64,000 nt of DNA from positions 19,752,761 to 19,816,760 of the forward strand of contig OY540818.1 in NCBI GenBank assembly GCA_961205875.1, in the 5' to 3' direction. Positions 1 to 64,000 of this stretch are shown piece by piece (the stretch's first letter is position 1; each line of letters starts with the position of its first letter). The notes beneath the pieces were generated by a model. That model made no database searches and was not told the DNA's origin. It saw nothing but the letters and a program-made list of their open reading frames with translations. Both the position numbers and the translations under genes were made by a program. Source of the stretch: Sialis fuliginosa. Lineage: Eukaryota; Arthropoda; Insecta; Megaloptera; Sialidae.

Positions 1-200
1 CAAACATGTGTTATGCGTTGTACATAATGGGCATTTCTCGCATTCCACAGCTTGCTTTGTTCAAATGTTATAATGCATTTAAAATATATATCGCTGTATT
101 ATTATTAAAACAAGTAAAAAGCGTGAGATAGTTTTTTCATATTTTTTTTTGACCTAGAATTACATCTCTAGAGGGTAACTTTGGGAACTTTAACCTAACC

Positions 201-485
201 TAACCTAGCACCAGTATTTGATATAAGATATTACCCCAGTAATGGCTAAATGATGGACATTTAAACTAATTATTAGTATAGTTTATTTATTAATTATTAT
301 ATTATCATAGAAACTGCTTTACATTGTTTCAAATTTGACGATTCTTTCTTTTATATCTTTTGTATCGTAGTTTTTTTCTTCCAAAGTTTGAAAAAATTAA
401 AACTTTGAGAGGCTATATCTCGAGAACGGTTTGAGATACAGACCTGCGGTTTGAAACAAACAACTTTTCACGTCATTTTTTATCT
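201..485. repeat. Fragments of MITE family A and of a foldback arm
   Basis: Positions about 201-373 match the left part of MITE family A (full-length copy at 28452-28901). From about 375 to 485 the sequence matches one arm of the hAT-like foldback element seen complete at 59703-60783, including its 'ctcgagaacggtttgagata' stretch. A short trace resembling an RTE-type tail (cggacgaagtc) follows near 540-565. No gene is visible at 1-1300. Confidence 0.7.
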
Positions 486-1339
486 TGTAAATGCGAAAGT
501 AAAATAGAAACTAAACAGAAATCTGCATTACCACCACACGGACGAAGTCACGCGGGTAACAGTTAGTACTCTGGAATAAAGAAGACGTTTTTAAGAATGA
601 CTCCTTGTGGGACATTCAAAAAGTTCCTGAAAAAAATTTAAAAAAAACTTTTTGATTTGAACTACAGTATTTTTCATCTCTTTTTAAATTTGGTAATACA
701 ATAATATAAAAATTCATAAGGTGTCACTGTGTAGCATTTTCCCCCATTAAAAGAGAGTGTTGGCGCCTATGTATTAACGGAGAATGTACCTACACAAAAT
801 ACGAAGAAGTGAGTATAAAAATAATATGCATAGCCATGACAAGATGATGCATGTACAAGAAGAAAGTAAGAACGTGAAAGTGGCTGGAGCGTTCGCGTTG
901 GTATCACAGACACGGTCAATATCAAGGCCCCCAGACTTGCGTTCTGTAAACAACTGCAGGCCAACAAATACATTGAACAGTTGTACATAAAATGATAATT
1001 CTTAATTTTAACCGAATTCAATTCAATTTGGTTGTTTTCTTCTGTAGGCTTTCGTGGCCGTTGTCCATAGTAGCTAACTTTTTAACAGTTTCAGTAGCAC
1101 TTCTGAAGAAGACTCTGACATGAGAGTCGAAACGTCAAGTTAAAAAATACGACAACGTGGACAACAGCCCAAAAAAAACCGATTTGAACGATTTTTTGTT
1201 TGTTTGAAGGAGTATACTCCTGAGGTGGACCCATATAAATTTTATCAAAATTTGATCATGGACTTTGAAGATACGTTACTCGAAAGGGAAAAATAAAAAA
1301 ACTGCATTTTTATCAACAAATAAATATTTCTGTTTTTTT

Positions 1340-1735
1340 GGATTAATAGGCTTGTTTTTTGTAATTTTTATAAACTCATGTTACTAATAAAACAAGTAAC
1401 TCTTTATTTAATCAATTTAATTACCAAAGTCACCAAATATAGTTTTTTTTTTTTAATTATAGCTTTTTATTTTGTTTATGTTTTTTAATGGATAAAGTAA
1501 AACCAGTACTGAATACTTGCTAATGATAAGTACTACGACACAAAATATATAAAAGAAAGAATCGTCAAATTTGAAACAATGTAAAGAAGTTTCTATGATA
1601 ATATAATAACTAATAAATAAATATTAGTTTAAATGTCCACCATTTTGACACCTATTGGCCTCATGTGATCAAATCACGCTGTAAGACAGTTAAATGTATA
1701 TAGATTAATATTCAGAAATGGTAGTAATCAAATAT
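1340..1735. repeat. MITE family A, degenerate copy, reverse orientation
   Basis: The interior of family A reads in reverse here: the stretches around 'gtactacgacacaaaa', 'aatcgtcaaatttgaaacaa' and 'cacctattggcctcatgtga' match the copies at 24594-24991 and 28452-28901. The terminal repeats are lost. It faces the fragment at 201-373, so the first 1.7 kb is an inverted arrangement of the same family. Confidence 0.65.
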
Positions 1736-2069
1736 CTATAATTACAATATGTATTAAATAAATAAATTAATATCAGTATTGGTTATAATTATATTATGTT
1801 GTACAAATAAATAAAAATTAACTAGGAAATAGAAACAAATATGTAGTAACATTTTGTAATAAGATAGGGGTGTGATAGTGCACAGTAATAACAAATTGCG
1901 TACATTTTTACACGAGATTGTGACGTAAGAAAGCAACATGAGTAACTTTTATAGGAGAATTGATGCGCAGAGAAATACAACTAGCATTAGAAAGTGAAGT
2001 AAAAATGCATAGGTGTATGTATTGTTTGTAAATGTCAGTAATAAAATATACCCTCCTTCGCTACTCTAT

Positions 2070-2283
2070 AGAGATACTCTAGTAAGAGTTATGACAGCGT
2101 CACCATTTTTAGCCAAACGCGAGTTATTCAAAAATTAATTAATGTATTATTTTTAGCAAGTATAAAAAAATAACATATTGTAAATAATATGAAATCAGAA
2201 AATACGACTGTGGGTAAAACTTGGCTGCTATAACAAATCAGAAATCGATTCGGGCTGTCAGAACTCTTACTATGAGTATCTCT
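2070..2283. mobile_element. Short MITE with AGAGATACTC ends
   Basis: A 214-bp element with imperfect terminal inverted repeats: AGAGATACTCTAGTAAGAGT on the left, and on the right the complement of a similar sequence ending in GAGTATCTCT. A related copy lies in the other orientation at 8639-8942. No coding capacity. A superfamily could not be assigned because no target duplication is clear. Confidence 0.6.
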
Positions 2284-2960
2284 ACAATTCCAGAAATCCA
2301 GAAAGTTTAGTTTTTGATTTTTTTAAGCTAAATAAATATATTTCCCACGTACCCCTGTCGATTTTTTGATATTTTATAGATTATAGACCATGCAAAAAGA
2401 GTTTTGTTTTGGTAACTCACCCCCCCCCCCCCCCCCTAAAAATGCCAAAACCTTTGAGTTTTAATTTAATATCTCTAACCTAATAAGGCATATTCCATAA
2501 TTTTATCAGATTTTTTGCGGTTAAAAAAACACCTTGCCTTAGCTATTTCGCGTGACAGGTTTTTAACATTAAGTTATCATTCAATTTATATTTTTTCTTG
2601 CAATTAAAATTTCTGCTGATGTAACAAATAGATTATAATAATTGACAAAGATGCATTTTTTATCCTTTTTTTTAAAACAAAATACGATCTATGGACGTGG
2701 AGTGAAAACAAACTATTAGAAAGTGAATTTTTTGAAGCGGGTGTGTAAGTGTATGTGTGTGTGTGTGTTTAACATTTAAACCGTGTACCATCGTCACTTT
2801 CACTAGCTACATTATTTGTAATCCTGGTTATTTCTTATTGTTAACACGTACGAACACATTACCTGTAAATTATCGGTTATATTGATATGGCACTTACTGC
2901 GAATCTAAATTAACGAAAGAAGAATGCCATATTGATGCAATTCTCTAAGGAACGTACTCG
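2284..2960. other. Gene-free stretch
   Basis: No ORF with family features, RNA gene or clear repeat boundary is visible. The stretch contains a run of C near 2420 and an imperfect GT microsatellite near 2745-2768. Confidence 0.5.
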
Positions 2961-2966
2961 ATATTA

Positions 2967-4263
2967 GGTACTGGCACCAGTCTTGGATACAGTGGCGAGG
3001 CGTGAAGTTTTTAATAAGGAAAGCATATTTTGTCAATCCTCCCCCTCCTATTAACAAAAGAAACTAATTATGAAACACATTAAGTTCAAGCTTTTACTTT
3101 TTGAAATAAATTCTTATATGTTTATATAGTAACTAAATGATTGTACGTCTTATTTTCTTGTATTTTAGTCGATATTTGTATGACGAATTGCAGGATATTT
3201 CACTAAAAAATTTCGAATTTTTGATTTCGTTAAAAGTATGTTTATTGTATAGAAAATGACGTGAAAAGTTGTTTGTTTCAAACCGCAGGTCTGTATCTCA
3301 AACCGTTCTCGAGATATAGCCTCTCAAAGTTTCAGTTTTTTCAAAATTTTGAAGAAAAATGGCCGTAATTTTTGAACGCGTGGTCGGAATTGATTTTAGT
3401 TGACGGATTTGAAATCAGCGTGTCAAAATCTATACAATGGCATGTATAATACTTTAAAATCCGACAAAAAAATTTTGGCCAAAAATCGACATTTTTTTAA
3501 GGTATACCCCTTCGAATTTTTTCGATTTTTCGCCAAATTTTTTTTCTCGAGTTTTAAGGTATTATACATGTCATTATATAGATTTTAACACGCTGATTTC
3601 AAATCCGTCAACTAAAATCAATTCCGACCACGCGTTCAAAAGTTATGGCCTTTTTTCTCAAAAAATTTGAAATAACTAAAACTTTGAGAGGCTATATCTC
3701 GAGAACGGTTTGAGATACAGACCTGCGGTTTGAAACAAACAACTTTTCACGCCATTTTCTATACAATAAACATACTTTTAACGAAATCAAAAATTTGAAA
3801 TTTTTTAGTGAAATATCCTGCTGTGAACTTCAACTCGTCATACAAATATCGACTAAAATACAAGAAAATAAGACGTTTATATACATTTAACTGTCTTACA
3901 GCGTGATTTGATGATAATCGGCCAATAGGTATCAAAATGGTGGACATTTAAACTAATTATTAGTATAATTTATTTATTAATTATTATATTATCATAGCAA
4001 TTGCTTTACATTGTTTCAAATTTGACGATTCTTTCTTTTATATCTTTTGTGTCGTAGTACTTATCATTATCAAGTGTCCATCACTGCGTGCTCATTACTA
4101 ATTTTACTTTATCCATTACTGGAGAAAAAACATAAACATAAAAAACAAATTTTGATTAAATAGAGTTTTTTGTTTTATGATAATTACAAAAAAGAAGCCC
4201 GTCAATCACAAAAACAGTAAACCTTGCTTTTATAGCGGCCATAACTAGTGCCATTACTTTATA
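2967..4263. mobile_element. MITE family A copy split by a foldback element
   Basis: The left end AGGTACTGGCACCAGTCTTG of family A lies at about 2967. The family then resumes at about 3877 (tatatacatttaactgtctt) and ends near 4263 with a degraded complement of that terminus. The intervening part (2990-3876) starts with CAGTGGCGAGG and is a copy of the hAT-like foldback element found complete at 59703-60783, here lacking its right end. The order shows that the foldback element is the younger insertion. Confidence 0.7.
3140..3876. repeat. Near-palindromic foldback core (about 0.74 kb)
   Basis: The two halves are inverted copies of each other around a centre near 3510. For example, 'gttaaaagtatgtttattgt' near 3228 returns as its complement near 3770, and 'ctcgagatatagcc' near 3308 returns near 3695. 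Small ORFs on both strands here are by-products of the palindrome. The same core occurs at about 59840-60580. Confidence 0.85.
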
Positions 4264-4974
4264 TGTATTCATATAATAAATTAGGTACATAACTGTTTGA
4301 CAATTTCAAAGTTATTATAGTTTTAATCATTTTAATTTCAATAACCAGTAAAAAGTAAAAGCGGTTATTTAAATAAAATAGAAACGAATAAAACTACTGT
4401 CCACTTCATTAGTTTTCCACTTACAATGATTCTATCAGTGATTATTTACAATTTAAATACATTCATTTAACTTAAATAAAAAATAATAATAATTATTTAA
4501 AATAAGATCATGGTTAATTCTGATTGATATGATAGCTCATTTATTCTGCATATATGCAAAGTACCTATTTATTATTACAAAATGTATGTATATGTTTATA
4601 TTATAAAAAAATACTTATTTCCTTTATTACTTCAGTTTTCAGTTTCCTATTTTGTAATGTTTTTTGCATATTTACAAGATATATTAAGTAGATAATATTA
4701 CGTAATATTTGGTATATAAATAATAACATATGAATATGAAAATATGAAGGACATTTATGTAGCATTGTCATAGAAGAAAATTAACAACATATATTATATT
4801 TTTTTTTGTATACAATAGGTTGACACATGTGCTCATTTATTTTTTAAAATATTGTTATGTTTTGCTGTTCCTACATGCTTTTATGGTTTTATGGAAAATT
4901 TTATTTCGACATAGTTTTTATTTGTTTTATTATAATATCCGTTTATGAAATAAAAATTAACTTTTCAGCTAAAC
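4264..4974. other. Gene-free AT-rich stretch
   Basis: AT-rich DNA without recognisable coding sequence, RNA gene or bounded repeat. Confidence 0.5.
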
Positions 4975-5518
4975 TATAACAGGGTGATTTAGAACTAGTG
5001 TAAAAAAAATTTTACAGTAGATCGAGGATGTAATTTTAAGCAAAAAAGTTTATGTGAACCTATGTCCGGAAATTTTTCGTGGGAGAGATACAGTCTTTTG
5101 CCCAAAATTAGTGTTTATTTAATTTTGTCGATATAACTTATATAAAATTTAGTTATTGTTAATATTGAATCCTAATGAAGGTTATAATATACAATGGAGG
5201 TATGTATGGAGTAAATTAAGATTTTCTTTCTTATTTTCTTATGTTTTAAGTTGATATTACTAAGAGAAATTAATGTTTAATGCATGAAATTTAACCCAAA
5301 AATTTTGAATTTTAGATTTCGTTAAAAGTTTTTTAAAACTGAATTCAAAAACTGTTAAATTTACTTAATTATTATACAGGGTGATTTAAAACTAGTGTAA
5401 ACAAATTTAACAGTAGATCGAGGATGTAATTTTAAACAAAAAAGCTTATGTGAACCTAGTCCGGAAATTCTTCGTGGGGGAGCTACAGTCTTTTTCCCAA
5501 AATTAGTGTTTGTTTAAT
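4975..5518. repeat. Pair of about 145-bp direct repeats
   Basis: Two direct copies, about 4975-5123 and 5374-5518, begin with acagggtgattta and share 'cagtagatcgaggatgtaat' and 'cccaaaattagtgttt'. They are about 400 bp apart with unrelated DNA between. They could be ends of a decayed element or a local duplication; no reverse transcriptase or integrase sequence lies between them. Confidence 0.7.
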
Positions 5519-5754
5519 ATCTAGAGAACCCATTGTGGTACAGTTATGAAATTTGACACAGGGTTTGGTATTTATAAGTATTATCAATTTCCAGTATTAA
5601 ATAATAATAATTTAGACCAGGGGTGTATGGGGCCAGTGGGCCCGCCGATTTTTGTCAAGTATTTTTGTGTTCTAGAATTTTTTCTTGTAGAAGATTATAT
5701 GATACAAAATACACAAAAATATACTTTGTTCATTTGTAAATCAACAATGTGTGT

Positions 5755-5905
5755 TACCTGTTCACGGCTAAACCGATTTTGATGAAATTTGGCAGGGAGA
5801 TAGCTTACATTCTGAAGAAGGACATAGACTACTTTGTATCTATCCCAAAAATTGATTAGATAAAAAAATACAAGTCGCGGGTAACAGCTATCTATTAAAA
5901 AACCT
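5755..5905 (+). repeat. RTE-type retroelement tail, degraded
   Basis: The text from 'acggctaaaccgattttgat' through 'aagtcgcgggtaacagct' resembles the 3' ends of RTE-clade non-LTR elements widespread in Lepidoptera and related insects. Identification is from memory of that family. Only the tail is present, without coding sequence. Confidence 0.55.
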
Positions 5906-6227
5906 TCAACTTGAAAATAACAATAGAGAATATTTATTAAACTTGTGATTACATTTTCCACTCCAACACGTAGAAAACATATAATTATTATCGCTAGTTA
6001 TATTATTACTACACATGTTCAAACAACAATAAATGTAATTTCACTTTTTAAAGTAAATTTAGTATGTGTGCACTTTCACGTTAAACATGATGATTTGCCA
6101 GCATATCGAATATAACTGTGTAAATAATACATTTACAGTACTTAAAATGTACCACATGTCACGTAAATGTAATGCACATGAAATAACATTTATTTTCTAT
6201 GCTTTAAAAGCGAAATAAGGATTGGTA

Positions 6228-6940
6228 CCGACAGTTATTGATATGACCCCAGTAATGGCTATTTTTTAATTATAAATATTTGTTGATATTTGGTTACTAC
6301 CATTTCTGAATATTAATCTATATACATTTAACTGTCTTAGGCGGCTATTACACTATCAAATAAATATGTCAAAGATCTTTGACAAAGATTTGATCATATT
6401 TCTTTGATAAAATACGAGATTTTGTTTTATTACACTACATAAAATATTTTATAATATTTTCTCAATATTTAGGGATATTTTCTTCTTTTTTGGTGCCTTT
6501 TGAATATCAGTGCGTGGATGTTCGTCAATTGACGCGATCGAGGTTTGAATTTACAACCGTGTATTGTGGTTTTTTATAATCAATAAGAAGATTATCATAT
6601 AATACTGAATTTTGTTGATATTCATATATTAATAATTATGTAACTGTAACTATCAGTGATAACTTGGTAGTCGCCATTTTGTTTTTGACGTCAAAAAACT
6701 TTGATCAAATATAAGAGACGGTCATTAACTATGATCATAGAAATATTATGAAGATAAATATTATAAAAGTTGACTTATTACACTGTCATATTTCTTTGAT
6801 AGTGTAATAGCCGCTTTACAGCGTGATTTGATCACATGAGGCCAATACATTATCATAGCAACTGTTTTACATTATTTCAAATTTGACGATTCTTTCTTTT
6901 ATATCTTTTGTGTCGTAGTACTTATCATTTTGTAATCATC
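6228..6940. mobile_element. MITE family A copy interrupted by a Harbinger-like MITE
   Basis: Family A is recognisable on both sides ('atttaactgtctta' on the left, 'cagcgtgatttgatcacatg' on the right). Between these two halves, which are contiguous in other copies, lies the 476-bp element at 6340-6815. The 'tta' at the junction is present on both sides, so it is a 3-bp target duplication. Confidence 0.8.
6340..6815. mobile_element. PIF/Harbinger-like MITE, copy 1
   Basis: The terminal inverted repeat begins GGCGGCTATTACACTATCAA, with its complement at the right end (last base changed). It is flanked by TTA at 6337-6339 and 6816-6818, and the empty site is known from other family A copies. A 3-bp TTA/TAA duplication with GG-starting termini is typical of PIF/Harbinger. 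No transposase is encoded. A second copy in the opposite orientation lies at 43715-44220. Confidence 0.85.
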
Positions 6941-8638
6941 GTTAAATTTGACCAAAGGTTACTACAACACTTCTAATTGCCCCTATGTCTTAATTAACTT
7001 GGAATACACTGAATGAATATTAGTCAATAATTATGATTTCTAATTACATTACTTCAATATACTTTTTGTTGTAATAATTAAAAAGCATTTCCCATAACTA
7101 TTATGTACACTTTGATATATAATTAAACATTGTAGTAGGTAGGTACCTACCAAAAATGCATTAATCAATGGCGTGATTCACAAATATATAAAAACGGTTT
7201 GAATTATCCGCTTTGATGGGTCCCTCACTTTCTTCGTCTTTCTAGTTTCACTGATTATATTTAAATAACAATTACAATCATGCGATCATACTTTTGCTAA
7301 TTTTTAATTGTGATTGTTTAAAATGGAAAGAACACGAAAAAAAGATTACAATAAATTTAAATAAACCGGATTAAATATTTCAATTTAAATTGTAATAATT
7401 TATTTTTATTATATTAGTGACTAATAAAAAACTTAAAAAAATAATACCCAAAAACTGTTAAATTTTATTTTTTTTTATAAAAAGTTTTTTTATTTTTCAC
7501 TTTCGCGTGGCGTATCTTTAAAGTCCATGTTCATATTCTGATAAAATTTATATGGGGCCATCTCGGGAGTATTCTCTTTCAATCAAACTAAAAATCGTTC
7601 AAATCGGTGTATATTTGTTGGAGTTATGCAAATTTACAAAATGGCATATTTAACATTTAGAAATCGTGGATAATCGATTTTTTTATAAAAAATATTATTT
7701 CTACAAAAAAATGTATGATTCAACATATTTGAAATGTCGTATCAAGAAAAAGAAAACTTAAATTCGAAGAATATTGCAAGCATATAGTATGATTATTATT
7801 ATTATATAATACCTTCCTGACTAAAAATACCCAATTGAAATTTCCGAAACATTAGGCACTACTTATTAATTATGAACATTATATAATGCTGTGACGGAAT
7901 TTTTAGTTAAAGTTACTTAAAATATAATAAAAATTGTAAATTAGAAACCTCAATATTTCCAAAGTATAATACCAGGGGCGTCTGTAGAAAAATGATTTTC
8001 ATGTTCTTTAATATCTTTTTTAATAATTTTTAATATATAAAAAATTTTAATGAGATTTGTCAGAAATAAAACTCACCTTTCTATTATAAATATTAGTTTT
8101 CGAATGTCCTAATGTCAATGTCATACTAATTTGAAATTAGTTGCATTTGTTTCCAAGGCAACATAAATTATTTAATGTACGTATTTATTAAAGGGTGATT
8201 TTCACCTCTTCAATGGCTATTTAGGTACGATTTTTTTCGACGGTATTACAGTACTTCCATTTCTTTCAGAACATGGAAGGAATTATTTTTTTCACACAGA
8301 GAAAAATGTCTTTTTTGTAAAAACTTTCAGAAATAAGTCCTTAACAATTACTTTAGCATGTGTCTCGTTTGCCCCCCCCCCCCCTCCCCATGTAATTAAA
8401 CATTAAATAAATAAATAGCGATTATCTAACAATATATATTTTAATTGGAATTTTCGAAACATTTAAAAACTAAAGAAACAATTTTAAACGACAAGTTGTG
8501 GTTTTAATATGTAGATATATATACTATATTGAATAACACTTATGTATGTCGAAACGACTCGCTGGAAAATCCGTGATCATTCCCGGATGCTGTGTCATAA
8601 TAACTGGTCCATCAGATTAGCTATCTCTCGTATCTCTT
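6941..8638. other. Gene-free repeat-rich stretch
   Basis: No gene is seen. Near 7500-7620 there is a sequence ('atatggggccatctcggga') also found in degenerate form near 1200-1290, 26290-26400 and 44990-45060, so it is a dispersed repeat. A run of C lies near 8375. Confidence 0.5.
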
Positions 8639-8942
8639 AGAGATATTCATAGTAGGAGTTCTGACAGCCCAAATCGATTTCTGTTTGATTATAGCTATAG
8701 CAGTGTTAGTACTCACTCATGGCCATATTTTCTGATTTTATCATTTATTAACATTAAATATTGTCTGAAAAAGCTAAACCAGCAGACAATAATACACGAA
8801 GAAGAAGAAGAATCATTAAATATACTTCATTACGTTCAATTTTAATTTTATTTTTTTATGCTTGCTAAAAGTAATATATTTTTTTAATAAATCACGTTTG
8901 GCTAAAAATGGCGAAGCTGTCATAACTCTTACTGGAGTATCT
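8639..8942. mobile_element. Short MITE, second copy of the AGAGATACTC family
   Basis: Related to 2070-2283 but in the opposite orientation, carrying 'gtttggctaaaaatggcg' near the right end, which is the complement of sequence near the left end of the first copy. It is about 90 bp longer, with an extra 'gaagaagaagaa' segment near 8800. Confidence 0.55.
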
Positions 8943-10775
8943 TTAGTGTTCTGGTTTCGACAGCCTCAAGAACAGTAATTATTCACCCGGACAAGGTAAA
9001 TGTGTTATTTGTTTTCTTGTAGAGAAATTGATAAATACACGAAATCGAAAACCCACTGTTTTAAAGTTTACAAGCCTTAAGCATTCATTATAATATTAAT
9101 AATAGTATAAATAACATGTAATTGGCCGTCTTTCGGACTGTTCTATTACAGTAAGCCCTCCATTTACGCGGTTAATTGGTTGCATGAAAACAGAGCGTTA
9201 AAAAAATACTTATTCAGCAACCCAGAAAACCTGATACTGAGATCAACTTCTTTGTTGATTTATCAATTTTAGATTTGTTCATAATAGGGGAAGGAGGTCT
9301 CGTGGGTCTTAGGGCATTTGATAGTCTTAAAGTTAATGATGTAAGCTATATTTTAAAAAAAAGTTGGAGTCTGTAGGATCGCGCCAAGCTGAGATATGAA
9401 TTATTCCACTTATTTGTTAATTTATCAATTTTAATTGACATTTTCGGTGATTTTTTAACATTTTTTTTAGAGGGAGAGAGGGCGAAAAAATAAATCTCGC
9501 CCAGGGCGCCAGATTTATTAAGGCCAACACTGGTTAAAATTGTTATTTTTCAGTATCAAAATTCTGAATTAATGAAATAAAAAAATTTAAAAAACTATAT
9601 CATAATGATTTTTTAAATATATTTCACATGAAAAAGTTTTTCTTTGTTTTCATAAAACGTAATGACCGTGTTTACTGAATTTTAAATTAAAAATAAATTT
9701 AAAAAAAACATACATAAAAACTATCTTTCACTTTAATGTGCAAAATGTAACAAGTATGGGTGTAATTTGCAAATAATTGTTGTATAGAGAAAACTTCCAT
9801 AAATTATTATGTATTTAACATTTTTTTATGGTTCATGTTTCTTTAAAATTTATTTAACAATTCTTAAAAAGTAATAAAAATAATTACAACGATATTGTCA
9901 TTGAATTTTTTTATATTTATTATTACAACGAATTTTCTACTGAAATACAGTAGAACCTCTATAAATCGTAGAAAATTTTTTCGTGAAGTATGAACGCTTT
10001 ATAACTTGAAGGGGGGATATTTTCAATACATTTTTACCCTTTATTACTCGAAGTTATCATTTTACGACCTATACATACCGTTTTTTGGAAATCCGGATTT
10101 TGATGGAATTATCCATTTTGACTTTCCCTGAATCAATTCTGACTATTTTCGCCATGGTGTCTGTGTGTCTGTCTGTAAGCGCTGAAACTCAAATACGACA
10201 AATCGTAGAAGGGTGAAATTTTATATTGAAGATTACGATCTTATTATTTGAGAAAAAAAATTTGAATTATAATTCAAATGGTTCATAACAGAGAAGAAAT
10301 CTGTAGTTTATGTCCCATATAAAAATTCTTTTATTAGTTTGTCAGAAATATGTTTTAATAAAATATAAATCACGTACACTGTTAACTGTCAGGATTACGT
10401 ATAAGAAAGTCCAATGGCTTCCATGGCAGATATTTTTTAAATCGATGCATAGAGATTTAAAGATAAATCTAAATGTGGGGGTAATTTTGTCGGCCACATT
10501 TTACAGACCCCTGATTCTATATATGTATAATCTAGAGTAAATTCTGCTAAGATATTTTTGCAAGCTATTTGGGTTATCGCAAAGTATCTACATATATATT
10601 TAATAAATTATAGCCATGTTAGCACTTTAATAGAAACTAAATGATATCATTATAATTCATATGAGTCAGTGAAAGGCTCCTCTTTGTCACATTCGTTATT
10701 GTTTAATATATATTAGTGTAATATTTAATTCGACTGCTAACTCAGTAGCGGGTATTGATAATAATTAATTAATTA
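8943..10775. other. Gene-free stretch
   Basis: AT-rich DNA without a supportable gene. The 76-residue frame at 10310-10540 has no recognisable domain and no splice context, and I treat it as chance. Confidence 0.5.
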
Positions 10776-11318
10776 AGGTACTGGAACCTATCTTGGCCGC
10801 TTTAAAAGCAGGGTTTACTGTTTTTTGGGATTGACGAGCTTCTTTTTTGTAATTCTCATGAACTCATGTTAATAATAAAACAACTAACTCTTTATTTAAT
10901 CAATTTAATTACCAAAGTCAGCAAATATAATTTTTTTTTTAATTATAGACTTTCATTTTGTTTTTGTTTTTCTCCAGTAATGGATAAAGTCAAACCAGTA
11001 ATGGACACTTGCTAATGATTACAAAATGATAAGTACTACGACACAAAAGATATAAAATTTGAAACAGTGTAAAGCAGATACTATGATAATGTAATAATTA
11101 ATAAATAAATTATACTAATAATTAGTTTAAATGTCTACCATTTTGACACCTATTGGCCTCATGTCATCAAATCACGCTGTAAGACAGTTAAATGTACATA
11201 GATTAATATTCAGAAGTGGTAGTAATCAAATATCAACAAATATTTCTAATTTATATAGTACATTTAATTAAACAATTGTCCAACACTGGGGTATTATCCA
11301 AGACTGATGCCAGTACAT
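10776..11318. mobile_element. MITE family A copy
   Basis: Starts AGGTACTGGAACC after TTA and ends with the complement of AATGTACTGGCATC before TTA. The interior matches the reverse orientation of 28452-28901. TA is present at both edges, consistent with a mariner-type TA duplication. Confidence 0.8.
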
Positions 11319-13140
11319 TATGATATTTTTGGAAATAAACTATAATTTAAATTATATATCTATATGTATGTATATGTATAATTGTATATATCTACAATGA
11401 AATCAAGAAAATGCAATATTTATTTATCTGACAACTGCACGCCACTGGATGTTTTTGAATTCGGATTTCCATATACATAATTTGAAAGTTATTCTTTGCG
11501 TATCTATATGTATATATACATTTTTATAGTCATGCTAAATATTTTTAGGTTGCTTAATAAATTGTTTTATTTTAATTTTATTTGCATTGTTATACATTTT
11601 ATAAATTAATTACTCTTATCAAAATAATTATAAAAACAATATTTAAAGCTTTCGCGGTCAGGTAGTATTTTTTTTTTAAATCAAAAACATCATTTTAATT
11701 AATAATTAACTAGGAAAATGAAGGGGGGGTGATGTGACATATTAAAGAAGGGGGAGAAGAGGTCGAAAAAAAATAGTAAGACGACAGTTTTAAAAAATAT
11801 TCTAGTTGAAAAAAAAAATTTATCGGTAGACAAATTCGTATACCTAACTCAATTTTTTATTTGTGAGGAAATGGGCCAATATCTGCATTAGAGACATACA
11901 TACATATATTATAGATATGTATTTTTATTTATAAAAACGTCTTGATAGGTAGGAATTTCTAACATACAGTAAAAAATGATTCTATTGTATAAATTTTATA
12001 ATTTTTATAAACTACATTGATTTCACTTTTATTTTCAAGTACATTTATTACTAATGTTTAGATTTTCTCTTATTTTCCTGACTCATGGTTTAGAAGATTG
12101 ATTTCATTCAACTGAAATTACCAAACATAAGTACCTAATTTTCTTAGTCATAGTATTTCAAAATATTACGCATTTTTTCATTACATACATAAAAAATAAA
12201 ATATGGTTTTGTAACAATTTGTTTAGAATTTCAACGGATCTATAAATTTTATTTCTAAATAGTTTTATTTCGTAAATTTAACGTACATTTAATGAGGTTT
12301 ATTATATTTATTGTATCCTACTATTTTTTTATGAACTTGCCATACTTAGATAAAATGCAAAAATAAAATTTAAATGGGATCAAAGTTTTTAGCCCTTTCA
12401 GGTCTTACTTAACTGTGTTTGAGGGTGATTTAAAATTTTATAACCTTTATATTTTGAAAAGAGATATTTACTGCCTTCTCATTTTAAATAAGCAACCAAA
12501 TTATGAAATGTAGTAAGTTAAAATGGCTCAGTGGCGTAGATAGGGGGGGATCAAGGGGATCAATCCCCCCCCCCATGAGTCTACTTCATGAGAAAACTCA
12601 GACATTTTTTTAAACTCTTCTAGTATGAACATAATCAACTTTTTTTTTTAAAATGCAATAGTTAGTACGAAAAGAGTCTAATAGAATTTTATTTTCTGTT
12701 TTTTAGTCGGTTTTAAAAAGGCAAATTAATTTTTATATTTTTTATTATACATACATGAAATGTACTGTATAATAAAGTATAGTAATCATGAAAAAAATCA
12801 AACTCGAGATTTTAACGGAATTGCACGTATTAAATATTAAATTAAGTCATACCCCCCCCCCCCCCTGAAAAGGCTTGTATCTCGTTAGTAAACTTTATTT
12901 GTTTTTCCCTCAATAACGCGTAGAAAGTCGTTTATAGAATCGAATTTTATCAAGAAAAAAGAATATATTACTGCCTTTTATCTAAGCATGGCTGGAAGGT
13001 CTCAAAAAAGTATTCGAAACATGCATATGACTTTCTAATCATCCTGTACAATACACAATACAAACAATTTCATATAATATTCAATCCATAAATTATTCCA
13101 TTGTTAGATTATAAACGCATTATTGAGAGAAAAAAAATTG
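11319..13140. other. Gene-free stretch with one truncated hAT-like end
   Basis: No gene is visible. Near 12532 a 'cagtggcgtagatag' terminus like that of the hAT MITE at 19611-19858 is present without its partner. Runs of C occur near 12567 and 12850. Confidence 0.5.
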
Positions 13141-13144
13141 ATAT

Positions 13145-13330
13145 TCCACGAAGCGCCGCGGCTAACAGAAAGGAAAAGTAAGCGTAATTCGGGAGTGAGT
13201 TAACGCGAGGAGCTGTGGCTGCGAGGGGAGTCAAAAATAAAAAGTGAAATGCGAAACAGAAGACGCGCGATGCACAATTTCACCTTGGCCAGCTGCGATC
13301 GTTCTAAACCCTGAGTAATGACCACGAAGA
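13145..13330 (+). promoter_or_regulatory. GC-elevated block upstream of P1
   Basis: This 185-bp block contains many CG dinucleotides (gcgccgcgg, acgcgcgatg) inside very AT-rich DNA. It has no convincing ORF. It may be a distal promoter or a non-coding first exon of the protease at 15073, but nothing in the sequence proves that. Confidence 0.3.
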
Positions 13331-13419
13331 TCGGACATATAAACATGCTATACTCGGACACAGTGTATTTGTTATTGTAATTTTATTTGCCCCCTTTTAT
13401 ATCCTTGTGTACCTCTCTG

Positions 13420-13615
13420 TTACTTTTTAACGGCTAAACCGCTGATTGTGAGTCGATCTTGGCTACTTTGTATCTCGAAAATTTATTATTTAAAAAATGG
13501 GGGGGGACATTTGTACGCACTATAAGTTATCCTTTTTTAATTTAATTTAATTTAAATTAAAAACCTGTTTTACCGATTATCGCGCGGACGAAGTCGCAGG
13601 TAACAGCTAGTGTTA
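13420..13615 (+). repeat. RTE-type retroelement tail, degraded
   Basis: Contains 'taacggctaaaccgct', then 'ggctactttgtatctcg', ending 'cgcggacgaagtcgcaggta' and 'acagctagt'. It is the same type as 5755-5905, with a G-run and an extra AT block inside. Confidence 0.55.
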
Positions 13616-13624
13616 TATAAAAAG

Positions 13625-14035
13625 TAACTTCAATACCCGATAAGGCTGCAAACTTTACAAAAATCACTCTACGTTGTGTTATTCTATAGCCTTTACTAGC
13701 CCAGTCCCAAATCTGCTTACGACATATCCTTACAAAAAACATACAGTGTGTCTTACTATAGCCTTTACTGTCACATTGATAAATTTACATCCTTAAATTG
13801 CAGCCGAAACGTCGATTAACAAAAAAAAGCCCTCGACGCCCGATAAAGCTACAAACCTCATAAAGAATACACAGTGTGTCTTACTATAGCCTTTACTGTC
13901 ACATTGATATATTTACATCCTTAAATTGCAGCCGAAATGTCGATTAACAAAAAAAGCCCCCGACGCCCGATAAAGCTACAAACCTCATAAAGAATACACA
14001 GTGTGTCTTACTATAGCCTTTTCTGAGCAAACCAC
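13625..14035. repeat. 127-bp direct repeat, about three copies
   Basis: The sequence 'tgtgtcttactatagccttt' recurs at about 13747, 13875 and 14002, spaced 128 and 127 bp, with 'cagccgaaaygtcgattaac' and 'cgcccgataaagctacaaac' between. A more divergent unit precedes at about 13640. The array ends directly before the GC-rich block upstream of P1. Confidence 0.8.
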
Positions 14036-14084
14036 TGTAGCAGCGATTGTTTGAAGTGAAAGTGTTGAATCGGAGAAAGCCGTG

Positions 14085-14230
14085 GTGAGTGTTTGTGTGT
14101 GGGGGGGCTCCCGCGCGGCGCCCTGGCGATGGGGCGCTCTGCCCCGTCCGTCCAGTGCGCCGCAGACACTCGCACAAACCACCGGACTAACCGCACCACT
14201 GGTTTGTTGGGAGCCGCTGGTATAAACAAC
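14085..14230 (+). promoter_or_regulatory. GC-rich island, candidate P1 promoter or 5' exon
   Basis: About 140 bp of strongly GC-rich sequence (ctcccgcgcggcgccctggc and following) stands out from the AT-rich flanks about 0.9 kb before the P1 start codon. A TATAAA lies at its right edge near 14220, and a CCAAT-box-like ccaatcagcg near 14774. Frames read through it in several phases, so coding is not indicated. A promoter or 5' leader is my inference from composition and position. Confidence 0.4.
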
Positions 14231-15072
14231 AGTGTATATATTGTTACTATTATTATATACAAGTTTTGTGATACGAGTGAGCGAAAAAAAAACAAAAACA
14301 TTTGTGACTATTTTTTAATAAACATTTTTAAAAGACTTTAAAGTGATACACAAATTTTTAATGCATATAAAACTGAACATTTTGTGATTAAGAATGTAAT
14401 AATAAAAATGTGTATTTTTTTGTAATAACAAATAACAAATTTTAACAGCAAGTAAAAAAATTTGAAAGCTAGTGAAACTTTATGTATAATTTAGACATAC
14501 GTGTAATTAAGTTAAAAATACAGTCAACTATTTTGTTACAAAGGCTTTCATTTTAATGAGTGAACAACTAAAGTAAATATTTAAAACCCACACAACCAAA
14601 ACGTTAAACATTAATACAAATAATAACACCATTGTGTTAACAAAGTGTCAAAACTTATTTTGTGTTTCTTCATAAAAAAAAAATGAATATAAATAAATGT
14701 CAGTGTACATTTACTATGCGTTAAAAATGTGTCATTAAATGGATCAGAGACACCTTATTGTTTGAAAAACCGACCAATCAGCGTTCACCTGCGTTTGTTT
14801 GTTTCTCATCCATTTCACACGCTACAATTAAAACCGACGGGAAGTCAAAGAAAGCTGAAATGAAGACAATACTAGATTTAAGAATAAATTAACGCAACAT
14901 TTAATATGGGAAAGTCACAAAGAATGGTGAAATGTTTGTAAATCTTTTAAGTTATGGCGTATAGTTAGCATATGTCTACAAATTCTGTCAAAAATAACCG
15001 CTATATTTAAACAAACCGATCTCAAGCAATCCATGGAATCAGATTTGGTCAGTTGTGTTTTGTTTTTTTAAA

Positions 15073-18000
15073 ATGTCACGGTTGCCAACGTTACTGTTGG
15101 CATGTGCAACTGGGTTACTATTAACACACGCTGCCGATGCGCCTCCTTACCGCCACGTCCCTGCACCGTACCCACGCCGAAACGTCGGAAGAATTTTAAG
15201 CCGCCAACAACGAATAGATAGGACTTTCGACTCGATTTACGGAAACCTACGAAGTGACCTTTTACCGAAACCTTTAAGTGGGGTTGTAAATGTAAACGCT
15301 CAAAGACGTAGGGATGATTTGTACAATACTACAAAGAGTGTTTTAGATAAGTCGTACAGGGGTTATGTCCCCCCAACTAGGAATAATTATATGAGATTGA
15401 AATTCGCTAGTTCGCTACCTCCCAGAAGATGGTCACAATCTTACGATGAGCATTTTGATTCGAGTCGAAAGTCGAAATCTATGTTAGGTGGTAATAGAGG
15501 GACTTTAACTTTTCCTAGCGATACGGATTTACCAGCTGAAGATACTGTATTTGAAAATAGTAAAAGTAATAATAATAATAATAATAGACAGTTGATACCT
15601 TTTGGAGAACAGGATTATCTTGTACCAGATAGATACAATTCACAAGATAATTTCAATTCAATGCAAAGTTGGGAATCTAGTTTAAGACAAACGGCTGAAA
15701 GTGAATATAAATTAAGAGGCCAACCTGACGATAATATTTATACACAAAGCAATTTAGGTAGGCTTAAAAATGCAAACTTTCCCGAAAAGAGTGTTTTTGA
15801 TAATGAAGATTACAACGCAAATGGGAGATTCGCGAGAAATAATGCAGGGCAAACTGATGATTTTTTAGGTAGTCCTCCGGATCAAACAAGTGTGAATTTA
15901 AACGAGAACTCGCAAGTTACCCAATATCAAGATCCTACAAGGCTTGAAGCGAGTTTCGTCCAGTTTTCCGATTACGAAAACCAAAATCGATTCAAGATTC
16001 CTAATCCTAACGATGCTAAACTTGTCCAATTCTCTGATTTGAACCAACCCCATTCTATACGATACGACACCCCACAAAAGCAAGAAAACGTAAATATATT
16101 TGCAGACGTGAAGTACAAGGAATATAACCATGGTGTTGTAAATCAAGATCAAGTGCCTCAAGGCCAGATAACGCAGTATAGTAACCCAACAAATTCAAAT
16201 AATGGATTAGTACGTACACCTACAGATCAAGGGGTTCAATACCAACCCCAAGATACCCCTCCTGAAGGAGATGAGACAAGTGTAACCGATTCTGATCAAT
16301 CTAACGAAGAAAGCAACACATCAACAACAGCTAGAAGATTCCCAGCTGCATTTAGCGGTGCGTGGAGGGGTAGAACTCCCCCGTATTTCACAGCACCGCC
16401 TTCCCTGTTACCTGGAAGGTTCGGTGTTACAAACAGGCCTAGTGCTTGGAGGACAGCAAGAGGACCAAGGGTTGTTTTCCCCACGGGGGGTGCCGAGTTC
16501 GTCACGTTCAGAGATAAGCCGGATGAGAACGATGCTTGGTTAGCGGGAGATATAAACCTGCAGGATTTATCCAACACAGCTGCTACTGGGAATGGTGCCG
16601 GTGCAAGCAGCCCTGTCCCGGGGAATGTGGGAGTTGCGCCTGTTCCTACGGGATTGGGGACTGCTGAACCGCAATCGAGAGATAGAGGTTAGTTGATTTG
16701 TTAAATATTTGATATAGGGTCAACTGGGGAAAAAGTGAAACAAAATACAAATCTTTAATGTTTTTTGACAGTTAATGGTACAAATTCATACTTTAATTTT
16801 TTCTACTAGATGCGCTTATGAATAACCATTTTAAATACTTACATCATTTGAACTGTACGATACAACACGGACTTTAAAAATCAAAAAAGTGTGTTTCAGC
16901 AGGCCTCTACAAAGGCAACTTTGATTTATCTTCTTTGTGGCATATCAATGTAAAATTGTAACTTTAATTATTAATATCTGAGCTATACAAAAAGTTATGT
17001 ACAAAGAATTAAAATTTAATTCACACGTTTTGACATCGACTAACAGGGAAATCTGTAGGGGTGACACATCACTTATTAGGTCGCTTTAACAAACCTTTAA
17101 TGATGATGTCAGTTTTTATAATTTTCCTATAAACAAATCAGTTTTTTAGTTGTAAGTTTGTTTCACTTTTACCCCATTTTTTTGGTGTTTCATATTTACC
17201 CCGCTCGACCCTATATACATTAAATAATGATAGGTTGCAATGGTGACACAGATTTAAGCGATTGTTTGACATGTCCGGGTTATTTAATAAATATGTGTAG
17301 GTATAATATGACTCATACGTCGGATTGTATGTAAACAGAGACGGGCTTACTCTCAACTCGGTCTACAAAATAAAACTAGATTAATAATTGTGTTATGTTA
17401 TCTATGGAATTTAACAGTTTAGTTTCTGCATAGATAAAATCCATAGATAACATAAAACTTTAGAAATAACTTGCATTCAAAATTTAAAACATTGTTAGTA
17501 AAAAAGAGAAATTTGATATTTTATTTTGATAGTAACAAATATCGATGTTTTTTTTAATTTGCGTTGTAAATCAGTGGTTCTTAAACTGTGTAAAAAATAA
17601 ATCAATATATAAAAATGCTTTAATTATAATTTTCCAATTCAGTAAATCAAAAAGAAAATTTAATAATGATATTTTGTAATATGTCTAAAAAAACCCTAAG
17701 CCGTCTCTGTATTCATAAATGTGAGTGTGTTTGTGTGTGTGGGTTAGTGTGCTAGAACTGCAGTTTCTGTTTTTTTAGAGAATACAAAAAGTTCAAATCC
17801 GTTTCCTGCTAATGAAAAATAATAAATAACATATTTGTAAAATATAATTGTAATTATTATAATAACAAACTATGTTTACATATTTATAACACAATATAAC
17901 TATTAATTAAAAATCACATACAGTAGCTTACTTCCTGTGACATTTAATATATACCGGAAGTTATTTGCTATACTGTAAAAAAATATAATAACAAGTTAAA

Positions 18001-21000
18001 GAAATCAATAAATATAATATAATAATATTAACAATAATTAAATCATAATTTCGCGGTGATTTTTAAAATTGATTCATGGCTTCTGGGTATAGGTCTAGTT
18101 ATGTCAATGTTTCTATGTATATTTAATATTTTTTTGTAAATATATCTGGGTTTCTGCATTCAAGCTAAGTCTTCTTTTGCTCTTTGCATGTTGCTTTTAA
18201 CCTATCTATTATGTATTGTTAATATATATGTACCTATGTATATTTTTCAATATACAATACAATACTTTACTTAAAGAGCTATAACTAATAAATAATTACT
18301 AAGAATAATTTGAAATTTTAATACGTAAAATTAGACTATATTACGCAAATTTTAATTCCTACCGGAAGTTTGTATGATTTATAGTCCCCGAGTTCTATGT
18401 CGCCAAACACGAGACATTTTTACCAACAATTAAAAAAATAGTGATATTTTTTAAAGCATTCCACTGCAATAAAAATAAGAGAAGGCTTATATTCATAAAC
18501 CAAGAATCGTTTTAAAAATCCTTATCACTTTCATTTTTGATTTAATACAAAATATAAACAATTAAATTATAAATATTTAATTAATAAAATACATGTTTTG
18601 TTTTGGAAAAAAAGGCGCTTAACGGTTTAAGTTTCTCTTGTAAAATAATTAAAACGGCATTAATTATAAATTTGCCAAAAGCCAGTATTGGATCAAAACA
18701 AACTTTCATGTTCGATCAGTAACAGCGGTGGACTAGGGAAAAATAGGGCCCAGTTAAAAAAATCAAAAATTCTTTAACAATGTAAATAGTAATTTAAATG
18801 TCTTTTTGAATTATTTCTTGATAAATAACTTTTACATTTAGTAATAAAATTTTGACCTAATAAAATTCAGGTGTAAATAATTATTACATTAATATATATA
18901 TATTTATTATTTTTTTAAAATTGAGATTTAATTAATAAAAATGAATATATGAAAATCGTTAAATTTTGTATTTTATTTTTATTCTTTGAAACTCTGAATA
19001 TATCATTTTCTTCTTATCAAATTGCTTAATTAGTTTATAAAAATAGTTATAAAAATTTCATGAAAAATGTATTTCTTTTTTAAGACCCAATATAATTACT
19101 TGACACAAAATTATTTCAAAAATTTTATATTTACCTAACATTGGTATTACTTATTTATTATAATTCTTTCATGAAATTCTTGTAACTTGGCATTTATGTA
19201 CCTACTATAGAGATTAAATATACTGGAGTAATACCTATAAATTTCCCAGACTCGATATTAGAAACAAATAACGAAAATTTGCTCTTTGAACAGGGTATCA
19301 CATTTATGACAGTTCTATAACATTTATTGACAATTTAGCGCAAAACAAAAGTGGTTTATAAATTATTTTGTGGTTTTAAATTATCAATTTGCTCAGTTTT
19401 GTGTTACCAAAACTAAAACCGAGAAACATTGAATTTATTAGGCGTGACGTCAAAAATGCGCGAGAATTTTGGCGTCAAATTCAAAATAAGTGTTAAAAAA
19501 GTCAACTTTTGTGATTAAACCTTTATTTTCTGCAGAAATAAGTATTTTTTTGGAAATAGGAGACACGTAATAAAATACTCCAGATATATTCAATCTCAAT
19601 ATCTATAATACAGTGGCGTAGATAGCTTTTTGCGATGGGGGGAGATATGAGTGGTGGCTACGAAATAAAAAAAAATATTATTGTAATTTTTTTGATCATA
19701 TAAACTATATTTTACTTCTTATTACTAAAAAAAAGGTCATACAAAATTGAAAAATAACTGAAGACCTTTTTTTACTCTTAATTTACCAAGTTTTCCCTAT
19801 TTACTTGTACTATTTTGTTCATACTACACGAGTTTAAAAATATCTATCTACGCCACTGTTATAATATGAATGGAATGTATGGTGTACAGATGCAGTGGAC
19901 GAATGTGACATGAGTGGAGGCACGTGTGAGTTCTTCCTCACATGCTGGCTGGGGGGCGGGCTTCTAGAGGGCCCCTGTACAGGGGGTAGCTTTCTCATGG
20001 GGTGCTGTCATCGCGGTCGCCGCGACGCATCGCTGGGTGTCCGGGAAGCGCCGCAAGATACTGCAACCTATGATGACGATGACGACGGGACGGACGGAGA
20101 CTTGACGCAACTGCACCTCGTCAAGAACCATCAGCCAATCGTGAATGACGCAAGTGAGTCTCACTCGAATGTGCAAGCTGTTGTTAGTTTTTGCTCGTGT
20201 GTTGCAAAAAAAATATTTATGTGTTCTTAAAATTTTGTAACTTAAATTATTTTAATTGTTAAATATGAGATAGGGAGTAGTTGTTTTTACCCTGCACACC
20301 CCCCCCCCCACTCCATGACTTTATTTGTAACAGGGGTTGAAATATTGATGGTTGAAAAATCCTATGAAAATTGTTTTGTGCTAATATATTTAATGGTTGA
20401 AGGATGAAAGGTTAACCCCCTGATTTATCGTAATCTTTTATTAGTATTGGACATGTAAATCTCCAAATGGACCAATCGGAACCCGGCATTTGCTATTTCT
20501 AACATAGATAGAAGAAACCAGGCTCAAAACTCTTAATATATGTAAATCTATTGGCGTTTTAATATGTACACTTATCCAAAAAATTAAAACAATTTTTTTT
20601 AGTGTTTTTTGAAGAGCTGTATCTCTGTGAAAAATGGTCGTATCCAAATAAAACAAAAAGCATTTTAAAGCTTCGAGTTTCTAGTTTTGAGATTTTTTAG
20701 CATAATTTTTTTTTTTAGTTACGGTTATCGCGCAATCATAATAAATAGTGGGACACAAAAATTTTCATATTTAAAAAAAAAATTTAAGGGTCCGTGGGCT
20801 CGGAAAATTTTTTTTCAGTTAAACCAATACATTGTAAATCAAAAATGTCTAATAGTGAAATAATATTAAAAAAAACTTTTTTTCATCTTCCTTTCCCCAG
20901 TATTTGTAACATCAAGCAAAAATACACTTGCATGAATACATGAAAATAAAATTCAATTATTACTATTTTTGATTGGCTGGTGGTTATGTATCATAGTACC

Positions 21001-24000
21001 AAAAAAATATACCCTTGCATGCAAATTTGAAATTCATGTTGTAATTAATTTACTTATAACAATAACAAACATATATACAATAGAATAAGCCTTCCAATTA
21101 ACAAAATAAATCCCTTTATCTAGGGCTACACGGTTCTATGTGACATAATTTATTATTATTTAATATTTCTGCCAGATATTTCCACATTTGGTACCTCGTA
21201 GAAAGATTTTGACCTGATTTTAATCTAACTTTAATCTAAATTATATTTGAAAAATTAAAATGACATATGTTAACACCCAGAAGCGTAGATTTACTTTAAA
21301 ATTAGGTAAATACTACAGAAATTTTAAAATTTATAAAATATTTTAATATGTCACATAGAACTCTTTAATTCTATATGAACAATATGTTTTTTGTTTTCTA
21401 ATATATATATATATGTACATAAGAATCTATTTTATATCATGATATTAACTAATTAACATATTTGTTTAATTCTATTAATTCTTGATTAATTTATAATTTC
21501 ATAATTTAACATATCTATTAAAACTGTTTTTTTTTGTAATAAACTACGATGGTAATAAAGCTGTAAAATAATCATTTTTTAAATTTTATGGTCACATAAA
21601 AATTATATTTTTGATAAGTCGGTAAAAATTATATACATATAAATAAAAATTAGGTTCGAAAATATACATTCTATTTATGTATGTATAATATATATATTTT
21701 TTGGAAGTAAAGAAGAAGTTTTTTTATCAATTACATGTATTAAAAAAATGTATATGGACAACCCCTAATACAAAAATTAAATTAGTTGATTTTAAGAAAA
21801 TTAAAAAAATATATAAAAAAATTTATTTTGTTAAATTATTTTTTATAAAATGAAATTAGTGGTGAAGAACACGAGGGCCTTACCCTATGTCATAATATTT
21901 TAATTTAATAATAATATCAATAATATGTAACAGAATTTAAAAAATAATTTATTTATTTTTTAATGATCAAAAATATGTTCTCAGGATGTGGTATTTCGCC
22001 GGCGAAGCAAACGGCTCAGCGGAGAATTGTCGGCGGGGACGAAGCAGGCTTCGGATCGTTTCCATGGCAAGCTTACATTCGCATCGGATCATCCAGGTAA
22101 CTATGATCATATTAAACGTAATTCTGAGATTTTGAGGGTCAAAAAACAATAACTAATTTATTAAAAATATTTTGTCATGTACAAGTCTTGAGGTTTCCGC
22201 GGTGATCTTGATATGGATCTTGGCTTTTAGAAGAGTCCTGAAGATGTCCACTGCAATGTGTGACGAAACGTTGGGCGATAACACGACCAAACCGACGCCG
22301 CTTACACCCAGAAGCCAAAATCCATTTTGTCATGTTTTTTTAATTTGAATGGATCTCGTAAATTTTACCTATATTTCTGAAAATTCTGAATATAATTTGT
22401 GCTGTCAAACAAATTATAAATACGAAAGTTTGTCTGTCTGTCTGTCTGTTACCTTTTCATCCCAAAAAATTTATTAGATAAAAAATGGTGTATGATAAAA
22501 AATTGTATGCACGTTTTATCGACTATCAAAAATTGGCAAGAATAAACATTCGTTTCTAGTTGTTTTTGAGTTACAGCATCTACAGACAGATAGACATCAT
22601 AGTGAAAATAGTCAAAATAAATTTAGAGAAGGTAGAATATGTATTTACATAAAAATTTTCGATTTTAATATACATCTAAAAAAATAGTAGGTAAAATCAT
22701 TATTTCATAAACAACAAGAAAAATAGCCATTTAAAAAAATTATTACACTTATCTCCTTGAAATTGTTTAATTTTTATATTAGTAATAATACAATCGTAAT
22801 GTAAACATAGCGACATATGTATTGTAAGAACACTGTATGTTTTTCCTGAAGAGAAAGTCTTGCAGATGGCAGGCGGCCTCGGTCAATGCCACCAACTCAC
22901 TCTATCTTACCGTCAGTGTATTTGGTGGGCACGGTACAGATATATGTATCTATAAATACAGGGCTGGACTAGCTACAAATTACTATACATCAACCAGTAT
23001 TTTTTTATGATATATCAATTATCACATACAGTAAAAATCCCTTCAAAATCGGTTCAGTAGTTTGATTAACGAAATTATTCTAAAAAAAAATCTGCCAAGT
23101 AAATGCACAGTGCTTCCTCGTACTAAATTCACCAAAGGTAGTTAATTATTGAACAATTTAAATAAAAACCGATAGTGTTTAGATAAATTACCTGGAATTT
23201 GTTAACCATTAGTTTGAAATTTAATTTTTTGACAATTTCAATATAAATCTAATTCTATGCAAACGTCAGAATGACATTTAATATGTAAAAGTAAATATTA
23301 GTTTTAAAAAAAAAACACGATTTTTAAAGTAAATTGAGATAAATCTTTGAAATGGAATATTTTACAACACATTATAGGAAATTGAATGCTCTACAAAAAT
23401 GATTCAATTTCTACGTAACATGTACCATTCTTAATATATCTTGAATAATAAATATTTTAATGGGACCGTCCTCAAGCCAGACCCAACCATCCAACCAAGT
23501 TTCATTAATATCGGTTCAGTGGTTCATGAGTTATGCGTGTGACAAGTATTCAGGGGACAGACAGACAGACAGACATGGAAACTGAAAAATCAATTTAAAA
23601 TTTTGAAACCGGAGAACAATTTTTTTTGTCTCATTCTAAAACGATCACAAAGCTTCTCGTATCTTCGATATTTCTAAGAAGCAATATGTCATCAAAATCG
23701 TGTGTAAGGGAGAGAGGTGACACCCCAAAATATTTATTTTTTCAAGATATCTCAAGAACGACACATGTTACGAGAAAATTTTATAGAATATTTTTTGTAG
23801 AGAATTAAATTTCCTATAATATGGGTCTACTACGTTTGTTGTAAAATATTCCCTTACAAAGATTTATCTAAATTAATTTTAAAAATTCGTGTTTTGTTTT
23901 TCTAAATTGATATTTGATTGGATATTTTAAATGTCACTTTGACGTTTTAAATGTCATTTTGACATTTGCATAAATTTAGATTTAGATTGAAATTGTCAAA

Positions 24001-27000
24001 AAATTAAAAATATATGAAAAAATATTCAGGTGCGTTTTAAGAAAAAATTCGAACTAAGATTTTTTAGTAAAATTTGTATAAAAATTAAATGGTTAACCAA
24101 TGCCAGGCAATTTATCTGAACACTATCGGTTTTAGTGAATTTAGCACGAGGAAGCACTCTGCATTTACTTGGCAGATGTTTTTTAAATAGTAAAAATGTC
24201 ATGAATAAAATAAAAAAACTGAATACCGATCTGCAAACACCTTTCTACAAGTGAGATTTTATATTTGTATGTATGTATGTACACTTATGGTCTCTGATAT
24301 TAAAGGTCATTAGTGCAAGGTCAAGAGAGTTTTTTGTGAAACTATTATTGTTGTTTGAAAAGTAGGAGAGATGCTTGTTTGTTGTAGGAGTGTTTTGTTT
24401 TTGAATATGATGAAACTTCAAGACGATAAGAACATGTAATTACTGTCAATATGCGCTTGAATGTTTTCTAAAATTGCTTAATATACCATTTCACATTTCT
24501 TGATTTTATCTACTTTTCCTTATCGCAGTGAAACTTTTTATTTTGCTTATAAATGATCACCTTTACGATATTGATGTATTGCTTCATATATTTAAAGTAC
24601 TGGCACCAGTTATGACCGCTATACTGTTTTTGTAATTCTCTATGAACTCATGTTACTAATAAAACAAGTAACTCTTTATTTAATCAATTTAATTACCAAA
24701 GTCCGCAAATATAGTTTGTTTTTTTCAAATTATAGCCTTTTATTTTGTTTATGTTTTGTCTCCAGTAATGGATAAAGTAAATCCAGTAATAAGTACTACG
24801 ACACAAAAGATATAAAAGAAAGAATCGTTAAATTTGAAACAATGTAAAGCAGTTGCTATGATAATATAATAATTAATAAATAAATTATATTAATAATTAG
24901 TTTAAATGTCCACCATTTTGACACCTATTGGCCTCATGTGATCAAATCACGTAGTAAGACAGTTAAATGTATATAGATTAATATTCAGAAATACATACAA
25001 GTCTTGGCTTCTGGGCGTAAGCTTACACTCAGAAACCAAAATCCAAAAGTTACTAATCATAATATTTTTTTCGCAGGTGTTTTTATTTTTTTATTTAAAA
25101 ATCTTTTATTTCTAGATGTGGTGGGTCACTGGTGAGCCGCCGGCACGTGGTCACGGCCGGACACTGTGTGGCACGCGCCTCTCCGCGCCAAGTTCACGTG
25201 ACTCTAGGTGATTACGTAATCAACTCCGCCGTTGAACCGCTACCGGCCTACACATTTGGCGTATCGTCAATACAGGTCAGATCATGTAACAGTATTTGTA
25301 CTGTATAACGTGTACAGTATAACAGCTCTACTCAGAATCACTTTATTATATATTATATATATATTATTATTATTATATATATGATTCTCGGGTTATAGGG
25401 AGACAAATTTAAGGGGAACAAAAAGATATTCCTTTCTATACTGCCTTGCTTAAGTATTTTTAGTTTCCACTGTTTTAATTATTTTTAAAAAAAATTTTGT
25501 CAGAGGTAAAATGAATTAAAAACAAATGAATTTTGCCCAAAATGATGATGAATACACAAAAAATATCTCATATCTGATGCATCGAGATATCAAAACTGTA
25601 AAGTATATGCACGCTGAACGACATTGCTAACTTTCTCCATATTTTGCAAAATGAGAAAGGAAAATTCTGTGTAAACGAAAGTTTATATATATATATATAT
25701 ATACATAAATAGAAGCAGTTCTTCGAAAATTCGGTCTATTAAGGGGGCAGACCCAGTTTGGACTTCCAAAAAAAAGCTCTTTTTTAGGATTTTTTTTTGG
25801 CCACGCATTAAAATAATTAATAACAAATGTTTTTCCACATGAAAGATATGTATTTACAGAAAACATTGTAATTTTTTTATGGCAAAATATTAAAACATAA
25901 GTGGGATACAACAAATTTGGTTTCGAGAAAAACGCGTTTAAAGTTTTATTTTAGAACGTACACTGAATCGTCTATGGACAGGACATTTGTCTGAAATTTT
26001 CAGAGAATACTTTTGAAATATTCTACTTTGAGAAAATGCAAAAAAAATAGATTTTTTCAAAATTCTAACTGGATCTGCCCCCTTAAAACCTCTTTCATAT
26101 ACCCCCCTATTCCAAATTTCGAGATTTTTCTCGATGAAGCGAGCACTTAACTCATATCTATGCAAATAGCTGTTCTGAAAGTAGATGAAATTTTATACTA
26201 CAAATATTATTTAATTTTTAACTGACTTAAAAAAAATCTTATGTTTATTCTGGCATAACTCTGGCAAATATGCATCAATCTGGACGAATTTTTGTTTGTT
26301 TGAAAGAGTACCTATACTCCCAAGATGGTCTCATATAATTTTTTTCAAAATCTGACCATAGATTTCGAGATACGCCACTCAAAAAGAAAATGAAAAAAAA
26401 ACATATTAGTGTTTTTTTTATTAATTAATTTTTCTAATTCGCGTTGAACATCTATTTAATCTGTTAGGTACATCCGTATTTCAAATTCACCCCGCAAGCT
26501 GACCGATACGACGTAGCAGTACTTAGACTAGACCGTCCTGCACATGCGTTACCACACATAGCTCCTATATGTCTCCCGTCTAACGGGGAGGACTTCCTGG
26601 GCCAAGTGGGCGTCGCTGCTGGATGGGGTGCACTCTCTCCAGGGTCCAGATTACGACCACAGACGTTACAAAGTGTCCCAGTTCCGGTTTTGGACAACAG
26701 AGTATGCGAGAGGTAAGAAATTGATTTGGCTATTTACTTTACTCCTGATGAAGATCTCAAGAAATTGATTGAAACAGATATTTTTCTCTGATTTTATTTA
26801 TTGGAAAACCAAATAAAAAATTTCAATATATTTTTGTGTTTCAAAGTCACTATAGTATATTTACACTATTTTATATTGGCTTAGTTGGGGTGCTAATCGA
26901 ATTGCCTTGACGTGAATATGATTTTGAAGAAAAGATTTTTCGAAATTCAACCCCTACGGGGGTAAAAAAGGGTGTAAAAGTTTGTGTGGGTAAAACATTT

Positions 27001-27797
27001 TTTTTGTTCGGATTTACTTGAAACTTAACATGAATAAATATTCTACAATACAAATAATGACCCACGTATTTCAATATTTTTTTATACGTGCCTAAATAGC
27101 CATTGAAGGGGTGAAAACCACCCTAAAAATTTGTACCGTGCATTTAAGAATTCATGTTGCCTTGGAAACAAACGAAATTACATTCAAATTATCAGATTAG
27201 TTATTCTAAAAATGTGTATTATATTATTGACATTAGGAAAAATATAAAACTAATATTCATAATACAAAGGTCAGTTTTATTTCTGACAAATTCCATTAAT
27301 ATTTTTTATATATGTATCTACATTATAATATTTAAAAAAATATTCACATAAACTATATGGGAACAATAAATAATTTGTATTAAATTATATATAGTCATAC
27401 TATGTTGGGAAGTTGGTTGTGTGGACCTAAGGGGTCGAACCCACTGCTTGTTTTTGATAAGATTTTTAGGCTAATTTTGAGAATTTTGTATATAAATTTT
27501 TTCGTGGTAAAGTTGAAAAAAAATTTAACAAAAAAAAAAAATGATTTCAGATGGCACAGGAATAACGGGATCAACGTAGTGATTTACGACGAAATGTTGT
27601 GCGCCGGATACAGACAAGGCGGACGAGACTCGTGCCAAGGAGATTCAGGAGGGCCGCTGATGCTACAACGTGCAGGAAGATGGTACCTCATCGGGATTGT
27701 CAGCGCTGGGTACAGCTGCGCCCAACCGGGACAACCGGGAATATACCACCGGATAGCGCACACTGTACAATGGCTATCCAGACAGATATCACTATAA
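15073..27797 (+). CDS. P1: secreted CLIP-like trypsin-type serine protease, six exons
   Basis: Exons: 15073-16687, 19890-20153, 21985-22096, 25116-25275, 26468-26712, 27551-27797; 880 aa, all junctions GT-AG with matching phases. The ATG at 15073 opens a signal peptide ([20 protein letters not shown]). A long Asn/Gln/Ser-rich, probably disordered region (about 25-540) follows. Next comes a six-cysteine CLIP-like module (C544, C551, C557, C568, C577, C578), then a trypsin domain activated at RR640|IVGG. The triad is H680 (TAGHC), D732 (DVAVL) and S831 (GDSGGP). D825 six residues before the serine predicts cleavage after Arg/Lys. It is probably an extracellular S1A protease zymogen acting in a cuticle, developmental or immune cascade; the pathway is not shown. 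From memory it resembles the Drosophila CG8170/CG8172 type; this was not checked. The exon 2 acceptor has almost no pyrimidine tract. Confidence 0.93.
16717..17211. mobile_element. MITE with GGGTCRA ends in P1 intron 1
   Basis: Starts GGGTCAACTGGGGAAAAAGT, 29 bp after the exon 1 donor, and ends CCCCGCTCGACCC, flanked by TATA. A second copy lies at 41531-42056 in intron 1 of P2, flanked by TA. TA target duplication suggests a Tc1/mariner-type non-autonomous element. No coding capacity. Confidence 0.75.
17212..19602. other. P1 intron 1, remainder
   Basis: AT-rich intronic DNA. No exon-like sequence or bounded repeat recognised. A short stretch near 17395-17455 is self-complementary ('tgttatctatggaattt' and 'aaatccatagataaca'). 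Confidence 0.5.
19611..19858. mobile_element. hAT-like MITE just before P1 exon 2
   Basis: A 248-bp element with terminal repeat CAGTGGCGTAGATAG and its complement CTATCTACGCCACTG. The flanking octamers are ctataata (19603-19610) and ttataata (19859-19866), seven of eight identical. An 8-bp duplication with CAGTGGCG ends is the hAT signature. It ends 31 bp before the exon 2 start, so it reshaped the acceptor region. Confidence 0.88.
20154..21984. other. P1 intron 2
   Basis: AT-rich intron without a recognised gene or bounded element. A run of C occurs near 20301. The donor is A|GTGAGT and the acceptor tgttctcag. Confidence 0.6.
22181..22325. repeat. Dispersed hairpin repeat with GAAACGTTGG module
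   Basis: Contains 'aagtcttgaggtttccgcgg', 'gatgtccactgcaatgtgtg', 'acgaaacgttgg' and 'cttacacccagaagccaa'. The same order occurs at 60826-61000, where the two ends are inverted copies of each other. A partial copy lies near 24992-25045 and another fragment near 47080. Probably a foldback-type mobile element of unknown class. Confidence 0.7.
22326..23088. other. P1 intron 3, unassigned part
   Basis: Contains 'gtttgtctgtctgtctgtct' and 'acagacagatagacatcat' near 22430-22600, reminiscent of retroelement tails. No exon is seen. Confidence 0.45.
23089..24183. mobile_element. Foldback element, GTAAATGCACAGTGCTTCCTC family
   Basis: About 1.1 kb with long terminal inverted repeats: left 'ctgccaagtaaatgcacagt', right its near-complement ending 'gcatttacttggcag'. 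Inverted matching extends inward ('ccgatagtgttt' against 'aacactatcgg'). The interior holds 'atcggttcagtggttcatga' and GACA repeats. Relatives lie at 30615-30880, 36345-36760, 37488-38106 and 61535-62200. No transposase is seen. Confidence 0.8.
24594..24991. mobile_element. MITE family A copy, reverse, truncated
   Basis: Starts AAGTACTGGCACCAGTTATG and runs in reverse relative to 28452-28901. It stops in the middle of the family sequence, where a fragment of the GAAACGTTGG hairpin repeat (ctggcttctgggcgtaagct type) begins. Confidence 0.75.
25743..26082. mobile_element. piggyBac-like MITE in P1 intron 4
   Basis: A 340-bp element with ends GGGGGCAGACCCAGTTTGGA and the complement of a near-identical sequence, placed exactly between TTAA at 25739-25742 and TTAA at 26083-26086. 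TTAA flanks with G/C-run ends are typical of piggyBac non-autonomous elements. Related single ends occur near 38210 and 44473. Confidence 0.8.
26713..27550. other. P1 intron 5
   Basis: Contains a dispersed segment near 26870-27350 ('ccattgaaggggtgaaaacc') also present in degenerate form near 8100-8240. No exon is visible until the acceptor atgatttcag before 27551. Confidence 0.55.
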
Positions 27798-28209
27798 AAT
27801 GATAAACAATCCGTACCCCCGAGTTACGTCTCTTGTTCGCATTTACGTACATATTACATACCTGAAAACAGATATCACTATAAAATGATAAACAATCCGT
27901 ACCCCCGAGTTACGTCTCTTGTTCGCATTTACGTACATATCCATACCTGAAAACAGATATCACTATAAAATGATGAACAATCCGTACCTCCGAGTTACGT
28001 CTCTTATTCGCATTTACGTACATATCCATACCTGAAAACAGATATCACTATAAAATGATAAACAATCCGTACCCCCGAGTTACGTCTCCTGTTCGCATTT
28101 ACGTACATATTACATACCTGAAAACAGATATCACTATAAAATGATAAACAATCCGTACCCCCGAGTTACGTCTCCTGTTCGCATTTACGTACATATTCCA
28201 TACCTGAAA
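27782..28209 (+). repeat. 85/86-bp tandem repeat including the P1 stop codon, five copies
   Basis: 'acagatatcactataaaatg' occurs at 27782, 27868, 27953, 28038 and 28124 (periods 86, 85, 85, 86). The first unit contains the last P1 codons (Q-I-S-L) and the TAA, so the coding end lies inside the first copy and the next four copies would lie in the 3' untranslated region. Copies differ at only a few bases, which suggests recent expansion. Confidence 0.95.
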
Positions 28210-28451
28210 TTGTGGTTCAAAATATCAAAGCATATCCATATTAAATGATCTATAAGTGCAGGCAAAAGTGGTATAAATAATATTTTTGTATATTCTACTT
28301 TTAGGTCAACGATTTCCTTATGATTTAGAGTTTTAGAGATTATTATTTCACTTTTAAATCGAATTTTCAAATATATTGAAACACAAAATCTGAAATATCT
28401 CAAAACTTTAATATGTGGATATTTATTTTGAATTTAAAAAATATATCTATA

Positions 28452-28901
28452 AGGTACTGGCACCAGTCTTGGCTATGACCTCAGTAATATTTGATTACTA
28501 CCATTTCTGAATATTAATCTATATACATTTAACTGTCTTACAGCGTGATTTGATGACATGAGGCCAATAGGTGTCAAAATGGTGGATATTTAAACTAATT
28601 ATTAGTATAATTATTATATTATCATAGAAACTGCTTTACATTGTTTCAAATTTGACGATTCTTTCTTTTATATCTTATGTGTCGTAGTACTTATCGTTAG
28701 CAAGTGTCCATCACTGCGTGCTCGTTACTGGTTTTACTTTATCCATTACTGGAAGAAAAAAAACATAAACAAAATAAAAGGCTATAATTTAAAAAACAAT
28801 TTTGCGGACTTTGGTAATTAAATTGATTAAATCAAGAGTCGAGAGAATCACAAAAACAGTAAACCTTGCTCTTATAGCAGCCATAACTGGTGCCAGTACC
28901 T
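28452..28901. mobile_element. MITE family A, full-length reference copy
   Basis: A 450-bp element with termini AGGTACTGGCACCAGT and ACTGGTGCCAGTACCT, flanked by TA on both sides (TATA possible). No coding capacity. This is the most frequent element in the window; other copies lie at 2967-4263, 6228-6940, 10776-11318, 24594-24991, 40597-40733, 50460-50867 and 63157-63566. Confidence 0.9.
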
Positions 28902-30614
28902 TATAATTTTTTAATCGGTGATAAAAAAATCAGTAAGAATTTTCATGAATAATAAAATTGATTAATAGTTGTAAAGAATTCCACTAACGACAAATGACAG
29001 ATGCATAAAATAAATATTAATTAAAGAAAAGTTCCTTAACATTTATTTTCAAGGTGTATCAAATTGATCTGTCTTCAGACTGCAAAGGTGTGGCGCGAGT
29101 TTATTAAATACATATATAAAATTTACTGGCGCCAAGAAGAAAGTTTAAATATATATAATAGCAAAATGCAGTAGTATGCATATATATGTATATATATAAT
29201 ATAATATATATATATATACAATATTTTTTACTTACAATTAATTTCAGTAGTGTGAAATATTGAAATATAAGAGAAACCTGTTTCCAAATGAAGATACAAA
29301 ATAAAAATAGATTTTTGCATTTAAATTAAATGTAAGGTATACTTATTTAATTTATTTGTGTGGTTTTTGTTAAATGGATATTTTTTTAGTTTTATTAATA
29401 CACATGGGCGTCTTCCTCTTGTTTTTTGGAGAGGGGTAAGTTTTAATAATAAAAAAGCAGTAATAAAAAATGATTTTTTTTATATCAAGTCCTCTCTGGG
29501 TATATTTTCGTGGACGCCTATGTTGATAATACAGATTTTTGCTAAGCGTACTGTGATTTTAATAAAGTATTTATTTTTGTATGATATAAAAAACACATTT
29601 TCTAATTGATCTTTTTAAGTATCAAAAAATTGTAATTTCGTATTTCTTTCAATTTTTTTGTAGAATCGATGATTGACTGTAATAGAATAATAAAAAAGTG
29701 TTTGAATTTCAATACAAAAAAATCATGAGTAAACAAAAATATCAAAAAGTTTATCAAAAATCCACTAATTTTAATTTATAATAAATAAAGATCGACTAAA
29801 ATAAGTGATATAAAAAAATAAAGGATTAGTCAAAAGTAAGGATCAGTGAAAAAAATGTGGGCCCCATTTAAAACAAAAATTCGTTTTTGAAAAAAAAATT
29901 AAATAATTAATTTTATAAAATTGGGGCCCTTATTTACCTACCTACTGTTTAATGCGGCACTGGTAAGGACCCAGCAATTGATTTGCCGCTATATCTAAAA
30001 GATACGAAAAAACAAAAATGGGAAATTCAATAAAAATATTTATTTTTTTACTTTTGAGTAATTCTAATGTAATTTACGTTATTATTAAAATAATATAATT
30101 AATTTACTAGTCTGTTTAAAAAAAACTATATTTTGGTTGAAACATAGGCAACCAATCTTGAATTCCAGTGATAAACGTGTATATATATATTTAAATATAC
30201 TTTAGAAAGCGAAAATACGAACTCATAAAAATATTTTTTATGTAGGTATTAAAAAACATTGTCGCTTTTTTTGTACTGCTTTGGTAGAAAATATTTAATA
30301 ATACTTAATTATGTATAATTTAGAAATACAAATCTCTTGTTGTTGACTAGTTTTTATATAATTTAATAAATTTTTCTATTGTTTAAAGTTTTTTTTTACT
30401 AGTAGCTGGTAATAAACTAATTTTCTATAAGAAAAGTTTTTTAAAGTACACTTGATGCATGGTTCCTACATCCTATCATGCCCCCCCCCCCCCCCCCCCC
30501 CCTAAGTTATAATTGTTGGCAGGCCCTCTAAAAAAAATTGACCAGGTTCTTTTTCGACCTTTCAATAAGAAAAATATGTATCTCATAGAAAAGCACTGTT
30601 AGACCCCCCCCCTC
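28902..30614. other. Intergenic stretch without a gene
   Basis: AT-rich DNA with AT microsatellites near 29180-29220. A weak inverted pair (catgggcgtc near 29403, gacgcctatg near 29513) may mark a tiny MITE. A run of 22 C lies near 30481-30502. Confidence 0.45.
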
Positions 30615-30880
30615 TTTCTTTAAACCGTCCTCAAGGCAGACCCAACCATCAGACCAAGTTTCAACAATATCGGTTCAGTGGTTCATGAGTTATGCGTGTG
30701 ACAAGGATTCAGGGGACAGACGGACAGACAGACACAGAATGAAAACTGTTTGCGTTGACGTGAAACGGATAAATCAATTTAAAATTTTGAAATCGGAGAA
30801 CATTTTTTATTGTCTCAATCTGAAACGATCACAAAGCTTCTCGTATCTTCGATATTGCGAGAAGCATATAAAATTCAAAT
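30615..30880. repeat. Fragment of the GTAAATGCACAGTGC foldback family
   Basis: Matches the interior of 23089-24183: 'ccgtcctcaaggcagaccca', 'atcggttcagtggttcatga', GACAGAC repeats and 'acgatcacaaagcttctcgt'. The terminal inverted repeats are missing. Confidence 0.7.
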
Positions 30881-30968
30881 TCATAAAACTAGATTAAATT
30901 TAATAATGAAGTTATATGCTTTCAAACAAGAGAAGTATTTTATACTGTAAATGAAACACTATACAAAT

Positions 30969-31068
30969 GCAATGATCAGCTTATATAGAATACACCCGTT
31001 CTGTATATGCACAGAAGTTAAGCAGTATCAGGCAAAGACAAGTGTTGGATGGGTGACCGACCGGGCTG
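30969..31068 (+). pseudogene. 5S rRNA-like pseudogene or 5S-derived SINE head
   Basis: The order gaatacaccyg..., 'agaagttaagca' and 'ggatgggtgaccg' is the characteristic core of animal 5S rRNA, including the internal promoter region. Positions between are substituted and the 3' stem does not pair with the 5' end, so it is not an intact 5S gene. It could be a 5S-derived SINE. It lies about 100 bp before the 160-bp satellite. Confidence 0.7.
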
Positions 31069-31164
31069 GTTTTATTTTATTATTATTATTGGGAGATCGT
31101 TAATATGTAAAGGTATTTAGTACATTGAACTTTGTGATTCGAAACTAAACTTTAATAAAGAATG

Positions 31165-32455
31165 TGTACTGGCGCCGCGGCGTGGGAAGAAATATTTGTG
31201 AAGGACGCGGCGCTTAAATAATAAACAAATTAAGTAAAAAATTCCAAAATAGGGGGAGGAACGCCAGGAGACACGTGCACATCGTGAGAAACACCGGCGC
31301 TTCTATCGTAGCATCGCAATGAATGTATACAGAGAAAATCATGAGGAATGCCGGGCGTCCATAGCGTGGGAAAAATGCACTGTGTTGACTTAAATACATA
31401 GGGTTTCTAACATGCGCCGGGAGACACGCGCCAATCGTGAGAAGCACCGACGCGGCGGGCGTGGGAATAAATATTTGTGAAGGACGCGGGCGCTTAAATA
31501 ATAAACAAATTAAGTAAAAAATTCCACAATAGGGGGAGGAACGCCGGGAGACACGCGCCAATCGTGAGAAGCACCGACGCTTCTATAGCAGCATCGCAAT
31601 GAATGTATACTGGAAAAATCATGAGGAATGCCGGGCGCCCATAGCGTGGGAAAAATGTACTGTGTTGACTTAAATACATACAACATAGGGTTTCTAGCAT
31701 GCGCCGGGAGACACGCGCCCATCGTGAGAAGCACCGGCGCTTCTATCGTAGCATCGCAATGAATGTATACAGAGAAAATCATGAGGAATGCCGGGCGCCC
31801 ATAGCGTGGGAAAAATGTACTGTGTTGACTTAAATACATACAACATAGGGTTTCTAGCATGCGCCGGGAGACACGCGCCCATCGTGAGAAGCACCGACGC
31901 TTCTATCGTAGCATCGCAATGAATGTATACAGAGAAAATCATGAGGAATGCCGGGCGCCCATAGCGTGGGAAAAATGTACTGTGTTGACTTAAATACATA
32001 CAACATAGGGTTTCTAGCATGCGCCGGGAGACACGCGCCCATCGTGAGAAGCACCGACGCTTCTATCGTAGCATCGCAATGAATGTATACAGAGAAAATC
32101 ATGAGGAATGCCGGGCGCCCATAGCGTGGGAAAAATGTACTGTGTTGACTTAAATACATACAACATAGGGTTTCTAGCATGCGCCGGGAGACACGCGCCC
32201 ATCGTGAGAAGCACCGACGCTTCTATCGTAGCATCGCAATGAATGTATACAGAGAAAATCATGAGGAATGCCGGGCGCCCATAGCGTGGGAAAAATGTAC
32301 TGTGTTGACTTAAATACATACAACATAGGGTTTCTAGCATGCGCCGGGAGACACGCGCCCATCGTGAGAAGCACCGACGCTTCTATAGCAGCATCGCAAT
32401 GAATGTATACTGGAAAAATCATGAGGAATGCCGGGCGCCCATAGCGTGGGAAAAT
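31165..32455. repeat. 160-bp GC-rich satellite array
   Basis: 'gcgccgggagacacgcg' recurs at 31701, 31861, 32021, 32181 and 32341, exactly 160 bp apart, nearly identical. The left part contains two longer variant units (about 280 bp apart) with an inserted 'aaattaagtaaaaaattcca' segment. Since 160 is not a multiple of three, the overlapping 108-residue frames on the minus strand change phase per unit, so I read this as non-coding satellite. Confidence 0.92.
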
Positions 32456-32849
32456 TCACTGTTGTGACTGTAATTTGCAGAAAAATTCCAATATATGAAA
32501 ATAAAAAATAAAAATCTTTTGGCTATTGATAATAATTTTTTTTAAATTTATTTAAGGCAGAACCGGACTGGTCCTACCCTTTCAATTTTAAAGGGCATTT
32601 TTTTTTTCAGTTAACTAATTCGATGCAAGAAAATCATTATAGAACATATTTCTTTGTATTGACCCCAGTAGCGCAGTAACGGGGACGACGACGACGACCC
32701 CCCCCCCCCCAACCGGAATATTCAGTGGTCTAAAAAAACGTATGTTTTGAGAAAACATCAGTTCAAAATACCTTCAAAAATAATACATAGTATGTATGTC
32801 TCAACCATGACGCCATGTAATAAGTATATAATAATATTTATAAATAAAA
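32456..32849. other. Spacer between satellite and palindrome
   Basis: No gene. Contains a run of C near 32699 and AT-rich sequence. Confidence 0.5.
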
Positions 32850-32882
32850 GGTAAGTAATGTTAAATTATACAATATTTTATA

Positions 32883-33000
32883 ACCTGTGTAGATAAATAG
32901 GTAACAAATAACTAATTAAGAGCATCTATGTAGATAAATAGATGTTATAAATTCAGTAAGTTAACAAACATGTATGTTATACCTGTGTAGATAAACAGGT
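32883..33000 (+). repeat. Left set of three GTAGATAAA hairpin boxes
   Basis: Boxes at 32883-32902, 32924-32943 and 32981-33000 (third: ACCTGTGTAGATAAACAGGT). Each has five-base arms that can pair around the core. The arm sequence differs between boxes (ACCTG/CAGGT against ATCTA/TAGAT) while pairing is largely kept. Confidence 0.85.
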
Positions 33001-35292
33001 ACACATATTATCAAATACTAAGCAACTAAATAATATATTATTTATATCTATATTAGAAAAAATATTTGAAAAAAATTTGGATTAGTCGGAATAGCATCTG
33101 AAACAAATATTGAAATTAGAAGGTACATGTGGTGCCATCTACTAAAAATAGCTTGAACGAACAACTTTTTGAATGTTCAAGTTTGTCCCGCTAGATGGTG
33201 CCACATGAACCTTTTAAATTTCAATAATTTTTTCAGATGCCATTTCGACTAAGTCAAATCTTTTGTCGAGTTAGAGCCGCTATCGTATGTATTAGGACAA
33301 CCTGAGTCCAAAAATGTATATAAAAAGTTTCGCTCGGATCGATGAAACTGTTTTTTATCAACATTTGTCTAAAAAATTTGCTTGAAATTTTTAACAAACA
33401 AAGGTATTTTAATCTGGTGTTATATATGATATCAGCGTGTCCTTTTACATATGATGGCGTGCATAATATTTTCAAATTCAAAATGGGTGTATCAAATAAA
33501 GTACTGAAAAACACATCCTTATTGAATTTGAAAATAATTAACACGCCATCGTATGTATTATGACTCGCTGATAACATAAATGATAATAGATTTTAAATCA
33601 ATTCACTGGTTCAAATTTTGATGAAATTTTTTAAAACAAAAGTTGATAAAAAACCATGTTATCGATCCGAGCGCAACTTTTTATGGGCATATTTGGAATC
33701 AGGGTGCCCTAATACATACGATAGCGTCTCTAACTCGCCAAAAAATTTTTTTTCCAAAAAAGAAGCAAGGCTATAGTATGGCTTAAAAAACACCCGAAAA
33801 ACACTTTTTTCGATTTTCAAATAATTAGATACGTTATCGCATGTAAAGGGATATGCTAATTCGACAATTTTGATCTGTTGTGAAATTCATCAAAGGGTTC
33901 AAAAGTTACAGCCATTTTACGACGAAAAATTGATAAAAAACGGTGATAGGGGTCCGAGCGGAACTTTTTATCAACATTTTTGGAATCACCATGTTGTTAT
34001 ACATACGATAGCGTGCCTAACTCGACAAAAAAAAATTTGATGCTATGACGTAACATGACGGCATCTCCACCATATATACAGAATAAAATATTTTTTGATT
34101 TTTTTGTATTCCTTATTCAAAAATACCAAATATATATTATTTTTGTATATTTTTATAAATGGTGAAGGCGCCGTCATGTTACGTCATCGCTACAAATTTT
34201 TTTTTGTCGAGTTAGACACGCTATCGTATGTATAACAGCATGGTGATTCCAAAAATGTTGATAAAAAGTTCCGCTCGGACCCCTATCACCGTTTTTTATC
34301 AATTTTTCGTCGTAAAATGGCTGTAACTTTTGAACCCTTTGATGAATTTCACAACAGATCAAAATTGTCGAATTAGCATATCCCTTTACATGCGATAACG
34401 TATCTAATTATTTGAAAATCGAAAAAAGTGTTTTTCGGGTGTTTTTTAAGCCATACTATAGCCTTGCTTCTTTTTTGGAAAAAAATTTTTTTGGCGAGTT
34501 AGAGACGCTATCGTATGTATTAGGGCACCCTGATTCCAAATATGCCCATCAAAAGTTGCGCTCAGATCGATAACACGGTTTTTTATCAACTTTTGTCTTA
34601 AAAAATTTCATCAAATTTTGAACCAGTGAATTGATTTAAAATGTATTATCATTTATGTTATCAGCGCGTCATATAACATACGATGGCATGTCAATTACTT
34701 TCAAATTCAATAAGGATGTGTTTTTGAATACGGTAATTGATATACCCATTTTGAATTTGAAATTATTATACACGCCATCGTATCTAAAAGGACACCCTGA
34801 TATCATATATTACACCAGATTAAATTTCCTTCATTTGTTAAAAATTTCCAGCAAATTTTTTAGACAAATATTGATAAAAAACAGTTTTATCGATCCGAGC
34901 AAAACTTTTTATATGCATTTTTGAACTCAGGATGCCCTAATACATAAGATAGCGTCTCTAAATCGTCAAAAAAAAATTTCACTTACAATTAGTCGAAATG
35001 GCTTCTGAAAAAATATACATGTGGCACCATCAAGCAAAAACAGTTTGAACTAACAATATAAATTCAGCATGTTTTGATAGTTCAAGCCTTTCATGTTAGA
35101 TGGCGCCACATGTACTTTTCAAATTCCAATTTTATTTTCAGAAACCATTCCGACTAAGTCCAAATTTTTTTGTCGCTACCGTATGTATTAATTCTAAATT
35201 TGTTCATACGATGGCGTGTATAATACTTTCAAATTCAGGTATATTTTTCAGATAATTTATAAAACCTTAAACGCGATTTAATTTTTAAATAT

Positions 35293-35408
35293 ACCTGTTT
35301 ATCTACACAGGTATAACAGTCATATATGTGAACTCACTGAATTGATATCTATTTATCTACATAGATTCTCTTAATTTGTTTTATGTACATCTGTTTATCT
35401 ACACAGAT
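35293..35408 (-). repeat. Right set of three GTAGATAAA hairpin boxes
   Basis: Boxes at 35293-35312, 35347-35366 and 35389-35408 are inverted counterparts of the left set (first: ACCTGTTTATCTACACAGGT). The outermost uses ATCTG/CAGAT arms, a third pairing variant. Order and approximate spacing mirror the left set. Confidence 0.85.
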
Positions 35409-35789
35409 ATATAATATATATTGTAATTATACTTACCTAATATATGAGTTTTTTGTTCTTCATTTTTTGGCTAAACTATGAACTTTACAAAAAAATATTA
35501 AATGACAACTGTGTAGAAAATTTTATTGTCTATAATACTCTATAAAAGTGCCCGTACCGTCAAAAGTTACAGTGATTTTTTTTTGTTAAAATAATGTTAC
35601 TGAATAATATTCCATTAATTTTAAGACGAATTTTATTAATATTTTTTACTGTAATTCCTGAACGATTCAACGAAATAATTTAAACTTTTAATACGTAAAA
35701 GAAGATTATTAATGAACATTTTAAGTCCATTCCAAGTTTTGAGAGATTTATAATTTCGATTTTTTATTTGAAAAAGTAGTTTTTGTTAA

Positions 35790-35925
35790 TTATCTCGTAA
35801 AATATTGATTTTACATTAAAATGTTAAATGACAATCTTGTAGAGAATCAAATTCTCTACAATTTCTTTCATAGGCGTCGTTCTGTACGATCAATAGTTTA
35901 CGAGTTACAGTGCCGAAAAGTTTTT
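35790..35925 (-). repeat. Single divergent monomer of the 155-bp repeat
   Basis: In reverse orientation this matches the array at 38960-39605: 'cttgtagagaatcaaattct' and 'ggcgtcgttctgtacgatca'. It lies isolated next to the palindrome. Confidence 0.75.
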
Positions 35926-37487
35926 AAAAAGTAGGAAGAAAGTGTAGGGTTAAACATTTTTTAAATTTAACAAAATATATATATTTCTTAATCTACTGCA
36001 TTAATTATATAAAAGAGAAACCTCACTGCATATACACACACACATACATACTCGAACTGAGCGCATATAAATCAATCAAACAAAGATTTTTCCACCTACA
36101 AGTGCGAGATGACCTGATCGAGCTAAATCTAGAGCGGGGCTTTCTCGAACGTAGGTCACTCGAATAAAACGAACAACAACAATGTAGTGATGCTGCCAAC
36201 AATGAGTCTATGTCGTCTCAACTACAGTTACGTACGGACGGACACCAGGTGTTTCGTATACGGAAGTACTGTTAGTATCGGATCTTAGACATTTTATAGT
36301 GTGCATGGATATAGCATTCAATATATTAAAGTACGCAGAAAAAAAACAGTGTTTGCTCGTGCTAAATTCACCAAATTTAACAATTTAAATAAAAACCGTG
36401 ATCAGATAAATTGCCTAGCATTTAATTTTTATACAATTTTATTAAAAAATATTAGTTCGAAATTTTTCTTAATTTAATTTAATTTTTTGACAATTTCAAA
36501 AACGTCAAATTACATTTAATATATCAAAGTAAATACCAATTTTTTAAAACTCGATTTTTAAAAGCAAATTGAGATAAATCTGTGTAAGGGAATATTTTAC
36601 AACAAACGTTGTAGACCCATATTATAGGAAATTCAATGCTCTACAAAAAATATTCTATAAAATTTTCACGTAACATGTGTTGTTCTTGAGATATCTTGTA
36701 AAAATAAATATTTTGGGATGTCACACCTCCCCCTTACACACGATTTAAAAAAAAATTGAGATATAGATTTTGATTGATATATCCTGACTATTTTCGCAAT
36801 GATGTCTGTCTGTAAACGATTTAACCCAAAAATACAGACAGACACGAAGGAATTTTTTTTTACCTGAAATGGAAAATATCAAGTACATTTTGAATGATTT
36901 TTTTCGCAAAAAAGTATAGTCAATTTTACTATGATCTATAATTACCCTTAATACACCTCTGTCCTAACATTCACTAGCAGTCGTATTTATTTATATTACA
37001 CCCAGCCTACTACAGATGTATACATATTAAGTATACATACATATTAGTTACTTAAATAAAGAATGAAAGGTCCATTCGACCTATCCTATACATAGTCGCA
37101 AGTGCGTCAACCTACTGTTCCACATTTCACTACTTCCATCTCTCTCTGGCTTGATACATGCAGTCATATGTAAGACGGAAATAGCGATATATAGACTAAA
37201 GTCAAATAACATACTCAAGTTGAACAATTACTTAAGGCTTACATTGACTCAGTGAACGCAAAGCGTTCAACAATAAAATAAATGTGGGAAGTAATATAAA
37301 GAAATATTAACCGCGGAAGCCTGAGTTTGTGTTACATTTTGATGTATGCTTAAAAATATAGTTTGAAATAAAAAAGTGGCTTAGTTTTTTGTGTATATGA
37401 GGATTTTAATTCTATTTTAAATAGGTATGTATTTTTTAATTATTCTTAAAGAAAATATTAATAACAGAAATAAGATACTTAAGTAAT
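35926..37487. other. Intergenic stretch with a foldback-family fragment
   Basis: At 36345-36760 is a fragment of the GTAAATGCACAGTGC foldback family (gctcgtgctaaattcacca and later 'acatgtgttgttcttgagat'). At about 36040-36330 and 37080-37330 are segments of more balanced composition, without a frame or domain I can support; distal P2 promoter or non-coding exon is possible. Confidence 0.45.
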
Positions 37488-38106
37488 GTAAATGCACAGT
37501 GCTTCCTCGCGCTAAATTCACCAAAGGTAGTTAATTATTGAATAATTTAAATAAAATTCCTGGCATTGGTTAAACATTTGATTTTTATTCAATTTTACCA
37601 AAAAATATAATTTTTAGTATATTTTTAATTTTTTAACGATTTCAATTTAAATTAATATATGAAAATATCAAAATGCCATTGAATGCTCTACAAAAAAGAT
37701 TCAATACAATTTTCACGAAACATGTGTCATTCTTGAGATATCTTGAAAAAAAAAATTCGGGATGTCACCCCTCCCCCTTACACACGATTTTGAAATGGAA
37801 CCGTCCTCAAACCAGACCCAAGTTTCATTTATATCGGTTCATGAGTTATGCGTGTGACAAGGATTCAGGTGACAGACAGACAGACATGGATCGAAAAGTA
37901 TTTGTCTCATTCTAAAACGATCACAAAGCTTCTCGTATCGAGGAAGCAATATTGTCTTTTTCAAACACTTAATTTCTAAATAATTATCGAAGATACGAGA
38001 AGCTTTGTGATCGTTTCAGATTGAGACAAAAAAATGTTTTTATTTAAATTGTTGAACAATTAACTACCTTTGGTGAATTTAGCACGAGGAAGCACTGTGC
38101 ATTTAC
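37488..38106. mobile_element. Foldback element, GTAAATGCACAGTGC family
   Basis: A 619-bp copy with terminal inverted repeat GTAAATGCACAGTGCTTCCT and its complement, continuing inward over about 70 bp ('caccaaaggtagttaatt'). 'acgatcacaaagcttctcgt' on the left is matched by its complement near 37990-38010, so the interior also folds. Confidence 0.85.
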
Positions 38107-38550
38107 TTGGCAGATGTTTTTTTTATTGCATCGATATTATTACGATAACTACATTTTTTTGTAGTGGGCGTGTTAATTATTGCAAGTTAGTTGTAAAGTG
38201 CAGTGGGTTAAGGGGGCAGTTGGATTTTTGATTGATTCTTGTATAGGTAATCATTAACAAGTAGATCTAGAACAGAGTACTTTTTTGTACTTTTTTTTAA
38301 GTCAGGTCACTTAAATTTGGTGACTATCTAATATGAGAAAAATAAAATAAATACAAACTTAGTATGTATCACTTTACATGAATTTAAATTTAAGATAATA
38401 GTACAGTTAGAAAATCTGCAAGTTGAAGTCAAAATACTTAAGAATTATTCAAATCGGTATAAGTTTACATCGAAAATTTTAATTAATTTAAAAAGGATCA
38501 ATTTGTAAAAATATTTAAAAAATAATCCCATATCGAAGATTACATACAAT

Positions 38551-38772
38551 CAGTAGCGGGAGAGGGGGGGGGGGGAGTCCGCCCCGGGTGACACCCTCAA
38601 TGGAGTGTAATATATTAAAAAATAAAGCTACCATCCAATTTTTTTTTTAATATATTTTTTTTCCTGTCTAATATGTAAAAAATAAAACCTTTTGACATTT
38701 TTGGCGGGGAAGGGGAGGGGGTGACACTCTCGATTTCCGCTCTGGGTGTCACCCCTCTTAGAGACGCCACTG
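38551..38772. mobile_element. hAT-like MITE
   Basis: A 222-bp element. Left end CAGTAGCGGGAG, right end GAGACGCCACTG; both sides carry a GGGTGACAC/GTGTCACCC inverted stretch. Flanking octamers catacaat (38543-38550) and gatacaat (38773-38780) match at seven of eight bases, as expected for hAT. Confidence 0.8.
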
Positions 38773-38959
38773 GATACAATATATTAATAATGAAATAAGT
38801 AGAAAAAAAAACACTTGACATATTTAACGATTGACGTGATGATAAAAACTACTAAGGTATTATTAACGGTTCAAAAACTATAACGTGTTTTGATAGTTCT
38901 GCACATTATGTGTGACAGCATGTGTTAGATATGTAGTTTAACAATAAATTTACATACAT

Positions 38960-39605
38960 TATTATCTAATCATTTTAAAATCCAAAGTTTTCGAATTAAT
39001 TCTAAAAAACTACTAATGTCAAATTTTGCGGTACTGTAACTCGTTAACTGTTGGTCGTATAGAACAACGCCCTGAGGGAAAATTGTAGAGAATTTAATTG
39101 TCTACAAGATTGTCATTTAACATTTTAATGCAAAATCAATATTTTACGAAATAATTCGCAAAAACTACTTTTTGAAAACTTTTCGGCGCTGTAACACGTT
39201 AACTGTTGATCGTACAGAACGACGCCTAAGGAAGAAAGTGTAGAGAATTTAATTCTCTACAAGATTGCCATTTAACATTTTAATGTAAAATCAATATTTT
39301 ACGAAATAATTCGCAAAAACTACTTTTTGAAAACTTTTCGGCGCTGTAACTCGTTAACTGTTGATCGTACAGAACGACGCCTAAGGAAGAAAGTGTAGAG
39401 AATTTAATTCTCTACAAGATTGCCATTTAACATTTTAATGTAAAATCAATATTTTACGAAATAATTTGCAAAAACTACTTTTCGAAAACTTTTCGGCGCT
39501 GTAACTCATTAACTGTTGATCGTACAGAACAACGCCCTGAGAGAAAATTGTAGAGAATTTAATTTCCTACAAGATAGTCATTTAACATTTTAATATAAAA
39601 TTATT
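38960..39605 (+). repeat. 155-bp tandem satellite, about four copies
   Basis: 'aactgttg' with 'tcgt' context recurs at 39046, 39201, 39356 and 39511, exactly 155 bp apart. Units share 'ttttaatgtaaaatcaatat' and 'gtgtagagaatttaattctc', the latter containing a short palindrome (gagaatttaattctc). The array ends about 65 bp before the first P2 exon sequence. Confidence 0.93.
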
Positions 39606-39714
39606 TTCGATTGTCTAAAATACTCTTAAGTACCTACTATATAGTTAACGTGTATTTTTTGGATGTCAGGGGTACAGTGAGGACAACGCGGGCCACCACG
39701 GAGGAGGTGCCGCG

Positions 39715-39729
39715 ATGAGACGGAGGTAG
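39715..39729 (+). promoter_or_regulatory. Upstream ORF before P2
   Basis: ATG-AGA-CGG-AGG-TAG encodes M-R-R-R and stops 4 nt before the P2 start at 39734. If transcribed, ribosomes would reach it first. Composition changes abruptly at about 39670 after 'ttttttggatgtcag', which fits a splice acceptor of a 5' leader exon. Confidence 0.45.
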
Positions 39730-39733
39730 AGAC

Positions 39734-42700
39734 ATGTCATGGTTGCGGTGGATGCTGTTACTCTTTCTGCAGCTGGCCGCCGCCGAAGCCTCAATCGCCG
39801 CTTATGGTAAAAAAAAAAAACGTTCTTAAAATATTTTATTTACATAAATAAAAAAAAAATCCGATTATTTTCCAAACAGTGCACAATAGAAAAAAATGCT
39901 CTAGATAAAACTTATAGAGAATTGCAGCATCTATAATTTATGTTCTAACCAGTTTTTCAGTATAACGAACCGTTTTGAAAATATTCGTATAAAAAGTTGA
40001 TATCTTATTAAATATTGTCATAATGAACTACATGCATTTTTTCCGTTATTTTTGTCGTGTTCATTGACACAACAACCCATTGTCTCTTGGCTGTCGTGAA
40101 CTATAAACATTACGAGAACGTGCATTTAGTGTGTATACGACCGAGTTACTCACTGTGTAACCCGATGTCACCAAGTTCCACTCTGCTAATTTTTAACCTA
40201 CATTTAACACCCACCATGTGTCAGTTTGTATGTACATGGGCGCCGGCAGAATTTCTTCCAGGGGGGCGCATCTAGATATATAAAATTAAATTACTTATAT
40301 ATAAAATAATTAAAAAAAAAAAATTAAAAATAATAATTTTGAAATAATAAACTTGTATTCCATTTCAGTTTTTATTTTTCCTTATTTAAATTTATATACA
40401 GAGAGAACTTGACGCGACCAAAAAAATAAAAATAAAGGTCCTCACTTTTATATTCTGACCTGAATTTTAAATTAAAAATTGTATTTCTTAATTTTTTTTA
40501 GTTTTTTCTTTTTAACAGGGGTTGCAAGTGCACCTCCTTGCACCCCCCCTCCCGGCGCCCATGTGTATGTATGTACATCCAACGAATTTAATTATAAGGT
40601 ACTGGAACGCAGTGATGGACACTTGCTAATGATAAGTACTACGACACAAAAGATATAAAAGAAAGAATCGTCAAATTTGAAACAATGTAAAGCAGTTGCT
40701 ATGATAATATAATAATTAATAAATATTGTACCTTATTTGTGTATCTTCTAGGTCTAGAATTTTTTTTTATTATTTCCAAGATTTATTATTGAAAAAAATA
40801 TTTTCATTTATCAAATATCATTTGATAGTTTGATACCCTAAGGACAAACAGTCGTATTTAATGTTTTTTTTATTTAAAAAATCTCAAAGTTCTATGTGAT
40901 ATATTTTCTTAATTAAGTTATTGAAAAAATATTTTTATTTATCAAAAATCAATTCATACCCTAACGTCTAACTTTAGGCCTAAACTTTTGTATTTAATGT
41001 GTTTTTTATATTTTAAAAATGTCATGTTACATAGAACCATCTAATCCTATAATAAAAGGGCCACAACATGGGGGGCTGACAAGATTCTTGTCTTGAAACC
41101 CGTCACTAAGGGGGGCCCGGCGAACAAACATTAAAAAAATCATTCAAAAATTTCTATGAATTTTTTTTCATTGAAAGACCTACTAAACTTATCAAAAAAA
41201 CCTGGTTGAAAAAAAATATATTAGGGGGTCCGTGATAGAATGTGGGGGCCCTGGTACATATATGAATAATACAGTTATGTGAAATTGTCGACGCGGTGTC
41301 TACAAATGAGGTATTAGGTGAATCGATTTGAACACAACACTAATTTGAAGTTCATGTATTCATTCGTAGATTCGTGCTGAATTTATAATCAGAATTCCGG
41401 AATTATGTTTGTGAAATAATAACACACCAGTGGCGTACAAATTACCAAAGCTAGAACCCATTAAAAATAAATTTGATTATAAAAATTGCAAATATTAAAT
41501 TTAATTGTTGATTTTTCTCTAAGTAAAGTAGGGTCAACTGGGGTAAAAGTGAAACAAAATACAAATCTTTAATGTTTTTTGACAATTAACGATACAAATT
41601 CATACTTTAATTTTTTCTACTAGATGCGCTTATGAATAACCATTTTACGTGATTTGAACTGTACGATACAACACGGACTTCAAATATCAAAAAACTGTGT
41701 TTCATTTTTAACCTCTGATTTGGGAAAAAGTGAAACAGGCCTCTAATGGAAAATATTTCTCAAAAAATTAAAAGAAAAGCTAGTTTGGCAAGTTTGATTT
41801 ATCTTCTTTGTGGCATATCAATGTGAAATTGTAACTTTAATTAATATCTGAGCTATACAGAAAGTTATGTGCAAAGAATTAAAATTTAATTCACACGTTT
41901 TGACATTGACTAACAGGGAAATCCGTAGGGGTGACAAACCTTTAATGATGATGTCAGTTTTTATAATTCTCCTATAAACAAATTAGTTTTTTAGTTGCAA
42001 ACCTTTTTCACTTTTACCCCATTTTTTTCGTGTTTCATATTTACCCCACTCGATCCTAGTTTTTTGGGTATAGATTTGAATTAAAAAAAAGTATCAATAT
42101 AATACACCAGTGGCGTGCATATTATCAACGCTAGAACCGAATGATCACAAAAATTGCAGATATTAAATTAATTTTTTTGTGAATATATAGATTCGAATTA
42201 AGTGTAATTTGTGTTCCAGGAGCGCGACTGGTGACGTCACTACTGGGCAGCCCGACGCATTGCGGCGGTGGCGTTGGTCGGGGGCCTCACACGTGCACCC
42301 TGACCGTAACCTGTTGGATAGGCGGCGGTCGAGCGGGGCCCGGATGCGGCGGGCCCGCTTGGCTCCTCACGTGCTGCAACGACCCCGCGCACAGGTCCGT
42401 ATACTACACATTTTATAAATATCTCATAAATGCCATTATTAATATTTCCTGGCTTTCCAGCTGAATTTAAAAAAAAATTTTTTAAGAAAAACAAAAAATT
42501 CATGGTTTTCACTCTTTATAAATAAAATGATCATATTTCATGAAATTAATTATCTATGAGGTTTATAGACTCGGGAATTACTGAACCGATTTCAATGCGG
42601 TTTTCACCAATAGTTAGATAATTTTTACGAGCAGTATCGTGGCTAATAATATTTTATGAAAATCTAAGATTTAACATCAAAAGATTAAAAAGAATCTTTT

Positions 42701-45700
42701 GCACAGCGTCTTTTGTTTCTATGATATCAGAGCACAGAACTGTCATTTATATAAAAACACAGTAGCCATGGAATATAAGACGCTGAAAACAATTACTAAA
42801 TGTGAATGTCAGTTTGAATCATGATACCTACAAATTTATATCTTTCCACCATGAGTTTGAATGAAAAAATATGCATTTTACAATATAAATAAACTGGTTT
42901 TTATAAATTACAATAAAGAACTTCCAAGAAAGGTAACCTATTTATTTATTTTTGATTTTCATACAAATTCTAAGATAAGACCTGGGTGTTTCCTGGGAGA
43001 AAATATAATTTTACACGATTTTTTCAATAACTACTGGATTTTATTCCGGTTTTCACTAATAGATAGGTTAAGTTTAGGTGTATAATTTGTCGATATTTTG
43101 GGTAAATTTCATGAAGCCGGAAAAGGGTAAGCATGTTGAGTGAGCATGTTGGGTGGGCAATTTAATTAATGCGCTAGTATTTTATAAAAACCTAAAATTT
43201 AACATAAAAAGATTTTTTTAAAAATTGTCCAAGACTGGTGCCAGTACCTTATTAATATGATTTATGTTATTTCCAGCCGCACAACGGCTCCGGCAGTGCT
43301 TCGACGTCGCGCAGATACAGACGAGGTAGAGTACCTGGAGGTCGGCACGTGGAGTCAGAGCCGTCGACGGCCGATGGGCGCGGGAACGGCGGTGCGGGCG
43401 CGCGACAATTGCGGCGTGTCGCGCGAAGACCGCTACCTCCAGAAGCGCATCGTCGGCGGCCGCCAAGCGCGCTTCGGCCAGTTCCCGTGGCAGGCGCACA
43501 TTCGCATCGCCGCTTACCAGTGCGGCGGCGTGCTCGGTAGAAATATTTACTGATATTTTTCGAATAATTTATTTCTTAAACTAAAATTATACACCTTAAC
43601 CACAATAAAACAATGTCACTCGACACGTGTTTCGACTTCACAAGAAGTCCTCATCAGGAGCCTAACAGTTTCAGACGAAACACGTGTCTAGTGACATTGT
43701 TTTATTGTGGTTAAGGCGGCTATTACACTATCAAAGAAATATGATAAAATTTCTTTGATCAAAGAAATATGACAGTGTAATAAGTCAACTTTTATAATAT
43801 TTACCTTCATAATATTTCTATGATCATAGTTAATGACAGTCTCTTATATTTGATCAAAGTTTTTTGTCAGATAAATCAAAATGGCGACTACCAAGTTATC
43901 ACTGACAGTTACAGTTACATAATTATTAATATATGAATATCAACAAAATCCAGTATTATATGATAATCTTCTTATTGATTATAAAAACCACAATACACGG
44001 TTGTAAATTCAAACCTCGATCGCGTCAATTGACGAACATCCACGCACTGATATTCAAAATGCACCAAAAAAGAAGAAAATATCCCTAGATAATATTGAGA
44101 AAATATTATCAAATATTTTATGTAGTGTAATAAAACAAAATCTCGTATTTTATCAAAGAAATATGATCAAATCTTTGTCAAAGATCTTTGACATATTTAT
44201 TTGATAGTGTAATAGCCGCCTAAGGTGTATAATTTTAGTTTAAGTGACTAGAAACCACAGTTTCTCCGTTTTTCCAGTAATCAGTATTGTTTGTTTGTTT
44301 ATAGTTTCTTGGCGGTACGTAGCAACGGCGGCGCACTGTATAATCCGCGCGCGTCTCTCAGATATCAGCGTGTACCTGGGAGAGCTAGATACACTCGATA
44401 CCGGCCAAGTAATCGAGCACGCACCAGCTGAGAAATATAGGTAAAATACATAACTAAACTCTATTTCATTTAAGGGGCAGACCCAGTTAGAATTTTGAAA
44501 AAATCATTTTTTTTTGCATTTTCTCAAAGTACAATATTTCAAAATTATTCTCTGAAAATTTCAGACAAATGTCCTGTCCATAGACGATTCAGTGTAAGTT
44601 CCAAAATACATTTATTATCTGCATGCAAATCGTACTCAAAACTTTAAACGCGTTTTTCTCGAAACCATGTCTTCGAAGTCGGTGATCACTGTAACTTGAG
44701 AACGGCTTTGCCGATCGGTTTGAAATTTTTCTCACTTATTCTATACATAATTGTCCTCCGGATTCGTACCGTCAAAACCCCGCCAACCACTGCATTCTTA
44801 AATGAAATAGAGTATAGTATATTTATATTATACACAAAAAAATTTAAAAAAAAAACTAAAAATACTGAAAAGTATATAAAAATTAAATTTAACATTTTTT
44901 GAAATCGGTTTTATTTTATTTTTTTCACAAAAAGTTTATATTTATTTTTCCCTTTTGAGTAGCGTATCTTTGAAGTTTATGGTTACATTCTGTTAAAATT
45001 TATATGGAACCATCTGGGGAGTATATTCTTTCAAACAAACAAAAATCGTCCAAATCGATGCATATAACCTCCTCCTTTTTTAAAAAATATTACAACAATA
45101 TAATAGAATCTGTTTTATTCCAGAGTAACAAAAAAAATCATTCATCCGCTATTCGAATATCGGTTAAGCCAACCGGACCGGTTCGATGTTGCTTTACTGC
45201 GGTTGAACGACGGACCGCGGTACCGCACAGAGCACATAGTGCCTATCTGTCTGCCGATACGCCGAGACGCTGACATGTCAGGCGCGGCGGCGGTCGTAGC
45301 TGGCTGGGGCAAGGTGCAACCTACCGCGGAACAACCGGGCACAAACGTACTCAGATCTGCCTCTGTGCCTATACTCGGTGAGTACACATTGCTTCTCAAA
45401 TTTTCCGGTTTTACTATAACCGATGTAGTAAAACCGGGTGTAAAAATGTACTGTACACCCGACATCAGGTCTAGTTATGCCTATTCCTCTTGGTCTACAG
45501 GAATAGCATAAGTAAACCAGAATAGAGCAGGAATAAAAATGCGGACATAGTTATACCTATTTAGCCAACCTCAAAAAATATAAGTATCTAGGGAGTGTGG
45601 GGATTTCATCGTAATGCACTTCGCATTAACTTAACATTTGAAAAAGCGTCGTCAGTTAAAATATGGTTAAAATACCTGAGAAGAAAATATGGAAAACAAA

Positions 45701-46536
45701 AGAAATTATCACTTATTCTCGTATGTGTAAACAGCACCACTTAAAACGGTTCAATTACATCGGTTATAGTAAAACCGGAATAAAAGCGCTGTGTAAACGT
45801 ACTCTTAGATAAAAATATCTAATTTTTATATTTTCAGATACAGACGAATGCATAGCTTGGCATCGAAGTAAACAAATCAATGTGGAGCTATTCCCGGAGA
45901 TGTTATGCGCGGGGCACGCCGACGGTCACCAGGACGCATGTTTAGGGGACTCTGGAGGACCGCTGGTAAAAAAAATATGTATAATCTAGACTTCTAGACT
46001 TTCAAATTCAGACTAACCAATTTCAAATCAGGGATAATAAATATCAATTCGAAACTAATGAATTTCAAATTAGGAATTGTAAATTTCACATTTGAGACGA
46101 AAATAAATAAATAATTTAATACAATAATACAAAATGTATTTGTAATGGCTAATTGTTGGCAGACTTCTAAAAATTTTTAGGTATTCAATTAATAATTTAA
46201 ATACGTAAATATACCATTCGCTGATTTATTTACACTCACCGCACCGGGTCCCCCTTAGCCCCTGACCTACAAACTAGAGCCTTGTCAGTCCACCCATTAT
46301 AATTAATATTAATTAATTCAGATAACATATATTACGTAAAGGTTTTTATTTTTTAATTTTTATTTAAAAAAAAAATTATTATTTTTTTAATATTGCAGAT
46401 AATACAAATAGATGGCAGATGGACACTGGTAGGGATAACTAGCGCAGGATTTGGCTGCGGAGAACCGAGACAACCTGGAATATACCATAGTGTCTCAGTA
46501 ACTGCTTCATGGATCAGACATATCATTAACTCATGA
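39734..46536 (+). CDS. P2: secreted CLIP-like trypsin-type serine protease, seven exons
   Basis: Exons: 39734-39806, 42220-42394, 43277-43536, 44305-44440, 45124-45377, 45838-45965, 46399-46536; 387 aa, all GT-AG with consistent phase. The ATG at 39734 is the first after an in-frame stop at 39716. A signal peptide ([19 protein letters not shown]) is followed by a CLIP-like module (C39, C50, C56, C67, C76, C77). A linker leads to the activation site KR140|IVGG. The triad is H180 (TAAHC), D236 (DVALL) and S338 (GDSGGP), with D332 giving trypsin specificity. P2 lacks the 500-residue disordered region of P1 but shares the last cysteine spacings (x5, x10, x8, then CC) and the FPWQAxIRI motif, so the two are tandem paralogues. 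Intron positions in the protease domain differ, so the duplication is old. Substrate and pathway are unknown. Confidence 0.93.
40235..40563. mobile_element. hAT-like MITE with perfect 8-bp duplication
   Basis: A 329-bp element in P2 intron 1 with termini CATGGGCGCCGG and CCGGCGCCCATG. The octamer tgtatgta is present at 40227-40234 and 40564-40571, identical. It follows the hAT pattern in duplication length, though its ends start with CA rather than CAG. Confidence 0.85.
40597..40733. mobile_element. MITE family A, internally deleted
   Basis: A 137-bp copy: left AGGTACTGGAACGCAGTGAT, right ending GTACCT, TA at both edges. Only the part with 'gtactacgacacaaaagata' to 'gataatataataattaataa' is kept. 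Confidence 0.8.
40734..41426. other. P2 intron 1, unassigned part
   Basis: AT-rich intron with a GGGG/CCCC-containing segment near 41060-41260, perhaps ends of another decayed element. No exon is seen. Confidence 0.4.
41427..42200. repeat. Direct repeat pair around a MITE
   Basis: 'accagtggcgtacaaatta' at about 41427 and 'accagtggcgtgcatatta' at about 42106 begin two related blocks of about 100 bp (both continue 'aaaaattgca', then 'atattaaatt'). The MITE at 41531-42056 lies between them. The second block runs almost up to P2 exon 2. Confidence 0.65.
41531..42056. mobile_element. MITE with GGGTCRA ends in P2 intron 1
   Basis: A 526-bp copy of the element at 16717-17211, starting GGGTCAACTGGGGTAAAAGT and ending CCCCACTCGATCC, with TA at both edges. 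It also keeps an internal 'aacctctgatttgggaaaaa' segment missing from the other copy. Confidence 0.8.
42395..43276. other. P2 intron 2
   Basis: No gene. Near 43228-43250 stands a solo right end of MITE family A ('aagactggtgccagtacctt'). 'accgatttcaatgcggtttt' near 42585 recurs near 50335, a dispersed repeat. Confidence 0.55.
43575..44244. mobile_element. Foldback element carrying a nested MITE in P2 intron 3
   Basis: The left arm (CTTAAACTAAAATTATACAC and on to 'caatgtcact') reappears inverted. The right arm is split: 'agtgacattgttttattgtg' lies before, and 'ggtgtataattttagtttaa' after, the Harbinger-like element at 43715-44220. The centre has 'cacgtgtttcg' and 'cgaaacacgtg'. Removing the nested element and one TAA restores a continuous arm. 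Confidence 0.88.
43715..44220. mobile_element. PIF/Harbinger-like MITE, copy 2
   Basis: A 506-bp copy, opposite in orientation to 6340-6815, with perfect ends GGCGGCTATTACACTATCAA and the complement. TAA at 43712-43714 and 44221-44223 is the target duplication, proved by comparison with the uninterrupted left arm of the host foldback element. Confidence 0.9.
44441..45123. other. P2 intron 4
   Basis: Contains one half of the piggyBac-like repeat from 44473 ('aggggcagacccagttagaa') to about 44660 ('cgcgtttttctcgaaacc'), and the dispersed segment 'atatggaaccatctggggag' near 45000. No exon is seen. Confidence 0.6.
45380..45804. mobile_element. Inverted-repeat element filling P2 intron 5
   Basis: 'ccggttttactataaccgat' at about 45403 is matched by its complement 'atcggttatagtaaaaccgg' at about 45760. 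Outermost GAGTAC (45380-45385) and GTACTC (45799-45804) are also complementary. The intron runs 45378-45837, so the element makes up nearly all of it, and its left end overlaps the GTGAGT donor. The outer boundaries are uncertain. Confidence 0.6.
45966..46398. other. P2 intron 6
   Basis: AT-rich intron; 'attgttggcagacttct' and nearby text show no gene. Donor CTG|GTAAAA, acceptor atattgcag. Confidence 0.6.
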
Positions 46537-47661
46537 TAAAAATACAACAGCTAATTCACTTTTCTACTATTTAATTAAATAATTTATAAATGAAAAAATC
46601 ATTTTTTTAAATTAAGTAGGTATTCTAAACTATCCTTAAAGATCAAATTAATAACAATTCATGGAGGGAGTGGGGGGGGGGGGGAGTAGCTGATAAAAAA
46701 ATATTGATTTAATTATCTATTTTTCAATTACATAAATAAATAGCATATTGTTATATTATATATACAGGGGGTTCCAACTTTGAAAAACCAGTTTTTTTTT
46801 GTCCTGATTTTAATGACGTATTGATTCTTCAATTCCGGAACACACTGTATATTATTATAGATATTGATTAATATTTTATCATAAAATAAATAGTGATTTC
46901 TGACAATTGTATTATTGCCATGATAATAGTGTATTTATAATTATTTATTTATTAATATTCACTTTTTAATTTCAATAAACGTGATTATCATAAATTATGT
47001 CGTTTTAATTATTAAAACAACTAATAAGGTGTGGGGGGGGGGGTAGAATAGCATGAAAAATAAAGACAAGAGAGGATGTCCACTGCAATATGTCACGATA
47101 GTTAAAAATATGATAAAATATTTTAGTTAAAATGAAATACACAAAATAATTAGTTTTTGGGATTTTTAAAACATTTTTTATAGACATATGTATGTACGTT
47201 AATTTTTATTCTTAAAAATATTAAGTAGGCACATATAACTTTTTACAATCCTATTTGAAAAAAAAAACATTATATAATTAGGTATATCGTCTTATTATTA
47301 ACGAAATAAATTTCAAAATCATATTTTTTTTACAATCTCTACATTTTAATAAACAATAACTAAAGTGAAAATATTAGATTTATTTTGGGTGTCCACTGTT
47401 TTTTGAAAATAAAATTCCCCGACTTTTCCCTGACCACAGATTCAAAATTCCCTCAACACTAGAGGCTCAGGGGCAAGAAGTGATCGAGGGGCCTCCAGAA
47501 TATGCAAAAAAATTTGCTCGTCACTGACTTCCTAGAATTTATAATAAAAATTTAATAAATTCCCTGACTTTTCAGAATTTTAAAAAAATTCCCCGACTTT
47601 CCAAAAAGTGAAAATACATTATTTATTTCTAAAATTCACATACCTTGATAAAGTGTTTCTT
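46537..47661. other. Convergent intergenic space between P2 and the zinc-finger cluster
   Basis: P2 (+) and Z6 (-) end towards each other here. AATAAA-type signals are present (near 46735 for P2; complement of tttatt at 47622-47627 for Z6, about 35 bp after its stop). Two G-runs occur near 46670-46685 and 47031-47043. No gene. Confidence 0.5.
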
Positions 47662-49747
47662 TCATAAACTATTACAATGTTTAAGTTTATGCCTTTTCAT
47701 GCTATCTTTTCTCGAAGAACTAAAATCACAATGGTCGCATTTCAAATGTCTTACAATATCATGCGTTAATTTATGCCTTCTCAGCTGACTTTTCCATGCA
47801 GAGCTATATTCACATCGGTCGCATTTAAAAGGTCGATCGTTTGTATGTACCAGTTTATGCCTAATCAACATATAATTCCATATGCAACTATATTCACATC
47901 GGTCGCACTTAAACGGTCGTTCTGATGTATGCTGGAAGCCATGAATATTCAAATCACTTTTTCGTACACAGCTATATTCACATCGGTCGCATTTAAACAA
48001 CCGTTCATTAGAATGTGTTAACTTATGCTTCTTCAACTGATTTTTCAATTTACAGCTATGTTCGCATTGGTCGCACTTAAACGGCCTGTCAGTTGAATGA
48101 GCAATTTTATGCCTAACCAAACGTTCTTTCTGTATGCAACTATACTCGCACTGGTCGCATTTAAAAGGTCTCTCGGTGCTATGTATCAATTTATGTTTCA
48201 CTAAACTCTGTTTTAATGTACAACTATATCGACATTGATCACAATTAAAAGGTCTTTCGTCACTATGCGTCGTTTTATGTTTCACCAAATCATTATTCTG
48301 TACGCAGCTATACTCACACGTATCGCATTTAAAACGCCTTTCATTGGAATGTGTTAATTTATGCCTCACTAAATCACTTTTTCGTTTACAGCTATGTTCA
48401 CATCGATCGCACTTAAATGGCCGCACGTCAGAATGCGTCACTTTATGTTTTACTAATTTCTGTTTAATTGTGCAGCTGTATTCACATCGGTCGCATTTAA
48501 ACTGTCGCTTATTACTTTTATGTTGCATTGTACACATTTGTTCACATTTCCGTTCGTTTGTATGTATTATTTTATGTATAACTAAACTATGCTTGATTGT
48601 GCAGCTATACTCACATTGATCGCATTTAAAAGGTCGTTCATTACTGTGGGTCTTTTTATGCCGAACTAAATCACTTTTCCGTACGCTGCTATACTCGCAC
48701 TGTTCACATTTGAATGGCCGTTCGTTTGTATGTGTTAATTTATGTTGTATTAAAGAACATTTCTCTATACAGCTATATTCACATCGGTCACATTTCAGAG
48801 GACGTTCAGTAGAATGTGTTAGTTTATGCTTTTCTAAATACTGTTTTCTTATGCAGCTATACTCGCATCGGTCGCATTTATATTTCTTTATATTGGATTT
48901 ATCAGAAGGTTTTTTACTAATTGTAAGATTTGATTCACTGTTAACTATTTCATTGTCGAATTCATCGTTTATTGTTGCGTTATTTTCTTCATTTACAATC
49001 AAATCTTCCTGAAAAATAAAATTTACTTCACATATATGACAGACAGAAAAGAAAACGTGTTTTGTGAAAAAAATCCATAGCAATAAAATCTTTAGTTTTC
49101 AAAAGTAATTGTAACATAAACACAAAAAAATATTGTTAAATTTATGTCCGGTATTATAAAGGACCTAACAAAATTTGTTAGCTAGCAATTACATTCAGAT
49201 GGGGTATTAATTCTGTACTAGTATCTATGGATTAGTTATGGAATTTAGAGCAGTGACACTTCAACTAATTGTAACACAGTTGGCATCTTTGACCGTACAA
49301 AATAATTTTCATAACATCACCACTGTTTTAATACCGTTGGTATTTACTTACTACAACTTGTCAAAGTCTTCAACAAACTCCAAAAGAACTGTCATATAAG
49401 TTTGATATCTCAGTTAAAAGTGCTTGCTAGCTAACAAATTTGTTAGGTCCTTTATGATACCGGACATAATTGTAACATAAACATAAAAAAATATTGAATG
49501 AATTCAAAAAAATCTTTTTAAGCATGCGCGACTTCCGTCAAACATACAAAATGGCGTTTTTACATACCTGATATTCTTGTTTGATGTATACTGAACAAAT
49601 ATTATAATTTTCAGCATTTTCAAGAGGGTCACTTTCTTCTACATCTTCTTTTATAACTTCTTGTTTCACATGAACCATTTCGACACAGTTTTTTGTATCT
49701 AGAAGATCCTTTTCTTCTTTTACATCTTCTGATTTCACGTGGAACAT
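47662..49747 (-). CDS. Z6: C2H2 zinc-finger protein, 14 intact fingers
   Basis: Exon 1 49747-49568 (60 codons), exon 2 49008-47662; donor CAG|GTATGT, acceptor tttttcag, phase 0; 508 aa. Exon 1 is acidic with four hydrophobic-K-x-E SUMO consensus sites (VKSE, VKEE, VKQE, IKQE). Exon 2 gives a short acidic linker, then C-x2-C-x12-H-x3-H fingers joined by THSNERPFK-type linkers. Between fingers 4 and 5 is a collapsed finger (KCEQMCTMQHKSNKRQFK) that lost the helix. The frame can be read upstream of exon 2 to a TTG at 49083, but no ATG exists there, so splicing from exon 1 is required. Probably a sequence-specific nuclear DNA-binding regulator; targets unknown. The first four fingers are close to those of Z5. 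Confidence 0.9.
49143..49468. mobile_element. MITE with ATGTCCGGTAT ends, copy in Z6 intron
   Basis: A 326-bp element. Left TATGTCCGGTATTATAAAGG, right the complement of a similar sequence; 'aacaaaatttgttagctagc' follows the left end. A second copy in the opposite orientation is at 56132-56465. A 30-bp stretch starting taattgtaacataaaca occurs on both sides (49106-49135 and 49467-49496, one mismatch). Confidence 0.85.
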
Positions 49748-49865
49748 TTTAAAACAGTAATAAAACAATACAAATAAATCAACTGCAAATTATTAGTTTA
49801 ATAACAATTATGTATTCATTTTAATTTCCGTGAAGCGACTAGGTATTTACTAACAACTGTAACAT

Positions 49866-49950
49866 ACCACCATTTTGTATATATGTTCTATGTCAGCCTA
49901 TGTAAACTAGAACAGTGATACCCAACATTTTTTAAACGTTTCATTTCATT
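49866..49950 (-). promoter_or_regulatory. Shared upstream block of the cluster, Z6 copy
   Basis: The core acagtgatacccaacatttt at 49911-49930 lies 164 bp before the Z6 ATG. The consensus over the cluster is GCAGTGRTACYCAACATTTT. All six genes have a copy at 85-172 bp (Z5 after subtracting an insertion), so it is probably part of the promoter or leader. Confidence 0.55.
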
Positions 49951-50459
49951 TTTGTTTTCGTCCAAGCCGTACAAAATTATACATACTTACTTATTAAAAG
50001 CTGATTAGAAAAAAACAATGGAATACAGTAGGGGAAACAGGACAAAAATATAAAAACTTTATTGTTCAAGAAATATGGATTGATATATCTACAATATAAT
50101 ATCTCCTAAAGCACTAATTAATGGCTTATATAATTAAGTAATGCATATGTATTGCTCAGCAATCTTGTTATAAAAAAATAAAATAAATAAATAATAAATT
50201 CCCCAAAAACATCAATAATTCTTACTTATTGTTAGTTATTATTATTAATATAAATAAATCTCCAATTATTAACTTATCTGGTTATACAAAGAAAGTGTTT
50301 ATTTTTCTACCTCTAATATAAAAACGAATGAACCGATTTTAATGCGGTTTTCACCAATAAATAGATTTTTTTAAAGCATGTTTTTGGCAGATAAATGGGC
50401 ATTGTTAAGTACACTTTATAGCAATTATCTGTGCAAAATATAATTAACAGAGATGGGTA
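49951..50459. other. Z5-Z6 spacer
   Basis: No gene. A line of text with 'gtaggggaaacaggacaaaa' near 50028 has relatives near 52965, 55930 and 57810, so the spacer was duplicated together with the genes. Confidence 0.5.
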
Positions 50460-50867
50460 AGGTAAATGCATCAGTTATGGCCCCTATAAGAGCAAATTTC
50501 GTTGTTTTTTTTTTTATTAATGGGCTTGTTTTTTGTAATTCTCATGAACTTGTGTTAAGTAACTCTTTATTTAATCAATTTAATTACCAAAGTCACCAAA
50601 TATAGTTTTTTTTCAGTAATGGATAAAGTAAAACCAGTAATGAGTACGCAGTGATGGACACTTGCTAATGATAAGTACTAGACACAAAAGATATCGTCAA
50701 ATTTGAAACAATGTAAAGCAGTTGCTATGATAATATAATAATTAATAAATAAATTATACCAATAATTAGTTTAAATGTCCACCAACAAATATCAACACAC
50801 ATTTCTAATTCAGTACATTTAATTTAAAAAAATACTAGGATCCTTGCCACGACTGGTGCCAGTACCT
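50460..50867. mobile_element. MITE family A copy in the Z5 3' flank
   Basis: Reverse copy starting AGGTAAATGCATCAGTTATG and ending 'gactggtgccagtacct', with TA at both edges. Its right end is 23 bp beyond the Z5 stop codon, so it probably lies in the Z5 3' untranslated region. Confidence 0.8.
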
Positions 50868-50890
50868 TATATAGTTAATATTGGTTGCAG

Positions 50891-52405
50891 TTAGGTAGTT
50901 GCATCTTGTACATTAGTATGTATTAATTTATGTGTCACTATATCACATTTTCTCATACTGCTATATCCACAAAGATCGCATTTAAGAGGTTCTTCATTAG
51001 TATGATTAAATTTATGCCTAACTAAAGACCGTTTATCTACACAGCTATATTCACATCGGTCGCATTTAAATGGTTTTTCGTTTTTATGTTTCAATCTATG
51101 AATTCCTAAAGTACGTTTTTCTTTACAGCTATAATCACATTGGTAGCATTTAAACAACGCATCATTATTATGTTTTAATTTATGTTTTATTAAATCATTT
51201 TTTCGTATAGTGCTAAACTCACACTGGTCACACATAAAAGCCCGTTCATTACTATGTATTAACTTATGTTTAATCAAATCACTTCTACGCACAGCACTAT
51301 ATTTACAAACATTGCAATTAAATGGCCGCGCTTTATTATGTTTCAATTTATGAATGATTAAATTACGTTCTTCTGTGCAGCTATGTTCACACTGATTGCA
51401 CTTAAACGGTCGATCGTTTGTATGTGTTAATTTATGTACCTTTAAATATTGTTTCTGTATGCAACTATACTCGCACTGATCGCATTTAAAAGGTCTTTCT
51501 TTGACGTGAGTTAATCTATGTTTCACTAAATCACTTTTCCGAACACAGCTATGTTCACACAGGTCGCACTTAAATGGCCGCACTATTGCATGTGCCAGTT
51601 TATGCCTTGCTAAAGTATTTCTTGCTGTGCTCCTATATTCACATAAGTCACATTTAAATGGCCGTTCGTTTGTGTGCAGTATTTTATGTTGTACCAAAGT
51701 ATGCTTGAGGGTAGTGCTATAATCGCATTGATCGCATTTAAACGGACGTTCGCCACTGTGTTTTCTTTTATGTCTCACTAGATCACTTTTCCGTACGCTG
51801 CTATACTCACACTGTTCGCATTTAAACGGCCGTTCGTTTGTGTGCGTTAATTTATGCTGTACTAAAGAAAATTTCTCTATGCAACTGTACTCGCATTGGT
51901 CGCATTTCAGTGGTCGTTCGGTTGAGTGGGTAAATTTATGATTTTTTAAATAATGTTTTCTGTTACTGCTGTACTCGCATTGATCGCATTTAAATTTCTT
52001 AAGATTTTCACTGATTTGTGTAGTAAAATTGGACTCATTGTTACACTCTGTTTTTATTTCATCTTGTGTTATTTCTTCATTTTTATCTTCATGTAGATTT
52101 TCTTCATTTTCAACCAATTCTTCCTGAAAAACAACAACAAAACTGTTTCAGAACCTCTTTTACTTTGTCTTTGACACATGTGGCGTCATTTTGCAAACAT
52201 ACAAGATGACCATTTTACCCATTTTACCTACCTCATATTCTTGTTTGATATATACAGAACAGATATCATAGTTTTCAGCATTTTCAACCGGCTCATTTTC
52301 TTCTTTTATAACTTCTTGCTTCACGTGAACCATTTCAATGCAATTTTCTGCATCTTGAAGAGGATCGTTTTCTTTTTTTATATCTTCTAGTTTCACCCGA
52401 AACAT
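50891..52405 (-). CDS. Z5: C2H2 zinc-finger protein, 13 fingers
   Basis: Exon 1 52405-52232 (58 codons, MFRVKLED...), exon 2 52123-50891; donor GAG|GTAGGT, acceptor tttttcag, phase 0; 468 aa. Exon 1 has five SUMO consensus sites (VKLE, IKKE, VKQE, IKEE, IKQE), and one more (IKTE) lies in the linker of exon 2. Thirteen regular fingers follow, most with an additional cysteine three residues after the second metal-binding one (CEYSC). Finger 3 has the same helix as Z6 finger 3 (RKSDLVR). Short tail N-V-Q-D-A-T-T. Probably a nuclear DNA-binding regulator. Its upstream block is interrupted by the MITE at 52516-52730, and a family A MITE abuts the 3' end. Confidence 0.92.
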
Positions 52406-52483
52406 TTTAACGTGGTTTATTCAATTTTGAACCGTAATAAAACAATATTTTAAATTACGTGAAGCGACCAGACAGCTTACAAC

Positions 52484-52761
52484 TAAAATGGCTACTCTCC
52501 GTTCTATGGCTGGAACCATAGACTTATAGAATGGACACAAAATTGACCATTCTCTTGAAAGAGACAGAGCGATGTTTCGGACAATACCTGTCTCTTTTCT
52601 GTAAGTCAATTAGAATTCTAGAAAGAGACAGGTATTGGCCAAATAGTCGCTTTGTCTATCTCACACTTTCTCGACAGTATTTACTTCAAAACTGGATAGG
52701 GTATGCTCGGTCCATTCTATAAGTCTATGGCTGGGACTGGAGTAGCGGTACTCAAAATTTT
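52484..52761 (-). promoter_or_regulatory. Shared upstream block of Z5, split by a MITE
   Basis: The proximal half 'aaaatggctactctcc' is at 52484 and the distal half 'gtagcggtactcaaaatttt' at 52742-52761; in Z1, Z3 and Z4 the two halves are 40-60 bp apart. The extra distance is the 215-bp element at 52516-52730. Without it the core would be about 122 bp before the ATG. Confidence 0.6.
52516..52730. mobile_element. MITE with 21-bp perfect ends upstream of Z5
   Basis: The left end CCATAGACTTATAGAATGGA is matched perfectly by its complement at 52710-52730. 'ggctggaac' on the left and 'ggctgggac' on the right may be an 8-9-bp target duplication with one change. It contains a 63-residue frame without recognisable domain. 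Confidence 0.82.
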
Positions 52762-53095
52762 TATTTGTTTTGTTTGATGAATGAAATTTCTTTTTTTTAC
52801 GATTTGATTGTTTGAATATTTTATACCAAAAATCAAAAATACTATATTTCTCTGTAAAAATTTTTATTAATGTTTTAATTTTTTGTATATTTTCGATTTG
52901 CATACCTAAAAAATAATGAATATGATTGAGATTATAGAAATTTTGAATAAAAATGGATTGCAGTATGGGGAACTGGACAAAAACAACATAAAACTATATT
53001 AATTATTTATTATAACAATAATACAATAAAAATTAATATTTATTTTATATAATTCATAAAAGAATACTGAAGATATATATGTATATAGGTATATA

Positions 53096-53774
53096 ATGGG
53101 TAGTTCTACACACGAAGGAAGAAAATGGAGTTAATTCCGGCACGAAAAAATGAGTAAAACACAAGAGAATTTCTTATATTAATTTTTATTATTAAATTTA
53201 GGTTAACAATTTATTAAACTTTCAAACATAACATAAATATAATTATTTATTTATAATCGAATAAGATGAACAATCAGGGCATGTGAAATATAGAATCCAC
53301 AGTAATTTCTTCTATAATTTTTTGTTTTGAATAATATGAATTCGAGTAATCCCTCCATTTTTTTCGAATTTGTCGTTTTTCACGTTCTGTCATTTCAGAT
53401 ACTAATTTTCGTTGGCCTTTTTCTTTTCTATTCAAATACTTCAGTCTATTTTTTTCTATTTGAACCGCCAATCTTGCAGGATCATTTTTGATTTTCTCGT
53501 ATCTGATCCGTTCAGCTATTTTCTTCTTCTTCAATCTTTCTTCTTTAATTAGTTTTTTATTTGATCGGGTCATTTTCACTGTAACAATTATAGCAACACT
53601 TTTCATAAATTTTGAGTGTTATTTTTTATAAAAAATATATTTCGAAACGGGGTTATTTTAAGGGGCATGTTAGGCACAGTACTAGTTTACAGTTTCCATC
53701 TAGAAAAAATGCATTTTTCAAAATATTAATATACGAAATAAGTCAAAAATTCCGTTATTTGTAGAACTACCCAT
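53096..53774. mobile_element. Inverted-repeat element with a short basic ORF
   Basis: Left end ATGGGTAGTTCTAC (53096), right end GTAGAACTACCCAT (to 53774), perfect over 14 bp, flanked by ATA on both sides. Inside on the minus strand is the ORF at 53274-53573. Probably a DNA transposon reduced to a small ORF, or a gene-capturing MITE. Its superfamily is uncertain. Confidence 0.7.
53274..53573 (-). CDS. Short lysine/arginine-rich coiled-coil-like protein
   Basis: From ATG 53573 the frame encodes 99 residues (MTRSNKKLIKEERLKKKK...); an upstream ATG at 53606 would add 11. It is extremely rich in K, R and E, with runs compatible with a helix, and ends VDSIFHMP. It contains 'EKGQRKLVSEMTEREKRQIR', a type of segment I recall at the start of larger uncharacterised insect proteins linked to repeats; this is memory, not a search. 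No catalytic domain is visible. Lying inside terminal inverted repeats, it is best read as the remnant 5' coding part of a mobile element. It could bind nucleic acid; function unknown. Confidence 0.5.
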   Translation of the reverse strand: MTRSNKKLIKEERLKKKKIAERIRYEKIKNDPARLAVQIEKNRLKYLNRKEKGQRKLVSEMTEREKRQIRKKWRDYSNSYYSKQKIIEEITVDSIFHMP

Positions 53775-53949
53775 ATATATAACATAAAACGATTTTCTAC
53801 AAAAAATATTTTATTATAAATATAAATATTTAAACATTTTTAAACAATTTAGTACATGTAATTTTATTTATTTAGAAAACCTGATTAGAAATCCCGCTCG
53901 AAGGACCAAGTAAAAACAAAATATTTGAATTAACATAAAATTGCCCACA

Positions 53950-55427
53950 TCACACATGTGCCAATTTATGTCTTATAAAACTGTCTTTTTCTATACAGCT
54001 AAATTCACATTCGTTGCATTTAAAAGATCCTACATTTGTATGTTTCAATTTATGTCTTACTAGATTGTTTTCCCTTGCGCAGCTATATTCACATCTGTCG
54101 CATTTAAAAGGTCGTACATCGGTATGTGTTATTTTATGTCTTATAAAACTATCTTTCTCAACACAACTATAATCACATTCATTGCATTTAAAAGTTCTTA
54201 CGCTATTACGAGACAACGTTTTTCTTACTGAATCAGTGTTATTTATACAGATATATTCAATCATTTTATCGTATCTAAAAGGTCGTACATTATCATGTTT
54301 TAATTTATGACTAAGAAAATAACTTTTTCGTTTGCTGCTAAATTCACACCTGTCGCATTTTAAAACTTGTTTTTCTAAATTGGTATCTGTTAATTTAACT
54401 AAATCACTTTTCTGTTTATAACCAAACGGTAGCTTCGTCTTATTATTATTATGTTTTAGTTTATGACTTTCAAAATCACTTTTCTTTTTACAGCTAAACT
54501 GACATTTATCACATTTAAAAGCTTGTTTTTTAATATGCGTTAATTGATGTATTTTTAAATTACTTTTCCAATTAGACTTATATGGACATTGATTACATTG
54601 ATGTGGTCGTATATTAACATGTGTTAATTTATGAATTTTTACATGATTTTTCCATACAGATTTATAATCACAATGATCGCATTTAAAGTATTTTATATCA
54701 TTTTGTTTAGTTAAACTGGACTCACAATTTGTTATTGTTTCTTCGTTTTTATTTTTGATTAAGGTATCTTCAGTAACAACCAAATGCTTCTGGAAAAAAA
54801 AACAATAATTATTTACTCACTACAATATTACAATTAATAAACATTAAGGTGGTCCTTACTTAAGCCCTATTAAATTGCTCAGTACGCAGGTCTTTGAAAA
54901 ATTAAAAAAACACGTGTATTTTAAATGGGGAAATCCCCCCTTATTTTATAAGAGAGGGCTGAAACTTTTTCCACATTCTTCTTGAATTATTTGGAGCTGA
55001 TTTGGGCTCAAAATTCGTCCTAACCTCATATAAAGACCACCCGAATAAACTAATTTTAATTTGCCTCATGTCCACTTGCTTCAAGAGCAATTTAATTGGG
55101 CTTAAGTAGAGCTCACACTTTTTTTTATCTTGTCTAAGTACTGTTCTCCAATTAATGAAACTATACCTGATTTTCTTGTTTGCAAGATATTGAAAATTCA
55201 TCTGGTGATTTGTCATCCTTATGAAGATCGATATTATTTATCTCTTCCTGTTTTACGTGAAATATTTCAGTACAATTTTCAGAATTTTGATGGTGATCAT
55301 TTACTTCTATTTCTTCCTTTATAAATTCTGGTTTTAGGTAGAGTACTTCAACACGGTTTTCAGCATCTTGAAGTGGACAGTTTTCTTCTATTTCTTGTTT
55401 AATATCTTCTTGTTTCACGTGAGACAT
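53950..55427 (-). CDS. Z4: C2H2 zinc-finger protein with two decayed fingers
   Basis: Exon 1 55427-55167 (87 codons, MSHVKQEDIKQE...), exon 2 54789-53950; donor CAG|GTATAG, acceptor ttttccag, phase 0; 366 aa. Exon 1 has five SUMO consensus-like sites (VKQE, IKQE, LKPE, IKEE, VKQE). Exon 2 has seven intact fingers. Finger units after the third and fourth have lost ligands: one reads LPFGYKQKSDLVKLTDT, without its cysteines and histidines, the next RYDKMIEYICINNTDSVRK. The spacing of a finger is kept in both, so these are degenerating modules, not insertions. Its last finger and 3' flank ('gctcgaaggaccaa' near 53896) resemble Z2. Probably still a DNA-binding protein. Confidence 0.88.
54790..55166. 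other. Z4 intron
   Basis: Short intron with a partly inverted text 'gcctcatgtccacttgct' and 'cagtacgcaggtctttg'; no other feature recognised. Confidence 0.5.
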
Positions 55428-55467
55428 TTCAATTTATTTTTGATCACTGTAAACTGACAGATTCAAA

Positions 55468-55545
55468 AAAGATGGCTACTTAATGTATTTCTCCGCATGT
55501 ATGTCAAATAGAGCAGTGGTACCCAACATTTTTCAAACGTTTCAT
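55468..55545 (-). promoter_or_regulatory. Shared upstream block, Z4 copy
   Basis: gcagtggtacccaacatttt at 55512-55531, 85 bp before the Z4 ATG, with 'gatggctactt' and 'ccgcatg' between. The ATGGC word resembles the core of YY1/Pho sites and GCATG the core of NRF-1-type sites; that reading is inference. Confidence 0.55.
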
Positions 55546-56131
55546 GCATATTATTTCATTCAAGCAAAAAATTATAGTTTAAATCTTTTTTGTGTAAATT
55601 AATTAAGTAATAGTTATATAATAATTTCCATTTTTTAGAACAAATCATTTTATTTTTTTCTCAAATTTTTTTTCGTAGATTAATGTCGTAATAACCCAAA
55701 AGTTACCTGAATATTAGTTAGGTCCTTTTTCTTCACTTAGTTTATTAGAAGAAAATTATTTCTCGTTACAGGATAAATTATAATCTAGTATTTATTCTCA
55801 GAACCTTGAAATTTGGTATATATATTATCTGGTTATTAAAAGTAAAAGTCAGTGAGCCTTTTTGGAATAAGGGGGTAAAAAATAAAACCTTATTAATTTT
55901 TTTTTATCGATTGCCAGGATTTAAAATACCAAGGGGATACAAGACAAAAAATATACTATCTAATAGCTTTATTAATTGATTTAAGAACTTTACAATAAAT
56001 ATGGATAAAATATAAACAAAAAATATAATAATAATGCACCAGTTGATAACTTACCTATTATATTCATTTATCTAATTGTAAAAAAATACCATACTCTTAT
56101 TCCCTTTTTGTTTTTGTCAACAGTTATTTTA
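55546..56131. other. Z3-Z4 spacer
   Basis: AT-rich, no gene. 'accaaggggatacaagacaa' near 55929 is related to the duplicated spacer text near 50028 and 52965. Confidence 0.5.
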
Positions 56132-56465
56132 ATGTCCGGTATCATAAAGGACCTAACAAATTTGTTAGCTAACAAACACTTTCAACTGAGATATCAAACT
56201 TATATGACAGTTCTTTTGGAGTTTGTTGATGACTTTGACAAATTTCGCGCACGTGTTGAAGGTAAATACAAACGGTATTAAAACAGTGGTGATGTTATGA
56301 AAATTATTTTGTACGGTCAAAGATGCCAACTGTGTTACAATTAGTTGAAGTGTCACTGCTCTAAATTCCATAACTAATCCATAGATACTAGTACAGAATT
56401 AATACCCCATTTGAATGTAATTGCTAGCTAACAAATTTTGTTAGGTCCTTTATAATACCGGACAT
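56132..56465. mobile_element. MITE with ATGTCCGGTAT ends, copy in the Z3 3' flank
   Basis: A 334-bp copy, inverted relative to 49143-49468, ending 24 bp beyond the Z3 stop codon. Interior text such as 'caactgtgttacaattagtt' appears as its complement in the other copy. Confidence 0.85.
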
Positions 56466-56489
56466 AAGATTGGTCGCTTTTAGTAGCCC

Positions 56490-57482
56490 TCATGTCAGTG
56501 TCAATTTATCAACAACAAAAGAACTATTGTATGCATAACTACGACCACATTGATCGAAATTAAAAGATACTTCATTAATATGTTTTAATTTATGATTAAT
56601 CAAACTACTATTTCGTTTACAGCTATATTCACATTGGTCGCACTTAAAAGGTCGTACGTTAGTGTGTTTTAACATATGTTGTACCAAATACCCTTTCCGT
56701 ATACAGCTATATTCACATCGGTCGCATTTATAAGTTTTTATGTTGGTATGTGTTAATTTATGTTTTACTAAATCATGTTTTCTTCTACAACTATATTCAC
56801 ATTGGTCGCACATAAAAGGTCGTACGTTAGTGTGAGTTAATCTATGGGTTACTAAATGACATTTCCGAATACAGCTAAATTCGCATTGGTCGCATTGAAA
56901 TGGTCGTACGTTAATATGTTTCAATTTATGTTCTATTAAATGAACCTTTTGTCTACCAGTATAGTCACATTGGTCGCATTTAAATGGTCGTATGTCAGTA
57001 TGTGTTAATTTATGTTTCCCCAAAGCACCTTTTTCTCTAGAACTGTATTTACATTCATCACATTTGTATTTTTTTAAATTACATTTTTTAGGACGCTCTT
57101 TATTAACTATTTCATCTGCTTTTGTGTCTCTGTATTTAATTTCTTGTATATTTTTATTTACGGGTAGGTTGTCTTCATTCACAACCAAATCGTCCTAAAA
57201 AAAACAAATCGTTGATTAATAAATAAAAGTAGGTACAAATTAGGCCGCCCAAATTTTATGTTTTTAGTGGGTTTTATTATCAAAAAAAAAATTACCTACC
57301 TCATATTCTTGTTTGATGGATCCTGGAAATTTATCAAATGTTTTGTTATCTTGAAGAGGGTCAATTTCTTCATTTATATCTTTATGTTCCAAATAGAATA
57401 CTTTTAAACAGTTTTCAGTATTTTGAAGTAGATGGTTATCTTCTATTTCTTCTTTAATATCTTCCTGTTTCACGTGAAACAT
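56490..57482 (-). CDS. Z3: C2H2 zinc-finger protein, six fingers plus a dead one
   Basis: Exon 1 57482-57300 (61 codons, MFHVKQEDIKEE...), exon 2 57194-56490; donor GAG|GTAGGT, acceptor ttttttag, phase 0; 295 aa, the shortest in the cluster. The frame extends 29 residues upstream of this ATG, but the MFHVKQE start matches its paralogues. Exon 1 has three SUMO consensus sites (VKQE, IKEE, IKQE). Six regular fingers are followed by a seventh in which the first cysteine is F and the first histidine is D (FDQCGRSYAYNSSFVVDKLT), so it cannot bind zinc normally. Probably a DNA-binding nuclear protein. The intron is only about 105 bp. Confidence 0.9.
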
Positions 57483-57587
57483 TTTAAATATATCTCGATC
57501 CGTAATTTTACAGTACAATACTAAATTAACTGAAAATATTGTTTTCAAAAAATAAATGTTGACTGACATACGATGTACAGAAAAAAC

Positions 57588-57675
57588 ATGGCTACTATTT
57601 TATGTACTGCGCATACTGTACGTTATTTGGGTGAACTAAAGCAGTGGTGCCCAAAATTTTTACTCGTTTTAATCA
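57588..57675 (-). promoter_or_regulatory. Shared upstream block, Z3 copy
   Basis: gcagtggtgcccaaaatttt at 57641-57660, 159 bp before the Z3 ATG, with 'catggctact' and 'ctgcgcatact' in the same order as in Z1 and Z4. Confidence 0.55.
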
Positions 57676-57844
57676 AAATTTGAACCAATTGTGAGTTGTG
57701 TCAAACGGTCAATTTTTTTATTACCTTTTCCTGAAATAATTTTTCACATAATAACATTATAAATATTACTTTTTTAAACCCTTTAACATTTTTGTTATTA
57801 TAATACATGTAGGGGAATTAGGATGAAAATTCTAATTCTTCTTT

Positions 57845-57915
57845 GCTTTTCGTTCTGTTGTTGTGGGTGAATTAGAGCAGAGATACCCAACATTTTATAC
57901 TCGTTCCATTATTGA
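57845..57915 (-). promoter_or_regulatory. Second, orphan copy of the shared upstream block
   Basis: gcagagatacccaacatttt at 57877-57896 lies about 235 bp beyond the Z3 block and has no first exon of its own directly downstream. It may be an alternative Z3 promoter or the remnant of a deleted gene. Confidence 0.45.
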
Positions 57916-58308
57916 TTTTATTTAATTAAAGAAATAAAATAGAAAAAAATACATTACATGATAAATTACCTATTAGTCTCCAAGGTGATAAAATAAAATA
58001 GGGCTAAATATACTTTTTTTATAATTTTATTGTACATAAACAAATATTAAACACAGAAAATTTACAATAATGTATACTTCATTTATAATTTTTGAAAATA
58101 TCTATTTTTTTAAATAATTGTTTCTACGTCGTTTTTTTTGTAAAAAAATTTAATAAACAATTCATATATCGTTTTTTTATTTAGAATTCTTGGATAAGAA
58201 TCACGCTCGAAGGACCAAATGTAAAAAAAAATGTATACGTATTTTTTAAGTAGCATAGAACTGCCCTCATTATATAGACATTAAATTAATTAATGATTTT
58301 AATAAAAA
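57916..58308. other. Z2 3' flank
   Basis: No gene. 'cacgctcgaaggaccaaatg' near 58202 is shared with the Z4 3' flank (near 53896), so the 3' flanks of Z2 and Z4 have a common origin. Confidence 0.55.
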
Positions 58309-61303
58309 TCACGCATTTAAATGCGCTAATTTATGTCTTATTAAACTACCTTTCTTTATACAGTTATATTCACATTCGTTGCACTTATAAGATTCTCCAT
58401 TATGTTTTACTTTATGTTTAACTAAATTGAATTCTCGAGTGCAGCTAAACGAGCATTGGTCACATTTGAATGGTCGTTCGTTAGCATGTATTACTTTATG
58501 ATTTACTAATGTATATTCGTAGTTTGAGGTATAGTCACATTGGTCGCATTTAAAAGGTCGTTCCTTAGTATGTGTTAATTTATGCTTTATTAAAGTATGT
58601 CTGTCTTTACTGCTATATTCACAATGGTCGCATTTAAATGGTCGTTCGTTAGAATGTGTTAATTTATGCTTTATTAAAGTATGTCTGTCTTTACTGCTAT
58701 ATTCACAATGGTCGCATTTAAATGGTCGTTCGTTAGAATGTGTTAATTTATGCTTTATTAAAGTATGTCTGTCTTTACTGCTATATTCACAATGGTCGCA
58801 TTTAAATGGTCGTTCGTTAGAATGTGTCAATTTATGTTTTATTAAACTACATTTTTGTTTACAGCTATATTTACATTCATCGCATTTAATTGGTCGTTCC
58901 TTAATATGTGTTAATTTATGTAATGCTAAATTACTTTTGCGTTTACAGCTATATTCGCATCTGTCGCATTTAATAGGTCGTTCATTAGTATGTGTTAATT
59001 TATGTGTTGTTAGGTTACTTTTGTGTTTACAGCTATATTCACATCTGTCGCATTTGAATGGTCGTTCTTTAGTATGTAATAATTTATGTGTTACTAAGCT
59101 ACCTTTGTATTTACAGCTAAATTCACATCTGTCGCATTTAATAGGTCGTTCTGTTGTATGTGTTAATTTATGTATTTCTAAGGTACATTTGCGTTTACAG
59201 CTATATTCACATCGGTCGCATTTGAATGGTCGTTCTTCAGTATGTGTTAATTTATGTGTTGTTAGGTTACTTTTGCGTTTACAGCTATGTTCACATCTGT
59301 CGCATTTAAAAGTAAGACTGGATTTATTATTAATTATTTCATGATCAGATTCTGTTTTAATTTCATTATTTGGTATTGTATCATAACTTTTTATTTCTTC
59401 ATTTTGTTCTTGTGCGTTTTTATATTTCAGTAGGTTATCTTCATTAGCAATAAAATTTGTCTAAAAAAAACAATAATTAATTACTCCTAACAATACAAAA
59501 ATGCTAAAACACAAGACTGTGTCGATGTTCAATATTTCATTTAAGTGGAAGAAAACATTAAATACAAAAGTTATCAGGATAGACAAGCAGTACATTTTAA
59601 AAATAGTTACATTTATATAGGGTGTCCCATAAGTGCGTTACAAATCAAAGTTATATTTTTTTAATTGATGATCTAAAAGCAAATATTCTTTTGGATATTT
59701 TGCAGTGGCTAGGTGTGAAATTTTTAATAAGGGAAGCATCTATTCTCCCCCTCCTATTAACAAAAAAACTAGTTATAAAACACCTTAAGTTCAAGTTTTT
59801 ACTTTTTTAAATAAATTCTTATAAATTATAAATACTACGTCTTATTTTCTTGTATTTTAGTCGATATTTGGGTGATGAGTTGAAGTTCACTGCAGGAAAT
59901 TTCACTAAAAAATTTAGAATTTTTGATTTCGTTAAAAGTATGTTTATTGTATAGAAAATGACGTAAAAAGTTGAACGGTTCAAACCGCAGGTCTGTAACT
60001 CAAACCGTTCTCGAGATATAGCCTCTCAAAGTTTCAGTTTTTTCAAAATTTTGAAGAAAAATGGCCATAACTTTTGAACGTGTGGTCGGAATTGATTTTA
60101 GTTGGCGGATTTGAAATCAGCGTGTCAAAGTCTATATAATGACATGTATAATACTTTAAAACTCGCAAAAAAAAAATTCGCGAAAAATCGAAAAAATTCA
60201 AAGGGGTATACCTTAAAAAAATGTCGATTTTTCGCGAATTTTTTTTTTTTCGAGTTTTGAAGTATTATACATGTCATTATATAGATTTTGACACGCTGAT
60301 TCCAAATCCGTTAACTAAAATCAATTCCGACCACGCGTTCAAAAGTTAGGGCCATTTTTCTTCAAAATTTTGAAAAAACTGAAACTTTGAGAGGCTATAT
60401 CTCGAGAACGGTTTGAGATACAGACCTGCGGTTTGAAACAAACAACTTTTCACGTCATTTTCTATACAATAAACATACTTTTAACGAAATCAAAAATTCT
60501 AAATTTTTTAGTGAAATTTCCTGTAGTGAAAACTTCAACTCTTCATACAAATATCGACTAAAATACAAGAAAATAAGACGTAGAGGTATTATAGTTTTAT
60601 AATTGAGCGTGTAAATGAATATTAAATGCTATTTTTGGTTAAAATGTTTGAGTTGCGCATAAAGATGAATATTCTAATAATTTTTTTAAATTATTTATTA
60701 ACTGAAAACACAGATTTGTATTAATTTACCCATAAAACAAGGGAAGCACTGCTTCCCTTGTTTCCATGGACGCTTCACCACTGATATTTTGATATAAGTA
60801 ATTTTTAGCGTACTTAAAATTAATGTCAGTACCAAGTCTTGAGGCTTCCGCGGTGATCTTGGCTTCTGGGTGTAAGCCGCGTCGGTTGTAATGGACATCT
60901 TCAGAGCTCTTCTAAAAGAATGTCCACTGTAATGTGTGACGAAACGTTGGCCAACGAAACGACCAAACCGACGCGGCTTACACCCAGAAGCCAAGATCAT
61001 AATTTACTGGTTACAAATATTTTACTCGTTTTATGAACCTAACCTAATCAAACCTACCTGATTTTCTTGTTTGATGGATACTGAAAAATCATCAAAGATT
61101 TCAATATCCTGAAGAAGATCGATATTACTTATCTCTTCCTGATCCCCGACACAATTTTCAGAATTTTGAATAGGGTTATTTTCTTCAATTTCTTCTTGTT
61201 TAACTTGATGTTTCAGGTGGAACATTTCAACATCTTGAAGTGAATAGTTTTCATCTATTTCTTGTTTGATATCTTCTTGTTTCACGATATTTCCGTGGAA
61301 CAT
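58309..61303 (-). CDS. Z2: C2H2 zinc-finger protein, 12 fingers
   Basis: Exon 1 61303-61058 (82 codons), exon 2 59460-58309; donor CAG|GTAGGT, acceptor tttttttag, phase 0; 465 aa. The finger exon is open for 1.15 kb without any in-frame ATG, so it depends on exon 1. SUMO consensus sites: VKQE, IKQE, VKQE, IKQE in exon 1 and IKTE in the linker. Twelve fingers start at about residue 133; fingers 7, 8 and 9 are identical in DNA and protein (KDRHTLIKH helix). The 1.6-kb intron holds a fresh hAT-like foldback insertion (59703-60783) and a GAAACGTTGG hairpin repeat. Probably a sequence-specific nuclear regulator; three equal fingers would favour a repeated binding site. Confidence 0.9.
58571..58822 (-). 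repeat. Three perfect 84-bp units inside Z2
   Basis: Units start at 58571, 58655 and 58739, each beginning tgtgttaatttatgctttat, identical over the full 84 bp. Each encodes one finger and its linker (28 codons). Perfect identity means very recent duplication or homogenisation. Confidence 0.97.
59703..60783. mobile_element. hAT-like foldback element with perfect target duplication
   Basis: A 1081-bp element in the Z2 intron. Ends CAGTGGCTAGGTG and the complement of CAGTGGTGAAGCG, both continuing with a stretch containing aagggaagca. The octamer atattttg is identical at 59695-59702 and 60784-60791. The core (about 59840-60580) is a long palindrome. No transposase is seen, so it is non-autonomous. 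A truncated copy lies at 2990-3876. Confidence 0.92.
60826..61000. repeat. Dispersed hairpin repeat with GAAACGTTGG module, complete copy
   Basis: The left end 'gatcttggcttctgggtgta' followed by agccgcgtcgg is repeated inverted at the right end (ccgacgcggct and so on). Centre: 'tgtccactgtaatgtgtgac' and 'gaaacgttgg'. Related to 22181-22325. Confidence 0.8.
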
Positions 61304-61424
61304 TTTGACACAGTTAATTTAAATACAAATTAAATAAATTGCAAATGTTGTTTTCCAAAATACCTACAAATTTACTTGTTTATATTCAGTACAATAACAT
61401 ATTATAACGAATGGTATTAAGTTG

Positions 61425-61505
61425 GCTACATTTGTACGTTCTGAATGAAGCTACATATTATTATGTTAAATAAACCAGTGATACTCAAAATGTTTTACTT
61501 ATTTG
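61425..61505 (-). promoter_or_regulatory. Shared upstream block, Z2 copy
   Basis: ccagtgatactcaaaatgtt at 61475-61494, 172 bp before the Z2 ATG. It is the most divergent of the copies. Confidence 0.45.
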
Positions 61506-61534
61506 AATTTTTTTAATTTGATTTAAAAAACTAG

Positions 61535-62200
61535 ATTTTCTATTGCTTCCTCTCAATATCAAAGCTATGTGATCGTTTTAGAATGAGATAAAAAAATTGT
61601 TCTCCGATTTCAAAATTTTAAATTGATATTTCTATTTCACGTCAAGTGTGTGTCTGTCCCCTGAATCCTTGTCAAAGAACTAATGAACCACTGAACCGAT
61701 ATTAATTAAACTTGGTTGGATGGTTGGGTCTGTCTTGAGGACGGTCCTATTTCAAAATTATCAAAATCGTATGTAAGGAGATAAGGTGACATCCCAAAAT
61801 ATTTATTTTTTCAAGATATCTCAAGAACGACACATTTTACGTGAAAATTGTATAGAATCTTTTTTGTAGAGCATTAAATTTCCTATAATATGGGTCTACA
61901 ACCTTTGTTGTAAAATATTCCCTAACAAAGATTTATCTCAATTATTTCAATAATTAACTACCTTTATTCGGAATTAACATTAAATTTCAACAAACACAAT
62001 TCAAAATACCAACAATGAAACATGAAATTCATAACAATACCCAGATGTTTATTACCGTCGTATATTTTCATAGAAAAACGCATCAATCAATAAGTGCAAT
62101 AACATAATTTAATACAATACAAAATTTAAATGTGCATTTTTTAGCTATAATGCTATAATGACAGAATTTAGCACGAGGAAGCACTGTGCATTTACTTGGT
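61535..62200. mobile_element. Foldback-family element in the Z1 3' flank
   Basis: Reverse copy of the GTAAATGCACAGTGC family: interior 'ccgatattaattaaactt' and 'atctcaagaacgacaca', right end 'gcacgaggaagcactgtgca' and 'tttacttgg'. The left terminus is degraded. It ends about 60 bp beyond the Z1 stop codon. Confidence 0.75.
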
Positions 62201-62258
62201 TATGGTCTGTGGAAAATTTTATTAACTCTTTTAATACATTTGTGTACAAAAACATTAC

Positions 62259-63837
62259 TTATTTATTAAAACTATATCTATGCTTTAATTTATGACTTTT
62301 CAAATTATCATTTCTAGTAGAGCTATATTTACACATATCACATTTAAATGGCCGTTCGTTTGTATGTGTTAATTTATGTTTGACTAAATTATGTTTCCAC
62401 GTGCAGCTATATTCACATCGGTCGCATTTAAATGGCTGTTCGTTAGTATGTTTCACTTTATGTTTCACCAAATCACTTTTCCATGCTGATTTATAATCGC
62501 ACTGATCACAACGAAACGGTCTTTCATTGCTATGTATTACTTTATGTTTCACAACATTGAGTCTTCTATTAGAGCTATATTCGCACACGTCACATTTAAA
62601 AGGGCGTTCGTTTGTATGCGTTAAAGTATGCCTCACTAAATCACTTTTCCGTACGCTGCTATACTCGCACTGATCGCATTTGAACGGTCTTTCGTTTGTA
62701 TGTGTCAATTTATGTTTAGCTAAATCGTTTTTACGCACAGTTGAATATTCACATTGTTCGCATTTAAATGACTTTTCTTTTGTATGTGCTTGCAGTTTAT
62801 GTCTTTGCAATAGACCTTTATGTTTACAACTATAATTACATTGATCACAATTTAGAGGGCGTTCAGTTGAATGTGTCAGTTTATGTATTTCTAAATAATA
62901 TTTGTGTTTGCAGCTATACTCGCATTGATTACATTTATGTATTTTTAAATTCAAATTTGAAACTGTTTTATTTTTTTTTATTGCTTGTGTGTGATTTATT
63001 TCTTCTTTTTTTTCTTCTTGTGTGTTTTTATTTTCGATTAGTTTTTCTTCAAATTCTTCCTGAAAAAACTATGTACAATTACAATATATATGGAACATTT
63101 GTTTTGGAACCTCTGCTCTCTTCTACTTTTATCTGTCAAACGTACAAAATAACGTAAGGTAGTGGCACCAGTCTTGGCAAGGACCCCAGTAATGGCACAT
63201 TTTTAATTGAATTAGAAATATGTGTTGATATTTGATTACTACCATTTCTGAATATTAATCTATATACATTTAACTGTCTTACAGCGTGATTTGATCACAT
63301 GAGGCCAATAGGTGTCAAAATGGTGGACATTTAAACTAATTATTAGTATAATTTATGTATTAATTTGACGATTCTTTCTTTTATATCTTTTGTGTCATAG
63401 TACTTATCATTTTGTAATCATTAGCAAGTGTGTCGAGAAAAAACATGAACAAAATAAAAAAATAAACTATATTTTAATTAAATTGCTTACAAAAAACATG
63501 CCCATTAATCCAAAAAAACCCGAAAACTTGCTCTTATAGCAGCGACCATAACTGGTGCATTTACCTTATATTAAAATAGAAGAAAACTGCTTTTGCCTAC
63601 CTCATATTCTTGTTTAATATATACTGAACATATATCATGTGTTTCAGCATGTTGAGGTAGGTCATTTTCTTCCACTTCCTGTTTAATGTGAAATGTTTCA
63701 ACATATTGAAGAGGATCGATTTCTTCAATTTCTTCTTTTATGTGTACTTCTTTCACGTATAAAGTTTCAACACAGGATTCAGAATTTTGAGGAGAATCGA
63801 TTTCTTTTTTGATAGCTTCCTGTTTTACGTGAAACAT
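62259..63837 (-). CDS. Z1: C2H2 zinc-finger protein, eight fingers
   Basis: Exon 1 63837-63601 (79 codons, MFHVKQEAIKKE...), exon 2 63059-62259; donor GAG|GTAGGC, acceptor tttttcag, phase 0; 345 aa. Exon 1 has five SUMO consensus sites (VKQE, IKKE, IKEE, IKQE, IKQE). Exon 2 begins with a lysine- and glutamate-rich linker, then eight fingers; finger 2 has one extra residue between its histidines (HKLQAH). Fingers 3-4 resemble finger 3 of Z5 and Z6. With Z5 and Z6 it shares the exon 1 ending containing ICSVYIKQEYE/Q. The intron holds a family A MITE. Probably a DNA-binding nuclear protein; targets unknown. Confidence 0.92.
63157..63566. mobile_element. MITE family A copy in the Z1 intron
   Basis: Starts AGGTAGTGGCACCAGTCTTG and ends 'ccataactggtgcatttacct', with TA at both edges; forward orientation, about 410 bp. 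Confidence 0.82.
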
Positions 63838-63902
63838 TTTTAATTAATGTTTCCCAAATGTTCCGTTAAGCAATTACTAAAATACAATGTATCGTACACA
63901 AA

Positions 63903-63980
63903 TAAAATGGCTATTTTTCAGCGCATGCTCTTTTCTGATGTGAACTAGAGCAGTGATACTCAACATTTTTTACTAGTTTC
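63903..63980 (-). promoter_or_regulatory. Shared upstream block, Z1 copy
   Basis: gcagtgatactcaacatttt at 63950-63969, 113 bp before the Z1 ATG, with 'aaaatggcta' and 'cagcgcatgctc' between. This is the clearest copy, with all three words present. Confidence 0.6.
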
Positions 63981-64000
63981 AATTTTTAATTTTATCTAAT

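Follow-up and report, generated by a model that had tools for sequence, protein, structure and literature searches.

Palindromic sequence in a 64,000-nucleotide stretch of the Sialis fuliginosa genome (the window) was found to belong to a dispersed family that is probably, at roughly 70%, a non-autonomous foldback DNA transposon of the PIF/Harbinger superfamily. Three copies read whole show that the element that dispersed was already palindromic and carried two arm types. We suggest that a HARBI1-like transposase acting in trans moves such copies, that pairing of the arms drives conversion, and that unequal exchange adds cores. The copy in the window would be a descendant within a group on contig C10, without transposon ends, whose two arms have separate origins through recombination or conversion with neighbours.

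Structure of the palindrome in the window

A first-pass annotation had described the segment as folding on itself, with hairpins inside each arm and a recurring word in alternating orientation, and all of this was confirmed (Table 1). Positions 32849-35171 align with the reverse complement of 35438-33069 at 2646 bits, the best of 50 dinucleotide shuffles reaching 48. Sub-hairpins pair 33070-33117 with 33217-33264 and 33370-33490 with 33513-33633, and both have mirror counterparts. The recurring word, here the box CGCYATCGTATGTA, has 14 sites with no more than 2 mismatches, plus and minus in strict alternation, against a mean of 0.05 and a maximum of 1 in 200 shuffles. Twelve of these boxes lie inside the inner arms and are paired into six modules, three per arm, whose two boxes start 168-169 nt apart. 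Each end block has three small ACCTGTGTAGATAAACAGGTA-type hairpins, six in all, and the outermost was seen in most of the family copies compared.

The outer arms have diverged, as had been claimed: identity in bins of 100 columns is 62-81% at 32849-33270, 88-95% at 33271-33670 and 98% at 33671-33770, reaching 100% (200/200) at 33771-33970 and falling to 92% at 33971-34070, so that the peak lies just outside the centre. The inner arms are 94% complementary over their 818 nt; the earlier count of two differences in 135 bp was only roughly right. Outside the palindrome on the left lies an arm of another kind, the S arm, whose 160-bp tandem repeats span 31179-32660.

Table 1. Features of the palindrome copy in the window and of its left flank (window positions).
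Feature	Positions	Strand	Remarks
Left outer S arm, 160-bp tandem repeats plus linker	31179..32848	+	one-sided in window
Whole palindromic unit	32849..35438	.	84.2% self-complementary over 2433 columns
Left end block, AGGTAAGTA..., three ~20-nt hairpins of ACCTGTGTAGATAAACAGGTA type	32849..33010	+	
Sub-hairpin, end block to inner arm	33070..33264	.	mirror about 35011-35170
Left inner arm, three box-bounded modules	33261..34078	+	818 nt, 94% complementary to right arm
Module 1, box to box	33278..33459	+	
Module 2	33544..33726	-	
Module 3	33832..34013	-	
Central spacer, 75 nt	34079..34153	.	between inner arms
Right inner arm, mirror of left	34154..34971	-	818 nt, 94% complementary to left arm
Module 3 mirror	34219..34400	+	
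Module 2 mirror	34506..34688	+	
Module 1 mirror	34773..34954	-	
Right end block, mirror	35283..35438	-	outside sequence unlike left flank

Fuller relatives with Harbinger-like ends

Further copies, for which the first-pass annotation had proposed a search, are plentiful. The genome searched (392 Mb in 20 contigs, the window being C10:19752761-19816760) gave at least 289 matches to the palindrome family, and family counts are lower bounds because 37 of 370 candidates were scored. The 17-mer CGCYATCGTATGTATTA was counted 272 + 266 times, whereas its reversed control was absent (0). Thirty-one segments were read, comprising 238,475 bases and 85 full inner arms; those assembled from overlapping loci had 58,817 overlapping bases with 0 disagreements.

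Three relatives were read whole. L033 and L036 are palindromes of 5.5-5.6 kb with GGGTGCCTTTTCATGTGACGC-type ends and L045 is one of 5.7 kb; they sit at different flanks, and all have transposase-derived sequence in both outer arms, inverted. They are among at least eight loci at which Harbinger arms face each other in convergent pairs, at distances of 4.7-11 kb (53 matches were obtained, 40 of 90 candidates being scored). As in foldback elements, most of the element consists of inverted arms, and these have repeats inside them.

HARBI1-type PIF/Harbinger transposons and MITEs have a DDE_Tnp_4 domain, a TWA duplication and a terminal repeat, and PIF/Harbinger transposons have a second gene, for a Myb-like protein. 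The fuller relatives share the first three features. Their HARBI1-like DDE transposase is recognizable, though decayed in the palindromes: DDE_Tnp_4 (PF13359) scored over the cut-off independently inside two bracketed palindromes, with a single stop in each match (C6:16870388, E 2.7e-6; C6:19922435, E 3.8e-6), and of two stop-free pieces in an L036 arm one matched the domain below the cut-off (E 4.2e-4) and the other had no match. A relative at C14:3851900-3853060, of which 1161 bases and one end were read, has an end of this kind too, and its DDE domain is better preserved (E 1.8e-23); it has 78.5% identity to the outer arm over 410 columns. A coding relative, also suggested as something to look for, thus exists, both at the two bracketed loci and on C14. 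When three short pieces were scanned (the two from L036 and one from C14), two matched DDE_Tnp_4 and none matched a P or THAP model. No intact transposase with exactly these ends was found, one candidate having been read, in part. Across the genome there were 146 DDE_Tnp_4 matches (150 of 189 candidates scored), about 51 of which, or about a third, lie on contig C14 at about 2.3-8.1 Mb, many with open frames.

Equal 3-bp TWA flanks, read from the seven-base start of the end repeat, border four of the six copies with ends read (TTA/TTA in L036, and TAA/TAA in L045, L033 and C6:16869517) and are absent from two, namely C13:6868844, with TTA vs TAA, and C7:19166711, with no clear duplication. Against a background of window sequence, four or more equal flanks in six would be expected by chance with a probability of about 8e-10 for fixed ends and 5e-6 with a one-base slide allowed per end. 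A target duplication of 8-10 bp, as in Tetris, was not found in the copies with ends read, where the 3-bp flanks fit. A genome search for an empty site of L036 found none; of its 41 matches two were the locus's own flanks and the other 39 a dispersed repeat that matched the right flank only.

The outer arms allow another explanation, which we consider possible but unlikely, in which the core would be a palindromic element in its own right, with AGGTAAGTA or the boxes as its ends, that was inserted in a Harbinger element and then mirrored with its flank, the Harbinger arms being passengers in some copies. Consistent with this, the same core has differing outer arms, with Harbinger arms in 7 of the 31 segments (4 of these having them on both sides, and many segments having been read too short to tell), S arms in 9 and a linker outside AGGTAAGTA in 18. 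Flanks also diverge at AGGTAAGT at the right end of the window copy and in L013 and L014, and some 20-40 nt further out in L042. An unsystematic look, however, noticed no target duplication at the AGGTAAGT ends, and the three Harbinger-ended copies dispersed with the core inside and with arm types fixed. Moreover, although S arms can stand on both sides of the core in inverted orientation (L002), an S arm lies, by coordinates, inside Harbinger ends at C13:6868844-6879834, so that both arm kinds meet in one copy. We favor a PIF/Harbinger foldback transposon for the family as a whole. The window itself has no Harbinger arm, and no Harbinger end anywhere at 4 or fewer mismatches, nor does its palindrome copy have a PIF/Harbinger terminal repeat at its own ends; for this reason the copy is described as a descendant of the family and not as a transposon copy itself.

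Arm types and proposed arm-to-arm conversion

The arms of L033, L036 and L045 fall into two types. Outer arms of the same type are more alike between copies (96.2-97.3%) than the two arms are within a copy (94.1-95.2%), so that the element must have been palindromic already when it dispersed. Informative sites were scored in these three single loci, with arms of 2.6-3.1 kb, and alignment columns were numbered inwards, starting at the outer end. Columns 1000-2000 had 21 arm-type sites and 0 copy-specific ones, and columns 2000-3250 had 1 and 43, respectively; the outermost 1000 columns (0 and 2) were uninformative, and the last 102 (17 and 1), which are mostly two unlike spacer halves, were left out. 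Differences thus mostly follow the copy in the inner arms and the arm type in the mid-outer arms, and hence the inner arms were homogenised once the copies had dispersed. If arm-to-arm conversion were confined to the inner arms, such a pattern would be expected, and it fits the sites of these three fuller copies. L045 is only partly homogenised: columns 2500-3000 of its two arms agree at 90-91%, under the between-copy level, and columns 3000-3250 at 99%, and its left arm has 97.2% identity to another segment vs 93.3% to its own right arm.

Conversion between arms had been offered in the first-pass annotation as one cause of the identity gradient, and stepwise outward growth as the other. The former fits the sites of the three fuller relatives and is not established for the window copy. 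There, the left arm is nearest to segment C10_19391673 (99.0%) and the right arm to C10_17348121 (96.1%), the two inner arms being 93.9% alike; since the arms come from different lineages, the gradient of this copy is no proof of conversion. Its near-identical tract also averages about 94-97% identity to other arms, so that the gradient is in part a conserved stretch. As to growth, the gradient in the fuller copies was not put down to outward growth, their outer-arm types being common to the copies; the diverged outer arms predate dispersal there, and outward growth is not needed to explain it. Growth of a different kind was seen, by whole cores in alternating orientation.

Growth into arrays

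Arm pairs were chosen as a plus arm followed by a minus arm less than 150 nt away, which gave 37 pairs in the 31 segments. Left and right arms were reciprocal best matches in 13 of the 37 pairs, comprising 10 of 16 single-core and 3 of 21 multi-core pairs, and were exact sisters in the tree in 11 of 37. Within arrays, the dominant process may be exchange from one core to its neighbours. L031 and L044 have two cores each, and the C13_17732699 segment has seven arms in strict alternation (+ - + - + - +). There are two kinds of centre, one with 37 gaps of 74-82 nt (the spacers of the arm pairs) and one with 13 gaps of 78-91 nt; the cores thus multiply both head to head and tail to tail.

The arrays raise the possibility, to us an improbable one for the family, of a palindromic higher-order satellite that spread by segmental duplication and unequal exchange, with transposon pieces hitch-hiking. 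The copies listed cluster on C10 (14.4-20.1 Mb) and C13 (6.9-17.7 Mb), in many cases as arrays of alternating orientation, and such a history is a good fit for the window copy. It accounts poorly for the segments on C6-C9, C11 and C12, 11 of 13 of which have a single pair of full arms (one array found on C12 is left out of the 13), and for the fuller copies, which have different flanks with equal TWA in four of six. Fold-back reads can create palindromes in long-read assemblies, but an artefact of chimeric reads is highly implausible here, as the arms differ by 6% inside and by up to 38% in an outer bin and the spacer recurs in all 37 arm pairs at different flanks.

The box and the 742-bp foldback

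Two smaller foldbacks of 742 bp lie in the window at 3145-3876 and 59837-60583, and the first-pass annotation had suggested that they may form one class with the palindrome. Homology to the modules, of a distant kind, was recovered: the copy at 3145-3876 scored 59.7 bits, whereas 100 shuffles gave no more than 38.3 and 65 other pieces of the window no more than 39.7. This foldback family had 2991 first-look candidates in the genome; 40 were scored, and each had a best match of 94-96%, the window's own copy aside. About 155 nt of left flank are also common to the two copies in the window, so a longer repeat may have the 742-bp foldback as one of its ends.

The box at 33713, GGGTGCC...ACGATAGCGTC, follows the order seen at the end of the C14 relative; its score of 30 was reached by 12 of 17,416 52-mers from the window and by 5 of 5000 shuffles. 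The match was weaker for the consensus box (50 of 17,416 window 52-mers and 30 of 5000 shuffles) and ordinary or weak for two other boxes (1570 and 220 of 17,416); against the L036 end the score of the box at 33713 was reached by 50 of 17,416. This likeness of letters between box and transposon end is suggestive, a lead and not proof. A tentative and rather doubtful extension of the foldback reading would be a self-building PIF/Harbinger element, in which alternating boxes descended from, or were copied from, the terminal repeat of the transposase and would be mirror-paired extra binding sites, with arm-to-arm conversion, and with palindromic satellites and the 742-bp foldback as by-products.

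Comparison with other elements

To our knowledge, typical PIF/Harbinger elements are not palindromic throughout and have one transposase gene; here, in contrast, a transposase remnant is found in each arm. Our full-text searches of open-access papers turned up no foldback transposon described as PIF/Harbinger. If the attribution is correct, a Harbinger foldback with transposase remnants in both arms would represent another route to the foldback form.

Tetris is described as a non-autonomous foldback transposon of Drosophila virilis with tandem repeats of ~220 bp and duplications of 8-10 bp, for which its authors suggest Mutator, the group to which they assign most foldback elements while allowing exceptions (PMC4079207). 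The present family is like Tetris in being a non-autonomous foldback with in-arm repeats that expand to satellite-like arrays and with rearranged modular copies, and differs in its modules of alternating orientation, 3-bp TWA flanks and decayed transposase of the DDE_Tnp_4 kind. Galileo belongs to the P superfamily, with a P-type transposase with a THAP domain and arms of 0.5-1.2 kb, and the internal repeats of its very long inverted repeats hold extra transposase binding sites (PMC3688188). Very long inverted repeats with internal repeats are common to both, whereas here arms are 2.6-3.1 kb (three copies) and the remnants are of DDE_Tnp_4. Palindromes of sex chromosomes, e.g. in willow, are reported to have arms kept alike by conversion (PMC7023750); those are on one sex chromosome, whereas ours is a dispersed multi-copy family.

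Galileo and Tetris already provide examples of the foldback form, of internal repeats and extra binding sites, and of the birth of satellites. New, going by our searches of open-access papers, is the combination of a foldback with PIF/Harbinger ends, transposase in both arms, mirror-alternating modules and separation of the age of the palindrome from conversion. That separation is possible in a dispersed multi-copy element since two arm types are still readable, despite the conversion that hides palindrome age. The family also joins a transposon, a satellite-like array and, by distant homology, an abundant short foldback family in one genome.

Other features

The segment had no match among phage records, no Rfam family reached the gathering score in the window, and the bacterial model found no tRNA there. 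At L002, Rfam matches to plant microRNA families were rejected, being below gathering scores and looking like generic hairpin matches. The same locus has 5S rRNA-like stretches in both outer arms (281-397 and 4856-4971; 28.3 and 34.1 bits, below the gathering score of 38), perhaps a piece of a 5S-derived SINE.

Elsewhere in the window, whose G+C is low, there is an inverted repeat pair (6336-6800 and 43758-44224, 96.6% over 468 columns) and two tandem arrays, one at 27782-28209 with 5 copies of an 86-bp unit (96%) and one at 38976-39601 with 4 copies of a 155-bp unit (90%). On the plus strand at 15055-16692 is an open frame of 545 aa with no Pfam match at E 0.001, and on the minus strand at 47662-62954 is a cluster of six open frames for C2H2 zinc fingers, with a period of 84 bp. 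Together with the low G+C and the zinc-finger arrays, the mitochondrial COX1 of the assembly, which contains 11 in-frame TGA codons, points to an animal genome.
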